46,180 nucleotides of DNA from a virus, in the IMG/VR virus record IMGVR_UViG_3300043496_000061, positions 1 to 46,180 of that record. The stretch is one strand, 5' to 3'. The notes under the pieces are model-generated. The model ran no database searches. It was not told the origin of the DNA and saw only the letters and a list, made by a program, of their open reading frames with translations. Made by a program: the position numbers and the translations under genes. Position 1 is the first letter of the stretch; every line of letters begins with the position of its first letter. Of this stretch, positions 1 through 46,180 are shown piece by piece.

Positions 1-126
1 CGCCGGCACCTAAGCCGACCGTGACACCCACGGTCACACCGCCAGTAACAGTGACGCCGACCGTCCCCTGCGTCATCGACCTGCTCGGGATTCGGTTGTG
101 TCTCGGCCGATAGGTCTTACCGTCGT
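1..126. repeat. Left copy of 126-bp terminal direct repeat
   Basis: Bases 1-126 match 46029-46154 exactly. The copy holds the 3' end of the rightward membrane-protein gene (its stop TAG is at 111-113) and the last codons of the integrase (stop at 117-119). Because both copies continue phage coding sequence, the simplest reading is circular closure of a roughly 46,028-bp molecule, not two att sites of an integrated element. Confidence 0.95.
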
Positions 127-1544
127 TCGACCCGGACACTCTCCGGGTCGAACCCCGGGCCTCGGCGGGTAACGGGCAGTATGGTCACCCGGAACAGGGC
201 GCGCACCGTCTCGGCCCGTACGTCGATCGGCTCTGCTTCCCACTGTTCGCGGGAGATTCCACTCATGCGCGCGATGAGCCGCTGGCGAGACGTGGCCTCC
301 ATCTGGCTGCGCAGCTGCGCGATCTTCCGGTCGTAACTCGCGAGCCCCCGCACCAACAGGCCCGCGTCCACCTCCGGGTGGTCCGCGAGCTCTTCAAGTG
401 TCGCGGTGTCCTGAGTTTTACGTCGCTCGAGTGCGGCGATCTCGGCGCCAAGTCCGGGCTGGGCCGCGTCTGCGTGGAGGGCTGCGATGAACTCCGGATC
501 GTTCAGGAGGCGCAGGACTCGGCCGGTGATGTAGGCGTCGAGGTGCTCCACATTGCGGGACACCCGATGCTTGCATCCGGGGGTACGGCAGTAGTAGAGG
601 CGAGCCGTCGTCTTGTTCCGGCCTCTGTGCGGCTTGGTGACGACAGTCCCGCCGCAACCGCACTCGGCGATCCCACTCAGCAGGTACCGGCGCTCTCGGC
701 CGGGCTGGGCGAACTTCGCGGCATTGAGCCGCCAGACACTCTTGACGTCCTCCCACTCCTCGACGGTGAGGATGCCTTCCCAGGCCGCGTCGTACAGCTG
801 CCCGTCGTGCTCGACCAGGCCCGCGATTCCCGGCGACATGATGAGGCGCTTCAGACTGTTGGCGATCCACAGATTCCCCTCGGTGGTGGTCGATACCGAG
901 TTCATCCACTTGAGTACGCCGTACTGGGACTCGCCGGCCATCATCCGGTCGACGGCCTCGCGCACGATCGCGGCCTCTTTCGGGACCTGCTGGGTGATGT
1001 CGTACAGCGGCTTCCCGGTCTTCCCGGTCTCCCCGGTGGGGATGCCTCGGCCGAAGGGGCGTCTCCCGCCGCTGACCGGGAGGCCTTGCTCGGCGCGCGC
1101 CTTCCATCCCCGCTTCACTCGACGGGAGGTGTCCGCGGACGCCTTGCACGCCTGGGCCACTTCGATGCGCAGAATGAACCGGTCATCCTCGTTATTGAGG
1201 TCCCGCGTCCCATGCGGGGCGGCGAGGGGCAGGTGCCGGTCGTCGGCCAGCTTTAGCAGAGTCTCGAGGTCCCAAGGCTGCCGGATGAGCCGGTCGCCGT
1301 GGTACACAAGGATGCCGTCGAGTTGGCCGGCCTCGATGTCGGTAAGCATCCGATCCCACTCCGGGCGCTTGCGGTTCCGCTGCCAGGCCGACCGGGAGTT
1401 GTCCGGGTAGACGTCGCGGACCTTCCAGCCGAGACGCTGGGCGAGCTTGCGGCAGTCCGCCTCCTGACGCTCGACCTTCTCGAGCGAGCCGTCAGGGGAG
1501 AAGCTCAGCCGGCAGTAGATGCCCGCGCTCTCTGGAGTCTGCAT
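117..1544 (-). CDS. int: Large serine recombinase (phage integrase)
   Basis: This 475-residue large serine recombinase should catalyse attP x attB integration of the phage and, with an accessory factor, excision. The N-terminal resolvase domain carries Y10-C-R12-L-S14, with S14 the likely nucleophile, and the typical GDRLIRQ segment near residues 83-89. A recombinase domain follows at about 150-290. A zinc ribbon has Cys at 295, 297, 319 and 324, and a coiled coil spans about 365-420. The ATG at 1544 was chosen because it begins the resolvase domain and lies 6 nt after a TATACT -10 box. The open frame extends upstream to 2225 but the extra part overlaps the divergent Ltp gene and is not protein-like. 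The gene is convergent with the membrane-protein gene, leaving only 3 bp between the stop codons. Confidence 0.95.
   Translation of the reverse strand: MQTPESAGIYCRLSFSPDGSLEKVERQEADCRKLAQRLGWKVRDVYPDNSRSAWQRNRKRPEWDRMLTDIEAGQLDGILVYHGDRLIRQPWDLETLLKLADDRHLPLAAPHGTRDLNNEDDRFILRIEVAQACKASADTSRRVKRGWKARAEQGLPVSGGRRPFGRGIPTGETGKTGKPLYDITQQVPKEAAIVREAVDRMMAGESQYGVLKWMNSVSTTTEGNLWIANSLKRLIMSPGIAGLVEHDGQLYDAAWEGILTVEEWEDVKSVWRLNAAKFAQPGRERRYLLSGIAECGCGGTVVTKPHRGRNKTTARLYYCRTPGCKHRVSRNVEHLDAYITGRVLRLLNDPEFIAALHADAAQPGLGAEIAALERRKTQDTATLEELADHPEVDAGLLVRGLASYDRKIAQLRSQMEATSRQRLIARMSGISREQWEAEPIDVRAETVRALFRVTILPVTRRGPGFDPESVRVERR
126..152. terminator. Hairpin at the convergent int/membrane-protein junction
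   Basis: An 11-bp perfect inverted repeat (arms 126-136 and 142-152, TTCGACCCGGA with a 5-nt loop) lies inside the last codons of int. It sits just past the stop of the rightward gene that ends at position 113, so it could terminate that transcript. It begins exactly where the terminal repeat ends, so it could alternatively be part of the attachment site or the cause of an assembly break. Confidence 0.5.
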
Positions 1545-1550
1545 GTGCCG

Positions 1551-1556
1551 AGTATA
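1551..1556 (-). promoter_or_regulatory. -10 box of the integrase promoter (leaderless start)
   Basis: On the minus strand TATACT occupies 1556-1551 and is followed by only six bases before the int ATG at 1544, so the transcript would begin at or next to the start codon. No Shine-Dalgarno sequence is present. The -35 region (CACCTG or overlapping TTGTCA) is weak, which suggests activation or low basal expression. Confidence 0.5.
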
Positions 1557-1565
1557 GGTGACATC

Positions 1566-1594
1566 TTGACAAACAGGTGGCTGATCCCCACGAT
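1566..1594 (+). promoter_or_regulatory. Promoter of the rightward Ltp/SGNH cassette
   Basis: A perfect -35 TTGACA (1566-1571) is followed after 17 bp by CACGAT (1589-1594), which keeps the A2 and T6 positions most important in actinobacterial -10 boxes. It lies back-to-back with the int promoter and about 30 bp upstream of the ATG at 1626. It would allow the exclusion-type gene to be expressed from the prophage. Confidence 0.5.
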
Positions 1595-1625
1595 TACACC
1601 AACACTTCCAAGTAGGGGGCACCCA

Positions 1626-2264
1626 ATGACCAACCAGCCGCAGTACCCGAACCGCCCGCCGTTCGAAGGCGGACCGCAGTTCCAGCCGCCGGCGCCGAAG
1701 AAGAAGCGCACCGGTCGCACGGTCGCGATCGTCGGAGGCTCGATCTTCGGTGGCCTCCTGGCATTGGGCATCCTCGGCAGCTTCCTGCCCGACAACACGG
1801 TGCAGACGGCCGACGCTCCGCTCCCGAATGTCGTCTCCACCACCGCGGACACCGGCCCATCCCCGGATCCGGTAGTCACCCCCACGAACAAGCCGAGCCC
1901 GAAGCCGACCGTCGCTCCGAAGCCCGTCGCTCCGAAGACGACCCAGCCGAAGCCGACGAAGACCACGCCGGCGATGACAGCGAGCCAGGAGCAGGCGATC
2001 GGTACCGCCGAGGACTACCTGCAGGGTCAGTCGTTTTCCCGGAAGGGGCTCATCGAGCAGCTCAAGTACGAGGGGTTCTCGAAGGCCGACGCGACCTACG
2101 CGGTCACACACATCACGGTCAGCTGGAATGAGCAGGCCGCAAAGACTGCGGAAAACTACCTGGACGGACAGCACTTCTCCCGCAGCGGCCTGATCGAACA
2201 ACTCGAGTTCGAGGGGTTCACCCACGCGCAGGCCGTGTATGGCGTGAACAAGGCTGGCCTGTGA
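1626..2264 (+). CDS. Membrane-anchored Ltp-family superinfection-exclusion-type protein
   Basis: This 212-residue protein has a Pro-rich cytoplasmic N-terminus with a KKKR stop-transfer signal, one membrane segment (about 32-54) and a Pro/Thr/Lys-rich extracellular linker (about 76-116). Two tandem Ltp-type repeats follow (about 117-164 and 165-212), each built on FSR-x-GLIEQL-x-x-EGF. This is the 'host cell surface-exposed lipoprotein' repeat (PF07553). In Streptococcus phage TP-J34, Ltp blocks DNA entry by other phages, probably by engaging the tape measure. Here the anchor is a transmembrane helix, as no lipobox is visible. Its place beside int with its own promoter fits expression in the lysogen. 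The SD-like AGGGGG lies 7-12 nt before the ATG. Confidence 0.85.
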   Translation: MTNQPQYPNRPPFEGGPQFQPPAPKKKRTGRTVAIVGGSIFGGLLALGILGSFLPDNTVQTADAPLPNVVSTTADTGPSPDPVVTPTNKPSPKPTVAPKPVAPKTTQPKPTKTTPAMTASQEQAIGTAEDYLQGQSFSRKGLIEQLKYEGFSKADATYAVTHITVSWNEQAAKTAENYLDGQHFSRSGLIEQLEFEGFTHAQAVYGVNKAGL

Positions 2265-2971
2265 TGGCCCGCCTGCTCGGCCTACTGGTGGCGGCCACCG
2301 TCGCTGCCGCGGTCGCGGTCCTGCCCGCTGAGGCGCGCGAGATGACCGCCGTCGACTACGGGTCGGGTTTGCTGGGTGACTACAGCAAGAACATCCCGGG
2401 CACCGTCAAGTGCAGCAAGGTCGTGGGAGCGAAGTGCGTTGCTACGACCAGCGTCGCGGGTGCGGATGTCCTGCTGGTCGGGGACTCGATCACGTCGCGC
2501 TGCTACCCGGAGTTGCAGAAGCTGGTCGCCGCCAAGGGCAAGGTGCTGGCTGTCCGATGGTGGTCCGGGAGTCCTGCCGCCGAAGGTGTGAGGTGGTTGC
2601 TGGCGCAGCCGAGGTTCGCTGGCGTGGTGGTGATGGAGCTCGGCAGCAACGACGTGTTCGGTCCGGGTGCGGTCGCCGGCCAGATTCAGCAGGCGAAGGC
2701 GGCCTACCCGGGGTTGCTGTGGCAGGACGTGCAGGTCGCGCGCACCAAGACCGCCGCGGTGCAGCTCGCCGACCAACGCAACTCGATGTGGGTCAACGCG
2801 CAGATCCGGGGTCAGTTGCCGGACCGTCAGGTGATCCCGTGGGCGACGTCGCTCGCGTCCAAGCCGACACGCCTGACCGCGTACCTGATCGATGGTGTGC
2901 ACCCCAGCGTCCCTACTGGCTGCGCCTACCTGGCGGCAGTGCAGATGGCCAAGATTGGACCGCTGCTGTGA
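2264..2971 (+). CDS. Secreted SGNH-fold hydrolase (GDSL-type esterase)
   Basis: This 235-residue protein has an Ala-rich signal peptide (about 1-25, AEA cleavage motif) and SGNH-family blocks: GDSI (nucleophile Ser75), GSND (Asn129) and DGVHP (Asp210/His213). Such enzymes hydrolyse ester or acetyl groups; here it should act outside the membrane, on cell-envelope polymers or lipids. Four Cys residues (50, 58, 80, 220) could form disulphides. The ATG at 2264 overlaps the Ltp stop (TGATG), so the two genes are translationally coupled. The pairing suggests a joint envelope-modifying or exclusion role, which is inference. It is not next to the endolysin, so a lysin B role is less likely. Confidence 0.8.
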   Translation: MARLLGLLVAATVAAAVAVLPAEAREMTAVDYGSGLLGDYSKNIPGTVKCSKVVGAKCVATTSVAGADVLLVGDSITSRCYPELQKLVAAKGKVLAVRWWSGSPAAEGVRWLLAQPRFAGVVVMELGSNDVFGPGAVAGQIQQAKAAYPGLLWQDVQVARTKTAAVQLADQRNSMWVNAQIRGQLPDRQVIPWATSLASKPTRLTAYLIDGVHPSVPTGCAYLAAVQMAKIGPLL

Positions 2972-3135
2972 CAACTGAAGTGGACTACGAGACGCCGTTC
3001 GGGTACGCATGGGGGGCGCTGCGGTCGATCGCTGACGACAAGCTCGCTCCGGTCGCGGTCCAGCTGAACGCACAGCGGGCAATGGACAACCTGCGCACCC
3101 TGTACCCGCCGGCGACTGAGGGGCTGGAGTCGTGA
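2968..3135 (+). CDS. Small conserved-looking protein, 55 aa
   Basis: A GTG start (2968) overlaps the SGNH stop by 4 bp and the frame ends in TGA at 3133-3135, overlapping the next gene by 4 bp. The product is acidic and soluble with a predicted helical middle (ALRSIADDKLAPVAVQLNAQ). No domain is recognised. Coupling at both ends is the main evidence that it is translated. Confidence 0.65.
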   Translation: MTTEVDYETPFGYAWGALRSIADDKLAPVAVQLNAQRAMDNLRTLYPPATEGLES

Positions 3136-3674
3136 GCGACAGTCTGCGGGATGCGCTGGACCAGGATGAAGGACTTGCCGAGTGGCTGTACAACCGGTTC
3201 TCTAGTCGGCGCGGAGCCGACTCGGCACCATGGATAGCGCGCACCCCCGAAACCCATGGCTACTGGGAGCACGAGGCGGAAGCGGTCCGGCGCGCTGTCG
3301 CAGCCGCCCATCCTGTCGAGCCTGCCCCAGTCGCCTCCCGGGAGCGCGTAGCCGAGGTGCTGGCGCGGCAGTTCTGCGAGGAGGACACGGCGACGGACCT
3401 GTTCGACGCGCTGTCTGAGACCGAGCAGACCGAGTGCGTGCAGGCGATGGGGTCGTTCGCTGACGCACTGCTCGCTGCTGGCGTGTTCCGCGAGGAAGCG
3501 GAGTGCGGCGCGGTTGACCGCACCGGCCAGCGGAGGTGCGTGTTCACTCCCGGGCATCACGAGGCCGAGAACTGGACCTCGCACGGAGACCGGGGCGGTT
3601 GGACATGGAACGACCAGCCCGCCGAGGTCGAGCGCCTTACCGACGAGCGGGTTCAGCAGATCAACGGCGGGTAG
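3132..3674 (+). CDS. Hypothetical acidic protein, 180 aa
   Basis: A GTG start in a GTGA overlap with the upstream gene gives a 180-residue soluble protein. The N-terminal half is helical and acidic. The C-terminal part carries a Cys/His pattern (C-x5-RTGQRRC then GHHEAENW at about 133-147) resembling short zinc-binding segments common in actinophage early proteins. No enzymatic motif is recognised. It is the last gene before a hairpin at 3702-3730, so it likely ends the Ltp-SGNH transcription unit. Confidence 0.65.
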   Translation: MSDSLRDALDQDEGLAEWLYNRFSSRRGADSAPWIARTPETHGYWEHEAEAVRRAVAAAHPVEPAPVASRERVAEVLARQFCEEDTATDLFDALSETEQTECVQAMGSFADALLAAGVFREEAECGAVDRTGQRRCVFTPGHHEAENWTSHGDRGGWTWNDQPAEVERLTDERVQQINGG

Positions 3675-3701
3675 CGGCGGTACGCTCGCACAACGAAAGA
3701 T

Positions 3702-3730
3702 GCCCCACCCCCGTTGGATGGGGATGGGGC
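3702..3730 (+). terminator. GC-rich hairpin between two rightward gene groups
   Basis: GCCCCAcCCCC pairs with GGGGaTGGGGC around a 7-nt loop with one mismatch. There is no U-tract, which is usual in this GC range. It separates the Ltp-SGNH unit from the next rightward group and may be a terminator or attenuator. The bases from 3675 to 3761 hold nothing else clear. Confidence 0.5.
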
Positions 3731-3761
3731 AAGGTAGCCGAACTGACGAAGGAGAACGGCT

Positions 3762-3944
3762 GTGACGAACGATAGCAAGCCTGAGGTTGTGGAGCGCTGG
3801 GCTGTGGCCCATGCGCGGGCCAACCGAGGTCACCAGACAAAGGAAGCCCTCGACAACCCCGGCGAGTGCAAGACCTGCGGCGAGAAGTCGCCCGTATGGG
3901 ATCTGGTCGAGCAGCGTGGTAGCGAGTGGGGTGGCGGGCGATGA
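3762..3944 (+). CDS. Small zinc-knuckle-like protein, 60 aa
   Basis: The GTG at 3762 is preceded by a good SD (GAAGGAGA, 6 nt spacing). The product has a conserved-looking WAVAHARANRGHQTKEAL helix and a single CKTCGE knuckle. It opens a run of overlapping small genes (3762-4643). The function is unknown. Confidence 0.65.
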   Translation: MTNDSKPEVVERWAVAHARANRGHQTKEALDNPGECKTCGEKSPVWDLVEQRGSEWGGGR

Positions 3945-4114
3945 GCGAGCCGACGCTGAGCGCAGCGGAGGAGCTCGCAGCAGCGCGCTGGCGGCCGACC
4001 TGCGATTGTGGCGCTAAGGCCACGCATTCCTGCTCTTACTGCTACGGGGTCTGCGACAACTGCATCGACCACTGCGAGCGGTTCGGACATGTGTGGGTGG
4101 TGCACTACTCATGA
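3941..4114 (+). CDS. Cys/His-rich small zinc-binding protein, 57 aa
   Basis: An ATGA overlap with the previous gene sets the start at 3941. Residues 21-50 contain C-x-C, H-x-C-x2-C-x3-C-x2-C and HC...GH, eight or more metal ligands that could form a treble-clef or double zinc site. Possible roles include nucleic-acid or protein binding; no family is assigned. Confidence 0.65.
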   Translation: MSEPTLSAAEELAAARWRPTCDCGAKATHSCSYCYGVCDNCIDHCERFGHVWVVHYS

Positions 4115-4350
4115 CCGAGTCGAGCAACCTCTCCCCGTTGCCTTCCCGCCGGCAGGTGGGTGACGACATCCGGCCGTTGGTGAGGGTCCGTCACCATGAC
4201 TACGGGGACGGACACATCACAGCGGTACTGCCGACGGGGGTGCAGATCTACTGGAACACGCCGTATGTGGCGGGGTTGGTGGATCATGTCCTGCTGCATG
4301 ACAGGTCGTGGGTGTCGAGGCTGGAACGGCTCCCCGAGGAGGGGATGTGA
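4111..4350 (+). CDS. Small beta-rich protein with SH3/Tudor-like segment, 79 aa
   Basis: ATG 4111 overlaps the upstream stop (ATGA). The central stretch VRVRHHDYGDGHITAV followed by LPTGVQIYW resembles the small beta-barrel found at the C-terminus of UvrD-like helicases and in CarD-like proteins ('V-x-H-x-x-YG-x-G-x-V'). This is only a pattern resemblance. It could bind nucleic acid or RNA polymerase. Confidence 0.6.
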   Translation: MTESSNLSPLPSRRQVGDDIRPLVRVRHHDYGDGHITAVLPTGVQIYWNTPYVAGLVDHVLLHDRSWVSRLERLPEEGM

Positions 4351-4643
4351 GCGAGCAGGCTCTCCCGCAGATTCCAACCGACTGGAACGCGGGGTACGTG
4401 ATCGCGAAGATCTGGGACTGCGGGGACCCCGAGTGCGACTGCATCCAACCCCGGATCGAGCGGGTCTCGCCCAACCATGAGACGGGACGGCCATGGATGC
4501 GGCGCGAGACTGTCTGGGCGGGCACATTCGTGTCCACCGGATATGGCGATTGGCCTGAGGGTGTCACTTTTGAGTCGCTCGTTGAGGAACTGACGGAAGC
4601 ATGCAAGGAGTACCCGGATGCGATCTGGTGGGTGTCCGAGTGA
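4347..4643 (+). CDS. Hypothetical protein, 98 aa
   Basis: A GTG start overlaps the previous stop (GTGA) and follows an SD-like GAGGAGGGG. The product is Trp-rich with a CGDPECDC cluster near residue 30-37 and an acidic C-terminus (EELTEACKEYPDAIWW). No family is recognised. Its stop codon lies in the first copy of a 20-bp direct repeat (4641-4660). Confidence 0.6.
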   Translation: MSEQALPQIPTDWNAGYVIAKIWDCGDPECDCIQPRIERVSPNHETGRPWMRRETVWAGTFVSTGYGDWPEGVTFESLVEELTEACKEYPDAIWWVSE

Positions 4644-4660
4644 CCCGCAGGCGTAGCACG
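4641..4660 (+). repeat. 20-bp direct repeat, left copy
   Basis: The sequence TGACCCGCAGGCGTAGCACG starts at the stop codon of the upstream gene. An identical copy lies at 4960-4979. The two copies bracket the gene at 4678-4962. Confidence 0.9.
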
Positions 4661-4677
4661 GGACGGAGAATGGACAC

Positions 4678-4962
4678 ATGAGCGATCAGCCGTACGCAGA
4701 CGCGGTGGCTCAACTGCTGGAGCAGGGTTACCGGCTGGAGTCGATCACCACACCGGAGGTCGTTCAGCAGGCGCTCAACGGGTGGCTTCATGAACGCATC
4801 AAAGCCGCGATCGATCACCATGCAGCGATCACCGGCAACGGCCACTACCCAGAGGACCACTGCGACGCCTGGTACGCGCTGGAGAATGCGCTGACCAACA
4901 TGCACGACACCAGCCGACAGTTCGTCATGGACCTGCTCGCACCCCAGAAGGCCAAGCCGTGA
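4678..4962 (+). CDS. Hypothetical protein flanked by direct repeats, 94 aa
   Basis: The ATG at 4678 is preceded by GGACGGAGAA. The product is helical (AVAQLLEQGYRLESITTPEV) with three His residues around HHAAITGNGHYPEDH; no catalytic motif is assigned. Unlike its neighbours it is preceded by 34 bp of non-coding sequence. Both ends coincide with 20-bp identical repeats, suggesting gain or loss of this gene by recombination. Confidence 0.65.
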   Translation: MSDQPYADAVAQLLEQGYRLESITTPEVVQQALNGWLHERIKAAIDHHAAITGNGHYPEDHCDAWYALENALTNMHDTSRQFVMDLLAPQKAKP

Positions 4963-5354
4963 CCCGCAGGCGTAGCACGTACAGCATGCCCGGGAGCAGC
5001 GGCGCCGACGACTTCCGCGCCAAGCAACTGCCTGCGTTCGAGCCCGTGGACGACCTGTCGCGGTTCGTGCTTGACCGGATCCGGGAGGCCGAGACCGAGC
5101 CTGTCGCCGATCAGGTGGAGCCCAACGGGCAGCCGATGGCGTACCGGTACGCGAAGCATGTCCGCAGGGACATGGTGGCGTTCAGGCGTATCGCGGCCGA
5201 GTACTGCGACCTGTTCACCGATGCTCAGAACGGGCCCACGTGGAGCGAGCTGTATGCCGCGCTGCTCGACGGTATTAAGGGCGCGATGACCGTGGTCGCG
5301 AACCGGTGGGACGACCACCACGACTTCCAGGAAGAGTGGAGAGTGACCGCATGA
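4959..5354 (+). CDS. Hypothetical helical protein, 131 aa
   Basis: The GTG start overlaps the upstream stop. The N-terminus is basic (TRRRSTYSM). The rest is predicted helical with a YRYAKHVRRDMVAFRRI segment and C-terminal acidic/aromatic residues (RWDDHHDFQEEWRV). No family is recognised. Confidence 0.65.
   Translation: MTRRRSTYSMPGSSGADDFRAKQLPAFEPVDDLSRFVLDRIREAETEPVADQVEPNGQPMAYRYAKHVRRDMVAFRRIAAEYCDLFTDAQNGPTWSELYAALLDGIKGAMTVVANRWDDHHDFQEEWRVTA
4960..4979 (+). repeat. 20-bp direct repeat, right copy
   Basis: Identical to 4641-4660. Here the repeat lies in the start region of the next gene (GTG at 4959) and overlaps the stop of the bracketed gene, so both copies begin at a stop codon. 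Confidence 0.9.
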
Positions 5355-5530
5355 CCCGCACGCGGATGAGCATCTGGTGGCTCCCGGTGATCCTGGTCCT
5401 GTGCGTCGGGCTCAGCCTCGCTATCGCGCTCCCTTGGAACGCTCACGATCGCAATCAGTGTGAGGCGCGTGGTGGCCACCTCGGACCGAAGAGTCTATGT
5501 CTCACGCCTGACGGAAGGGTGATCGAGTAG
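5351..5530 (+). CDS. Small single-pass membrane protein, 59 aa
   Basis: ATG 5351 overlaps the previous stop. One membrane helix (about 8-27, WWLPVILVLCVGLSLAIALP) is followed by a short outer domain with two Cys (CEARGG and SLCLTPDG) that could form a disulphide. It is the last gene of the rightward cassette, 50 bp before a strong hairpin. A role in surface exclusion or envelope modification is possible but unproven. Confidence 0.65.
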   Translation: MTRTRMSIWWLPVILVLCVGLSLAIALPWNAHDRNQCEARGGHLGPKSLCLTPDGRVIE

Positions 5531-5580
5531 CCTTCTGGTGCGGGCCTGCGACCTGGCCCGTGTGCATTTGGGAGCAAGAC

Positions 5581-5613
5581 GAAGCCCCTCGGTCTGGAAC
5601 ACCGAGGGGCTTC
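5581..5613. terminator. Bidirectional terminator between the rightward cassette and the lysis genes
   Basis: A perfect 13-bp stem (GAAGCCCCTCGGT, 5581-5593, with its complement at 5601-5613) around a 7-nt loop sits between convergent genes (stops at 5530 and 5635). It should stop both the rightward cassette and the leftward late operon. Confidence 0.85.
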
Positions 5614-5634
5614 TGCACGTCTAACCGAGGGTCG

Positions 5635-5817
5635 TCAGAGATCCTCGGCCGGCGGCTTGTTCGGGATCGCCCACGTCGCGACGGCGGTGGCGATCACCGA
5701 CACCAGAACGAGCCACGGACGGATCGACTCGGGCAGCGGGACCGGCGCAGACAGCGCAGCCGTCAGCAGGACGCCCACGAATGCGGCGTAGGCCTTGGCG
5801 GACTCGGCGAACTTCAC
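5635..5817 (-). CDS. Holin-like small membrane protein, 60 aa
   Basis: The protein has two predicted membrane helices (about 8-28 and 33-52) and a charged C-terminal tail, the usual build of a class II holin. Holins open the membrane at a set time so that the endolysin can reach the wall. The GTG start overlaps the endolysin stop (GTGA). It is the last gene of the late operon and directly follows the amidase, which supports a lysis role. Size and topology are the only sequence evidence. Confidence 0.7.
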   Translation of the reverse strand: MKFAESAKAYAAFVGVLLTAALSAPVPLPESIRPWLVLVSVIATAVATWAIPNKPPAEDL

Positions 5818-6668
5818 GGGGTCACCGTCCCGTCGTCGGTGTCGTCCTCGATCCGGTTGACCGTGGCCGTGATGTTGTCCAGCGCGGAGTCGACCTTCCC
5901 GCCCTCGACGATGGACTGGTAGACGAAGTTCAAGCGCGAGGCGAGCTGCCCCATCGTCATGGCGCTGCCGTCGGAATTGGTGCCGACAATGTCGCTCGGG
6001 GTGGTCATGTCGTCCTCCGGGGATACAGGGGTGGGTGCAGGGGCTGGCTTCTGCGGCGGTCCGGCCTTCAGCAGGGCAGCGACGGCGGCACGGAACTTGT
6101 TCATGGCGCAGTTGCCGGGGTCAGGCTTGCGGCTCGACCATTCGCGATGGCCGATCACACTGAGAGCCGACCAGCGGTGGTGGTCACACACAGCGGCGGC
6201 CCACCGGACAGCGGAGGCGTACTGCTGCGCGGTCATCGGCTGCCCGCCGTCGTAGCGGACCTCATTGCCGTAGAAGTGGGCGTTGCCGTCGGTGTTGTCC
6301 TCACCAGGCTTCAGTTCGGAGGCGTAGCCGGGGTAGCTCTCGGCGGTGACCTTCGCCAGCACCGCACCGGAGCCGCGGCCGGCGTGGTTCGCGCGTCCGA
6401 TCGCCCCGATCCACAGGTCGCCGTCCATGTCGGTGGACACGTTGCACAGTGGGGCGGGGATGCCCTCGGCGGGGCGGCCCTCGGTGAAGATCCACTTCAG
6501 GTAGGCGTCGGATTGAGCATCGGATCCGGTGTGGTGGATGATGATGCCCCGCACGTCGGTGAAGTCGCCCGGCCTCTTGCGGGTCGCCCAACCGGAGAAC
6601 TCCCGGTACTGGACTCCCCACTTCTTCATCGCCGCGATCGTCTCGGCGGCGGTCATAGGTCGAGCCAT
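5814..6668 (-). CDS. Endolysin, N-acetylmuramoyl-L-alanine amidase (Amidase_2)
   Basis: This 284-residue endolysin should cut the bond between MurNAc and L-Ala in peptidoglycan at the end of infection. The catalytic domain (about 35-200) has GIIIHHTGSD with zinc ligand H45 and VIGHREW with H174, plus KPDPG (D183). The C-terminal part has a Pro/Ala linker (about 203-217) and a helical region without a recognised wall-binding domain. There is no signal peptide, so it depends on a holin. The ATG at 6668 follows GGGAG at 7 nt; an in-frame TTG 6 bp upstream is less likely. Confidence 0.9.
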   Translation of the reverse strand: MARPMTAAETIAAMKKWGVQYREFSGWATRKRPGDFTDVRGIIIHHTGSDAQSDAYLKWIFTEGRPAEGIPAPLCNVSTDMDGDLWIGAIGRANHAGRGSGAVLAKVTAESYPGYASELKPGEDNTDGNAHFYGNEVRYDGGQPMTAQQYASAVRWAAAVCDHHRWSALSVIGHREWSSRKPDPGNCAMNKFRAAVAALLKAGPPQKPAPAPTPVSPEDDMTTPSDIVGTNSDGSAMTMGQLASRLNFVYQSIVEGGKVDSALDNITATVNRIEDDTDDGTVTP

Positions 6669-6670
6669 GG

Positions 6671-7450
6671 TCAACTCCCGCTCTTTGCTTCAGTGGTGGG
6701 CACGACGACCATCCGGCAGGGTCCGCGCGTGGTGTCGGTGGTGCCGTCGGTGTAGGTGATCAGCCAGGTGCCGTCGTCTTGGCAGTCGGTGTCGGCGATG
6801 CCTCTGCCAGGAGATCCGGTGGCGCCGGTGTTTCCTGGAGGCCCTTGAGGACCAACCTCGCCTTGAGTTCCCTGCGGGCCTGTAGCCCCGGGATCTCCCT
6901 GCGGTCCTTCGGCCCCCGCCACGCCTCGCTCTCCGGCGGCTCCTGACGGACCCACGCAGCGAGTCGGCTCGAGCAGACACTGGGGGGACTGGCCGGTGAT
7001 CCCTATCGGCCCGGCCGCGCCCGCGATTCCAGGGGGCCCCTGGGGGCCTGCCGGACCCTGCGGACCGGCTGGGCCCTGTACGCCACGGACTCCCTGACTT
7101 CCGGTGTCACCTTTGGCGCCCGGGTCACCCTTCTCCCCGGCCGGCCGATCGTCGATCTCCTTGGCCTTGCCGCACGCATCACCGAACACCTTGCGGGCAT
7201 CGACCGGGTTCGACGTGCAGGCGGTTTGCACCTGAGCGGCGAAGTCACCCAGCGTCTGCTCGGAGGTGTTGGCCTTGTCGTTGCGGTTCGCGCCGTACAG
7301 CGCGAGGACGATGAGGGCCAGCAGGACGAGGATGGCGCCGAGGATCATCGAGACGACCAGCCGCCAACGCAGCGATGGCGGAACGTCCCGATGCCTGCCC
7401 GGTGGATTGGGCGCCTCGCCGTTCGGTTCCTCCAGGTGGTCACTACTCAT
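6671..7450 (-). CDS. Membrane-anchored collagen-like protein in the lysis region
   Basis: This 259-residue protein has a cytoplasmic N-terminus, one membrane helix (about 33-52), a stalk, and two blocks of Gly-X-Y repeats. The blocks lie at about 105-148 and 166-215 ([13 protein letters not shown], then [13 protein letters not shown]), separated by a Cys-containing spacer. A C-terminal globular piece has paired Cys (DTDCQDDG and GPCRM). Collagen-like repeats form trimeric rods. With a membrane anchor and a position next to the endolysin it might span or disrupt the envelope (spanin-like) or be a surface protein in the lysogen. Collagen-like repeats in phage are more often in tail fibres. The start at 7450 overlaps the preceding gene by 8 bp. 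Confidence 0.75.
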
Positions 7451-7784
7451 CGAGATGCCGCCTCCTCGGTGGCTTCGATTTGGGCCGGGTCGACGGCGGG
7501 TAGCCCAGTGTTTTGTGGACATCTACCGGCGGATCGATCTTGCGGGTTGCGTAGTCGTCGAGGAACTTGTTGAGCACGCCGATCGCGAGTCGGCGCCACC
7601 ACCTGAGGTCTTCGAGCTCGTCGAAGTCGACCAGGTATTGGTCTGCCCGGACCTTCGCCATGGCCAGCTGGTGTGCGTTCATCAACTTGCGGATCTGAAG
7701 GACGCCGGCGAACACAGCGGTGACGAGACCGGCCACGCCCGCGAACACGGCCGCGATCACCCCCGCTTCGGGCAGGTCCATCAC
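7443..7784 (-). CDS. Small membrane protein of the lysis cassette (holin-like)
   Basis: The 113-residue product has one N-terminal hydrophobic helix (about 8-30, [20 protein letters not shown]) and a basic helical cytoplasmic domain. This build is seen in single-pass holins of actinophages. The start is GTG 7784 or the adjacent ATG 7781, just after GAGGAG. It is translationally coupled (8-bp overlap) to the collagen-like gene. With the two-helix protein at 5635 it could form a two-component holin; that is inference. Confidence 0.65.
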
Positions 7785-7846
7785 TCCTCATTCGCCGCTG
7801 CTTGTCGACTCATGCGTCCCCGTTTCCCCCGTTTTGTCGGGTCAGG

Positions 7847-8110
7847 TCAGACCTGCAGGGCTTGGACCGCGGAGAGGATGTCGCCGTCGGATACCACGTC
7901 CTCGCGGGCGCCCGTGTCGGGGTTGACGTTGACGGTCGCGGTCGACACGGCATAGGCCCAGTCAGCGTCGCCGATCTGCTGGCAGATCTTCCAGATGTTT
8001 GAGCCGGTCCAGGCTTCGGGGTTGTCGATCCCTTCCCCCGCGACGCAGGCGGTGATGCGGCTGCGGAGGCTGCCGCTGTTGGCCATATCGACTATCGAGC
8101 TGTAGCTCAT
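7847..8110 (-). CDS. Small virion-associated or lysis-region protein, 87 aa
   Basis: The ATG at 8110 has a strong SD (AGGAGA, 4 nt). The product begins SYSSIVDMANSGSLRSRI and includes SNIWKICQQIGDADWAYAVS, a pattern I associate with small unassigned proteins after tail-fibre genes in actinophages. It is soluble with no catalytic motif. Bases 7785-7846 upstream of the lysis genes hold no clear feature. Confidence 0.7.
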   Translation of the reverse strand: MSYSSIVDMANSGSLRSRITACVAGEGIDNPEAWTGSNIWKICQQIGDADWAYAVSTATVNVNPDTGAREDVVSDGDILSAVQALQV

Positions 8111-8118
8111 CGCTTCTC

Positions 8119-10821
8119 CTACTCGAAGACCATGACGGTGATCGTGGTGTGCGTGGCGTTGACGTTGACGCCAGTTCCGGCCAGGACTCCTCGCAGCTTG
8201 AGTGTGTGCGAGCCTGCGGATGCGAGGGTCCCGATCCAGGTCTGAGATCCGTTGCTCCGGTCGAGAGCCGTGTTCGATCCAGTGAAGCCTGCGAAGGACG
8301 TCTGCACCGTCCCATCGACACTCAACTTGCCGAACGCCTGCGCGGTGTTGGCGGCGTTCGCGGAGAAGTAGAACGACCCTGTGCACATAAACTGCGCATT
8401 CGGCCGGACCGTGGAGAAGGTGAGCGTCGCGCCGGTGATGTCGACCTCGGTCGAGGTGAGGCCGATGGTGCTACTGCAGGCTGCCGACAGCAGTTGGGTC
8501 AGGGCGAGGACCGGGGTTGCCCCGATCGCGATCGACGATCCCTTGATCGACCCGTCACCGGAGACGACCAGTGTCCCGGTCGGGTTCTCGATGGTCGCCG
8601 AGGTGCCGCCGGGGAAGTTGTTCGACGAAGGCGGGTTAGTCCCGGTGAGGGTGATCGCGTCGCCTACGATGATCGTGTTCACGCCGGCTGCGGGGAGGGT
8701 CTGCTGCCACAGGTTCGTTCGCGTGGTGTCGACCTTGCCGAGGAAGAATGACACGGCATCCGGATCATCCGTCCCACCTGAATCGGGGATGGCCGGAGAC
8801 GTGAGCGTGACCGCGGCTCGCTTCTTCATGTCGAAGGTCACCACGGGACTCATGTCGGTCTGGTGGGTTCCGCCAGTCGCGTCAGTGTCGCGCCAGGTCG
8901 ACGTGGCGAAGTGTGGCAGCGGGTCGGAACCGGTCCACGTGTAGGTGGTGTGCTTGTAGATCCAGGCGTTCGAAGCGACGCTCTTCGCCCGGGTCGACCA
9001 GAACCGGGTGCCGTCCCAGTCGAAGCCGGACATCGATCCAGGCTGCGGGTTGTAGAACGCCGAGCCGTTGTAGACGCCGGTCGTGGCGTCGAAGTACCAC
9101 GTGTGGGTGCCGTTCCTGCTCATCACGACGTACTGCGACGACCCGAAGTCGAGCGAGCCCTTCTTCACTCCGACGATCGGTCCGGTGAACCCGGGGTTCG
9201 TGGCCGTGTTGAAGGTCGACGACAGCGCCAATGTCGAGGGGTTCCTGGTCTGGATCCGGATCCGGTTGTTCGGGTCGTCGAACTCGGCGACCAGAAGGTT
9301 CGTGCCGTCGGTGCCGATCGCCGCCGGACCCAAGCCGCCGCTGAGGCTGCCACCGGAACCGAAGGAGCCGGAAATGGGGGTGTAGAACGCGCTCGCCTGC
9401 TGCGTGCCCGAACTGTTGAACCTGAGCAGCAGCCACTCGTACACACCGCCGCCGGTCAGCCTCTGCGCGAGGGTGTACCAGTCGGTCCCGATCCGAGTGA
9501 GACCACCCCATGGGTGACAGTTCGTCGTGCCGGTGAGGTCGATGTCGGAGCCGCCACCGGTGAACTTGATGGTGATGCGGTCCACCGAGGACTGTGCGTC
9601 CTGCGCGGATGCCCACTCTGTGCCGGTCCACACGAGCCCGTAGCAACCGACGATCAGGTTAGAGACGACAGGATCGGGCCACCCCACCACAGCTGACGGG
9701 GCCGCCGCGGGAGGAGTGGAGGCGTCCTGCAGCGTGACCTGCGCACCCTTGGCGACCTCGGTGGGACCACGGAACGCCGTCGACCCGGTGAAGGTCGCAG
9801 CGGTGGCCTCGAGGTCGCCCTTGAAAGTGTTGGTGTCGCCGAGGATCGCAGTCGGCGTGCCGGTCGAGTCGTAGCGGGTCAGGGTGTCGTTGATGTCCAG
9901 CCCTGCGCCGGTGCCGCCTCCGCGGGTGGTGATCGTCGACAGCAGCGCGATATCGGCGTTGAGGGTGCCTCCGGTCAACTGGTCGACGGAGATCTCACCG
10001 AAGTACCCGAACTCCGCCGCGATGTCGTCATTGGTGGCCTGCACGAGCTGCGCGGACACCTCGGCCGACAGAGGTCCGACGCCGTCGATGTCTTCAGTCT
10101 CGAGCCGGTAGTAGTACGTCGCGGCGTAGTCGGGCGGGGAGGGGCGGTGAGTGAACGACGCCTCCGTGCCGGAGTGCAGCAGATTGCCGGGGCCGGCCGT
10201 GAATCCGAGGGTGGTGCTGCCGTACAGGTTGTACGTGACCGTGTCGTGGTTGGCGATCGGCACCCAGCGGAGCAGGACCGCGCCGATCGTCCCGTCGGCG
10301 GTCGGCGTCGGCACTGAGCTCGGGGGGAGTCCGTCACTTGACGGGGGGACGGTCGTGTCGTCGATGTAGCCGCCGTCGAGGACAGGGGTCCTGCCCACCA
10401 CGTCGGTGAGGATGAACACCCCGTTGACCCACTCGAACTGCACGGACTCCATCTCGGAGTCGGTCCGCACACCCTCGGGCAGCAGCGGCATCAGGGCGTG
10501 CGGGACCCTCACGGTCACCGCGTCCTCGGAGCCGGCGGTGACGACGAGGGCCTGCTTCTCGGTCGACAGCGGCAACACGTCCACCCGGTCGGTGAGGACC
10601 GTTGCAACGCTGAGGGTTCCGGTGAGGGTGATCGTGTCGGTGTCGTAGTTCACCGAGATGTACGGATAGGTGACGCCGTTCAGCAGCAGGGATCCGCCGG
10701 TCTCGTTGAAGTCGAGCGCCGACTCGACTACCAGAGTGCCGGCGCCGATCGAGGCCGCGAGGGCTACATAGGATCCGAGGGTCGACGAACGTACCGCCTG
10801 GACCAGACCTTGATCGGTCAC
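8119..10821 (-). CDS. Minor tail protein / tail tip receptor-binding protein, 900 aa
   Basis: A large beta-rich protein ends the tail module and is probably exposed at the tail tip. The order is: N-terminal domain (1-170), a fibronectin-III-like segment (about 180-265), and a hinge (GEISVDQLTGGTLNADIALL) typical of siphovirus central tail proteins. A long repetitive beta region of possible propeller type follows (about 370-690), then a C-terminal jelly-roll (about 795-900) resembling C1q/TNF-like knobs that bind receptors in other phages. GTG 10821 overlaps the upstream stop. Domain assignment beyond 'minor tail protein' is by resemblance. Confidence 0.75.
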   Translation of the reverse strand: MTDQGLVQAVRSSTLGSYVALAASIGAGTLVVESALDFNETGGSLLLNGVTYPYISVNYDTDTITLTGTLSVATVLTDRVDVLPLSTEKQALVVTAGSEDAVTVRVPHALMPLLPEGVRTDSEMESVQFEWVNGVFILTDVVGRTPVLDGGYIDDTTVPPSSDGLPPSSVPTPTADGTIGAVLLRWVPIANHDTVTYNLYGSTTLGFTAGPGNLLHSGTEASFTHRPSPPDYAATYYYRLETEDIDGVGPLSAEVSAQLVQATNDDIAAEFGYFGEISVDQLTGGTLNADIALLSTITTRGGGTGAGLDINDTLTRYDSTGTPTAILGDTNTFKGDLEATAATFTGSTAFRGPTEVAKGAQVTLQDASTPPAAAPSAVVGWPDPVVSNLIVGCYGLVWTGTEWASAQDAQSSVDRITIKFTGGGSDIDLTGTTNCHPWGGLTRIGTDWYTLAQRLTGGGVYEWLLLRFNSSGTQQASAFYTPISGSFGSGGSLSGGLGPAAIGTDGTNLLVAEFDDPNNRIRIQTRNPSTLALSSTFNTATNPGFTGPIVGVKKGSLDFGSSQYVVMSRNGTHTWYFDATTGVYNGSAFYNPQPGSMSGFDWDGTRFWSTRAKSVASNAWIYKHTTYTWTGSDPLPHFATSTWRDTDATGGTHQTDMSPVVTFDMKKRAAVTLTSPAIPDSGGTDDPDAVSFFLGKVDTTRTNLWQQTLPAAGVNTIIVGDAITLTGTNPPSSNNFPGGTSATIENPTGTLVVSGDGSIKGSSIAIGATPVLALTQLLSAACSSTIGLTSTEVDITGATLTFSTVRPNAQFMCTGSFYFSANAANTAQAFGKLSVDGTVQTSFAGFTGSNTALDRSNGSQTWIGTLASAGSHTLKLRGVLAGTGVNVNATHTTITVMVFE

Positions 10822-11963
10822 CGAACCCTCCTCCCCTTCACTGCCACGTTTTTCAGATACCCAACCGACATGGGCGATCCGACCTTGAGGGGGATCGTGA
10901 ACTTCGATAGGTAGAACGCGGCGGAGAAGTCCTCGGTGGTGACGCGCACCATGTCGTACGGGTCGAGGTGCGGGATCGGAACCGAATCGAACGCGACCTC
11001 GACGGCCTGTAGGAGCGCCTTGTCGAGGGCCACCTTCGCGACCTTCAATGCCTCGGACTGCGACATGATCGACGACTCTTCGATCGTCTCCATCAGATAC
11101 CGCGGCACTCCGTTGCGTCCGAGTTTCGACGCCGACAACGGGTGCGACGAGGGTGCGCCGAGTGTGACCTCGATCGGCTTCTTCGCCCCCGCCGGCACTC
11201 CGCCCTTGACCCAGATGACGTTGCGGAGATTCTCCGACGAGTACGACACCTGCGGGGTCGACCTGACCGATCCGCCGTCGCCCTGAGTGAAGACGTACAG
11301 GGAGCCCTGTGGGAACCGGCGGAGGCGGGCGGTGCCGCGGCCGTCGTAGAACAGCTGCATGCCCATCCCGTTGGCCACATGCTTCGCCACACCCCAGGGG
11401 GTATTGCCGCGCCCGATGCTGTAGTCGGTGGGGAGTTTGGAGGTGGAGTCCTCGAAGGTGAACTTGTTCTCACCCCCGCGGGTCGCGAGGACCGACCTGA
11501 TCACGTCGGTCTTCAATGCGCCCTTGCGGTAGGTCGCGGGCGTCCATGCGGCCCCCATCGCCAACGACTCTTTGCCTTCGGCCTCGATGTTGACGACATC
11601 GTTGTTCCGGTTCAGTTTCGTCACCGGTCCGGTGAACAGCGGGATCGTGTACTGGGTGCCGCCAGGTTTGCGGACCGAGTAGTTGACCTGCACCATCCGG
11701 TCCAGGTACATGGCTCCATCGTTCGGCGAGTCGGAGTCGAAGTCCATGGTGCGGTTCGGGTCAAGCAGGCTCAGGGTGCACTGCCTGGTGACGGGGGCGC
11801 TGTAGTCGACGTTGACCTGACCGTCGAGGAGGCGCCACGAGATGTCCGGGAGGCGGGTCCCGTTCAGGGTGAGGGGCTGGACGGTGATCTGCAGCGACCG
11901 GTTGCTGGTCAGGGTGGAGTGCAGATCAGCGAGTTGGGTGGTGGAGAGACCGAGAGGTATCAC
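10818..11963 (-). CDS. Baseplate / tail-hub-like minor tail protein, 381 aa
   Basis: This protein sits where siphoviruses encode the tail-hub protein, after the distal tail protein and before the fibre. It contains beta-rich segments (QVNVDYSAPVTRQCTLSLL, VNYSVRK, FTGPVTKL) typical of the first hub domains and a central lysozyme-like-free region; no enzymatic motif is seen. The GTG start at 11963 is close behind a hairpin at 11991-12020. The homology is inferred from order and fold-type pattern. Confidence 0.7.
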   Translation of the reverse strand: MIPLGLSTTQLADLHSTLTSNRSLQITVQPLTLNGTRLPDISWRLLDGQVNVDYSAPVTRQCTLSLLDPNRTMDFDSDSPNDGAMYLDRMVQVNYSVRKPGGTQYTIPLFTGPVTKLNRNNDVVNIEAEGKESLAMGAAWTPATYRKGALKTDVIRSVLATRGGENKFTFEDSTSKLPTDYSIGRGNTPWGVAKHVANGMGMQLFYDGRGTARLRRFPQGSLYVFTQGDGGSVRSTPQVSYSSENLRNVIWVKGGVPAGAKKPIEVTLGAPSSHPLSASKLGRNGVPRYLMETIEESSIMSQSEALKVAKVALDKALLQAVEVAFDSVPIPHLDPYDMVRVTTEDFSAAFYLSKFTIPLKVGSPMSVGYLKNVAVKGRRVR

Positions 11964-11990
11964 CGGTTCCCCCGCTCTTCAGTTGGCATG

Positions 11991-12020
11991 CGAAAGGCCC
12001 CGCCGAAGCGAGGCCTTTCG
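11991..12020. terminator. Hairpin between tail genes
   Basis: CGAAAGGCC pairs with GGCCTTTCG, and the stem continues inward over one mismatch to a CGAA tetraloop, giving a stem of about 13 bp. It lies between the stop at 12033 and the start at 11963 within one operon, so it may attenuate or process the transcript and not end it completely. Confidence 0.6.
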
Positions 12021-12032
12021 GGTGGTGTCGAG

Positions 12033-12161
12033 TTAGTTCAGAACGCTCACGATGATGACTATCCACATAGCTCCGATGATGACCGCGAGCGGGTACCGGG
12101 CTTCCCAGCAGACATCCTGGAGTGCGGCCATGAAGCCGCGCGGTCGGTCGCCACTCATCAT
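12033..12161 (-). CDS. Small membrane protein, 42 aa
   Basis: The ATG at 12161 overlaps the preceding stop (ATGA). The product has a basic N-terminus (SGDRPRGF) and one C-terminal membrane helix (about 23-41, YPLAVIIGAMWIVIIVSVL). It is too short to classify. A tail-anchored protein in the middle of the tail module is unusual; it could be a lysis or exclusion factor. Confidence 0.6.
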   Translation of the reverse strand: MMSGDRPRGFMAALQDVCWEARYPLAVIIGAMWIVIIVSVLN

Positions 12162-12559
12162 CGTGCGTACATCGCTCTGGTCAGAGAGTCCAGCCAGGAC
12201 TGCTCGATCACGCCCTGCCCGACGATCCGGACATCGCTGCGACCTGACTCCCAGCCGAGCATCAGCGCAACGGAGCCGGGTGGTATGTAGATATCACCCC
12301 AGGTCTGCGAGCGACCATGCACGCTCAGGCTATCGTCGCCAGTCGCGCGCTGGTAGGACGTGAGTCGCAGCATTGGCGTGCCGGGAATGGTCTCCTGGAG
12401 AGGCAGCCAAGACATCGGCCAGGTGTCCACGAAGCGGCCCGCTTTGACGCTCGCGATCGGGGCGTCGGTTCCCGCAGGAGCGTAGAACCGGAAGCCGGGG
12501 GTTGCGACCAGTTCGATCGCCTCGGGCTCCAGGTCTTCCAAGTTGGTAAGGTCTGTCAT
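12158..12559 (-). CDS. Hypothetical tail-module protein, 133 aa
   Basis: A soluble beta-rich protein with an acidic N-terminus (TDLTNLEDLEPEAIELV) and no recognised family. Its place between the distal tail and hub genes suggests a virion or assembly role. The start ATG 12559 lies about 70 bp after the distal tail gene's stop; that gap (12560-12632) shows no other feature. Confidence 0.65.
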   Translation of the reverse strand: MTDLTNLEDLEPEAIELVATPGFRFYAPAGTDAPIASVKAGRFVDTWPMSWLPLQETIPGTPMLRLTSYQRATGDDSLSVHGRSQTWGDIYIPPGSVALMLGWESGRSDVRIVGQGVIEQSWLDSLTRAMYAR

Positions 12560-12632
12560 ATCGGCCTCTCGCTAGGTCGGTCAGTCCCCGGCCGTGTGCA
12601 GCGGTGCGGGGACACTTACGTCCAGACTACTC

Positions 12633-14453
12633 CTACAGCGACGCCGTGAACGGCAATTCGCTTTGCTGCCAGAAGTTGAAGGACACATGCTTCCGTTGAC
12701 CCGGCACCGGGATGGGCGCAGCTACCACGTTGCCGATGACTACCGGGATGGTGAAGTCCGACGTCGTCAACAGGTACACCTGACCTGCGGTCTGCTTCAG
12801 CAGCATCAGGTCAGCGACCTGCTGCGCGATCGTCTGCGTACCGGCCTCAAGCGTGCCGGAGATCGAACCCTCGTAGCCACGCAGCGACTGGGTCACCCGG
12901 ACGCCCTTCGTGCCACCGACAGGGGTGTACGTCTCGGCTTCCTCGCCCATCGCCCAGTCCCCGCCCTCGCGACCGAAGAGCCGGACCGCGATACTCCGCG
13001 CCGGGTCCTGCAGCCAGATACCTGACGGCTGCAAGGTCTTCGTGACGGTCGGGTTCGTGTCGGACGTTTTGCCGTTGACGATTGCGTGCACGGACCAGAC
13101 CGTCGACTTATACGGGTCCGCGCCCCGGTCGGTGTAGGCGTAACTCGTGCCGCCCGTCGACACGGTCCCGGGGAGCAGGTTGGAGGCGATGATCTTGCCG
13201 TTGCGGCGGACCGCGAACGAGTCCGGCGCGGTCGACCTGACCCACGTCAACGTCACGCCCGGCACCGGCGCGAGGTCCGTCCCCACCAGTGAGGTGACGG
13301 GTGCAGTCAGAGCGTCGTAGCTGTAGGTGAAGTTCCGGGTGGCTTCGACCCACGCCGTGTCACCCGGGGTCGCCTCCCGCTGGACCGTGTCCCACACCCG
13401 CACGAACAGCGAGTACGAGGTGTCGTCCTTCAGCACCCCGGCCGGCAGGGTGTACGAGAGTGCAGCGCCGGCGACCTTGCCGGAGTTGTGCAGCACCTGC
13501 GACGTGTCCGTTGCTTTGGTGACGAACACCTGCCACGCCGACTGCGTGGTACCGGTGAACGTCCAGGTGATCGGCGGGGTCGGTTCGGTCACCAGTCCGC
13601 TGACGGGCGGGTTGGTGATCGTCAGAACACCCTTGTTCTGCCGCTGGAACTGCGCACCCGCCGACCAGTCCGACCACAACCCCGCCGCGTCCTGGACCCG
13701 GACCCGCCAGTAGGTGGAAGCGGCCACCGACAGACCCGCATACGCGGTGGTGGTCAGGTCCAGTTGCGGGGTGGTGGCAGCGACCGTCCCCGAGTCGAAC
13801 GTCGGCGAGGTCCACACGTTCGTGGCGTTGATCTGCACCTGCACGTTCGCCAGCTGGGTCGAGCCCGACACGTCGGTGTAGTCGAACCTCAGCACAGGTT
13901 TCGCGACCGCCACCGCGCGGTTCCCCGACGGCGACAATGTAGTCGGGGCGTCCGGAGCATCGGACCAGGTCACCTCGAGCACGGGCTTGTAGGTGGCGTG
14001 CTGGGTTGACCCGAGATACAGGTAGTCGTCGATGTTGTTGATGATCGTCCAGCCGCGCCACAACATCCCGTCCGCGACGGACTGCATCACCGACGTGACG
14101 TTGAACGCCCACTCGGTACCGATCGGCGTAGAGAACGCCTTCGTCACCGCCACCTGACCCGTGGTGGTCGACGAGGGCTTGTTGTTCCAGTTCGTCTGCG
14201 ACAGATTCCACGGAGCCGTCAGCACCTTCGCCGTGACCGTGTGCGTCGCCGTCTCCGCAGAGATCTGGTACAGCTTCAACGTCGCCGAGAGGATCGTCAC
14301 CCCCGGCGGGAAGGGGCGGACGAAGTAGATGAAGCTGTGGAACTGGGTGGACGCGCCGGCCTTGCAGACGATCTGCGTGGAGTTGCTGTAGTTCAGCGAC
14401 GGGGCCGACTGCGCTACATAGGTGTCGGTTCCGTTGCGGAGGATAGCGGTCAC
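12633..14453 (-). CDS. Distal tail protein with N-terminal DNRLRE-like and Fn3-like domains, 606 aa
   Basis: Directly downstream of the tape measure, the canonical place of the distal tail (Dit) protein. The N-terminal ~165 residues resemble a DNRLRE domain (YVAQSAPSLNYSNSTQI, then WNLSQTNWNNKPS), a carbohydrate-associated beta domain. Two or three Fn3-like domains follow (about 165-440). The C-terminal ~150 residues (AVRLFGREGG, VRVTQSLRGYEGSISGTLE, VSFNFWQQ) look like the Dit galectin-like/OB part. Extra carbohydrate-binding domains on Dit ('evolved Dit') help host adsorption in other siphoviruses. GTG 14453 overlaps the tape-measure stop. Confidence 0.75.
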   Translation of the reverse strand: MTAILRNGTDTYVAQSAPSLNYSNSTQIVCKAGASTQFHSFIYFVRPFPPGVTILSATLKLYQISAETATHTVTAKVLTAPWNLSQTNWNNKPSSTTTGQVAVTKAFSTPIGTEWAFNVTSVMQSVADGMLWRGWTIINNIDDYLYLGSTQHATYKPVLEVTWSDAPDAPTTLSPSGNRAVAVAKPVLRFDYTDVSGSTQLANVQVQINATNVWTSPTFDSGTVAATTPQLDLTTTAYAGLSVAASTYWRVRVQDAAGLWSDWSAGAQFQRQNKGVLTITNPPVSGLVTEPTPPITWTFTGTTQSAWQVFVTKATDTSQVLHNSGKVAGAALSYTLPAGVLKDDTSYSLFVRVWDTVQREATPGDTAWVEATRNFTYSYDALTAPVTSLVGTDLAPVPGVTLTWVRSTAPDSFAVRRNGKIIASNLLPGTVSTGGTSYAYTDRGADPYKSTVWSVHAIVNGKTSDTNPTVTKTLQPSGIWLQDPARSIAVRLFGREGGDWAMGEEAETYTPVGGTKGVRVTQSLRGYEGSISGTLEAGTQTIAQQVADLMLLKQTAGQVYLLTTSDFTIPVVIGNVVAAPIPVPGQRKHVSFNFWQQSELPFTASL

Positions 14454-17400
14454 CGGTGCATCCTCCCCACCGCGTTGTTGAACTCGGACTCGGAACCGAT
14501 CTCGTCACGGGCGATCAGCCGGAAGTGCCCGGTACCGTCCTGCCAGTTCGTGATGGTGAGCAGACCGACCTGGCCACCCCCCAAAGCTCTTTCCTGCTCG
14601 GCAGTACGGACCGTCTCGGTCTTGCCGGAGCCGTTGTAGGCGAACATTCCGTGAGGCAGGGGACCGCCCTGGTCGCGGACCAGGACCCTGCCACCCATCT
14701 TCATGCCGTGGCCGAGCCCGTCGCCGCCGCGGCGGAAGGACGCCATCTGCGCTTTGGCTGCCGCGGACGCGCTGGTGTCCCCGAGCGCGATCGAGTGGAT
14801 GTGATCGTTCCACGGACCCTGGGAAGGGGTGCGGTGCCAGGCGGCGAATCCGGCCTTGCGCAGAGCCGCGACCGCAGCGCCCCAGCCGCGCGGACCGTTG
14901 GTGTCCATCGCGCCGCCGCCGGCATGCGTGCTACCTGATGCCGCGACGCGAGTGGAGTAGGAGCCCTGGGTGATATGGAACACCGCGCCGAGGATCCGTT
15001 CCGCGTTGTTCAGCATCCGGATCGTGCGGTCGTTCAGCTTCTGGCCACGGTAGCTGCGCACCGAGCCGGGAGGTCCGCCGATCCCGTTGCTGTTGAGTTG
15101 CTTCGCCAGTTCCGCCAGGTAAGGCTTCGACAGTAGTACTGCGTGCGAGGCGACCTCATTGGCGAGCTTGTGCGATGACGGGAGCGACGTCTTCACGCTC
15201 AGTCCCGGCCGGCCGCCGGCCGCGTATCCGTCGGCGGGAATGATCGTCGCGGTTCCGTCATTGACGGACCTCATGGCACGGTCGCCGTACTTCGCGGACG
15301 ACTTGCCCTTGATGACCCACTCCGAGTTCGACAGCATCGCCGGGATCGAATCAGACGTCGGCGTGCCCGGGCCGAGGATTTTGCCGCCAGTCGCCGCCGC
15401 CACACGTGATGCCCCGGGAGCGGTGAGGTTCACACCCTTGCTGGAGTACTTCATCTGGACATTGATCGTCTGGTCTTTGATCCCGGCGAGGTCTTCGTTC
15501 ACGCTCTTCTTGAACGTCTCGAACTCGGCCGCGGCGGTCTTCAGCTTCGGTCCGATGCCGGGAACCCAGCCGAACGCCTTCGCGGCGCCGTTGACCAAGG
15601 CACCGACGAAGCCGAGGAACTTCTGGACGACGAACGTCAGCGCGGTCTGCGAAGCGGACTTGACCCCTGTCCACACTTCCGCGATCTTCGTCCCGGCAGT
15701 CTTCACCCAGCCGATGACCGACTGGACGGCTGTGACGAACTTCCCGATCGCGGTGATGACGAGGGCGATCTGGTCGCCGACCCACTTCATCTGCTTGCCG
15801 GCCAGCCAGCCAAGGATCGGGCCGAGCTTCTCGGCGATCCATTTGACGACGATACCGACGACCTCGATGAACTTGCGGATCTGCGGCTCGTTCTCCTGGA
15901 ACGCTGTCTTGACCCGATCGATCGCGAGCTTCGCGCCCTCCATGCCCTTCGTGACCAGATCCCTCACGACGGGCGCCAGTGTCGTCACCAGGAAGGAAAC
16001 GAAAGCGCTGACCGCGGGGAGGATCTTGGTGTAGAAGAAGGTCGCAAACTCCTGCAGGATCGGCAGCACATCGGACTTGAAGTAGCCGAACGCGTCCCGG
16101 AGCACGGGTCCGAGCCGCTCGGCCAGGCTGCCGATGAACTGCCCAACCGCAGGGAGGACGGTGCCGAGGAGGTAGCCGCCGAAAGACTTGAGGATCGGGA
16201 CGACGTCGGTCTTGAAGAACCCGAACGCGGCGGACGCGCCGTCGCGGACCTTGAACAGGAAGTCGACGAACTTGGAGTCCTCTTCGACGTGGAAGGCTTC
16301 GCGGAACCCCTTCGTGAAATCGCCGGTCTTGAAGAAGCCGAACAACTCGCTGATCGCCGGGATCGCCTTGTCCGAGATGAACGTCGCGAACTTGTTGACC
16401 CCCGGCAGTAGCACACCGCCGATCTCCTCGCCCAGGTTGCCGGCGACAACCTTCAGCCGCTCCATCGGATCCGCAGCGGCAGCGGCAGCGCCGCCGACCT
16501 GGCCCTCGATCTCCTTCAGGATGATCTTCTGCGCACCCAGCACATCACCGGATTCGGTGAGCGTCTTGATCTGCTTCTTCTGCTGCTCGGTGAACGTGAC
16601 CCCGGCCTTGGCGAGTGCGGTGGTCCCCTTGATCGGGTCGTTCAAAGCCTTGCCGAGCTGCTTGCTGGCGCCGTCCATTCCGCCGAACTGGATCGACAGG
16701 TCAGCCGCAGCCTGGGTGGCACGGTTGAAGATGTCGTTGTTCTTGCCGGACTCGTTGCGGATGTTCTTGAACGTGAGCAGCATGTTCGCCGCGGTCTGGA
16801 CCTGCTCGTCGTCGATCGCGGTCTTGTTGCTGATCGACGTCGCGAGCGCACTGACCTGACCCGCGGTGATCTTCGCCGCGCCCCCGGTGGCGCGGATGGC
16901 GTTCGCGGTGATGCGGGAGATCTTCTCCGACTCGGCGGCGTCCTTGATGAACCCGCCGAACACCTTGGCGCTCTGGATCGCGGCGAAACCGGCAGCGAAA
17001 ATGCCGGCCGAGCGCGACACGATCCCACCGAAGGCACCATTGAGGCCGACGCCGAACCGGGTTGCGACCTGGCGGCCTTCCTTCTCGCCGCCGATCTTCG
17101 ACAATGAACCCTTGAATGCGCCGGTGAACCTGCCACCGGAGCTCTTGCCCGCCTGCTCCGCCGCACCGGCAAGCTGCTTCTGCGACTTCCCCAGCGCTTC
17201 CGTGGCGTGCTTCGTCGTGTCGGCCGCTGATGCTGACTTGCGCTGCGCCGCGGCCAGTGACTCTTCGGCCCTGACCAGCTGTGAGGTTGTCGCTTTTCCG
17301 CTGGCGCGGGTCTCGTTCAGCTTCGCCTCGGCGACACGGACCTTGCCGGCCGCATCGGCTTCAGCCGAGCGCGCCTTCGCGAGCGCCGCACCGAGGTTGC

Positions 17401-17545
17401 GGACGTTCGCCTGCGCCGCCTTCACTGCCGCGTCGCCCAGCGCCTTGCCGTATGCCTTGCCGGCCTGGTCGCCCTGCTTCTTGATGTCACCGAACCCGGT
17501 GAAGCGCGGGCCGACCTCGATGAACGCGTCGTACAGGCGGCCCAT
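14450..17545 (-). CDS. Tape measure protein with C-terminal M15-like peptidase domain, 1031 aa
   Basis: The longest gene sets tail length and spans the tail tube. The N-terminal 170 residues are coiled coil. A phage-tail 'TP901-core' region follows (about 200-400, KVFGGFIKDAAESEKISRIT), then Phe/Val-rich helical repeats with membrane-active character (about 410-640). Near the C-terminus, STHAGGGAMD (His874, Asp881) and GPWNDHIHSI (His917) match the zinc-ligand pattern of M15 D-Ala-D-Ala carboxypeptidase/VanY-like domains, implying local peptidoglycan cutting during DNA entry. ATG 17545 overlaps the upstream stop (TGATG). Residue positions are counted by eye. Confidence 0.9.
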   Translation of the reverse strand: MGRLYDAFIEVGPRFTGFGDIKKQGDQAGKAYGKALGDAAVKAAQANVRNLGAALAKARSAEADAAGKVRVAEAKLNETRASGKATTSQLVRAEESLAAAQRKSASAADTTKHATEALGKSQKQLAGAAEQAGKSSGGRFTGAFKGSLSKIGGEKEGRQVATRFGVGLNGAFGGIVSRSAGIFAAGFAAIQSAKVFGGFIKDAAESEKISRITANAIRATGGAAKITAGQVSALATSISNKTAIDDEQVQTAANMLLTFKNIRNESGKNNDIFNRATQAAADLSIQFGGMDGASKQLGKALNDPIKGTTALAKAGVTFTEQQKKQIKTLTESGDVLGAQKIILKEIEGQVGGAAAAAADPMERLKVVAGNLGEEIGGVLLPGVNKFATFISDKAIPAISELFGFFKTGDFTKGFREAFHVEEDSKFVDFLFKVRDGASAAFGFFKTDVVPILKSFGGYLLGTVLPAVGQFIGSLAERLGPVLRDAFGYFKSDVLPILQEFATFFYTKILPAVSAFVSFLVTTLAPVVRDLVTKGMEGAKLAIDRVKTAFQENEPQIRKFIEVVGIVVKWIAEKLGPILGWLAGKQMKWVGDQIALVITAIGKFVTAVQSVIGWVKTAGTKIAEVWTGVKSASQTALTFVVQKFLGFVGALVNGAAKAFGWVPGIGPKLKTAAAEFETFKKSVNEDLAGIKDQTINVQMKYSSKGVNLTAPGASRVAAATGGKILGPGTPTSDSIPAMLSNSEWVIKGKSSAKYGDRAMRSVNDGTATIIPADGYAAGGRPGLSVKTSLPSSHKLANEVASHAVLLSKPYLAELAKQLNSNGIGGPPGSVRSYRGQKLNDRTIRMLNNAERILGAVFHITQGSYSTRVAASGSTHAGGGAMDTNGPRGWGAAVAALRKAGFAAWHRTPSQGPWNDHIHSIALGDTSASAAAKAQMASFRRGGDGLGHGMKMGGRVLVRDQGGPLPHGMFAYNGSGKTETVRTAEQERALGGGQVGLLTITNWQDGTGHFRLIARDEIGSESEFNNAVGRMHR

Positions 17546-17844
17546 CAGCGCTTCACCGACTTCGCGGCAAGACGCAGCGTCGGATGCGGCGGGGTGTCCT
17601 CGGTACCGAACTCGTAGTACGGCCCGGAGTCGGAGATGTCCAGGTCGTAACCGACGCGCCGGACCCGCACCCCGTCATCACGCATGGCGGTCTCCTTGAC
17701 GATCGAGTCCGCTGTGCGGCCGGTGACCTTCTTGGTGCGCGAGCGGGCGGCTGCCACGATCGCGTCCGCCCGCCGATCCATCGCGTGCTGGACATCGGGG
17801 GAGTTCATCAGCTGCTGGTAGTCGCGATCCGACATCCGCTTCAT
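17545..17844 (-). CDS. HK97 gp10-like small protein, 99 aa
   Basis: The C-terminal pattern YYEFGTEDTPPHPTLRLAA is typical of the HK97-gp10 family, which acts at the head-tail interface. It has an SD GGGAGGT before ATG 17844. Members of this family usually lie upstream of the tail terminator; here it sits between the tail chaperones and the tape measure, so its exact role may differ. Confidence 0.65.
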   Translation of the reverse strand: MKRMSDRDYQQLMNSPDVQHAMDRRADAIVAAARSRTKKVTGRTADSIVKETAMRDDGVRVRRVGYDLDISDSGPYYEFGTEDTPPHPTLRLAAKSVKR

Positions 17845-17859
17845 CGCGCGACCTCCCAG

Positions 17860-18207
17860 TCATGCCACATTGATATCGCCCCGCATGAGTGCAGCTCTGC
17901 GTTCCCGGGCCCGGTCCTCGGCGACAACCTCGAAGTCCAGCAGCGGCGCCTCGAGGACCCGCAGGAAGCTGTCCACGTCGCATTCGTGGACGCACCCCTG
18001 GCGCGGGTCGCAGCCCTCGGCGTGGGTCATCCGGTCCAGTAGATGGGTGTAGATGAGGTTGCACGCCAACCGCGGCGAGACTCTTCTCAGCCAGCCAGAA
18101 TCCGGCTCACCGGGACGAGATCCGAGACCTGCCCGGTAGACGAGGGACTCGAGCTCGGCGAAATGCTCGACAGCCCATCCGAGGAGTCGGAGGGCTGCTC
18201 GGTAGGG
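17860..18207 (-). CDS. Tail assembly chaperone, -1 frameshift extension (gpT-like)
   Basis: The frame -1 to the upstream chaperone is open from upstream of 18207 to the TGA at 17860-17862. It reads as a good protein (YRAALRLLGWAVEHFAELES, later ACNLIYTHLLDRM), while the zero frame becomes Ser-rich low complexity. This is the standard gpG/gpGT arrangement before the tape measure. The slip would occur near 18201-18207 (minus-strand CCCTACC). An independent start at 18069 would give only 69 residues and lose the well-formed part. The fusion would be about 220 residues. Confidence 0.7.
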   Translation of the reverse strand, partial: PYRAALRLLGWAVEHFAELESLVYRAGLGSRPGEPDSGWLRRVSPRLACNLIYTHLLDRMTHAEGCDPRQGCVHECDVDSFLRVLEAPLLDFEVVAEDRARERRAALMRGDINVA

Positions 18208-18521
18208 CGGCCGGCGTCGTTCTGGTAGATCGCCATCACGACGCCCATCAGGCCCTCGGTGGAGTCGCGCCTATCGACGGCGATCTTGTAGAGACGGTTG
18301 AACTCGTCATCTCCGAGCGAGATGCGGAGCGCCTCCCACAGCGCGCCCATGCCTTCGGTCTCGTCGACCTTCCCGGTCATCGAGGCCGCGAGCTGGAACA
18401 TCAGCACCGGCGGCAGAGCGGACACGATCTCGAACTTCTCGCCGAAGTACGTGAACGTGTCCTTCTCCGCGGCCGGGTCGAGCGCCTTGATCGCGGCGCC
18501 GAACGATCCCAGATTCGCCAC
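18087..18521 (-). CDS. Tail assembly chaperone (gpG-like), 144 aa
   Basis: This lies immediately after the major tail protein and before the tape measure, where siphoviruses encode the chaperone that coats the tape measure. The N-terminal ~105 residues are ordered (FTYFGEKFEIVSALPP, LWEALRISLGDDEF). The last ~35 (QPSDSSDGLSSISPSSSPSS) are low complexity, as expected downstream of a frameshift site. It starts with GTG at 18521. Confidence 0.8.
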   Translation of the reverse strand: MANLGSFGAAIKALDPAAEKDTFTYFGEKFEIVSALPPVLMFQLAASMTGKVDETEGMGALWEALRISLGDDEFNRLYKIAVDRRDSTEGLMGVVMAIYQNDAGRPTEQPSDSSDGLSSISPSSSPSSTGQVSDLVPVSRILAG

Positions 18522-18522
18522 G

Positions 18523-19110
18523 TCAGGCCGCCAGACCGCCGGAGACCCAGCGCTTGTACGGCGTCGTCAGCACGGCAGGGTCGGGGAGTTCGACCGAGAA
18601 CGACACGGGCAGCACGGCCTTAGCGGCGACCGTCGAACGGGGCGTCTCGAACCCGCCGGAGTTGAACACCTGCGGCCAGATGATGACCTCGGTGTCGTCG
18701 TAGGAGTGGAAGCCCATCATGACGCGGACCTCCTGCCCCACGAGCGGCGGGACGTAGGTGTGCAGCAGGGTCGTGGTCGCACCGGTCGGGGTGACGGTGC
18801 CGCCGTTGCAGGCGAGCTTCCAGTTGCTCGAGGACACCTCAGCCATGGCGAACGACACGGTGCCGGTCTTGCCAGTGGTGACGACGCTGATCGGGTACAT
18901 CGACTCGGCGACAGTGATGTTCTCGGTGTCGGTCGACTCGTTGTAGGTGAGACCCTCGTCGGTCGAGCCGACCATCAGCCAGGAAGTCCAGGTGCCGACG
19001 ACCTTCGACGCGGCGGCGGTGAACGTGGGGATCGCGGTGGCCAGCGGCGCGTAGTAGATCTTGCCGGGGCCGGTCTTGATCGCGAGCGGGTTGACGGTTC
19101 CAACGGGCAT
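18523..19110 (-). CDS. Major tail (tube) protein, 195 aa
   Basis: The beta-rich protein begins PVGTVNPLAIKTGPGKIYYA and contains the G-x-x-S-T-D-E-G-x-T-Y segment common in actinophage tail tube subunits. Size, abundance-type composition and position between the tail terminator and chaperones support the call. The subunit stacks as rings to form the tube through which DNA passes. ATG 19110. Confidence 0.85.
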   Translation of the reverse strand: MPVGTVNPLAIKTGPGKIYYAPLATAIPTFTAAASKVVGTWTSWLMVGSTDEGLTYNESTDTENITVAESMYPISVVTTGKTGTVSFAMAEVSSSNWKLACNGGTVTPTGATTTLLHTYVPPLVGQEVRVMMGFHSYDDTEVIIWPQVFNSGGFETPRSTVAAKAVLPVSFSVELPDPAVLTTPYKRWVSGGLAA

Positions 19111-19113
19111 GGG

Positions 19114-19293
19114 TCAGCTCTCCTTGCTGGTGTTCGGCGCGGCGGCGGTCTTCTTCGTGGCCGGTCCTGCCACGTAGTCCTGCCAGCCGTTCGCTTCCAC
19201 TGCCTCGCGGGTGATGGAGTCACCGACCCGGTAGGCGTAGACGGTGCCGCCGTTGAACGGAATGTCTTGGGTGACCACGAGCTGCTCGCTCAC
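19114..19293 (-). CDS. Small tail-module protein, 59 aa
   Basis: The GTG at 19293 is preceded by a strong AGGAGGT SD. The product begins SEQLVVTQDIPFNGGTVYAY and ends with a Lys/Ala/Pro tail; a degron- or peptide-clip-like role cannot be inferred. It lies between tail terminator and tail tube genes, where short unassigned genes are frequent. Bases 19294-19333 are a spacer. Confidence 0.7.
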   Translation of the reverse strand: MSEQLVVTQDIPFNGGTVYAYRVGDSITREAVEANGWQDYVAGPATKKTAAAPNTSKES

Positions 19294-19333
19294 GGCATTA
19301 CCTCCTGGGGGATCGGAACGGTGTGGACCTGGG

Positions 19334-19714
19334 CTAGCTCTGCACGATCTGCAGCTGGGTGATGAAGCGGGGCCGACCCGTCTCGGGGTCGTGCGCGGCG
19401 AACGGACGCACCGTCGGGTAGGCGGCGGTGACCGACGCTGACTGGAGGGTCAGTTCGTAGATGGCTGCACAGACGGTGCGCGCCAGCGTCAGCGCCTGCG
19501 TCTCGGTGCCGCCCCAGCAGTCGACCTGGAACTCGGCAGCCTCTTCGAACGGCTGCGTGTTCTCGGCCGGCAGCGCTGTGACCTGGATCCTCGGGGCCGG
19601 GCCGTCGAGTTTGGTCGACGACACCCGCATCCCCGAGATCGCCGCCACGTCTGTGTGCGTGGACAGGAATGTGATCAGCGTGGCCTGCGGGTCCGGTGGG
19701 AGTGCGTACAGCAC
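19334..19714 (-). CDS. Tail terminator-like protein, 126 aa
   Basis: The pattern of an N-terminal helix, a strand with PRIQVTALPAE, EFQVDCWGG and a TLARTVCAAIYEL helix is characteristic of the lambda gpU/HK97 gp10-proximal tail terminator fold. It caps the tail tube and joins it to the head. The GTG start has a GGAGGCTGAC SD. It directly follows the head-closure-like gene. Confidence 0.75.
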   Translation of the reverse strand: MLYALPPDPQATLITFLSTHTDVAAISGMRVSSTKLDGPAPRIQVTALPAENTQPFEEAAEFQVDCWGGTETQALTLARTVCAAIYELTLQSASVTAAYPTVRPFAAHDPETGRPRFITQLQIVQS

Positions 19715-19715
19715 G

Positions 19716-20051
19716 TCAGCCTCCAGACACGCGGATCAGCCGAGCCTCACGATGGTGCTCGGCGCCGCGGATGCGCCACGGCTGCACCTCGCCGTCCACC
19801 TCGTAGTCGACGGCGTTGAACCGCCACCGATCCTTCGCGGTCATGTCCGCGCCGGCCGGCAGGAACAACCGCCAGCGGGTGGAGGTGCGGTCCTGCTGCA
19901 CCACGTCCTCGTCACCGGACTCGGGCTGCATTTCACACGCGAGGTCGAGTTTGTTGAGGGTGCCTTCGGTCCAGTCGATTGCCGCCGGGTTCCCGTACTC
20001 GCCTGCACCAGTGACGCCGCGCAGGCGGGTGCCGGTGTCGCGGAATCGCAT
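19716..20051 (-). CDS. Head closure / stopper-like protein, 111 aa
   Basis: A small beta-rich protein (LFLPAGADMTAKDRWRF, VDYEVDGEVQPW) with the pattern of head-tail stopper (gp16/SPP1-type, head closure) proteins. Its order (connector, then this gene, then tail terminator) is canonical apart from the inserted accessory genes upstream. Confidence 0.65.
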   Translation of the reverse strand: MRFRDTGTRLRGVTGAGEYGNPAAIDWTEGTLNKLDLACEMQPESGDEDVVQQDRTSTRWRLFLPAGADMTAKDRWRFNAVDYEVDGEVQPWRIRGAEHHREARLIRVSGG

Positions 20052-20054
20052 GGC

Positions 20055-20456
20055 CTACGCGTTGCCGGCGGTGATGGTGAAGCTGGTCACCGCGACACTG
20101 CCGCCAGCGGTTAGGCTGGTGCTGTTCAGGTTGAGATCCGACGCCGAGGTGCTGACGTCGCCGTCGATCATGGCGGTGGAGGCGGCGGAGTTCCACAGCC
20201 GGAAGTGGCTCGCGGTACCGGTCGCGTCGGCGGAAGCGTCCGACGTGATCGAGTTCAGCGTGAGCACGCCGCCGGATGCGGACGGGGCGAAAGTCGCGTT
20301 GCACGTCAACTCCGCCAGCAGTGTCCCCGTGATGGAAGCGGCGACGTTCGCCGGACGGGTGCCGCTGTAGATGCGGAGCTTCGCGGTTGTGCCCACCGCT
20401 GTAGTGATCTGGTCGAGCTGAGCGTTCCGGATCGCGGTGCTGTATGAGAGAGCCAT
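20055..20456 (-). CDS. Beta-rich virion-like protein, 133 aa
   Basis: The product (ALSYSTAIRNAQLDQITTAV, TAKLRIYSGTRPANVAA, a Ser/Thr-rich remainder) resembles a widespread family of unnamed phage structural proteins. It lies in a block of virion-like accessory genes inserted between connector and stopper. It is likely part of the same decoration or fibre structure as the repeat protein upstream. Confidence 0.65.
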   Translation of the reverse strand: MALSYSTAIRNAQLDQITTAVGTTAKLRIYSGTRPANVAASITGTLLAELTCNATFAPSASGGVLTLNSITSDASADATGTASHFRLWNSAASTAMIDGDVSTSASDLNLNSTSLTAGGSVAVTSFTITAGNA

Positions 20457-20468
20457 TTCAACTCCTTG

Positions 20469-22313
20469 TCACGGGCGCTCAACAACGCCGACGAATGGGC
20501 GCGGCGTGGTGCCGCTGGTTGGACACGAGGTCGTGCCGGTGTTCGGCCTGATGACGGTGGAGCCGCCACCGGGGCGAGGGGTTGTGCCTGTGTTCGGCCT
20601 GAAGACGACGGCCCCGAGAGCCGAACCGGAGGCGTTCGCCGTTTGGTTGGCCTGGGTTCTGGTGACGGTCCCGGTGATGGGGATGAAGACGATGCCCTGA
20701 ATGGCGGCGGTATTCGACGCCTGGCTTCTAACGACCGTGCCGGTGTAGCGGAGGATGCCTGAGGCTGCTGCCGTCTGGTTGGTTTGCGTCGCAGCCACCG
20801 TGCCGGTGACAGGGTTGACCACGGTCCCGGAAGCGGTGGACGTCTGGTTCGCTTGAGCCCGCGCCGAGGTTCCGCTGTAACCCAGTTGGCCTGCGGCGGT
20901 GCTGGTCTGGTTCGCTTGCGCAGCCGCTGCGGTTCCGGAGAACGAGCCGGCCGAGGTGAAGGTGCCTGACGCCGAGGATGCCTGGGCCGCCTGGCTGGCC
21001 GCCGCCGTACCGCTGTATCCGAGTTGACCCATTGCGTTCGCGGTCTGCGTTGCCTGCGCCCTCGCGACAGTGCCCGAGTACCCGAGTTGCCCAGAGGTGG
21101 TCGAGGATTGGTTGGCCTGAGTCCTCGCCGCCGAGCCCGAGTAGCCCAGTTGCCCGGAAGCGGTTGAGGTGTTCGCCGCTTGTGTGACAGCGGCACCGCC
21201 GGAGAAGGAGCCGCCAGCGGTGAAGGTGCCTGAGGCTGTCGAGGTCTGATCGGCCTGCGTGCGTGCGGATGTTCCGCTGTAGCCGAGTTGGCCGCTGGCC
21301 GATGAGGTCTGGTTCGCCTGTGTCCTTGTGGACGTACCCGAGTAGCCGAGTTGACCCGAGGCGCTGGACGTCTGGTTCGCTTGAGCAGCCGCTGACGTGC
21401 CCGTGACGGGGTTGATGATGGTTCCCGCGGCCGAGGAGGTGTCAGCCGCTTCTGTCCTCGCAGAGGTGCCGCTGTAGCCCAGCTGGCCCGACGCGGACGA
21501 GGTGTCGCCTGCCTGTGTCGGGGTGGCGGTACCGGTGATGCCTCCACCGGCTGCCGCGGCGACCTCGAACACGACAGCCGAGTAGTTGCCGACCGTCTGC
21601 CCCAGGTCGGAGCAGGTGATGGTCAGGGACTCGGTCCCGTCCCACACCCGGTAGAAAGTGCCTGTCTGGAAGAAGCTTGCGGCGTTCGGGTTGAAGATCG
21701 CCGTAAATGTCTTCCCGGCACCGGCAGTCGGGACCGCGAAGCCGCCGGCATTGTCGGCGCCAGAGGTGAACGCCACGCAGACGAGGTTCCCGACCGCCGG
21801 CGTGCCGGACAGGGTGACCGTCCCGGACTCGGTGTTACCGGTCGCCTTGCTCGCACCGGCGAAGTTGGTCTGCACGATCGGGCTAGCGGTGTCGTGCCCG
21901 GTGATGTCGAAGCAGTTGATCGCGTAGAACCCGGTCTGGGTGCTGCTGTAGGAGTCGCAGGTGATCGTATGAGCCGCCGGTGAACCGGAGACCTGGGCAC
22001 GGTAGGCCACCGTCCCGACCCGGAACGAGTCGTCCCCGTTCCACTGGTATGACGTGGTGGCTCCGGCGGCGGCGATCTGGGTGTACGTCCACCCGCCACC
22101 AGTTGGGGTCTGATAGGCCGGCGCCGACGCGACGGCATCGTTACCCTGCCCCCACAACGCAATGAGCAAGGAGTCCGCCGTAGGTGTGGCCGAACTGCTG
22201 GCCCGGGTCGCTTGTGAGCTGCCGGTCCCGGTGTTCCCGGAATGGCGAGCGGTGACCGTGAACGCCACCCCGCCACCCCCAGTGGTTGCCGTCAGCAAGG
22301 TGAGTAGCGTCAT
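20469..22313 (-). CDS. Large repeat-containing virion surface protein (fibre/decoration candidate), 614 aa
   Basis: Residues 1-260 form a beta-rich domain (WTYTQIAAAGATTSYQW, FRVGTVAYRAQVSGSP) resembling jelly-roll/lectin-type folds. Residues 261-571 are 14 tandem units of 21-25 residues with core GTSARTQANQTSSASG and one of three linkers (QLGYS, xxxNPVT, TFTxxGSFS). The end is a Pro/Thr-rich tail with short RPNTGTT repeats. Ser/Thr/Ala/Gly dominate. It lies among head-tail connector genes, so it may decorate the capsid or neck; it may be a substrate for the glycosyltransferase at 22976. No peptidase or hydrolase motif is seen. The ATG 22313 follows the upstream stop directly. Confidence 0.75.
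   Translation of the reverse strand: MTLLTLLTATTGGGGVAFTVTARHSGNTGTGSSQATRASSSATPTADSLLIALWGQGNDAVASAPAYQTPTGGGWTYTQIAAAGATTSYQWNGDDSFRVGTVAYRAQVSGSPAAHTITCDSYSSTQTGFYAINCFDITGHDTASPIVQTNFAGASKATGNTESGTVTLSGTPAVGNLVCVAFTSGADNAGGFAVPTAGAGKTFTAIFNPNAASFFQTGTFYRVWDGTESLTITCSDLGQTVGNYSAVVFEVAAAAGGGITGTATPTQAGDTSSASGQLGYSGTSARTEAADTSSAAGTIINPVTGTSAAAQANQTSSASGQLGYSGTSTRTQANQTSSASGQLGYSGTSARTQADQTSTASGTFTAGGSFSGGAAVTQAANTSTASGQLGYSGSAARTQANQSSTTSGQLGYSGTVARAQATQTANAMGQLGYSGTAAASQAAQASSASGTFTSAGSFSGTAAAAQANQTSTAAGQLGYSGTSARAQANQTSTASGTVVNPVTGTVAATQTNQTAAASGILRYTGTVVRSQASNTAAIQGIVFIPITGTVTRTQANQTANASGSALGAVVFRPNTGTTPRPGGGSTVIRPNTGTTSCPTSGTTPRPFVGVVERP
20601..21533 (-). repeat. Tandem imperfect 63-75 bp coding repeats
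   Basis: Fourteen consecutive units encode the GT-x-A-x-x-QA-x-x-T-x-x-A-x-G core. Units of 21 codons are interspersed with 23- and 25-codon variants that differ only in the linker, with the longer linkers recurring at intervals (units 2, 5, 9, 11, 13). This suggests expansion by recombination of a multi-unit block. DNA identity between units is moderate. Confidence 0.85.
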
Positions 22314-22315
22314 AG

Positions 22316-22936
22316 CTACTCGATCGAGAAGACGCCGAGCACGCTCCAGCTGTACGAGCCGCCCGTGATGTTCTGGACGACCAGCCCCTCACCCTCCCGG
22401 AGGATGTAGTCCGACACCAGATCACCGTCGTTCGGCAGGATGTTGAAGAACGGCTGGACCCCCACCGCCGGAAAGGTCTCCTCGACCGACAACGGGATCT
22501 CGAAGTAGGTGAAGGTCTGCGTGCCGCCGGCAGTGTAGGAACGGGCTGCGGTGATCTGCGCCGGCACCGCGGCGTCCGCAGAGTCGTTTTTCTGGATCGT
22601 GATCGCCGTGTTGCCGGTCGTCCCCACCGCCGACGTCTTCGCGACCCGCCAGGTCTGCGCCGTGAGAGCGTTCACCGCCTGCGAGGGCTGGATGAACACC
22701 TTCCGCATCTTGACGATCTTCCCGGATCCAGTTGCGTTGAACACATGCAGGTATGGGACGTTCGCCGCAGCGGTCACGGCGCCAGACCAAGCCGAGTAGG
22801 TGGGGACCGTCCCGACCAGGTTTCCGGTCGGGTTCGCCAGCATTACGACCTGGTACTCCTTCGAGGAGACCGTGTGCGTCGCCACCGTCGCACCCGTGCC
22901 GGGCGTGACATTGATTGAATCGTTTGGTAGAGCCAT
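22316..22936 (-). CDS. Hypothetical virion protein, 206 aa
   Basis: The protein has an N-terminal INVTPGTGATVATHTV strand region and later VPYLHVFNATGSGKIVKMRK. This pattern occurs in unassigned proteins of phage head accessory loci. It is beta-rich with no enzyme motif. It lies directly upstream of the repeat protein and downstream of the glycosyltransferase, and probably belongs to the same structure. Bases 22937-22975 hold no feature. Confidence 0.6.
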   Translation of the reverse strand: MALPNDSINVTPGTGATVATHTVSSKEYQVVMLANPTGNLVGTVPTYSAWSGAVTAAANVPYLHVFNATGSGKIVKMRKVFIQPSQAVNALTAQTWRVAKTSAVGTTGNTAITIQKNDSADAAVPAQITAARSYTAGGTQTFTYFEIPLSVEETFPAVGVQPFFNILPNDGDLVSDYILREGEGLVVQNITGGSYSWSVLGVFSIE

Positions 22937-22975
22937 CGCGGGAACCCGTTCGCGCTAATCCCCAGGATGGATAGG

Positions 22976-23665
22976 TCAGCCGAAGTCGCTCACATGCTCG
23001 AGCTCGGGGAGTTTCGCGTAGTACTGGTTCTTCATCCCGTTCCGCAGCGCGGTGCGCTGGGCTGAACGGTGCTCCATCCGCAGATCCAGCATGAGTTCCG
23101 CCGGCTCCAGGTGATGCACCCGCTCGTCACCGGACAGGATCTTCACGCCGGTCTCCGTGGGTGCGGTGACGACGTAGTGACAGTCCCGATAGGTGATGCC
23201 CCGAAGAGCGCGGAACAGGCGCCGCTGGATGAAGACTGTCTCCTGGTCGCCGCGTACCCATAGATTCACCTCGGCGACGTCCGCCTCGGCCTTCTCGAGC
23301 AGGTCCCGCGTGTCTTCGGGGACACCGTCCAGCACCTCGTCGGCGTCGATCACCAGCAGCCAGTCATCCGGGGTCGTCATCGTCTGCGCCAGTTCGAACA
23401 TGAACGAACGCTTCTCGACCTCGTTGCCCCACCACGGTTGACGGGAGGCGTGGATCGTGCACCCGATCCCCGCGCCGGCCGCCGTGTGCAGGATCGTTTC
23501 CGCCTGCTCGGTGCCGGACGCGGGCTTCTTCAGCGCGAAGGGGAACTCCGCGTACGGCCCATCGACTGCGATTAGGTGGTCACAGAGTTTCGCCGCACTG
23601 GCGACCGTCTCGGCGAGCCAGGACACGGGCTCTTCGTACCAGGACAGTAGGCCGATGACCTTCAC
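22976..23665 (-). CDS. Glycosyltransferase-like protein (GT-A fold, family 2-like), 229 aa
   Basis: The sequence starts VKVIGLLSWYEEP-x-WL, a GT-A nucleotide-binding beginning. It carries the metal-binding D-x-D in LLVIDADEVLDG (D107-A-D109), the hallmark of family-2-like enzymes, and a downstream acceptor region with several His. Such enzymes transfer a sugar from a nucleotide-sugar donor. Because it sits inside the structural operon, next to a Ser/Thr-rich repeat protein, virion glycosylation is the likely role (inference). Modification of the host wall or DNA is possible. The GTG start overlaps the upstream stop. Confidence 0.75.
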   Translation of the reverse strand: MKVIGLLSWYEEPVSWLAETVASAAKLCDHLIAVDGPYAEFPFALKKPASGTEQAETILHTAAGAGIGCTIHASRQPWWGNEVEKRSFMFELAQTMTTPDDWLLVIDADEVLDGVPEDTRDLLEKAEADVAEVNLWVRGDQETVFIQRRLFRALRGITYRDCHYVVTAPTETGVKILSGDERVHHLEPAELMLDLRMEHRSAQRTALRNGMKNQYYAKLPELEHVSDFG

Positions 23666-23856
23666 CGATACGTCACCGAGATACTCAGTGACTTGAGCAC
23701 CTGGGTGTATTGATCGGCGAGGGCCTTGAGGCCCTCAATCTCGGCGGTGAGGCGCTGGACCTCCGACTGATGCTCTTCGATCTGCGCCTCACGGTGCTTC
23801 ACTTGGTTCAGCAGGGTAGCGATCCGCTTGGCGATCTCATCAATTGCTTCTTGCAT
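23662..23856 (-). CDS. Small coiled-coil protein, 64 aa
   Basis: The ATG at 23856 has a good SD (AAGGAG). Nearly the whole product is a heptad-repeat coiled coil (IAKRIATLLNQVKHREAQIE then EVQRLTAEIEGLKALADQY). It may be a trimerisation or adaptor element for the neighbouring surface proteins. The open frame upstream to 24012 overlaps the connector gene and has no protein character. Confidence 0.7.
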   Translation of the reverse strand: MQEAIDEIAKRIATLLNQVKHREAQIEEHQSEVQRLTAEIEGLKALADQYTQVLKSLSISVTYR

Positions 23857-23896
23857 GGTCTTGCGCTCCTTGCTAGGTCTTCCTTTGTCCCCTTGG

Positions 23897-24289
23897 TCAG
23901 TAGCGCCACTCGACTGGATCGGGGTAAGCATGTGACTCGGGGAATGAGGCCAGTGGCTGGCCGATCGTTCCGCCGTTGTCGCCTGACCAGCGGACCAGAG
24001 CGGCCCGTTCATCCGGCGTCAGGTAGACGCCCATCGAGTAGAGGGCGTCGTTGTAGATCTGGGTCGTTCCGCCCACCGTGTCCTGCTTGGTGCCGTCAGG
24101 GTTCCGGTAGGCGCGGGCCGCCGCGGTGAGGGCGATCGACTTCGCGATCGACGGCCACGGGTTCTGGACGCCGATGACCTCGGTGATCAGGCCCTGCGCC
24201 AGGTCGAGCAGCAGCAGGTTCGAGGTCGCCGTGTCGAGGTCGGTCTGAAGGAAGCTGGCGAGCTCAGACAGTTCAGCGATGTTGGCCAT
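23897..24289 (-). CDS. Head-tail connector-like protein, 130 aa
   Basis: The helical protein (FLQTDLDTATSNLLLLDLAQ, then PSIAKSIALTAAARAYRNPD) matches the pattern of HK97 gp6/SPP1 gp15-type adaptors, which sit beneath the portal. Its position second after the major capsid gene agrees with that. Confidence 0.8.
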   Translation of the reverse strand: MANIAELSELASFLQTDLDTATSNLLLLDLAQGLITEVIGVQNPWPSIAKSIALTAAARAYRNPDGTKQDTVGGTTQIYNDALYSMGVYLTPDERAALVRWSGDNGGTIGQPLASFPESHAYPDPVEWRY

Positions 24290-24309
24290 GCTCGCCAGCC
24301 CCTTTCAGA

Positions 24310-24639
24310 TCAGCCGTACAGTTCGCGGAGCTCGTCGCGGGATAGGTCCTTGACCTCATCCTCGGACGCCTGCCTCGACTCCAGGGCGTACGTCACCCAG
24401 GCGTCGCGGCCGGCGTTGCCGTGCGGCTTCGCCACGGCGTCACCCTCCGGCTCGGCAGGCTCCGGCTCGGGAGCCGGAGCTACCTTCTCGAGGAAACCGA
24501 GGTCGGCCTGCGCCTGAGCCTGAGCCTCGTCGACAGCATCGACAACGGCGCCGGCGTAGTAGCCCTGGATGACCGGAGTCCCGGTCATATCCTTCACCTT
24601 GAGCGTGACATAGGGCGCCACCACCTTGTACGTAACCAT
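24310..24639 (-). CDS. Hypothetical head-region protein, 109 aa
   Basis: The start ATG 24639 overlaps the capsid stop (TGATG). The N-terminal half is beta-rich (VTYKVVAPYVTLKVKD), followed by an acidic Pro/Glu linker and a C-terminal helix-extended-loop-helix-like DLSRDELRELYG. Similar proteins of unknown role follow the capsid gene in many actinophages. Confidence 0.65.
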   Translation of the reverse strand: MVTYKVVAPYVTLKVKDMTGTPVIQGYYAGAVVDAVDEAQAQAQADLGFLEKVAPAPEPEPAEPEGDAVAKPHGNAGRDAWVTYALESRQASEDEVKDLSRDELRELYG

Positions 24640-25550
24640 CACGTGTAGGTGACGAGCTGGGCGGCGCCGGTCTCCTGGACCACCGGGACCGTCTTGCGGC
24701 GGCCCTGCAGGTCCCAGGCGTCATTGGCGTCGAGACGGATCGACTTGACCTGAACGGCGAGGTCGGCGACCGAGTAGCCCGGCGCACCATCCACCTCGTC
24801 GGCCATGCCGCCGAACTGGCTCGAGTCCAGCACCATCGCGGTACCCGTAGTCATGGCCGGCGACACGATGATGTCCATGCCACCGATCCGGTCGATGTCG
24901 CCGGTGTAGACCGGGCTGTCAGTGGACTCACGGCGCAGTAGGCCCGCGAGGCCGACGTCGGCCATCAGGTACATGTACCCGAGGTCGTTGACCACGACGG
25001 TGTCCGGGACGTAGCCGAGGTTGCGCTGAACGATCGCCGAACGACCCAGGAGGATGCCCCGCCACGGAACTGCCGTGGTCGAGGTCGACCACACACCGCC
25101 GGCGGTGGTCTGCGCGGCGATCGCCGACAGGATCGCCGACATGGTGATCCCGTCGACCTGGGAGATGATCGAGTTGACCACCTTCCGCAGGGCGCGATCC
25201 ACGGCAGCTCCGCCGTAGACGTTGCGGGTGATCTCCTCGTCGGTGAGGCGTACCTTCTGGCCCCACTTGGCGATCGCGGCGAGAGCAGCGGTCCCCGTGG
25301 GAAGGTTCGCGAACGGGTACTCAGACCCGGCCGCGACGGCCTCGACGGTGCGGTCCGACACGAACGGCTCGGACTGCTCGTACAGCACGGCGCCGCCGGT
25401 GGAGCGGAACCGCTGGGTCAGGATGCGGTCCGACACGAACCGGAGATCCTTGTAGTCGCGCAGACGGCGCTGCAGCAGCCCGGGGGCGCTGAGGAACCGG
25501 CTGATGGTGAGAAGGTCGCCCGAGAGGGTGGGCGCCGGAGAAAGCGGCAT
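24639..25550 (-). CDS. Major capsid protein (HK97-like fold), 303 aa
   Basis: Position after protease/scaffold and decoration genes, a good SD (AAAGGACAT) and a size typical of HK97-fold capsid proteins support this call. The pattern includes an N-arm (LSAPGLLQRRLRDYKDLRFV), an E-loop-like region (VLYEQSEPFVSDRTV), a spine helix (AVDRALRKVVNSIISQVDG) and P-domain strands. No covalent cross-link chemistry can be assigned. Confidence 0.85.
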   Translation of the reverse strand: MPLSPAPTLSGDLLTISRFLSAPGLLQRRLRDYKDLRFVSDRILTQRFRSTGGAVLYEQSEPFVSDRTVEAVAAGSEYPFANLPTGTAALAAIAKWGQKVRLTDEEITRNVYGGAAVDRALRKVVNSIISQVDGITMSAILSAIAAQTTAGGVWSTSTTAVPWRGILLGRSAIVQRNLGYVPDTVVVNDLGYMYLMADVGLAGLLRRESTDSPVYTGDIDRIGGMDIIVSPAMTTGTAMVLDSSQFGGMADEVDGAPGYSVADLAVQVKSIRLDANDAWDLQGRRKTVPVVQETGAAQLVTYT

Positions 25551-25568
25551 GGCCTATGTCCTTTCGGG

Positions 25569-25955
25569 TCAGTACCGGCCCATGACACGAACCGTGCCAG
25601 CGCCAGTGCGGGTGGTGGTCGCGACGCCGATGAGGGTGCCCGCGGCGGCAGCGGTGGCGACGGTCGCAGTGGCGACCGCCCCACCGGCAGCAGCCACGAC
25701 ACCATCGCCGGCGGTGATCGTCGCGAGAGCAGTCAGTTCGTGGACGCAGTTGGCCAGGGGCCACACTGCGACCTTGGCGCCGGACGGGGCGTCGGTAGCA
25801 GCGACGCCAAGGCAGGATGTGTCAGCGGCGGACGCAGCGTGAGCGACGGTGCCGTCGGCACTGACCTTCACGACCCGGCCGGCGTTGACGATCGCCGAGG
25901 TGGTCGCCGTGAACGGAACCACGCCACCCGAGTAGATCGGGGTGTAGTCAGCCAT
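25569..25955 (-). CDS. Head decoration protein (DUF2190-like), 128 aa
   Basis: The Ala/Val/Thr-rich protein (TPIYSGGVVPFTATTSAIVN, GRVVKVSADGTV, CLGVAATDAPSGAKVAV) fits the DUF2190 decoration family, which stabilises the expanded capsid. It lies between scaffold and capsid genes with a GGGGAAC SD. Confidence 0.8.
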   Translation of the reverse strand: MADYTPIYSGGVVPFTATTSAIVNAGRVVKVSADGTVAHAASAADTSCLGVAATDAPSGAKVAVWPLANCVHELTALATITAGDGVVAAAGGAVATATVATAAAAGTLIGVATTTRTGAGTVRVMGRY

Positions 25956-25956
25956 G

Positions 25957-26457
25957 TCAGTTCCCCTTCTTGGCGGTCGGCGGGAAGAGGGAGGCGAACT
26001 CCGCGTCGAACGCGTCGCCGGTGTCCTCGAGGCCGATCCCGAGCGCCTCGACCGGGATGACGTTCTTCGTCAGACCGTCGATGACCTGCCGAGCGCCCTC
26101 GGGGTCGGCGTCCCACAGCTTCGCCCAGTGGTCCTTGCGGGCCGGGGCGAACTTGCCGTCTCGCACGGCCTGAGCGATGACGTCGTCGCGCTCGTCGCGG
26201 TCATGCTTGGCCTGCTTGGCCTCGAGACGCTTGATCGACTCCTGCTGGGCATCCCACGCCGAGGCGTCGATGACCATGGTGCCTGCAACCTGCTTCACCG
26301 GCGGCTTCTCGGCCGGGGTCTCAGGCGCAACGTTCTTCGGCTCCTGCGGAGTGACGTCGGCGATCGCGGCGAGAACCTGGCTCGGTTCCAGCGTGGCGTC
26401 GTCGGCGAGACCGAGCTTGCTCCGCAGGGTGGCCAGCTGCTCGTCAGAGAACTGCAT
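25957..26457 (-). CDS. Nested in-frame scaffold protein (internal start), 166 aa
   Basis: Within the protease gene, codon 250 is an ATG preceded at 5 nt by AAAGGAGGG, the best SD in the head module. Translation from it gives an acidic helical protein (QFSDEQLATLRSKLGLADDA, SIKRLEAKQAKHDRDERDDV) with the properties of a scaffold. The arrangement equals lambda C/Nu3, where an in-frame internal start makes excess scaffold. This is inferred from the SD and composition. Confidence 0.65.
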   Translation of the reverse strand: MQFSDEQLATLRSKLGLADDATLEPSQVLAAIADVTPQEPKNVAPETPAEKPPVKQVAGTMVIDASAWDAQQESIKRLEAKQAKHDRDERDDVIAQAVRDGKFAPARKDHWAKLWDADPEGARQVIDGLTKNVIPVEALGIGLEDTGDAFDAEFASLFPPTAKKGN

Positions 26458-27204
26458 GTCACCCTCCTTTGGGGTGTTGGCTGCCGCGATCGCGGCGTTG
26501 TGCATCCGGTGCATCTCCGCAGGCATCTCTGCCTTGGCGACCACCGGGGCTTTGGGGTGCGGGGGAATGTACGGCTTCGGCGCCGCGGCCCTTCCCGCGT
26601 GTGCGTAGACCGTGAGGTCGAACAGCGCGGCGATGTCCTCGGCCTGCGCTGACTTGTCGACTCGATTGGCGAGCCCCGCGTCGACCGCTTCCTGCGCGGT
26701 GTACCAGGTCTCCGCCTTCATCGCGGCGCGCCACTCCTCGGGAGTGCCACCCGCCTTGTCGGCGTAGATCTGGGCCATTGACTCGCTGGAACTGTTGAGC
26801 GCGGCGACCATCTCCTGCATGGTGTCCGCGGGGCCGTGAGCGCCGCCGTGAGCCTCATGGATCATCAACTGTGACCCGAGGTTCATAACGACCTCGTCGC
26901 CACCCATGGCGATCACAGAGGCCGCTGAAGCAGCGAGACCATCGACGGTCACGACCACCTTGGCTGGGTGATCGCGGAGCGAGTTCATGATCGCCACGCC
27001 GTCGAAGAAGTTCCCGCCGGGAGAATTCACGTGCAGGTTGATCTGCGGTGCGGTGATCGACCGGATCTGCTCCTGGAACGCGGCCGAAGAAACGCCGCCG
27101 CCCCAGAAGGACTCGCCGATCTCGTCGAAGATGTAGACGTCTGCGGCACCTTCGGTCATCGCCTCGATCCGGTACCAGTCCGGTCGGATGGGCGTGGTGG
27201 TCAT
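25957..27204 (-). CDS. Capsid maturation protease (ClpP-like) fused to scaffold, 415 aa
   Basis: The N-terminal ClpP/S14-type domain (about 10-200) has INLHVNSPGGNFFDG, the nucleophile Ser93 in GLAASAAS and His116 in QLMIHEAHGG. It should cut the scaffold and itself after prohead assembly. The C-terminal ~165 residues are acidic and helical, of scaffold type. A strong internal SD and ATG at 26457 would make the scaffold alone. ATG 27204 overlaps the portal stop (ATGA). The order portal, protease, decoration, capsid is typical. Confidence 0.9.
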   Translation of the reverse strand: MTTTPIRPDWYRIEAMTEGAADVYIFDEIGESFWGGGVSSAAFQEQIRSITAPQINLHVNSPGGNFFDGVAIMNSLRDHPAKVVVTVDGLAASAASVIAMGGDEVVMNLGSQLMIHEAHGGAHGPADTMQEMVAALNSSSESMAQIYADKAGGTPEEWRAAMKAETWYTAQEAVDAGLANRVDKSAQAEDIAALFDLTVYAHAGRAAAPKPYIPPHPKAPVVAKAEMPAEMHRMHNAAIAAANTPKEGDMQFSDEQLATLRSKLGLADDATLEPSQVLAAIADVTPQEPKNVAPETPAEKPPVKQVAGTMVIDASAWDAQQESIKRLEAKQAKHDRDERDDVIAQAVRDGKFAPARKDHWAKLWDADPEGARQVIDGLTKNVIPVEALGIGLEDTGDAFDAEFASLFPPTAKKGN

Positions 27205-28457
27205 GGCGTTCCTCCATCCACTGGGGCATTCAGGTCAGCCGTTGCTCGGGGGTTCGGGTCCTTGGGCGGTAGGCCGAACTGCTGGCGGGCCGCCTCCTCG
27301 AGGCTGCGGTCGGGCAGCAGGATTCCCGCGTCGGTGAGCATCTTGATCGCCGCGGCGGTGGCGGCCTGACGGCTGCCGATCTCCTCGAACACGAGTCGTG
27401 GCGCCGGCTCGGTCTCGCCCCAGTTCCAGTCGACGAGATCCTCGACGATGTGCTGGTTAGCGACGTCCGCGATCTGCTGCGCGAGGGACTGAAGCGACAG
27501 GGTGAAGAAGTCGGCGAAGGTGCTACCCAACGCCCAGCTGCCCGTCTGGGTGCCGAGGTTCAGGAAGTGCGCAAGGACCGCGCGGCCGATCTGCTCGTCG
27601 TGGTAGCGGATCGCCGGCAAGGCGTCAGGCAGGGTGCCTTCGACGCCCATCAGGCGCAGCTTCGCGCCGTTCGGGGTCGCGGCGCCCGCGTCCTCACCGG
27701 ACCGGACCTGCTTGGCCATGTTCAGGCCAGGCGTCAGGTTCGTCTCACCTTCGGCGCCCTCGTAGACGGGGATGCCGAGACCGTTGCGGATGATCGTCGT
27801 CGTGTTCGCGCGCAACAACCGGTCCTTCAGGACCCAGTTCTTGTAGGCAGGCCGCAGCAGCGAGATCCCCGCCCAGTTGCCGCCTTCCTTCTCGTGCGTG
27901 TACGCAACGAGACGGTTCACCGGGATCGGTCCGGAAGCGCCCAGAGTGGTCAACTGCTCGATCGACTCGAGCCCGCCGTCCTTCGCCACATTGAACCGGG
28001 AGATCGTCCCCGATGGACGATGTCCGAGTCGCTTCAAGCGCAGCATGCCCCGGTCATCGAGGCGCGCCTCCTGCTCGAACATCGAATGCCCGAACGGAAG
28101 CATCAGCAACGCAAGCCGCAGATGGTCGAACCAGGAGAACCGGTCACGTGTCCGCAGCGTCGCGGCAGACCCGGCGCCCTTGATCGGCAGGCCGAGATCC
28201 TCCGCAACCAGCTGCACGACCTCGTCACGAGCGCCGTTCGGGTCGACCGACCACACCGTCCGCTGAATCGGGAGTTGCACCGCCCGGAGAACCGACTTCA
28301 CCTGCGCGTCCTGCCGGCGCATCTTGTCGTACACCGGGACCGAGTTCGGCCACATCAACTCCGGCGTCTCTTCGTTCGAGTCGGGAGTTGCCCACCCGCC
28401 CCATTGCTCCGCCTCGTAGCCCTTCGCGGTGAGCGGAGCGGGAACCTTGTCAGCCAT
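27201..28457 (-). CDS. Portal protein (DUF935-like), 418 aa
   Basis: The dodecameric portal forms the DNA entry/exit channel. The sequence has VYDKMRRQDAQVKSVLRAVQ, LPIQRTVWSVDP and a C-terminal helical crown, similar to Mu gp29/DUF935-type portals. ATG 28457 was chosen because of the GAGGGGG SD; the upstream frame to 28691 overlaps the terminase and is not protein-like. It lies between the terminase and protease genes. Confidence 0.85.
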   Translation of the reverse strand: MADKVPAPLTAKGYEAEQWGGWATPDSNEETPELMWPNSVPVYDKMRRQDAQVKSVLRAVQLPIQRTVWSVDPNGARDEVVQLVAEDLGLPIKGAGSAATLRTRDRFSWFDHLRLALLMLPFGHSMFEQEARLDDRGMLRLKRLGHRPSGTISRFNVAKDGGLESIEQLTTLGASGPIPVNRLVAYTHEKEGGNWAGISLLRPAYKNWVLKDRLLRANTTTIIRNGLGIPVYEGAEGETNLTPGLNMAKQVRSGEDAGAATPNGAKLRLMGVEGTLPDALPAIRYHDEQIGRAVLAHFLNLGTQTGSWALGSTFADFFTLSLQSLAQQIADVANQHIVEDLVDWNWGETEPAPRLVFEEIGSRQAATAAAIKMLTDAGILLPDRSLEEAARQQFGLPPKDPNPRATADLNAPVDGGTP

Positions 28458-28470
28458 TGTGGTCACCCCC

Positions 28471-29958
28471 TCAGAAGCCGATGGAGTCGAACATGTCGGA
28501 CGGACCGGATGTACTACCCGCGTCGACCAGTGGAGGAGCGGGCGGAGTCTTCGGTGTTTCAGGCAAGGTCGCCGCGTGGGCGGCGAGTGTGGCGGCCTCG
28601 AGAGTGGAGATGTCCGAGCTGGACAACTTCCGCCCCCACGCCCACCGGTCACCCACGGGTCTGCGGACAGCACCACGTACCGCGGACTCAAGCTCCGGAT
28701 ACTCGGCGTGCCGCAGCCGGCGTTCCCTCACCAGGTCCAGCACGTTGGCGCAGGCGTCGAGAACCTCGCGGGTAGTCCGCACAGTGAGCTCCACGCCAGC
28801 TGCCTCGAGGTGCGGGATCAGTGCCGCCGCTGGGCCTAGACCGTCGACGATCACGGGCACCTTGTGACGGTCCTGCAGTTCCTTCGCCCGCTCGGCGACC
28901 CAGTGGGTACCTGGACCGTGTTGCAGTGGCTTCACGTGGACGAATTGACCGTCAGCCGCAGCCGCGGTGATCGCGCCGTGCGTCAGGTCCATTGATGCGG
29001 CGACGCCGAGTGCGCCGATCTGAATGCCGACCGGCTTGTTGCCGATGCACGCTTCCCACCGGCCGGGGCCGAATGCTGCGTCCGCCGTGCCGGCTTCATC
29101 CCACCAGCCCAGCCGCTCTCGGGCGAACTCTTCCGGAGGTAGCGCTCTGCGCTCAGACCGGATGTAGTCGAGAGAGATTCGGCGACCCAATGCCGGGTTG
29201 GCCTTCTGCCAGTTCCCCTCGTCGTCGAGCGCGCAGCCCTTCGCCTCCAACTGGTGGAGGCAACCCTCTTCCTGGCACCCACCGGTGGGTGCGCAGAACT
29301 CCATGTAGACCAACCGACGGTCACCGGTGCGCCCGCGGTTGCGGATTCCCCTCAGGACATCTGAGGCCACCAAGCCGGCCGACGATCCGTAGAACACCTG
29401 CGGGTCGTCCTGCGCCGACAGCGTCGGCAGCAGAGCGCCCATGTGGCTGGGCTGCAGCGCGAATGCCTCATCGAGGACAACATCCTCCCCGGAGAGCCCT
29501 CGACCACCGGTCTTCGTGCGGGCCTTGAACTTGATCCGCACCCCGCCGAGCAACTCGATGGCTTCCTCGCCGTTGCCGTACGTGATCCTCGACACTCGGC
29601 GATCAAGTGACGGGCACGACTCGATCATCTGCGTCAGGTCGCGGAACGCCTCCTGGGCGGTCGAGAACTCGTGTGCGGACCAGACGATCAGCTTCCGGTC
29701 CAAGATGAACGCCTTGCCGAGCGCGACCATCTTGAAGAACCCGGTCTTGGCGTTCTGCCGGCTGCAGACGATGCACACCTCAAACGCGGAGTGGCGCCCC
29801 TGGTGGTCCATCGCGAACGTGGCATCCAGCAGCAACTGCTGCTCCGGGTCCGGAGTCAGGCCCGCTAGTGCCGCGAGCTCCCCAACCTCGTCGCCGAGTG
29901 TCCGGGAGTAGTCAGGGTGGGTGAAGAAAGCGGGCTCAACCAGTTCGCTTACGGTCAC
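28471..29958 (-). CDS. terL: Terminase large subunit, 495 aa
   Basis: The packaging motor has an N-terminal ATPase with Walker A-like VCSRQNAKTG (about 64-73) and Walker B VVLDEA (160-165). A C-terminal RNase H-like nuclease follows, with acidic residues in SMDLTHG and IVDGLG. It starts with GTG at 29958, overlapping terS by 23 bp. The ATPase motif SRQN-x-KT is that of the actinophage/HK97-type large terminases. It is likely of the cos type, given the HNH gene beside terS. Confidence 0.95.
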   Translation of the reverse strand: MTVSELVEPAFFTHPDYSRTLGDEVGELAALAGLTPDPEQQLLLDATFAMDHQGRHSAFEVCIVCSRQNAKTGFFKMVALGKAFILDRKLIVWSAHEFSTAQEAFRDLTQMIESCPSLDRRVSRITYGNGEEAIELLGGVRIKFKARTKTGGRGLSGEDVVLDEAFALQPSHMGALLPTLSAQDDPQVFYGSSAGLVASDVLRGIRNRGRTGDRRLVYMEFCAPTGGCQEEGCLHQLEAKGCALDDEGNWQKANPALGRRISLDYIRSERRALPPEEFARERLGWWDEAGTADAAFGPGRWEACIGNKPVGIQIGALGVAASMDLTHGAITAAAADGQFVHVKPLQHGPGTHWVAERAKELQDRHKVPVIVDGLGPAAALIPHLEAAGVELTVRTTREVLDACANVLDLVRERRLRHAEYPELESAVRGAVRRPVGDRWAWGRKLSSSDISTLEAATLAAHAATLPETPKTPPAPPLVDAGSTSGPSDMFDSIGF

Positions 29959-30337
29959 GGCGCGCCCTCAACTCATCCAGGGGATCTGCGGCCAGCGCGA
30001 CACCCTTGGTGGCCGAACTCAGGGTCGCCTCGAGTTGCTTGGCCAACGACGCCATCGCGGTCCCCGTGTCGCGACCCCCGTCAAGCCGGCGAGCCAGCGC
30101 CAGCGCCGCCTGACCTAGCACCGAGGTTTCGCAGTCCACCTCGGCTAGATGCCGGCGGGCCTCAGCCTCGACGGGTCCAATCTCAGCATCAGGCGTCTCG
30201 ACAGGCAGAGAAGCCGCACTGACGCCTTCGACGGGCGCACCCCGGGCCTTCCGCATCTTGCAGCGATCTGAGCAGTACTTCGACGTTGCCCGCTTCGCCT
30301 CGTAGATCTCACCGCACACATCACAGGGACGCTGCAT
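29936..30337 (-). CDS. terS: Terminase small subunit-like zinc-knuckle protein, 133 aa
   Basis: A strong AGGAGG SD sets ATG 30337; the frame extends upstream to 30379 without support. The N-terminus has C-x2-C...C-x3-C (CDVCGEIYEAKRATSKYCSD), a short zinc finger often found in DNA-binding small terminases. The remainder is helical with a basic tail (LDELRARRDRKRTG). It is directly upstream of terL, so it should recognise the packaging site. Confidence 0.75.
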   Translation of the reverse strand: MQRPCDVCGEIYEAKRATSKYCSDRCKMRKARGAPVEGVSAASLPVETPDAEIGPVEAEARRHLAEVDCETSVLGQAALALARRLDGGRDTGTAMASLAKQLEATLSSATKGVALAADPLDELRARRDRKRTG

Positions 30338-30389
30338 AGCGCCTCCTCTGCGTATCGGTAAGGAGTTACGGAACGCCAATCCTCAGAGA

Positions 30390-30455
30390 GGGAAGTTTGA
30401 CTGGCGCGAGAGTCAGTAGGGTGACGGATCGCTGGATTTTCTGACGCTGCGTCAC
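30390..30455. other. Candidate cos / packaging site region
   Basis: The only gap between the packaging HNH gene and terS (30338-30451) carries two inverted repeats. TGACT/AGTCA has arms at 30398-30402 and 30411-30415; GTGACG/CGTCAC has arms at 30421-30426 and 30450-30455. In actinophages of this type, cos lies close to the HNH and terS genes. No overhang can be read from an assembled circle. Confidence 0.35.
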
Positions 30456-30736
30456 CACTCGCGGACGGTCATCGCGTGCTTGGCGTTCGTCACTGCTGCT
30501 CCGTTACGTCCGCCTGTTCCGCGGTTGCATGGGATGCATTCGGGCCCGTTGTACTTGGTTCGGTCGTGGTCGTCATGACCCAAGTCGAACGGCTGATCAG
30601 GTGCCAGTGGCTTGCCGGTGCAGTCCGGTCCCTGCCTCGCGCACATCACGCCGCCCCTGGCCACGATGGGTACCCACCTGGCACGCTCTGCCTGGTGATG
30701 GGATCCATACCCGGCCGCTGTGGTCCGGCCGGTCAC
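30452..30736 (-). CDS. Packaging-associated HNH endonuclease, 94 aa
   Basis: This small HNH nuclease has zinc-binding C-x6-C and C-x2-C pairs (CARQGPDC and CIPCN) framing the catalytic FDLGHDDHDRTKY...N. Such HNH proteins beside the terminase are required for cos cleavage in several phages, including HK97. The GTG start at 30736 overlaps the homing endonuclease stop (GTGA), and the N-terminus then reads TGRTTAAGYGSHHQAERARW, as in the family. An upstream ATG at 30778 lies inside the homing gene and is less likely. Confidence 0.8.
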   Translation of the reverse strand: MTGRTTAAGYGSHHQAERARWVPIVARGGVMCARQGPDCTGKPLAPDQPFDLGHDDHDRTKYNGPECIPCNRGTGGRNGAAVTNAKHAMTVREW

Positions 30737-31278
30737 GATGCATCTCGCTGATGCCCAGTGATGTGGGTCCATGACCACCCACGCTTGATGTTGCTGATGA
30801 CCTCGCGACTGATCGAGTACTCAGTGCCGAGATCGGATTGGTTCTCACCAGTCCATGCTCGACGGTAGATCTCCAGCACCTGCGTATCAGTGAGCATGGC
30901 TCTCGCTGTATCCATGCCGCGCCTCGGTACGTTGAGGCCAGTGCGGTAGGCGTGCTGCATGTTCTCCGCCTGAGTCACTGCCTCGAGGTTGACCATCCGG
31001 TTGTCGCTCTTCACGCCGTTGAGGTGGTTGATGGTCAGGCCTTCTGCCAACTCACCGTGCATGTACTCCCAGATCACCCGGTGCGCAAGTGCCGCATGCT
31101 CAAGGCGGTAGTCCGCTGCATCTCGGAACTTGATCTGGATGTAGCCCCAGCTGTTCATCCGGCGGAAGGGTGCGCCCTTCACTCCGTAGACGAACCCGAC
31201 CAGTGGGTTGACCCACCACTTGCCGGCCTTGATCCGGTCCTGCGCCGCTTGGTAGTTCTCTCGCTTAGGCTGTGTCAT
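30733..31278 (-). CDS. HNH homing endonuclease-like protein, 181 aa
   Basis: The middle (about 58-110) is an HNH_3-type domain: LAHRVIWEYMHG, LTINHLNGVKSDNR, LEAVTQAENMQHA. It is followed by a C-terminal helix-turn-helix (LTDTQVLEIYRRAW...ISREVISNIKRGWSW), as in NUMOD-type homing nucleases. Such genes are selfish elements that spread by double-strand break repair into sites lacking them. It has a GGAGGGG SD and lies beside a hairpin (31306-31336). It is inserted just upstream of the packaging HNH. Confidence 0.85.
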   Translation of the reverse strand: MTQPKRENYQAAQDRIKAGKWWVNPLVGFVYGVKGAPFRRMNSWGYIQIKFRDAADYRLEHAALAHRVIWEYMHGELAEGLTINHLNGVKSDNRMVNLEAVTQAENMQHAYRTGLNVPRRGMDTARAMLTDTQVLEIYRRAWTGENQSDLGTEYSISREVISNIKRGWSWTHITGHQRDAS

Positions 31279-31305
31279 GTCGTCCCCTCCAGTGGGGTCG
31301 GCTAA

Positions 31306-31336
31306 GACCCCGGCCTGGTTGCACAGGTTCGGGGTC
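31306..31336. terminator. Hairpin upstream of the homing endonuclease
   Basis: GACCCCG (31306-31312) pairs with CGGGGTC (31330-31336), with an inner CCTG/CAGG pair and a small bulge. It could terminate read-through transcription from the early region or regulate the homing gene's leader. Confidence 0.45.
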
Positions 31337-31356
31337 GCTTGGTGTTCAGGGGCTGG

Positions 31357-31512
31357 CTAGTGGCTCAGTCGCTTGAGTAGCTGCTGCCACGTCGACGGCG
31401 GCTGGTACCACGTACGCGCCTGCTCCCATGTCTCGACCAGTGGGAGCGGGTAGGTGGCTGGCTCAGTCTTGGCTGTGCGGTGTCTGCCTCGGGTCCAGCG
31501 TGGCCAGCGCAC
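31357..31512 (-). CDS. Possible small Trp-rich protein, 51 aa
   Basis: A GTG-started frame ends in TAG at 31357-31359. The C-terminal half reads like a real protein (LVETWEQARTWYQPPSTWQQ then LLKRLSH); the N-terminal part (RWPRWTRGRHRTAK) is basic. The SD is weak (GGGTGG). A longer overlapping frame (31365-31595) looks random. Confidence 0.35.
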   Translation of the reverse strand: MRWPRWTRGRHRTAKTEPATYPLPLVETWEQARTWYQPPSTWQQLLKRLSH

Positions 31513-31604
31513 GAGAGACCACCACCCTCAGCTTGACGAGCCAGCGTGTGGTCGGTCGCCTGTGGCGCCCTTGCATCCCACCCCCAGTGGGTCATGACAG
31601 AGGT

Positions 31605-31642
31605 GAAGCCCCGACCTGAGGCTGAGTCCAGGTCGGGGCTTC
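31605..31642. terminator. Strong terminator at the end of the early operon
   Basis: A perfect 13-bp stem (GAAGCCCCGACCT, 31605-31617, with its complement at 31630-31642) around a 12-nt loop. It stands downstream of the early genes and upstream of the homing/packaging genes, so it probably separates early and late transcription. The stem arms share the GAAGCCCC start with the 5581-5613 terminator. Confidence 0.8.
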
Positions 31643-31846
31643 TATGCCCTCGTGATCAAACCGAGGAAAGCTGTCGAGACAGGCCCGGATCAAGGCGTCC
31701 AGCGCGTCCGCTGTCCACTCCCCGACCTGTCCCGTATAACGCCCAGCAATCCCGGAGGATGCTGAGTAGCAATCTGGAGAGACACCCCTCCGAGAACTGA
31801 TTTCACCACACTGAGGGGTTGACATCCAAGCGACACGCTGGGTGGG
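31643..31846. other. Intergenic stretch without a confident gene
   Basis: This roughly 200-bp stretch is less GC-rich than its surroundings. One frame (31592-31825, minus) is open for 77 codons. It lacks an SD, has atypical codon third positions in its first half and runs through the terminator, so I do not call it. A plus-strand TTGACA at 31819-31824 lacks a partner -10. A late promoter may lie here but none is convincing. Confidence 0.5.
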
Positions 31847-31915
31847 TCACACCAACAGGTCCCGCCATGCCCATACAAGGCCGATGATTCCTACGGCGAC
31901 AGCCAGGAACTCCAT
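31847..31915 (-). CDS. Tiny membrane peptide, 22 aa
   Basis: An ATG overlapping the previous stop (TGATG) gives a single hydrophobic helix with a charged end (EFLAVAVGIIGLVWAWRDLL). Such micro-proteins may be regulators or lysis aids, but it could also be chance. Coupling and the clean helix are the only evidence. Confidence 0.4.
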   Translation of the reverse strand: MEFLAVAVGIIGLVWAWRDLLV

Positions 31916-32100
31916 CACCCAGCCCCGCCTTCGCGGAGGCGCCGGGCATCTACCGTGAGTCCGAGAGCTTCAGCCTCATCGGGGTCTGTGATCTGCTTGC
32001 CCTCACTGAGTCTCATGAGGACGCTGCCGCTGGGTCGAGTCGAGTGGCTGATCTGGCCGCCTTCCGCACGCCGGAACAACCATCTGATCACGCTCTTCAT
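31915..32100 (-). CDS. Small basic protein, 61 aa
   Basis: The ATG at 32100 overlaps the upstream stop (ATGA). The product begins KSVIRWLFRRAEGG and carries KQITDPDEAEALGLTVDARR, a helix-rich acidic stretch. The function is unknown. It is the second-last gene of the early operon. Confidence 0.6.
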   Translation of the reverse strand: MKSVIRWLFRRAEGGQISHSTRPSGSVLMRLSEGKQITDPDEAEALGLTVDARRLREGGAG

Positions 32101-32999
32101 CCCGCCTCGCCTCCTAATTCCAGCCTAGCGCTGGCATCCGACACGTCATACAGCGTGAGTCCGTTATGGTCCTTGCCCCGCTTCCGCACCAGCCCTCTGG
32201 ATCCCCACACCCGGATGACGCTGGCCTTGACCCCGATCCGGTCGGCCATGTCGGAGGCGGTCAGGTGCACTGCATGGGCTTTGTACGCCGCGCCCACAGC
32301 GAAGCGGTACTCCGACTCCGTCACGGTGCGGTGGCAGGTGCGGCAGTGCCAGTGGTCGTCGTCACCTCGGGTCATGTGCTTCTTGCACTGCAGGCAGGGC
32401 GCGCCTCGCTCCTCCCTGATCCCGTCTCGCAGAACATCCTCCAGGTGCGCCCGGCACCCCCGCAGTTCCCGGGCGAACTCGTCGAACGGCGGCTCGATCT
32501 GCTCGGCCATGTAGCCGATCTGCGTATCCAGATACGCCCACGAGGAGGCGGTGGTGACGGTGGCCTCGCTGTAGTGGTCGAGGTGATCGCGCCAGATCTG
32601 CTCCCAGGTTCCGAGGATCCACAGCGGGTGGCTCTCGTCGCGGCAGTCCTCGAGGTAGGCGGCGTCGAGTCGGCCCACCATCGCGGATGTTGCTCGGTTC
32701 CTCCACGCCTCCGGGTCCGAGGTGGGGCCGAGAAGCATCATGGCTTCGCTCTGGACGCCCCTCTCCACGGCTTCGGCGGGCAGAGACGCACACAGGTCCC
32801 CGATGGCCTTCAGATCGCTCCTAGTGGCATCCAGGCAATCCACGCACGCCGCTTTGGCGTGGAGGCGTCCACAGATTACGCAGTGCGTCTCGGTGCAGGG
32901 CAGGCATCCGAGCTCGCGGTCGTCGCAGGCGCACGGATTGAGGTGCCGGCCAGACATGACCCTCGGCTCGCTGGTGGAGACGAACTTGCAGTTGCTCAT
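32097..32999 (-). CDS. Multi-zinc-knuckle protein with C-terminal helix-turn-helix, 300 aa
   Basis: The N-terminal ~55 residues have several Cys/His pairs (NPCACDDRELGCLPC, THCVICGRLH, CVDC). A helical middle follows (about 60-195). A zinc ribbon occupies about 202-223 (CLQC then WHCRTCHR), and a C-terminal helix-turn-helix of MerR/winged type about 245-275 (LTASDMADRIGVKASVIRVW). This suggests a DNA-binding regulator or replication-associated protein. Related large 'zinc finger' proteins are common and unassigned in actinophages. The ATG at 32999 overlaps the upstream stop. Confidence 0.7.
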   Translation of the reverse strand: MSNCKFVSTSEPRVMSGRHLNPCACDDRELGCLPCTETHCVICGRLHAKAACVDCLDATRSDLKAIGDLCASLPAEAVERGVQSEAMMLLGPTSDPEAWRNRATSAMVGRLDAAYLEDCRDESHPLWILGTWEQIWRDHLDHYSEATVTTASSWAYLDTQIGYMAEQIEPPFDEFARELRGCRAHLEDVLRDGIREERGAPCLQCKKHMTRGDDDHWHCRTCHRTVTESEYRFAVGAAYKAHAVHLTASDMADRIGVKASVIRVWGSRGLVRKRGKDHNGLTLYDVSDASARLELGGEAG

Positions 33000-33211
33000 C
33001 CCGCCTCCTGGTTGTGCTTGTACGTTCGGATGGCAGCCGCCTTCTCGACCACGTCTCGAGGCACCTTCTTGAGGGCGATGCACGCGCACCAGTCGTACTG
33101 GGCGTACCCCTCGAAAGCTCCTGAGGTGAAGAACAGCTTCGGGTGCATCTCCTCCTGATCCATCAGTTCGATGACCAGGTCGTAGACCCAGGCAGGCGGT
33201 TCGGTGCTCAT
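32996..33211 (-). CDS. Hypothetical protein, 71 aa
   Basis: An ATGA-coupled gene. The product starts STEPPAWVYDLVIELMDQEE and contains a YDWCACIALKKVPRDVVEK helix. No family is recognised. It is acidic at the N-terminus and basic at the C-terminus. Confidence 0.65.
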   Translation of the reverse strand: MSTEPPAWVYDLVIELMDQEEMHPKLFFTSGAFEGYAQYDWCACIALKKVPRDVVEKAAAIRTYKHNQEAG

Positions 33212-33381
33212 CTGGGCTTCCCTTCGCCGTGTGCCCCTGTGACGGCTTGACGGGTGAGGGTGATGTCCAGGTCCGCGATGAGGGCTGGCAGGTCGCCCAG
33301 TGCCCGCTCCAGCCGCCGAGCGCATGCCTTCCCGAGGAAGGCGTCTCCTGCGGGCTCGCCGCACACGCAGTTGTTGGTCAC
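33208..33381 (-). CDS. Small zinc-knuckle protein, 57 aa
   Basis: A GTG start is coupled to the upstream stop. The beginning TNNCVCGEPAGDAFLGKACA gives C-x-C...C, and ALGDLPALIADLDITLTRQ follows. This pattern is one I recognise from small unassigned actinophage early proteins, probably DNA- or protein-binding. Confidence 0.7.
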   Translation of the reverse strand: MTNNCVCGEPAGDAFLGKACARRLERALGDLPALIADLDITLTRQAVTGAHGEGKPR

Positions 33382-33563
33382 GTCGCCTCCTCGTGGTTCT
33401 GACAGAAGCGGGGCCCAACTTCGCTGCACCGCGAGTTCAGGCAGCGGCTGATCCAGAGCGCCTCGCCCGGTGGGCGGGCCAGGTACAGGCACATCGGGCA
33501 GATGAAGCGGCGGCGACGGTGTACGCCGACACGACACAGGGATCTCGCAAGCCAGCTGTTCAT
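33378..33563 (-). CDS. Small Cys-rich basic protein, 61 aa
   Basis: ATG 33563 overlaps the lipoprotein gene's stop. The basic N-terminus (SWLARSLCRVGVHRRRR) precedes CPMC, and CLNSRC and C-x-NH follow, a possible double zinc knuckle. The function is unknown. Confidence 0.6.
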   Translation of the reverse strand: MNSWLARSLCRVGVHRRRRFICPMCLYLARPPGEALWISRCLNSRCSEVGPRFCQNHEEAT

Positions 33564-33724
33564 GCGGCCCTCGTCTCGCCGGGCCCGCAGCGCTTGTTCC
33601 CCATCGTGTGACAGTTCCAGCAGGGGTCTTCCTCGTGGCAGCTGGTGGTGGGCTGCTTGGTGGGCTCCTGTGGGCAGCCGCTTGCGGTGAGCAGGAGGGC
33701 CAGGGTCAGGACTGCGGCTCTCAT
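33560..33724 (-). CDS. Small predicted lipoprotein, 54 aa
   Basis: The ATG at 33724 follows GGAGAA. The signal peptide RAAVLTLALLLTASGC ends in a lipobox (LTASG-C17), so Cys17 should be lipid-modified at the membrane. A mature chain of 38 residues has five more Cys (CHEEDPCWNC then C). A surface lipoprotein in the early operon is unusual; superinfection exclusion or envelope sensing is possible. Confidence 0.65.
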   Translation of the reverse strand: MRAAVLTLALLLTASGCPQEPTKQPTTSCHEEDPCWNCHTMGNKRCGPGETRAA

Positions 33725-33752
33725 GAGTTCTCCTTGGCGGTCGGGCGGTACG

Positions 33753-34208
33753 TCATGGGTGGTCCCGCTTGTTCCAGCAGGCCTCGTTGCAAGTTGCTTC
33801 GAGAGGGTGCATACCTGGATGGGCGGGCCGCTCGGCCTCCTTGGTGCCGATTTCGCGGGCGATGGCGGCGGCGATTCGGAAGGGCGTGTAGCTGCCGGAG
33901 AAGGGGTGCGTCTCGATGGCCTGCGCGATCTCCGCTGCCGTCTCCTTCCGGCCCAGCGCGTACCCGATGCGGGTCTGGACCTCGATCTGGTAGGCCCGCA
34001 GATGCGGGAGAACGGCCTCGACAGCGGCCTCCGCTTCAGCCCGCCAGGTGAGGGGGTCGCCGTTGAAGGCGCGGCCGATAGCGACCGCGGCGGCCTTCAC
34101 CGCCTCGTTGTAGTGCGCGGGGCGCGCGCGCCCCAGACGCTGCGCCTGGTGGATCGCCTTACCGGCTGAGCGGGCAGCCTTCATCTCGGCGCGGTCGTCA
34201 GTCGTCAT
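33753..34208 (-). CDS. Hypothetical helical protein, 151 aa
   Basis: An Ala/Glu-rich helical protein (KAARSAGKAIHQAQRLGRAR, EAEAAVEAVLPHLRAYQIEV) with a Cys pair near the end (TCNEACWNK). It overlaps the upstream gene by 11 bp. No family is recognised. Confidence 0.65.
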   Translation of the reverse strand: MTTDDRAEMKAARSAGKAIHQAQRLGRARPAHYNEAVKAAAVAIGRAFNGDPLTWRAEAEAAVEAVLPHLRAYQIEVQTRIGYALGRKETAAEIAQAIETHPFSGSYTPFRIAAAIAREIGTKEAERPAHPGMHPLEATCNEACWNKRDHP

Positions 34209-34395
34209 CGGAGGTCTCCCTGATTACCGAATGGAAATCGGCTCGGATCTGCTCTGCCTCGTCGTGGCCTGGATTGCAGCACGGCAGCGGCGGGTCTTGG
34301 TCCACACATCCGCAGCACATGTGCCCCATGCGCTGATGGTGCGCAATGTATGCATCAGGTGTCGGGAAGCGAGCGACGAACTCCTCGTCAGCCAT
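34198..34395 (-). CDS. Small Cys-rich protein, 65 aa
   Basis: The ATG at 34395 lies inside the end of the upstream gene (8-bp overlap). The product has YIAHHQRMGHMCCGCVD then LPCCNPGHDEAEQI, at least five Cys and four His, so it probably binds metal. No named family. Confidence 0.6.
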   Translation of the reverse strand: MADEEFVARFPTPDAYIAHHQRMGHMCCGCVDQDPPLPCCNPGHDEAEQIRADFHSVIRETSDDD

Positions 34396-34582
34396 GGTTG
34401 GCTCCTCGGCGTTCGCACTTCTCCAATGGACACACGCCCGGTATGGCGGCCTTGTCGTCCAGTTCGTGGCCACGCATGCAGTACCAGCGGCAGGGGTGCG
34501 GGTCCGCGCAGTCCTGGCGGGGCTCGCAGATAATGATCTGGCTCTCGCGGGCCTCGGTGAAGGCGGCTCGGTCGTCAGTCAT
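34388..34582 (-). CDS. Small Cys-rich protein, 64 aa
   Basis: ATGA-coupled. It contains IICEPRQDCADPHPCRWYC and CPLEKCERRG, i.e. six Cys. The N-terminal helix TDDRAAFTEARES is acidic. The function is unknown. Confidence 0.6.
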   Translation of the reverse strand: MTDDRAAFTEARESQIIICEPRQDCADPHPCRWYCMRGHELDDKAAIPGVCPLEKCERRGANHG

Positions 34583-34740
34583 GCGGGCCTCATCTCACAG
34601 GAGCATCGGACGCTGCGGGACCACCAATGGCGCTTGGTGCGGTGCTGGCAGCGCAGGGACGCCCAGTGGTGGTCGATCAGGGCGTGGCCACACAGGACGC
34701 ACGCGGAGGTGCGCAGGGCCCGGCGCTCGGTCTCGCTCAC
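34579..34740 (-). CDS. Small zinc-binding basic protein, 53 aa
   Basis: The GTG at 34740 overlaps the loader-like gene's stop (GTGA). C-x2-C-x-H (CVLCGHALIDHH) and RCQHRTKRHWWSRSVRCSC give a likely zinc ribbon with a basic surface, suggesting nucleic-acid binding. Confidence 0.6.
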   Translation of the reverse strand: MSETERRALRTSACVLCGHALIDHHWASLRCQHRTKRHWWSRSVRCSCEMRPA

Positions 34741-35177
34741 TTGGTTGTCTCCTGCTCGGTGTACTGCCGTCGTCGCGGGATGCGCTGGAAGGTGTTCTCG
34801 AGTTGCTTCATCGGCCGCTCGGGTAGGTCGAGCTCCTTCGGCTTCAGGTCCCCGTCAGCGATCGCCTTCTCGGTGGTCTTCTGCCACTCGATGAACGCCT
34901 TCCAGTTGTCCGGGTCGAGCTCCTCGGCCGGCGGGGGTGGCATGGGGCCGAACTCCGCGATCCGCTTCGACCGGATCCGCTTCACCTCCGCGATGATCTC
35001 GGCGACCGCGATGAACACCTGCTTGGCGCCCAGCGCCTTCACTGCCTCGAGAGCATCGACGTAGCGGATGTCCGGCATCAGGTCGGCCCAAGCGTCGCCG
35101 GTGTACTCGTTGAAGCGCTGCTGCGGGCACAGCTGCTCGACGTAGCCCGACAGCATCACCGCCTCCTGTGGCGTCAT
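34737..35177 (-). CDS. Helicase-loader-like replication protein, 146 aa
   Basis: The N-terminal helical region (VEQLCPQQRFNEYTGDAWAD then YVDALEAVKALGAKQVFIAV, EVKRIRSKRI) matches the pattern of phage G40P-type helicase-loader proteins in actinophages. There these genes follow the initiator. It would bring the host replicative helicase to the phage origin. No phage helicase, primase or polymerase is seen, so host enzymes must be used. ATG 35177 overlaps the upstream stop. Confidence 0.65.
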   Translation of the reverse strand: MTPQEAVMLSGYVEQLCPQQRFNEYTGDAWADLMPDIRYVDALEAVKALGAKQVFIAVAEIIAEVKRIRSKRIAEFGPMPPPPAEELDPDNWKAFIEWQKTTEKAIADGDLKPKELDLPERPMKQLENTFQRIPRRRQYTEQETTK

Positions 35178-35893
35178 GCGATCTCTCCTCGATGGGTTGC
35201 GACTCTCTGGAGGGACCGCTCGAGGCGGCCAACGGAGTCAGGGCGGCTAGGTGCCGCCCGCTTGTAGGTCTTGGCGTTGTTCAGCCAGGTGCGGAAGGCC
35301 GCGTCCCACGACTTCATCGTCGAGCCCTTGGCTTCGTGGTGGTCGCGGAACCTGCGGAGCTCGAAGGCCGGGTCGAGGCCGTACTCGACCGCGATCTCGA
35401 GGTGGTCCTCCTTCGGCTTCCAGTCGGCCGGGAGTTGTGTCGCGCGCTTCGGCGCGGCCTTACTAGTTCCGTTAGGAACTAGGGACGGGTCGGGACGGGA
35501 CGGGGTAAGGCGAACCTCTTCCGAACTTCCCTCGAAGTTCGGCGTTGGTTCGGGCGAACTTCGGCGTGACCGAACCCTCTTCATACGCTCTCGGGCAGCC
35601 TCTCGCTCACCCATTACCTGTTCGCGAGTTGGCTGCCACCTCGACCAGTTGTGAAACACGAACCCAGTTGAATCTCGTTCCCATAAGCCAACTTCGCAAA
35701 GGATGTCGGCGTATTTCTTGCTGGATCCGAACTCGGTGATGAGGTGTCCACCCAGGTGGCCATCGGTCAACTGGGATGCGCACCAGCCGCCGGCGAGGGT
35801 CCACAGTCCGATCGCCGCAGCCCTGTCTCGGCGCGGGATGGCGAGCACCTTGCGGGACTGGTGGAACGAGTCATCCACCTTGAACCATGCCAC
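35174..35893 (-). CDS. Replication initiator / replisome organiser-like protein, 239 aa
   Basis: The N-terminal winged helix (MAWFKVDDSFHQSRKVLAIP then AAIGLWTLAGGWCASQLTDG, VGLWER) is the conserved start of a large family of actinophage DNA-binding replication proteins. A basic disordered linker follows (about 95-150). The C-terminal domain has LDPAFELRRFRDHHEAKGS and SWDAAFRTWLNNAK, as in DnaD/O-protein-like replisome organisers. It probably binds the origin and hands the helicase over with the neighbouring loader. GTG 35893 overlaps the upstream stop by 1 bp. Confidence 0.75.
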   Translation of the reverse strand: MAWFKVDDSFHQSRKVLAIPRRDRAAAIGLWTLAGGWCASQLTDGHLGGHLITEFGSSKKYADILCEVGLWERDSTGFVFHNWSRWQPTREQVMGEREAARERMKRVRSRRSSPEPTPNFEGSSEEVRLTPSRPDPSLVPNGTSKAAPKRATQLPADWKPKEDHLEIAVEYGLDPAFELRRFRDHHEAKGSTMKSWDAAFRTWLNNAKTYKRAAPSRPDSVGRLERSLQRVATHRGEIA

Positions 35894-36054
35894 TAGGCGG
35901 CCTCCTCGGTTTCGGGCTTCTTAAGCGATTCCTTCAGGAGTCGCTGGATGCGTGCATCGGTCAGGTCTGGCCGGCGGGGTGGATGGTCGGTCCACCACAC
36001 AGACGGGCCGTACCGCTCTTGGCGGAGAGCGGCGTACAGGGGATCTGGGTTCAT
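35893..36054 (-). CDS. Small protein, 53 aa
   Basis: The ATG at 36054 overlaps the HNH gene's stop. The product NPDPLYAALRQERYGPSVWW then DLTDARIQRLLKESLKK is short and helical. The pattern 'LYAALRQERYGPSVWW' recalls the small C-terminal segment common next to actinophage replication genes. Unassigned. Confidence 0.6.
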   Translation of the reverse strand: MNPDPLYAALRQERYGPSVWWTDHPPRRPDLTDARIQRLLKESLKKPETEEAA

Positions 36055-36413
36055 GCCACGCCCACCGAAGGGGTCTTGCCGCCGGTTGTGTCGAGCGTCA
36101 TCCACCCGTGGTAGGTCTTCACCGGCACGTCTGCGGGGTCCTGCAGGCGGCGCACGATCCACCCGTAGGCGCGCGCCTGCTCCACGTTTCCGTGCGCCCA
36201 GCCGTGGCAGCCGGTGGTGCCTGATCCGCACATCCTGATCAGGTTCTCCGGGGACTCGAGCAGACCCGAGCCGCCCATGCCTTTCAGCTTGCGGTGGTGT
36301 ACCGATGACGGGACATCGACGATGGAGCAGCCGCACCGCTGACATCTGTGGCCGTCCCTGGCTCGTACGAGCCTGCGGGCGGCCTCTACGTCCTTACGGG
36401 TTGCCTTCGGCAT
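36051..36413 (-). CDS. HNH endonuclease, 120 aa
   Basis: A compact HNH nuclease: C24-x2-C27, catalytic-type H39-H40, N57 and C62...C69-H70...H74 (VHHRKLKGMGG, NLIRMCGSGTTGCHGWAHGN). It lies immediately after the DpdA-like gene and could attack unmodified DNA, act in recombination or be a selfish element. The ATG follows the upstream stop by 1 bp. Confidence 0.8.
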   Translation of the reverse strand: MPKATRKDVEAARRLVRARDGHRCQRCGCSIVDVPSSVHHRKLKGMGGSGLLESPENLIRMCGSGTTGCHGWAHGNVEQARAYGWIVRRLQDPADVPVKTYHGWMTLDTTGGKTPSVGVA

Positions 36414-37202
36414 CTACAGCACCTCCATCGGTAGGCCCAGTTGGATAGGGGCTCGTAGAACTTCGAGGACCCGGCGGCGCCATGACAGCGCGAACTGGAG
36501 GCAGTTCGCCTCGCTCTGACCGTGGCCGTGACTGCAGGGGTGGATCTTGCGGCCCCCGTACGACCAAGCCAGCGAGTCGGCGGAGGTGAGGCAGGGCGCG
36601 TAGGCGGCGAGACCGTGGGTCTTCACGCCGAACCCGTGCAGGTTCAGGCCGCGGGCGTGGAGCATCGACGCGATGAGGTCGATCTCTTCGGTTGCTTGCC
36701 GTCGGCACACTGAGCCGAGCCCGACGACCTTCTCTTTGGTGAGGTCGACGCCGGCTCGTTCGTACAGGTCGACGCAGACCTGGTAGTCGCGGATCTCGAA
36801 CCCCTGGAGTACCGGAACGATGGGAAGGTCGGGTGCCAGGTCGCGCAGGTGCAGGAAGTTGTCGACCGTCAGGGCCTGGTGTTCCCTCACACTCAGACCC
36901 GTCATCGCGCGTGCGGACGGTTCGCACATCCAGTCCATCGGCGCCGCCCAGTCAAGGCCACCGATCTCATCGCGGGCTCGCCGCACCTCAGCGACATACT
37001 GGTCTGGGGTGATCATCCAGCGTCCGTGCTTGTGCAGCTGGGTGAAGCCGCCCGAGTCCATGGCCCACCGGCCGCGAGCCCGCGGAAGGGAGTCCCGCAG
37101 GACGCCGGGGCTCTTCTCCATGACGGTGCGGCTCACGAACAGCGGAATGTCGGTTCGCTCGAGCCACCGCGGCCTATGGGTACCGAGATAGAACTGTGTC
37201 AT
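36414..37202 (-). CDS. dpdA: DpdA/TGT-like transglycosylase for 7-deazaguanine DNA modification
   Basis: This 262-residue protein shows the ordered active-site segments of tRNA-guanine transglycosylases. AMDSGGF (D49) matches the TGT DSGGFQ base-binding Asp. A second Asp lies in PMDWMCEP (D90), and VLQGF (Q133-G134) matches QGG. GLGSVCRR follows, then SADSLAWS, with D209 as the candidate nucleophile. HPCSHGHGQSEANC may bind metal. It is about 100 residues shorter than tRNA-TGT, as in DpdA. DpdA exchanges guanine in DNA for preQ0-type bases, blocking restriction enzymes. It overlaps the transporter gene (ATGA), which supports this role. No folE/queD/queE/queC is visible in this window. Confidence 0.8.
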   Translation of the reverse strand: MTQFYLGTHRPRWLERTDIPLFVSRTVMEKSPGVLRDSLPRARGRWAMDSGGFTQLHKHGRWMITPDQYVAEVRRARDEIGGLDWAAPMDWMCEPSARAMTGLSVREHQALTVDNFLHLRDLAPDLPIVPVLQGFEIRDYQVCVDLYERAGVDLTKEKVVGLGSVCRRQATEEIDLIASMLHARGLNLHGFGVKTHGLAAYAPCLTSADSLAWSYGGRKIHPCSHGHGQSEANCLQFALSWRRRVLEVLRAPIQLGLPMEVL

Positions 37203-37708
37203 GCAGTCACCGGCCGACGGGTGTAGCGGTAGCCGACAACAGCGAGGACGACAACCCCGGTGACCAGCATCTTCCCGACCACCTGACCGGCGAACGCCTG
37301 CCGCAAGGGGAAGCCCGCGATCGTGAGGAATACGATCGTGTCGACTACCGCTCCAACCAGGTTGGATGCGGTCGCGGCGCGGATGTAGCCACGCTTGCGG
37401 AGAGGTGTATAGATCGCGAAGTCGGCGGACTCACTGAGCAGGAACGCTGCTGCTGACGCGGTCGCGATCGCGGGTGCGCTGATTGCGAACGACAGTGCGG
37501 CGCCGGCAACGATCAGTGCGACGACCCATCGACGGCCTGCGGTGTCTTGTACGGCATCACGGAGGATGAACGCGAGGCCAGCGAAGTACGTGCCTGCAGT
37601 GGCCATCAAGCCGAAGCCAACCGGGACCATGCCGTACTCGCTGGTGACGTAGTTGGCGGCGAGGATGGTAGCGATGAAGCCGATCGCCGCAGAAGCCTTG
37701 ATCCACAT
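37199..37708 (-). CDS. yhhQ: YhhQ/VUT-family 7-deazaguanine precursor transporter
   Basis: This 169-residue integral membrane protein has five to six helices. Its family motifs are ANYVTSEYG, AGTYFAGLAFILRDAVQD (R50-D51), FLLSESADFAIYTPLRKRG (E93, D96) and SNLVGAVVDT (D123). The E. coli member YhhQ takes up preQ0 and preQ1. Here it would import a deazaguanine for the adjacent DpdA-like enzyme. ATG 37708 overlaps the SSB stop (TGATG), and an upstream in-frame start would lie within ssb. Phage-borne transporters are rare, so the pairing is informative. Confidence 0.85.
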   Translation of the reverse strand: MWIKASAAIGFIATILAANYVTSEYGMVPVGFGLMATAGTYFAGLAFILRDAVQDTAGRRWVVALIVAGAALSFAISAPAIATASAAAFLLSESADFAIYTPLRKRGYIRAATASNLVGAVVDTIVFLTIAGFPLRQAFAGQVVGKMLVTGVVVLAVVGYRYTRRPVTA

Positions 37709-38124
37709 CAGAACGGCGGGGCAGTGTCGGCGCCGGCCCACGGGTCCTGCGATTCGGCCGGCGCGGACGAGCGGATCGCAGGCGCTACGCCGGGCTTGAC
37801 CACAAGTGCCACCTCGTACGCCTGGACCTCGAACACGGTGCGCTTGTTGCCGTCGCGGTCGTCGTAGTCACGCTGGCGAAGGGTGCCGGTCACGATGACC
37901 TTGGCGCCGCGGTGGACGTGCTCGGCCACTGCCTCGGCCTTCTCCTCCCAGATGTTGACGGTGAGGAAGCAGGACTCGGCGTTCTCCCACTTGCCGGTGG
38001 CCTCGTCCTTCTTGGACTTGTTGGCAGCGACCCGGAAGTTGGCGACCGCCTTGCCGCTCGGGGTGAACCGGAGCTCTACGTCGTCGACTACATTCCCGGT
38101 GATCTGGATGCTGGGCAGAGGCAT
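37708..38124 (-). CDS. ssb: Single-stranded DNA-binding protein
   Basis: This is a 138-residue OB-fold SSB: ITGNVVDDVELRFTPSGKAV, FRVAANKS, WEEKAEAVAEHVHRGAKVIV, TGTLRQRDYDDRDG, and an acidic C-terminal tip (WAGADTAPPF) that recruits partner proteins. It coats single-stranded phage DNA during replication and recombination. It is placed between the recombination genes and the deazaguanine genes, in the same coupled operon. Confidence 0.93.
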   Translation of the reverse strand: MPLPSIQITGNVVDDVELRFTPSGKAVANFRVAANKSKKDEATGKWENAESCFLTVNIWEEKAEAVAEHVHRGAKVIVTGTLRQRDYDDRDGNKRTVFEVQAYEVALVVKPGVAPAIRSSAPAESQDPWAGADTAPPF

Positions 38125-38125
38125 G

Positions 38126-38365
38126 TCAGGTGATCTCTCTATTCGTGGCGATGTGATCGGCTAAGAGTTGGTAGGCGTCGCGCTCTGCGATGCGGTCCGG
38201 AATGCCGCGCTCGCGCATCTTCAGCCAGAACGCTCGGGTCTCGTCGTCGGCGTTCTGCTCCCACCTGGTCCGCTCGTTGATGCGGGTCTGGAGGGTTCGG
38301 AGGATCTGCTCCTTGGCCACGTCATAGGCGGCGGCGACCAGTTCAGCGTTGGTCTTCTGGGTCAT
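38126..38365 (-). CDS. Hypothetical helical protein, 79 aa
   Basis: An acidic/basic helical protein (TNAELVAAAYDVAKEQILRT, RGIPDRIAERDAYQLLADHI). It is ATGA-coupled to the upstream gene and 1 bp from ssb. No family is recognised. Confidence 0.65.
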   Translation of the reverse strand: MTQKTNAELVAAAYDVAKEQILRTLQTRINERTRWEQNADDETRAFWLKMRERGIPDRIAERDAYQLLADHIATNREIT

Positions 38366-38502
38366 CCGAGGTCACCGTCCCCATCGCTGAGGGTGATCTC
38401 GTACGGGCGGTCGCGGGGTTCCTCCGGGTTCGGGAAGCATTTACGGCACTGGCCGAAGACGACCTCGTCTCCCTGATCCGAGCAGCCGCAACGCTTACTC
38501 AT
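38362..38502 (-). CDS. Small zinc-knuckle protein, 46 aa
   Basis: ATG 38502 lies inside the upstream gene (8-bp overlap). C-x-C...C-x2-C (CGCSDQGDEVVFGQCRKC) predicts one zinc knuckle, followed by an acidic tail (SDGDGDLG). Unassigned. Confidence 0.6.
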   Translation of the reverse strand: MSKRCGCSDQGDEVVFGQCRKCFPNPEEPRDRPYEITLSDGDGDLG

Positions 38503-38686
38503 GGGGCACCCCTCCGCAGTTCCTGCCGTCACAGGTCGGGATGGGCGCTGGGTCGTCGTCGGGGCGGATGGTGGGGTTGGCGCCATGGAGCGGGCAGTCC
38601 ACGTCGGGGCCGTCCGTATCCGGGCCGAGGTTGCAGATGCAGTACCGGTCTGCCGTCTCCTGGTCGTAGCCGTCGGCGCGCCTCAT
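38495..38686 (-). CDS. Small Cys-rich protein, 63 aa
   Basis: The sequence has RYCICNLGPDTDGPDVDCPL then HG, and CDGRNCGG near the end, i.e. at least five Cys in knuckle-like spacing. Such short 'YCICN...DCPLHG' proteins are widespread in actinophage early regions and unassigned. ATGA-coupled. Confidence 0.65.
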   Translation of the reverse strand: MRRADGYDQETADRYCICNLGPDTDGPDVDCPLHGANPTIRPDDDPAPIPTCDGRNCGGVPHE

Positions 38687-38949
38687 ACGAACTCACCCCG
38701 CGGCATGTCTTCGAGGGGTCCGCCGAACCTGGCGCGCTGGAGCATCCGTCGTACCGCCTGCGTAGCGTCCACATCCCCGGCGACACCCGCACGGGACAGG
38801 GCTTCGAACCCGAGCCGGTACAGGTCCGGCATCAGCGCCGCATCCGACCACTGGTGTTCACGGATCTCGCCGGCTATCGCCTCTACCTCGTCAGGGGTCA
38901 ACGGAGGCTGGTGGGTGATGGTTGGCAGGTCCCACGGGTCGGCGGTCAT
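38683..38949 (-). CDS. Hypothetical helical protein, 88 aa
   Basis: ATG 38949 overlaps the Sak4-like gene's stop. It is predicted entirely helical (PDEVEAIAGEIREHQWSD, ATQAVRRMLQRARFG). No family is recognised; it may be a partner of the ATPase. Confidence 0.6.
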   Translation of the reverse strand: MTADPWDLPTITHQPPLTPDEVEAIAGEIREHQWSDAALMPDLYRLGFEALSRAGVAGDVDATQAVRRMLQRARFGGPLEDMPRGEFV

Positions 38950-39839
38950 GCTGCGCTCGCCTTCTGCGCCTGCTCCAGCGCCATGTAGCGGGCCTTGATC
39001 AGGTCCACCAGGGCCATCGGCTGACCCTCGCCATTCGGGACTGCGGCGTGGTCGATGCCGAGCTTCCGGGCCGTCGCCGCATATCCGACGAGGTCGGCCA
39101 GTTCCACCGCGTCCGCCATTACCAGTTCGCGGATGTCCCGCGCGTCGAGGACGGATTCGCCTTGCTCGATCCAGCGGCGGATCGTCAGCCCCAGTTCGGC
39201 GTCCGGCTCCTTGATGACCGAGCGGGTCAAAGCAGGGATGCGGGACTTGGACACCGTGAGGGTGTTCTCGTGGTCCATGTCGCCCACCAGGTCGAACTCG
39301 TACTCGACCCCTTCGCGCTGCTCCGGCTTCAACCCCACCTTGCGGGGGACCTTCTTGCCGCGGTCGTTCTCCTCGATCACGTACTCCGTCTTCACCCGCA
39401 GTGTCGCGATCACGTGGCCGGGGTAGGAGATGAGGGCGTCGATCATGCGGCGCTCGTCCGGGCGGACCTCTTTCCAGCCGGAGAAGTTGTTGCCGTTCTT
39501 CGCGCGCCGGTCGACCTGCTCCAGCATCCCGTCGACACCCATCCAATAGTGCGACCACGAGTCGAGGATGAGGACGTCGAACCCTTCCTGCCCAGCCTCC
39601 GCGAGCAGGGCAGTGAGGGCGTCAGGGGCGAACGAGCTGGGGGCGACCTGCTGGAAGTCCCAGCCGTTCACCCCCGCGTACTTGGAGGCCGAGCCGCGTT
39701 CGGTGTCGATGACCGCGATCCGCTCGCCCAGCGCGTGCGCCAGGGTGAGGGCGGTCCAGGTCTTGCCGCTACCGGAGGGGCCGGCGAGGGCGATGCGCGC
39801 CTTCGTGGACGTCCTGGTGGCGGGGGTGAAGCTGCTCAT
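38946..39839 (-). CDS. Sak4/RecA-like phage recombination ATPase, 297 aa
   Basis: The Walker A GPSGSGKT (20-27), IAVIDTERGSASKYA (42-56) and Walker B FDVLILDSWSHYW (D93) place it in the RecA-like phage nucleotide-binding family (Sak4-type, PF13479). These anneal or pair single strands with SSB and support replication/repair. The C-terminal ~70 residues are acidic and helical. The gene is near ssb and rusA, forming a recombination set without an obvious exonuclease. ATG 39839 overlaps the upstream stop. Confidence 0.85.
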   Translation of the reverse strand: MSSFTPATRTSTKARIALAGPSGSGKTWTALTLAHALGERIAVIDTERGSASKYAGVNGWDFQQVAPSSFAPDALTALLAEAGQEGFDVLILDSWSHYWMGVDGMLEQVDRRAKNGNNFSGWKEVRPDERRMIDALISYPGHVIATLRVKTEYVIEENDRGKKVPRKVGLKPEQREGVEYEFDLVGDMDHENTLTVSKSRIPALTRSVIKEPDAELGLTIRRWIEQGESVLDARDIRELVMADAVELADLVGYAATARKLGIDHAAVPNGEGQPMALVDLIKARYMALEQAQKASAA

Positions 39840-40099
39840 GATGCGTCTCCGATGTAGGTAAGTTCGGCGTCCAGGAACGCGATGAAGCGAGCCGCCGGGT
39901 CAGCGCGGTGTCGTGGGCCGCTGCGGGGGACATGCTCTGCGTGCGGGTCGTGGACGTGAACCGCCACCTGGATGCCCTTGCGTTGGCGCCACACGATCTC
40001 CGGTGGGTCGGCCTCGAGGGCTTCGTCCATCCGGCGGCGGTACAGGTTCGCGGTGTTGCTCTCTGGCTCCTCATCGAGGGCGCGCGGTCCGGTCCTCAT
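39836..40099 (-). CDS. Hypothetical protein, 87 aa
   Basis: A charged protein (MRTGPRALDEEPESNTANLY then RRRMDEALEADPPEIVWRQR, HVHDPHAEHVPR) with helical ends. No family is recognised. ATGA-coupled at both ends. Confidence 0.6.
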   Translation of the reverse strand: MRTGPRALDEEPESNTANLYRRRMDEALEADPPEIVWRQRKGIQVAVHVHDPHAEHVPRSGPRHRADPAARFIAFLDAELTYIGDAS

Positions 40100-40368
40100 G
40101 CTGCGCTCGCGTCCTGCTCAGCGCGCCACTCGGTCTCATACTTGACGCGGCCACCGGGTGAGAGCCCGCCGAAGATGCCGAACCGCAGGCCACGGCTCAG
40201 GCCGTGCTCCTTGCGCATCGCGTAGTCCAGGCACTGGAGCCTCACGGTGCAGGCGGTCTCGCATATGAAGAGAGGCTCCTTGTTGCTGTCACCCTTCTCC
40301 GGGAACCAAAGGTCACAGTCGATCTCGCGGCACGCCGCAGACTCAGTCCACGTCTCGTAGTAGGTCAT
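40096..40368 (-). CDS. WhiB-like iron-sulphur transcription regulator, 90 aa
   Basis: WhiB-family proteins are restricted to Actinobacteria and their phages and bind a [4Fe-4S] cluster through four Cys. Here AAC13...C36-x3-C40-x5-C46 gives the set, followed by a GIFGGLSPGGR turn (the family's G[V/I]WGG) and a basic tail. C18 is an extra Cys. The spacing C-x3-C differs from the usual C-x2-C. Phage copies can alter host superinfection or septation control. ATG 40368 overlaps the RusA stop. Confidence 0.8.
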   Translation of the reverse strand: MTYYETWTESAACREIDCDLWFPEKGDSNKEPLFICETACTVRLQCLDYAMRKEHGLSRGLRFGIFGGLSPGGRVKYETEWRAEQDASAA

Positions 40369-40745
40369 GACGGCACCTCCGTGATGGTGAACTTCAGGTA
40401 GCAGGCGATGCCTGGGGTCTTGCGGCGCTCAGGGGAGGCGCGGTAGGTGGTGGCCTCGACGTACTTGTCGGAGTCGTCCAGCAGCAGGCCGGCGTCCACG
40501 AAGCCGTCAATCGCAGCCTTTGCCGTGGGGGCGAGGTTGGAGGCGTCTCGCCGGTGGTTGTCGGGCCATGTCACCTCGACGTCGATCGAGGCGCGCTTCA
40601 TCGGTGGATACCGGTGATGCTTGGCCATCACCCAGGCCATGTCGCGGATCACCTTGACGTGGCGGGCTTTCGGGGCCCAGTGCTTCTCCTTGTTCGCGCT
40701 GAGCACCACGTCGCGTCCGATCGCGAGGACGATCACGGCGGTCAT
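40365..40745 (-). CDS. rusA: RusA-like Holliday junction resolvase, 126 aa
   Basis: The RusA signature spans about 65-91: RRDASNLAPTAKAAIDGFVD (D67, N70, K76, D80) and LLLDDSDKYV (D90, D91). It cuts four-way DNA junctions that form during recombination and replication, so branched DNA can be packaged. ATG 40745 overlaps the upstream stop; it is coupled to the WhiB-like gene downstream. Confidence 0.9.
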   Translation of the reverse strand: MTAVIVLAIGRDVVLSANKEKHWAPKARHVKVIRDMAWVMAKHHRYPPMKRASIDVEVTWPDNHRRDASNLAPTAKAAIDGFVDAGLLLDDSDKYVEATTYRASPERRKTPGIACYLKFTITEVPS

Positions 40746-40933
40746 GACCCCACCTCCGCGATGAGCCCGGTGGAGCAGGCGGCCAGAACAATCGGCCAGA
40801 CGGCCCGGTAGCGGTACTGGCCGGGGTCGCGGCGGGGACGGACCAGGTAGCCGGTTTCGAGGGCAACCGTGTGCAGTTCGGTACAGGTGGCGCGCGCGAT
40901 CCTGTTCACTGCGTCAAGGTCGGGTTCACTCAC
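40742..40933 (-). CDS. Hypothetical protein, 63 aa
   Basis: A GTG start with SD AGAGGGAG. The product (SEPDLDAVNRIARATCTELH then TGYLVRPRRDPGQYRYRAVW) is short and ends in a mildly hydrophobic stretch (PIVLAACSTGLIA). No domain. It is the first gene after a non-coding gap holding a hairpin (40934-41037). Confidence 0.6.
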   Translation of the reverse strand: MSEPDLDAVNRIARATCTELHTVALETGYLVRPRRDPGQYRYRAVWPIVLAACSTGLIAEVGS

Positions 40934-40960
40934 GGGTTGCTCCCTCTTGGTGGCTTGTAG

Positions 40961-40983
40961 ACCCTGCTCCCCAGAAGCAGGGT
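40961..40983. terminator. Hairpin in the 104-bp gap between two early gene groups
   Basis: ACCCTGCT (40961-40968) pairs with AGCAGGGT (40976-40983) across a 7-nt loop; a second small inverted repeat TTGCC/GGCAA follows at 40997-41009. This gap separates the group from 41038 upward and the recombination group, so partial termination or mRNA processing is likely. Confidence 0.5.
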
Positions 40984-41037
40984 GGGCGGTTGTTAGTTGC
41001 CTAGGGCAATCACCAATCCCAGACTCGCTGCATGAGG

Positions 41038-41532
41038 TCACCCCCCTTCGACTCGGAGGTCGCGGACCCATTCGGTGCGGGCCTGCGAGTCCAGTTCGAG
41101 CCGCAGGAGCCGCAGGCGGGTCTGTACGGGGTCGGAGGCGAGCGCCTCGGGGGTGAGCCACCGCTGCGCCTGGTAGTCGAGCTTCGACTGCTTCCGCAGC
41201 CCCCAGTACCACCCGGCGTAAGGCGCGTCGGGCCATGCCTGGTCCACGGTCAGGTCGATGACCAGCCGGCCGTTGGTCTCCAGCCAGCAGTGGTCCTGCA
41301 GCGACTTCAGGTAGCCCTGGTGTACGTCGCCGACGCAGTACAGGGTGTCGAGGTCGTGGTCTTCCTTGAGGCGTTCCTGCAGCCAGGCTGAGGTGACACC
41401 GCACTGGCCTGCCGGGTCGCCGGGTGCGCCTTGGCGTCTGTGGGCGGTCGCAGCGGACCAGGCAGGTTCTACCTGCTTGCGGTAGGCGGCGAGGATGGGC
41501 AGCAGGTCGTCGAGGCTCATCTGTGCGCTCAT
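41038..41532 (-). CDS. YunG-like protein with Cys-His-Asp pattern, 164 aa
   Basis: The segments GQCGVTSAWLQ, HCWLETNG and VIDLTVDQ resemble the YunG family (GQCAVTAL...HYWN...DLT), which looks like a cysteine protease/transglutaminase fold with a Cys-His-Asp triad. The reaction is unknown. Start ATG 41532 overlaps the upstream stop (ATGA); upstream in-frame starts are less likely. Alternative: an unrelated protein with chance spacing. Confidence 0.55.
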   Translation of the reverse strand: MSAQMSLDDLLPILAAYRKQVEPAWSAATAHRRQGAPGDPAGQCGVTSAWLQERLKEDHDLDTLYCVGDVHQGYLKSLQDHCWLETNGRLVIDLTVDQAWPDAPYAGWYWGLRKQSKLDYQAQRWLTPEALASDPVQTRLRLLRLELDSQARTEWVRDLRVEGG

Positions 41533-41783
41533 GTGCGCACACACCCGTTCGCGTGGCCGTCAGCCATGCGGCAGTTGGCGACCTTGGTGCAGAACCGCTG
41601 CCCCACGTGGATGAGGCCAGCGGCAACGAGGGCGTCGGTGACGTGCCGCTCCCACTCGTTCTCCAGCCAGAGCGCGGAGCCGTAGGGACGCTCCGCCCAT
41701 CCGCACGCGCATGCGCCACCACTCGGCTGAGTGCGAGGCCTGTGCTTCGCCAGCACCCCGACTGTGCGGTCCCGGTTGCTCAT
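41529..41783 (-). CDS. Small zinc-binding-like protein, 84 aa
   Basis: ATG 41783; it overlaps its neighbours at both ends by 4 bp. It contains GGACACGWAERPYGSALWLE, then HVTDALVAAGLIHVGQRFCT and CRMADGHANGC, a pattern typical of small actinophage early proteins with Cys pairs and a helix-rich centre. Unassigned. Confidence 0.65.
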   Translation of the reverse strand: MSNRDRTVGVLAKHRPRTQPSGGACACGWAERPYGSALWLENEWERHVTDALVAAGLIHVGQRFCTKVANCRMADGHANGCVRT

Positions 41784-41980
41784 GCGTCCCACCTGTGGTC
41801 GATGCGGGTGTCGGGGTGGAGTTGCCGCAGTACCTCGTTCGGCTGGTCCACGAAGAGCCGCTGGCTGCGGGCACGGCACCGCTGCCACAACGCCACGAAC
41901 GGGGCAGCGACGACAGAGGCCAGCAGGAAGAAGGCGGCGAACTGCCAGGCGAACTGGATCGCGCGGAAGACGCCGTTCAT
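41780..41980 (-). CDS. Small membrane protein, 66 aa
   Basis: One membrane helix near the N-terminus (FAWQFAAFFLLASVVAAPFV) followed by a basic cytoplasmic domain (RCRARSQRLF...DHRWDA). ATG 41980 is ATGA-coupled. The function is unknown; early phage membrane proteins may block superinfection or alter host metabolism. Confidence 0.6.
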   Translation of the reverse strand: MNGVFRAIQFAWQFAAFFLLASVVAAPFVALWQRCRARSQRLFVDQPNEVLRQLHPDTRIDHRWDA

Positions 41981-42168
41981 GAGGTGGCCTCGGGGTACTC
42001 GATGCGCCATGTCGGGTGCCAGTTGCCGATGAACTTCTCGCCATCGATCCGGATCCGCAGGTGCGCGCCGTCGAAGCCGACGATGGTTCCTGGCTTGCCG
42101 TTGGCGACGATCCGCATCCCGCGCTTGGCCGGGACGCCGTAGTAGTTCCTGACGTACTCGGCCGTCAT
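41977..42168 (-). CDS. Small beta-rich protein, 63 aa
   Basis: The sequence YVRNYYGVPAKRGMRIVANG followed by GTIVGFDGAHLRIRIDG is a compact SH3/KOW-like beta pattern. I associate 'YYGVPAKRG' with a widespread, unassigned actinophage early family. ATGA-coupled at both ends. Confidence 0.7.
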   Translation of the reverse strand: MTAEYVRNYYGVPAKRGMRIVANGKPGTIVGFDGAHLRIRIDGEKFIGNWHPTWRIEYPEATS

Positions 42169-42374
42169 GAGGCCACCAACTCGACGGTGATCCGGAACGG
42201 TGCCGGCGGTACTACCGCACGCAACCGGTCACGCGCCTGCTCGAACTGCGCCTTCACCACGTCGGCGTCGACCGGGACCTCGGGGTCCTGGATGCGGCAC
42301 AACTCCTGCATCCGGTCGACGGCGGCGTCGAAGTCACCCGCGCGGAGCAGGTCCACCACGGTGAGGCTGGTCAC
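42165..42374 (-). CDS. Hypothetical helical protein, 69 aa
   Basis: A helical, acidic protein (TSLTVVDLLRAGDFDAAVDR, DADVVKAQFEQARDRLRAVV). Coupled by ATGA at both ends. No family is recognised. Confidence 0.6.
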   Translation of the reverse strand: MTSLTVVDLLRAGDFDAAVDRMQELCRIQDPEVPVDADVVKAQFEQARDRLRAVVPPAPFRITVELVAS

Positions 42375-42637
42375 TCCGGCGCCTCCGTCTCGACGACGAT
42401 CTCCAGTCGGTCGGCAGGAACCTCAACCACGGCAGGCTTCAGAGGCAACAGCGCCGACGACGGAACGCGGACCGTGAGCTTGACGACGACGGTTCCACCC
42501 TTCGGCGGGTCGGGCTGCTTCTGCGTGATGCGCGCAGCCTTCGCGCCGACTAGTTGCAGGTCGCCGTTCCCCGCGCGGTAGATGCCCCACTCGGGCTCGA
42601 CCTGAAGGAAGAAGGTGGCATCCTGGTAGTCGCTCAT
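42371..42637 (-). CDS. Hypothetical beta-rich protein, 88 aa
   Basis: A beta-strand-rich protein (FFLQVEPEWGIYRAGNGDLQ, KAARITQKQPDPPKGGTVVV, VPADRLEIVVETEAPE). No known motif. ATGA-coupled. Confidence 0.6.
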   Translation of the reverse strand: MSDYQDATFFLQVEPEWGIYRAGNGDLQLVGAKAARITQKQPDPPKGGTVVVKLTVRVPSSALLPLKPAVVEVPADRLEIVVETEAPE

Positions 42638-42771
42638 CGATCCGCCTCCGAACTGGCGGATGCCTCAGCAACCTTGAATCCACAGCACTCTGAGCAGGCG
42701 CGGTCTCCCGCCTGGCGCTCGTTCGTGCAGCCGTCGCAGTACCAAACTGCGGTCTTTCCTGCGTGCGTCAT
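42634..42771 (-). CDS. Small zinc-ribbon protein, 45 aa
   Basis: ATG 42771 overlaps the upstream stop. W-Y-C-D-G-C and C-S-E-C-C form a ribbon (C12, C15, C26, C29) with the Ala/Ser-rich C-terminus. Likely nucleic-acid or protein binding. Confidence 0.65.
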   Translation of the reverse strand: MTHAGKTAVWYCDGCTNERQAGDRACSECCGFKVAEASASSEADR

Positions 42772-43295
42772 CTGTCCTCCCGGTCGAAGGCCGTCAATCG
42801 GTCTTCCTTGTCGTTGGTAAGCGGGGAGTGCCACTGCAGCCAGAGGTTGCCGTCAGCACTGATCCAGCGGTGCTCGATCTCGCCGTTCACCTCGGCGTGG
42901 GTCGCGGCGTCGGTGGACCCGTCGAGCAGCGCGATCCAGAACCGCCAGGCGCGCTCGTGCGGGAATGTGAGGCGCAAGCGGTCCGGGTGGTCCGGGTGCG
43001 GGGCGCACGTCCGTACGCGCCATGAGGTCGCTGGCTCCAGCAGGAACGGCGTGACCCGCTTGTACGCGGTCACTAGGCGGGGTTCGAGGATCTCCAAGGT
43101 CGATGCGCCTCCGTGGGCGTGGAGTTGGGTGACATGCCTCAGGTCGGTGAGGACCGTGACGGTCGGGGTGTCGGAGTTCCAATGCATGGCGACCAGGCCA
43201 GACGGGAACTCGCAGATCGTTGCGATGTCGTCGCCCTCACCGCTGATACCCGAGAGGTCGCGGTGGCGATTGAGGCTGTAGAGGGTGACGGTCAT
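42768..43295 (-). CDS. Hypothetical protein, 175 aa
   Basis: A soluble mixed protein starting TVTLYSLNRHRDLSGISGEG, with strands and helices and several Trp (WRFWIALLDG, NLWLQWHS). No family is recognised. The start is ATG 43295 (or GTG 43298), overlapping the upstream stop. Confidence 0.6.
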   Translation of the reverse strand: MTVTLYSLNRHRDLSGISGEGDDIATICEFPSGLVAMHWNSDTPTVTVLTDLRHVTQLHAHGGASTLEILEPRLVTAYKRVTPFLLEPATSWRVRTCAPHPDHPDRLRLTFPHERAWRFWIALLDGSTDAATHAEVNGEIEHRWISADGNLWLQWHSPLTNDKEDRLTAFDREDR

Positions 43296-43504
43296 CACGC
43301 ACCCCCGCCCATGCCCGCGCTGGGGAACTTCTCCTCGATGTCCAGCAGGAGCCGCTGGTTGCCGGTCAGCCGGGCGTAGGTCTTCGCTGCTTCCACAGCC
43401 GCATCGCTGTGCGAGAGGTCGAGCACGAAGAAGTCGCAGTGATCGTGCTTCCGCTCCGGATCGGCCAGCCTCTGCACGAAGTACTTCTGGATCAGGCCGC
43501 TCAT
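43295..43504 (-). CDS. Hypothetical protein, 69 aa
   Basis: A helical protein (SGLIQKYFVQRLADPERKHD, FFVLDLSHSDAAVEAAKTYA, TGNQRLLLDIEEKF). No family is recognised. ATG 43504 overlaps the upstream stop (ATGA). Confidence 0.6.
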   Translation of the reverse strand: MSGLIQKYFVQRLADPERKHDHCDFFVLDLSHSDAAVEAAKTYARLTGNQRLLLDIEEKFPSAGMGGGA

Positions 43505-43812
43505 GACGGCATCTCCACCGTCACGGTGATGTGGCCCGTCTTCAGCACCCGGGTGGGGCCGCAGTTGCCGACGTGGCTCCAGATCCCGCTGTCCTGCGCC
43601 ACCACCGGGGGCAGCGCCCTGGTCCAGTCCCGGACCACTCCGGCGCCGCCGATGGTGACGATGTCCAGCCGGCCGGGGCGGACGTGCGCATCCACGGCAC
43701 GTAGCAGCGGGTGCAGGATCATCAACTGGTTCAGCTGGTAGACGCCATCGGCGAACAGCTTGGAGTGCTCGTGGTAGACGTTCGCGGAGTCGCCGCGCGG
43801 CAGGGTGCTCAT
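43501..43812 (-). CDS. Hypothetical protein, 103 aa
   Basis: A mixed protein (NVYHEHSKLFADGVYQLNQL then AHVRPGRLDIVTIGGAG). No motif is recognised. Start ATG 43812 (TGATG overlap with the preceding gene) or GTG 43815. Confidence 0.6.
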   Translation of the reverse strand: MSTLPRGDSANVYHEHSKLFADGVYQLNQLMILHPLLRAVDAHVRPGRLDIVTIGGAGVVRDWTRALPPVVAQDSGIWSHVGNCGPTRVLKTGHITVTVEMPS

Positions 43813-43940
43813 CACTTCTTGCCGCCGCTCTTCTTGCCGCGCTGCTTGGCGAGCTCGTCGTTCTTGCGGGCGTCCTTGACTTCCTTCTCGGACTTACCCC
43901 AGACCTCGTTGGCCTTCTTGAAGCTTCCGAAGATCCCCAC
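43812..43940 (-). CDS. Small basic helical protein, 42 aa
   Basis: The GTG at 43940 has GGGGAG 9 nt upstream. The product is Lys/Glu-rich and helical (FGSFKKANEVWGKSEKEVKD) with a very basic tail (KQRGKKSGGKK). An ATG at 43949 is too close to the SD. Bases 43941-44090 hold no confident gene. Confidence 0.55.
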   Translation of the reverse strand: MGIFGSFKKANEVWGKSEKEVKDARKNDELAKQRGKKSGGKK

Positions 43941-44090
43941 TGATAACATCTCCCCTTGTTCGTCGCCCTCGGTCCCTCTTTGCGGATAGGCCGGGGGCGT
44001 CGGCTTGTACTGCTTCTGGTTTCTGTGGAAGTTGGAGCCGGCGCGCCGCCGGGAGTCGGGGGGGAGACTCGACCGACGGCGCTCCGGGTA

Positions 44091-44396
44091 TTAGGCGGGC
44101 AGATACCCGTCCGAGGCGACCATCTGCTGAATGGCCTTCTTCACCTCGTCGAAGTCCAGCCCGTAGAACCACTCCTTGCCGCTCACCTCTACGGCGCGCT
44201 TCCTGCACCAGTTGATGAGGGTCTTCTCGTTCAGGGACGCGCCCATGTGGGGCTCGGAAATCCAGTGGCGCAGAACTTGAATCCGGAACACCGATGCGTG
44301 TGTGGCGAAGGCCTGCATCCGAAGTTCCGGGTTGGTGGAGTAGCCGACCTTGATGGTTCCCTGGTCGAACTCGACGACGTAGATGTGCGCGGTCAC
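44091..44396 (-). CDS. T5orf172/MUG113-like GIY-YIG-type nuclease, 101 aa
   Basis: IYVVEFDQGTIKVGYSTNPE then R26, and SLNEKTLI match the T5orf172 (MUG113) branch of GIY-YIG nucleases, with the strand-Y, K-V-G-Y and R/E catalytic positions. These are found in phages and bacteria, often of unknown target. It is an early gene near immunity; it may act in host DNA attack, homing or regulation. The GTG start overlaps the upstream stop (GTGA). Confidence 0.7.
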   Translation of the reverse strand: MTAHIYVVEFDQGTIKVGYSTNPELRMQAFATHASVFRIQVLRHWISEPHMGASLNEKTLINWCRKRAVEVSGKEWFYGLDFDEVKKAIQQMVASDGYLPA

Positions 44397-44539
44397 GATG
44401 CCTCGGCTTTCGGAGTCAGGTAGGGCGAGTGGAGAGCGACGAGCTGCTCGATCTCCGACCGCGTGAGCGGTGCATCGTCGGCTCCGTCTTCCCAGCCGGC
44501 AGCGAGGGCTTCATCCGCGGTGCGGCATAGTCGGTTCAT
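44393..44539 (-). CDS. Small helical protein, 48 aa
   Basis: ATG 44539, stop overlapping the nuclease start. The product (NRLCRTADEALAAGWEDGAD then LTRSEIEQLVALHSPYL) contains a helical segment. No family. Confidence 0.55.
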   Translation of the reverse strand: MNRLCRTADEALAAGWEDGADDAPLTRSEIEQLVALHSPYLTPKAEAS

Positions 44540-44658
44540 TTCGGCTTCCCCGTTCGGCCACCGGTGTTGCCACCCTTGGAGCCACCCTTGGGCGCCTTCG
44601 GGTTCTGCGGCTTACGTGGTGGCGGTTGGTTGTTTCGCCCGAAGTTGAAGACGCCCAT
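44536..44658 (-). CDS. Small basic Gly/Pro-rich protein, 40 aa
   Basis: A low-complexity basic sequence (MGVFNFGRNNQPPPRKPQNP then KAPKGGSKGGNTGG) with overlaps to both neighbours of 1-4 bp. It could bind nucleic acid non-specifically. Its reality rests on the overlapping arrangement. Confidence 0.5.
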   Translation of the reverse strand: MGVFNFGRNNQPPPRKPQNPKAPKGGSKGGNTGGRTGKPK

Positions 44659-44804
44659 CAGACGGCCCCCCGTCCCCAGGCCGTGCCCTTGCGACCGCGG
44701 CCGACATTGGCCTTCTGGCGGGCGAGCCGGGTCTTGCGGTGCATCCGGTGGCCTGCGTGCTTGCGGCGTGTGGTGCTGCGGGTCTGACCGCCATGTCGGG
44801 GCAT
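44658..44804 (-). CDS. Small very basic protein, 48 aa
   Basis: An Arg/Lys/His-rich sequence (PRHGGQTRSTTRRKHAGHRM then HRKTRLARQKANVGRGRK). ATG 44804 overlaps the excisionase stop (TGATG). It resembles small ribosomal- or nucleoid-type basic proteins; it could modulate the excision complex. Confidence 0.55.
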   Translation of the reverse strand: MPRHGGQTRSTTRRKHAGHRMHRKTRLARQKANVGRGRKGTAWGRGAV

Positions 44805-44989
44805 CAGGAGGCCGCCTTGACAGGCTTGCTCATCGAGTCGAGATCACTGCGGTTGATGCGGAGTCGGTTGGGACCAACGCGCTGGGCCGGGAGCAATCCC
44901 CTGTAGATCCAGCGCCTGATCGTGGACGTGTCCACCTTCATGTAGGTGGCTGCTTCAGCGGGGCTGAAATCCTCAGGTTGTTCGCTCAC
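44804..44989 (-). CDS. xis: Excisionase / MerR-type HTH protein, 61 aa
   Basis: This small winged HTH (FSPAEAATYMKVDTSTIRRW, IYRGLLPAQRVGPNRLRINR) belongs to the helix-turn-helix 17/excisionase family. It is the first leftward gene next to the repressor. It may act as directionality factor for the integrase or as a Cro-like switch protein. The GTG at 44989 was chosen because it sits directly after the promoter (-10 at 44997-45002), with no leader; the frame extends to 45040 but those codons overlap the promoter. Confidence 0.75.
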   Translation of the reverse strand: MSEQPEDFSPAEAATYMKVDTSTIRRWIYRGLLPAQRVGPNRLRINRSDLDSMSKPVKAAS

Positions 44990-44996
44990 AGATGCG

Positions 44997-45025
44997 AATC
45001 TAAGCGAAGATAGGCACGAAGTCAA
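44997..45025 (-). promoter_or_regulatory. Early leftward promoter (excisionase operon)
   Basis: On the minus strand TTGACT (45025-45020), exactly 17 bp, then TAGATT (45002-44997), a near-consensus sigma-70-type promoter. The +1 would fall at about 44989-44991, making the GTG at 44989 leaderless. A GTGCCTA-type site (45011-45017) lies inside the spacer, matching the repeats near the repressor gene, so the repressor could shut it. Confidence 0.7.
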
Positions 45026-45061
45026 TGCGAAGGTGTGCACTGATTCGCTAACATCGGACGA

Positions 45062-45091
45062 TGCCTAGATGTGCCTAGACATGCACAGATG
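45062..45091 (+). promoter_or_regulatory. Three tandem 10-bp operator-like repeats
   Basis: TGCCTAGATG, TGCCTAGACA and TGCACAGATG follow each other at one helical turn. A matching half-site on the other strand (45011-45017) lies in the opposing promoter's spacer. These are the best candidates for the repressor's (or excisionase's) binding sites. Confidence 0.55.
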
Positions 45092-45104
45092 CGCATGGCA
45101 CTAT
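45076..45104 (+). promoter_or_regulatory. Probable repressor promoter
   Basis: TAGACA (45076-45081), 17 bp, then CACTAT (45099-45104). The +1 would lie at about 45110-45112, next to the GTG 45110/ATG 45113 start, again leaderless. It overlaps the tandem operator repeats, suggesting autoregulation. The boxes are only moderate matches. Confidence 0.45.
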
Positions 45105-45112
45105 GGGCGGTG

Positions 45113-45478
45113 ATGACACCAGAGCACATCCGTCTCGGCGCGCTGATCAAACAGCGGCGCGAAGCCATGGGGATCTACACCGTGGTGGACGCCGCTAGAC
45201 GATCAGGGCTCACCCGAGAGACATGGGCCAAGGTCGAGCGAGGTGAGTCGGCCAAGCCGGTGACTTACAGGAAGATCGAGGACCTGCTGAACTGGATGCC
45301 CGGTTCGTGCAGGTCAGTCCTGGCTGGCGGCGAGCCCCACGGGGAACTAATCAACCCCGCGCAGCCCGAGATCACCCCGCGCAGCGACGAGCTCGCCGAG
45401 ATAGACGCAGCCTTGGATGCGATGCGTGCTGCGATTGCCGAGCTGGAACGGATCAAGCGCGCCCGGCGAGCGGGGTAG
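45113..45478 (+). CDS. Xre-type immunity repressor, 121 aa
   Basis: The N-terminal HTH_3/Xre domain (about 5-60) has IRLGALIKQRREAMG, VVDAARRSGLTRETWAKVER and YRKIEDLLNW. The C-terminal helix (about 93-119, SDELAEIDAALDAMRAAIAE) is likely a dimerisation coil. No autocleavage protease domain is present, so prophage induction would not be LexA-like. It is divergent from the excisionase over operator repeats, as expected for the lysogeny switch. The start is ATG 45113 or GTG 45110; the ORF upstream of that lacks protein character. Confidence 0.8.
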   Translation: MTPEHIRLGALIKQRREAMGIYTVVDAARRSGLTRETWAKVERGESAKPVTYRKIEDLLNWMPGSCRSVLAGGEPHGELINPAQPEITPRSDELAEIDAALDAMRAAIAELERIKRARRAG

Positions 45479-45553
45479 TTCAGTCGGATGAATGACTTGG
45501 ATCGTTAAACGCGAGACCTTCCCAGATTCGTGGCCAAGTGGTAGCCCTAAGTA

Positions 45554-46141
45554 ATGCCTGGGGATTTAGAGAAACTGAAGAAGCAGATCGAAGACGGGAT
45601 GCGAGCGGCCGAAGAGTTACAGCAGCTGCTCGCCGAAGAGAAACGGGAGCAGCGGCCGAAGCTGCGGCTCCTCAAGGGTGGGCTTCTCGGTGGAGCCATC
45701 TGGGCAGGGGTGGAGTGGTTCCGCGACTACAAGCGGGCCGCCATGGCGCTGGCAGCCACCGGGATGGCCGTCAGTGGGGCGGTCCTCGTCGAACAGCCGG
45801 ACTCGCCAGGGGCGGACCCACCGAGCCAGTCGATCGCAAGGCCGCCATCCAAGGCTGAGCCATCGAAGCGCCCAACGACCAGGCCAACGGTGGCTCCGCG
45901 GCGAACCTCACCGCCACGGACCACCCAGCCACTGGCGCGCATCGCACCACCGGTCTCGACGTCGGCGACTCCCAGATTGCTCCAAGCTGCTCCAAGTCCA
46001 GCAGCAGTGAAGCCACCGGCCACCAAGTCGCCGGCACCTAAGCCGACCGTGACACCCACGGTCACACCGCCAGTAACAGTGACGCCGACCGTCCCCTGCG
46101 TCATCGACCTGCTCGGGATTCGGTTGTGTCTCGGCCGATAG
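45554..46141 (+). CDS. Membrane protein with cytoplasmic coiled coil and Pro-rich outer stalk, 195 aa
   Basis: The cytoplasmic N-terminus (about 1-37) is a coiled coil (LEKLKKQIEDGMRAAEELQQ). Hydrophobic stretches follow at about 42-54 and 63-80, then a long Pro/Thr/Ser stalk (about 82-178) and a C-terminal CVIDLLGIRLCLGR with two Cys. It resembles the Ltp gene's overall plan but lacks Ltp repeats. Expression after the repressor suggests a lysogen surface protein such as an exclusion factor. No SD is seen. It ends inside the terminal repeat. Confidence 0.7.
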   Translation: MPGDLEKLKKQIEDGMRAAEELQQLLAEEKREQRPKLRLLKGGLLGGAIWAGVEWFRDYKRAAMALAATGMAVSGAVLVEQPDSPGADPPSQSIARPPSKAEPSKRPTTRPTVAPRRTSPPRTTQPLARIAPPVSTSATPRLLQAAPSPAAVKPPATKSPAPKPTVTPTVTPPVTVTPTVPCVIDLLGIRLCLGR

Positions 46142-46154
46142 GTCTTACCGTCGT
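46029..46154. repeat. Right copy of 126-bp terminal direct repeat
   Basis: Identical to 1-126. In the circle these are one sequence. After 46154 the sequence diverges into 26 bases (46155-46180), while after 126 it continues into int. Confidence 0.95.
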
Positions 46155-46180
46155 GGGGGGCGGGCGCACGCCGCGGGGGC
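46155..46180. other. 26-bp tail not explained by the circular genome
   Basis: A G-rich tail (GGGGCGGGCGCACGCCGCGG and further) follows the terminal repeat. It does not match the int sequence expected from circular closure. It could be host chromosome beyond an attachment site, or a sequencing/assembly artefact. Confidence 0.7.

What the first reader, a model, noticed from the sequence alone, without database searches (positions are those of the whole stretch)
36414..37708. Salvage-type 7-deazaguanine DNA modification pair: YhhQ-like transporter plus DpdA-like transglycosylase
Seen: two genes overlapping by ATGA, the first with VUT/YhhQ family motifs, the second with TGT-like DSGGF, VLQGF and SADSLAWS segments at short length. 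Known: DpdA puts preQ0-type bases into DNA in phage and bacteria, YhhQ imports preQ0/preQ1, and such bases block restriction enzymes. Absent from this window: folE, queD, queE, queC or any other synthesis gene. Inference: the phage depends on scavenged or host-made deazaguanine and brings its own importer, a minimal two-gene armour placed in the replication block next to ssb.
Basis: partly seen in the sequence, partly recalled or inferred. Interest (0 to 1): 0.9.

Follow-up and report, generated by a model that had tools for sequence, protein, structure and literature searches.

The report
Phage importer–DNA base swapper gene pair
This phage carries two overlapping genes, a membrane importer and an enzyme that swaps guanine in DNA for a guanine look-alike, and the same pairing recurs in dozens of unrelated phages that lack the genes to make that look-alike, so they probably scavenge it to disguise their DNA from bacterial defences.

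Summary
36414-37202(-) is a DpdA: Pfam PF23859, E 1.6e-78. Its model is closest to the solved DNA preQ0 insertase DpdA (7ui4, Z 18.9), and the catalytic-type residues are invariant. 37199-37708(-) is a Vut_1/YhhQ-superfamily membrane protein that overlaps it by ATGA. No folE, queD, queE or queC was found in the contig.

The pairing is not chance. A search of IMG/VR for the transporter alone gave 94 distinct VUT clusters. Of these, 89 have a TGT-fold gene within 1.5 kb, all on the same strand, and 67 within 60 bp (1.3 expected for random placement). The partner enzyme comes from three families not detectably alike in sequence. On the transporter tree the partner changes at least 14 times. PreQ0-synthesis genes are almost always absent nearby. 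Two Fishburnevirus isolates have separately lost both genes.

Best explanation: a two-gene salvage module in which VUT imports a 7-deazaguanine base and DpdA exchanges it for guanine in phage DNA. Transport, modification and protection are inferred. The only tested phage of this DpdA subfamily, Orion (no VUT), had unmodified DNA.

DpdA and phage preQ0 transporters are published, and uptake was proposed in 2019. What looks new is the near-obligate, synthesis-free pairing.

The parts
36414..37202 (-). DpdA-type DNA (guanine) transglycosylase, 262 aa; invariant D49, D90, C93, E94, Q133-G134, G161, G163, H189, D209
   Evidence: PF23859 E 1.6e-78; phrog_1279 E 1.5e-80; AF2 pLDDT 93.8; nearest solved structure 7ui4 DNA preQ0 insertase DpdA, Z 18.9, and all 50 listed rows are DpdA or TGT; invariant residues
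37199..37708 (-). Vut_1/YhhQ-superfamily membrane protein, 169 aa, presumed importer of a 7-deazaguanine base; invariant N19, R50-D51, E93, D123, Q142, K146 in 20 phage relatives
   Evidence: PF02592 42.8 bits (cut-off 27.2); phrog_4899 E 5.8e-41; alignment A1; TIGR00697 queuosine precursor transporter 41.8 bits, below its cut-off 50.95
37199..37202 (-). ATGA overlap: start codon of dpdA overlaps stop codon of vut (translational coupling likely)
   Evidence: Junction CGGTGACTGCATGACACAGTTCT
37708..38124 (-). Flanking SSB gene upstream; its stop overlaps the vut start by one base (TGATG). Context, not part of the conserved module
   Evidence: PF00436 E 5.2e-27; junction
36051..36413 (-). Flanking HNH endonuclease-like gene immediately downstream. 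Context, not conserved with the pair
   Evidence: phrog_740 E 2.8e-30; among 12 related loci found only in L052, over 4 kb away

Best explanation
The two genes form a salvage-type DNA-modification module. VUT sits in the host membrane and imports a 7-deazaguanine base (preQ0, preQ1, queuine or a relative) that neither the phage nor, often, the host makes. DpdA, a TGT-fold enzyme, then cuts the glycosidic bond of selected guanines in phage DNA and inserts the imported base, which should hinder restriction enzymes. Shown by computation: enzyme fold and catalytic-type residues, transporter superfamily, translational overlap, no synthesis genes in the contig, near-obligate pairing across many phages, repeated swapping of the enzyme partner, and joint loss. 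Inferred from known relatives: the direction and substrate of transport, insertion into DNA rather than RNA, and protection.
For: (1) DpdA identity by profile and by fold: PF23859 E 1.6e-78; closest solved chain 7ui4 DpdA, Z 18.9, with only TGT/DpdA in the top 50; the TGT-like motifs hold in 41-51 homologues. (2) VUT superfamily. E. coli YhhQ of this family transports preQ0/preQ1 (PMC5372724, PMC11130926). (3) VUT-only scans of IMG/VR gave 94 clusters at 90% identity; 89 have a TGT-like gene within 1.5 kb, all on the same strand, 67 within 60 bp. Random placement gives 1.3 (maximum 6 in 2000) within 60 bp. (4) Partners belong to three families not detectable from each other: B 48, A (the window's) 21, C 20. 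The transporter tree needs 14 partner changes, at least 5 each for A and C forced by well-supported branches, and the window's own transporter lies in a starred clade that mixes A and C partners. (5) No third gene recurs: apart from overlapping wrong-frame ORFs the next neighbours are in about 10% of loci or fewer. (6) Complete synthesis genes occur beside only 1 of the 94 clusters. (7) Fishburnevirus: Brusacoram and Techage carry two different deletions, each removing the 3' part of VUT and all of the DpdA-like gene present in Bhagsy. (8) The same VUT-DpdA order lies in 29 of 80 bacterial genome loci, nearly all actinobacteria, with no synthesis genes within 8 kb. Full-length QueC is absent from 13 of 25 such genomes and a true tRNA TGT from 48 of 50 genomes tested.
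Against: No biochemical evidence for this subfamily. Orion, the only tested phage of this DpdA group, has unmodified DNA (PMC6884629), though it had no precursor source. The NCBIfam equivalog for the queuosine precursor transporter is not reached. COG1738 proteins vary in substrate and may carry other purines (PMC5372724). About half of the related VUT-bearing genomes do encode QueC, the same share as VUT-less ones (12/25 versus 11/25), so the transporter is not simply a substitute for host synthesis. The linkage sample is limited to VUTs resembling the seeds, about half of which came from DpdA neighbourhoods.
Confidence: 0.72

Rival explanations
1. The enzyme is a phage tRNA-guanine transglycosylase: the imported base goes into tRNA (host or phage) to tune decoding, not into DNA.
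For: TGT and DpdA share the fold; solved tRNA TGTs score almost as high as DpdA (Z 18.8 against 18.9). A tRNA-like gene is predicted in the window. Hosts of related elements mostly lack their own TGT.
Against: The specific family is the curated DpdA. No queA/queG-type finishing gene was seen among the genes scanned (not searched for exhaustively). The family B partners include the CAjan DpdA, whose deletion removes DNA modification (PMC6884629). The protein is about 100 residues shorter than TGT.
Confidence: 0.1
2. The DpdA is a working enzyme but lives on host-made 7-deazaguanine; VUT is only a booster, or moves a different purine.
For: 12 of 25 actinobacterial genomes with the VUT-DpdA pair encode a full-length QueC. 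CAjan, L049 and the published phage EC151 carry synthesis genes as well as a transporter (PMC8310023).
Against: The other 13 of 25 such genomes have no full-length QueC, and M. smegmatis, host of Bhagsy-type phages, has none of the pathway (PMC6884629). The transporter stays tied to the enzyme through partner changes.
Confidence: 0.1
3. The module is a relic or is silent in most hosts, kept for rare hosts or lost easily; virion DNA is ordinary.
For: Orion DNA is unmodified (PMC6884629). Fishburnevirus relatives thrive after losing the pair.
Against: Catalytic residues are invariant across 41-51 homologues and polar membrane residues across 20, and the overlapping reading frames are intact in the window, so purifying selection acts.
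Confidence: 0.06
4. The two genes are unrelated neighbours.
For: Phage genomes are compact, so adjacency alone is weak evidence.
Against: 67 of 90 adjacent against 1.3 expected, three enzyme families, same strand in 89 of 89.
Confidence: 0.01

Closest known systems
Phage DpdA without synthesis genes ('group 3' of Hutinet et al. 2019, PMC6884629; e.g. mycobacteriophage Orion, Salmonella phage 7-11)
   Same: Same kind of enzyme, and the closest annotated relatives by sequence are mycobacteriophage singleton DpdAs (47-52% identity); no preQ0 synthesis genes. The paper itself proposed host supply or uptake.
   Different: The mycobacteriophage relatives inspected have no VUT beside DpdA. The paper states that phage YhhQ shows no correlation with any group, whereas here the VUT subfamily is almost always beside a TGT-fold gene.
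Seuratvirus/CAjan and Enterobacter phage EC151 preQ0 pathway with 'preQ0 transporter' (PMC8310023; CAjan gp35-gp45)
   Same: DpdA plus a transporter; CAjan gp41 matches the same VUT profile (E 1.7e-32).
   Different: Those phages also carry folE, queD, queE and queC; the window has none, so import would be the only phage-encoded source.
Bacterial dpd islands with YhhQ (PMC11888242)
   Same: DpdA-type DNA modification with a salvage transporter in about 9% of islands.
   Different: The islands carry dpdB, often dpdC, and a restriction operon. The phage pair has no third conserved gene.
Bacterial queuosine salvage (YhhQ/QPTR next to or fused with bTGT; PMC5372724, PMC11130926)
   Same: Importer plus TGT-fold base-exchange enzyme, no synthesis.
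   Different: There the acceptor is tRNA; here the enzyme is of the DNA-acting DpdA family.

Membership tests
DpdA (PF23859, DNA 7-deazaguanine transglycosylase) | Match to the curated family profile over most of its length | tested here: met
   E 1.6e-78, 264 bits against cut-off 27, profile 4-251 of 291
DpdA (PF23859, DNA 7-deazaguanine transglycosylase) | TGT/DpdA fold | tested here: met
   AF2 pLDDT 93.8; 7ui4 Z 18.9, rmsd 3.7, 235 residues; top 50 all TGT/DpdA
DpdA (PF23859, DNA 7-deazaguanine transglycosylase) | TGT-type catalytic and base-binding residues conserved (the D of DSG, D in the second motif, QG, D near the C-terminal end) | tested here: met
   D49, D90, Q133, G134, D209 invariant in 41 homologues. 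Assignment to individual TGT residues is by motif order, from general knowledge of TGT
DpdA (PF23859, DNA 7-deazaguanine transglycosylase) | Zinc site near the C-terminus as in TGT | tested here: inconclusive
   Cys/His-rich segment CSHGHGQSEANC. The family consensus has four Cys/His (C-x-H-x-x-C-A-N-C); the window keeps some of them and the structure was not modelled with metal
DpdA (PF23859, DNA 7-deazaguanine transglycosylase) | 7-deazaguanine present in DNA | not testable with these tools
   Needs LC-MS of virion DNA
Vut_1 superfamily (PF02592) | Profile match above the curated cut-off | tested here: met
   42.8 bits against 27.2
YhhQ/QPTR queuosine precursor transporter (TIGR00697, PRK11212 equivalogs) | Score above the equivalog cut-off | tested here: not met
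   TIGR00697 41.8 against 50.95; PRK11212 27.9 against 252. So not filed as a YhhQ orthologue, only as a Vut_1 relative that probably works like one
YhhQ/QPTR queuosine precursor transporter (TIGR00697, PRK11212 equivalogs) | Six transmembrane helices | tested here: inconclusive
   Five hydrophobic regions above threshold in a simple hydropathy scan; no model made
YhhQ/QPTR queuosine precursor transporter (TIGR00697, PRK11212 equivalogs) | Uptake of preQ0 or preQ1 | not testable with these tools
   Needs complementation of E. coli lacking queD and yhhQ
Phage preQ0/dPreQ0 pathway (CAjan/Rosebush type) | folE, queD, queE, queC in the phage | tested here: not met
   No match in the 46,180-base contig; the contig may be incomplete

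The most novel reading that the evidence does not exclude
A widespread, synthesis-free phage DNA-modification module whose constant part is the importer and whose base-exchange enzyme has been replaced repeatedly by TGT-fold families with no detectable sequence similarity to each other (including phrog_15826, until now of unknown function). In hosts that cannot make 7-deazaguanines the armour would switch on only when neighbouring microbes release the base, so resistance of the phage to restriction would be an environment-dependent trait.
Probability: 0.4. Interest if true: 0.75.

Novelty: new variant of a known kind. Interest (0 to 1): 0.52.

Why it matters
What the many 'singleton' phage DpdAs do has been open since 2019: the tested mycobacterial case was unmodified and no precursor source was known. 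A near-obligate importer-enzyme pair gives them a source and makes a plain prediction: supply the base and the DNA becomes modified. It also proposes a function for two PHROG families of unknown function (phrog_4899 as the importer, phrog_15826 as a DpdA-like enzyme), and points to a natural near-isogenic phage pair (Bhagsy with, Brusacoram without) for the test in a laboratory host that has no queuosine genes. It would also explain why such phages could look unmodified in standard media.

Tried and rejected
Single-sequence search of IMG/VR with the window VUT found no relatives; the alignment-based searches were needed. Direct sequence search of the PDB found no hit for either protein; only fold comparison did. 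Idea that VUT replaces host synthesis: rejected as a simple rule, because QueC is as common in VUT-bearing as in VUT-less genomes (12/25 versus 11/25). Idea of a third conserved component: none found. Most weak QueC 'matches' are short partial hits, mostly of 55-80 positions in long frames, and were not counted. The Rosebush and Orion records themselves are not held, so whether the Rosebush DpdA belongs to this family was not tested. Two key papers (the 2024 MMBR review and the 2023 NAR paper on further phage deazaguanines) are not held, so an earlier report of this linkage there cannot be excluded. The four VUT clusters without an A/B/C partner were inspected: L045 has an adjacent ORF with TGT-like motifs (DSGAFQ ... 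STDSS; motif reading only), L114 is cut 31 bp before VUT, L105 ends 709 bp after VUT and overlaps a QueC, and L108 has no candidate.

Full report
WHAT WAS CLAIMED AND WHAT IS THERE. The window is the whole of an IMG/VR virus record of 46,180 bases, linear and possibly incomplete, with 65.9% G+C. It has a serine-integrase-type gene (117-2225), tape measure, capsid, protease, portal and terminase genes, so it is a tailed, probably temperate phage. Its capsid and terminase are closest, at 43-46% identity, to phages of Gordonia and Mycobacterium, so the host is most likely an actinobacterium. The two claimed genes exist exactly as described: VUT 37199-37708(-) and DpdA 36414-37202(-), overlapping by ATGA. 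The upstream SSB stop overlaps the VUT start as TGATG, so the three genes are probably translated from one transcript (inference).

IDENTITY OF THE ENZYME. Pfam names the family DpdA (PF23859, E 1.6e-78) and PHROGs calls it queuine tRNA-ribosyltransferase (phrog_1279). An AlphaFold2 model built from 41 homologues (pLDDT 93.8) matches the crystal structure of the DNA preQ0 insertase DpdA (7ui4) best, Z 18.9 over 235 residues, with TGTs tied just behind; all 50 listed rows are TGT or DpdA. The TGT-type motifs are invariant in the family: D49-S50, D90-x-M-C-E, Q133-G134, G161, G163, H189-x-F-G and D209-S210.

IDENTITY OF THE TRANSPORTER. The protein is over the Vut_1 cut-off in Pfam but below the NCBIfam cut-offs for the queuosine precursor transporter and for YhhQ proper. 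I therefore file it as a Vut_1 superfamily member that probably works like YhhQ, not as a YhhQ orthologue. Twenty phage relatives share invariant polar residues in or near membrane segments, N19, R50-D51, E93, D123, Q142 and K146, as expected of a working transporter (inference).

IS THE PAIR REAL? This is the main new evidence. I searched IMG/VR for the transporter alone, collapsed the loci to 94 clusters at 90% identity, and looked for TGT-like genes nearby. 90 of 94 loci hold one; 89 are within 1.5 kb, all on the same strand, and 67 are within 60 bp. Random placement of the transporter in the same loci gives 1.3 on average and never more than 6. The partners are of three families that profile searches do not connect: the window's family A (21), family B, which includes the DpdA of phage CAjan (48), and family C, phrog_15826 of unknown function (20). 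Family C was modelled (pLDDT 94.4); among solved structures TGTs dominate its top list at Z 14.3-14.8, tied with a few other TIM barrels, and it keeps the D-N-G and S-x-D-G motifs, so 'DpdA-like' is probable for it, not proven. A tree of the transporters needs 14 changes of partner family, and well-supported branches alone force at least five each for A and C. The window's own transporter sits in a starred group with L007 (family A partner) and Arthrobacter phage Aoka (family C partner). No third gene recurs beside the pair. Limit of this test: seeds and ranking favour transporters like the window's and Pam5's, so the figure applies to this subfamily (phrog_4899-like), not to every viral YhhQ.

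NATURAL DELETIONS. Mycobacteriophage Bhagsy has the intact pair. Brusacoram is about 99% identical on both sides but lacks Bhagsy locus positions 5146-6783, which removes most of VUT, all of the DpdA-like gene and some 650 bases beyond. Techage has a different deletion with breakpoints at about 5266 and 6714. The two genes are lost together and are dispensable on M. smegmatis, a host without queuosine-pathway genes (PMC6884629).

WHERE COULD THE BASE COME FROM? The window has no QueC, QueD, FolE or radical-SAM gene, and full synthesis genes lie beside only one of the 94 transporter clusters, L049. In GTDB genomes, family A DpdA is common in actinobacteria, and in 29 of 80 loci a VUT lies directly upstream in the same order as in the window, with no synthesis genes within 8 kb. 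Of 25 such genomes 12 encode full-length QueC and 13 do not; of 25 VUT-less ones 11 do. Only 2 of 50 have a true tRNA TGT. So in about half of the known carriers neither element nor host appears able to make preQ0, and uptake would be the only route; in the rest, host supply is possible. Presence of VUT does not track absence of host synthesis.

MECHANISM. Most likely VUT imports a 7-deazaguanine base and DpdA swaps it for guanine in phage DNA, probably hindering restriction. Shown here: identities, fold, residues, linkage, partner swapping, joint loss, missing synthesis genes. Inferred from relatives: transport of preQ0/preQ1 by YhhQ (PMC5372724), insertion by phage DpdA with restriction resistance, and its loss in a CAjan dpdA mutant (PMC6884629). 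Unknown: which base, what fraction of guanines, sequence context, and whether the source is environment or host. The chief caution is that the nearest tested phage, Orion, had unmodified DNA (PMC6884629). Relatives of its kind (68-kb Pegunavirus genomes such as Oline; that Orion belongs with these is from general knowledge) carry a family A DpdA at 47% identity without VUT beside it. The Orion result fits a missing precursor but does not prove activity of the subfamily.

COMPARISON WITH THE KNOWN. Hutinet et al. 2019 already proposed uptake for DpdA-only phages and noted phage YhhQ homologues, but saw no correlation with any group. Seuratvirus-type phages and EC151 are published with a preQ0 transporter plus full synthesis (PMC8310023), and CAjan gp41 matches the VUT profile. 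About 9% of bacterial dpd islands have YhhQ (PMC11888242). The window is therefore one member of a salvage-only variant of phage 7-deazaguanine modification. The systematic pairing appears not to be stated in the papers I could read; two relevant papers were not available.

VERDICT. A real, well-supported two-gene module; mechanism probable but untested. New variant of a known kind, moderate interest, raised by the fact that it makes the role of singleton DpdAs directly testable with an existing laboratory phage pair.

Noticed in passing
L032:5146-6783 versus L268 and L267 (mycobacteriophages Bhagsy, Brusacoram, Techage): Two separate natural deletions in Fishburnevirus remove the 3' part of VUT and all of the DpdA-like gene, leaving N-terminal VUT stubs; a near-isogenic plus/minus pair.
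   Followed up: yes
L070:10455-11066 and relatives (phrog_15826): A PHROG family of unknown function that is a probable short TGT/DpdA-like enzyme, paired with VUT in 20 clusters.
   Followed up: yes
L045:1276-2139: ORF directly upstream of a VUT with TGT-like motifs (DSGAFQ ... STDSS) that none of the three family profiles detects; possibly a fourth partner family.
   Followed up: partly
L105:10461-11186, L081/L141 about 9400, L012 about 5990: QueC alone, without folE, queD or queE, beside VUT and/or DpdA in a few viral contigs; possibly a different use of QueC.
   Followed up: no
L239, L209, L206 and other actinobacterial genome loci: VUT-DpdA in the window's order in Pseudonocardiales and Streptomyces genomes; in the one locus looked at (L239) next to recombinase and methylase genes, so likely in mobile elements.
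   Followed up: partly
window 38946-39839: Sak4-like AAA ATPase whose DNA is 76-84% identical to a stretch in Mycobacterium and Gordonia phages, the only part of 30000-46180 with megablast hits; suggests recent exchange.
   Followed up: no
window 41398-41484: ARAGORN reports a tRNA-Arg (anticodon gcg) on the plus strand, opposite to most genes; may be spurious or an attachment-site remnant.
   Followed up: no
window 8119-10821 and 20469-22313: Large reading frames of 900 and 614 aa in the tail region without any PHROG match.
   Followed up: no
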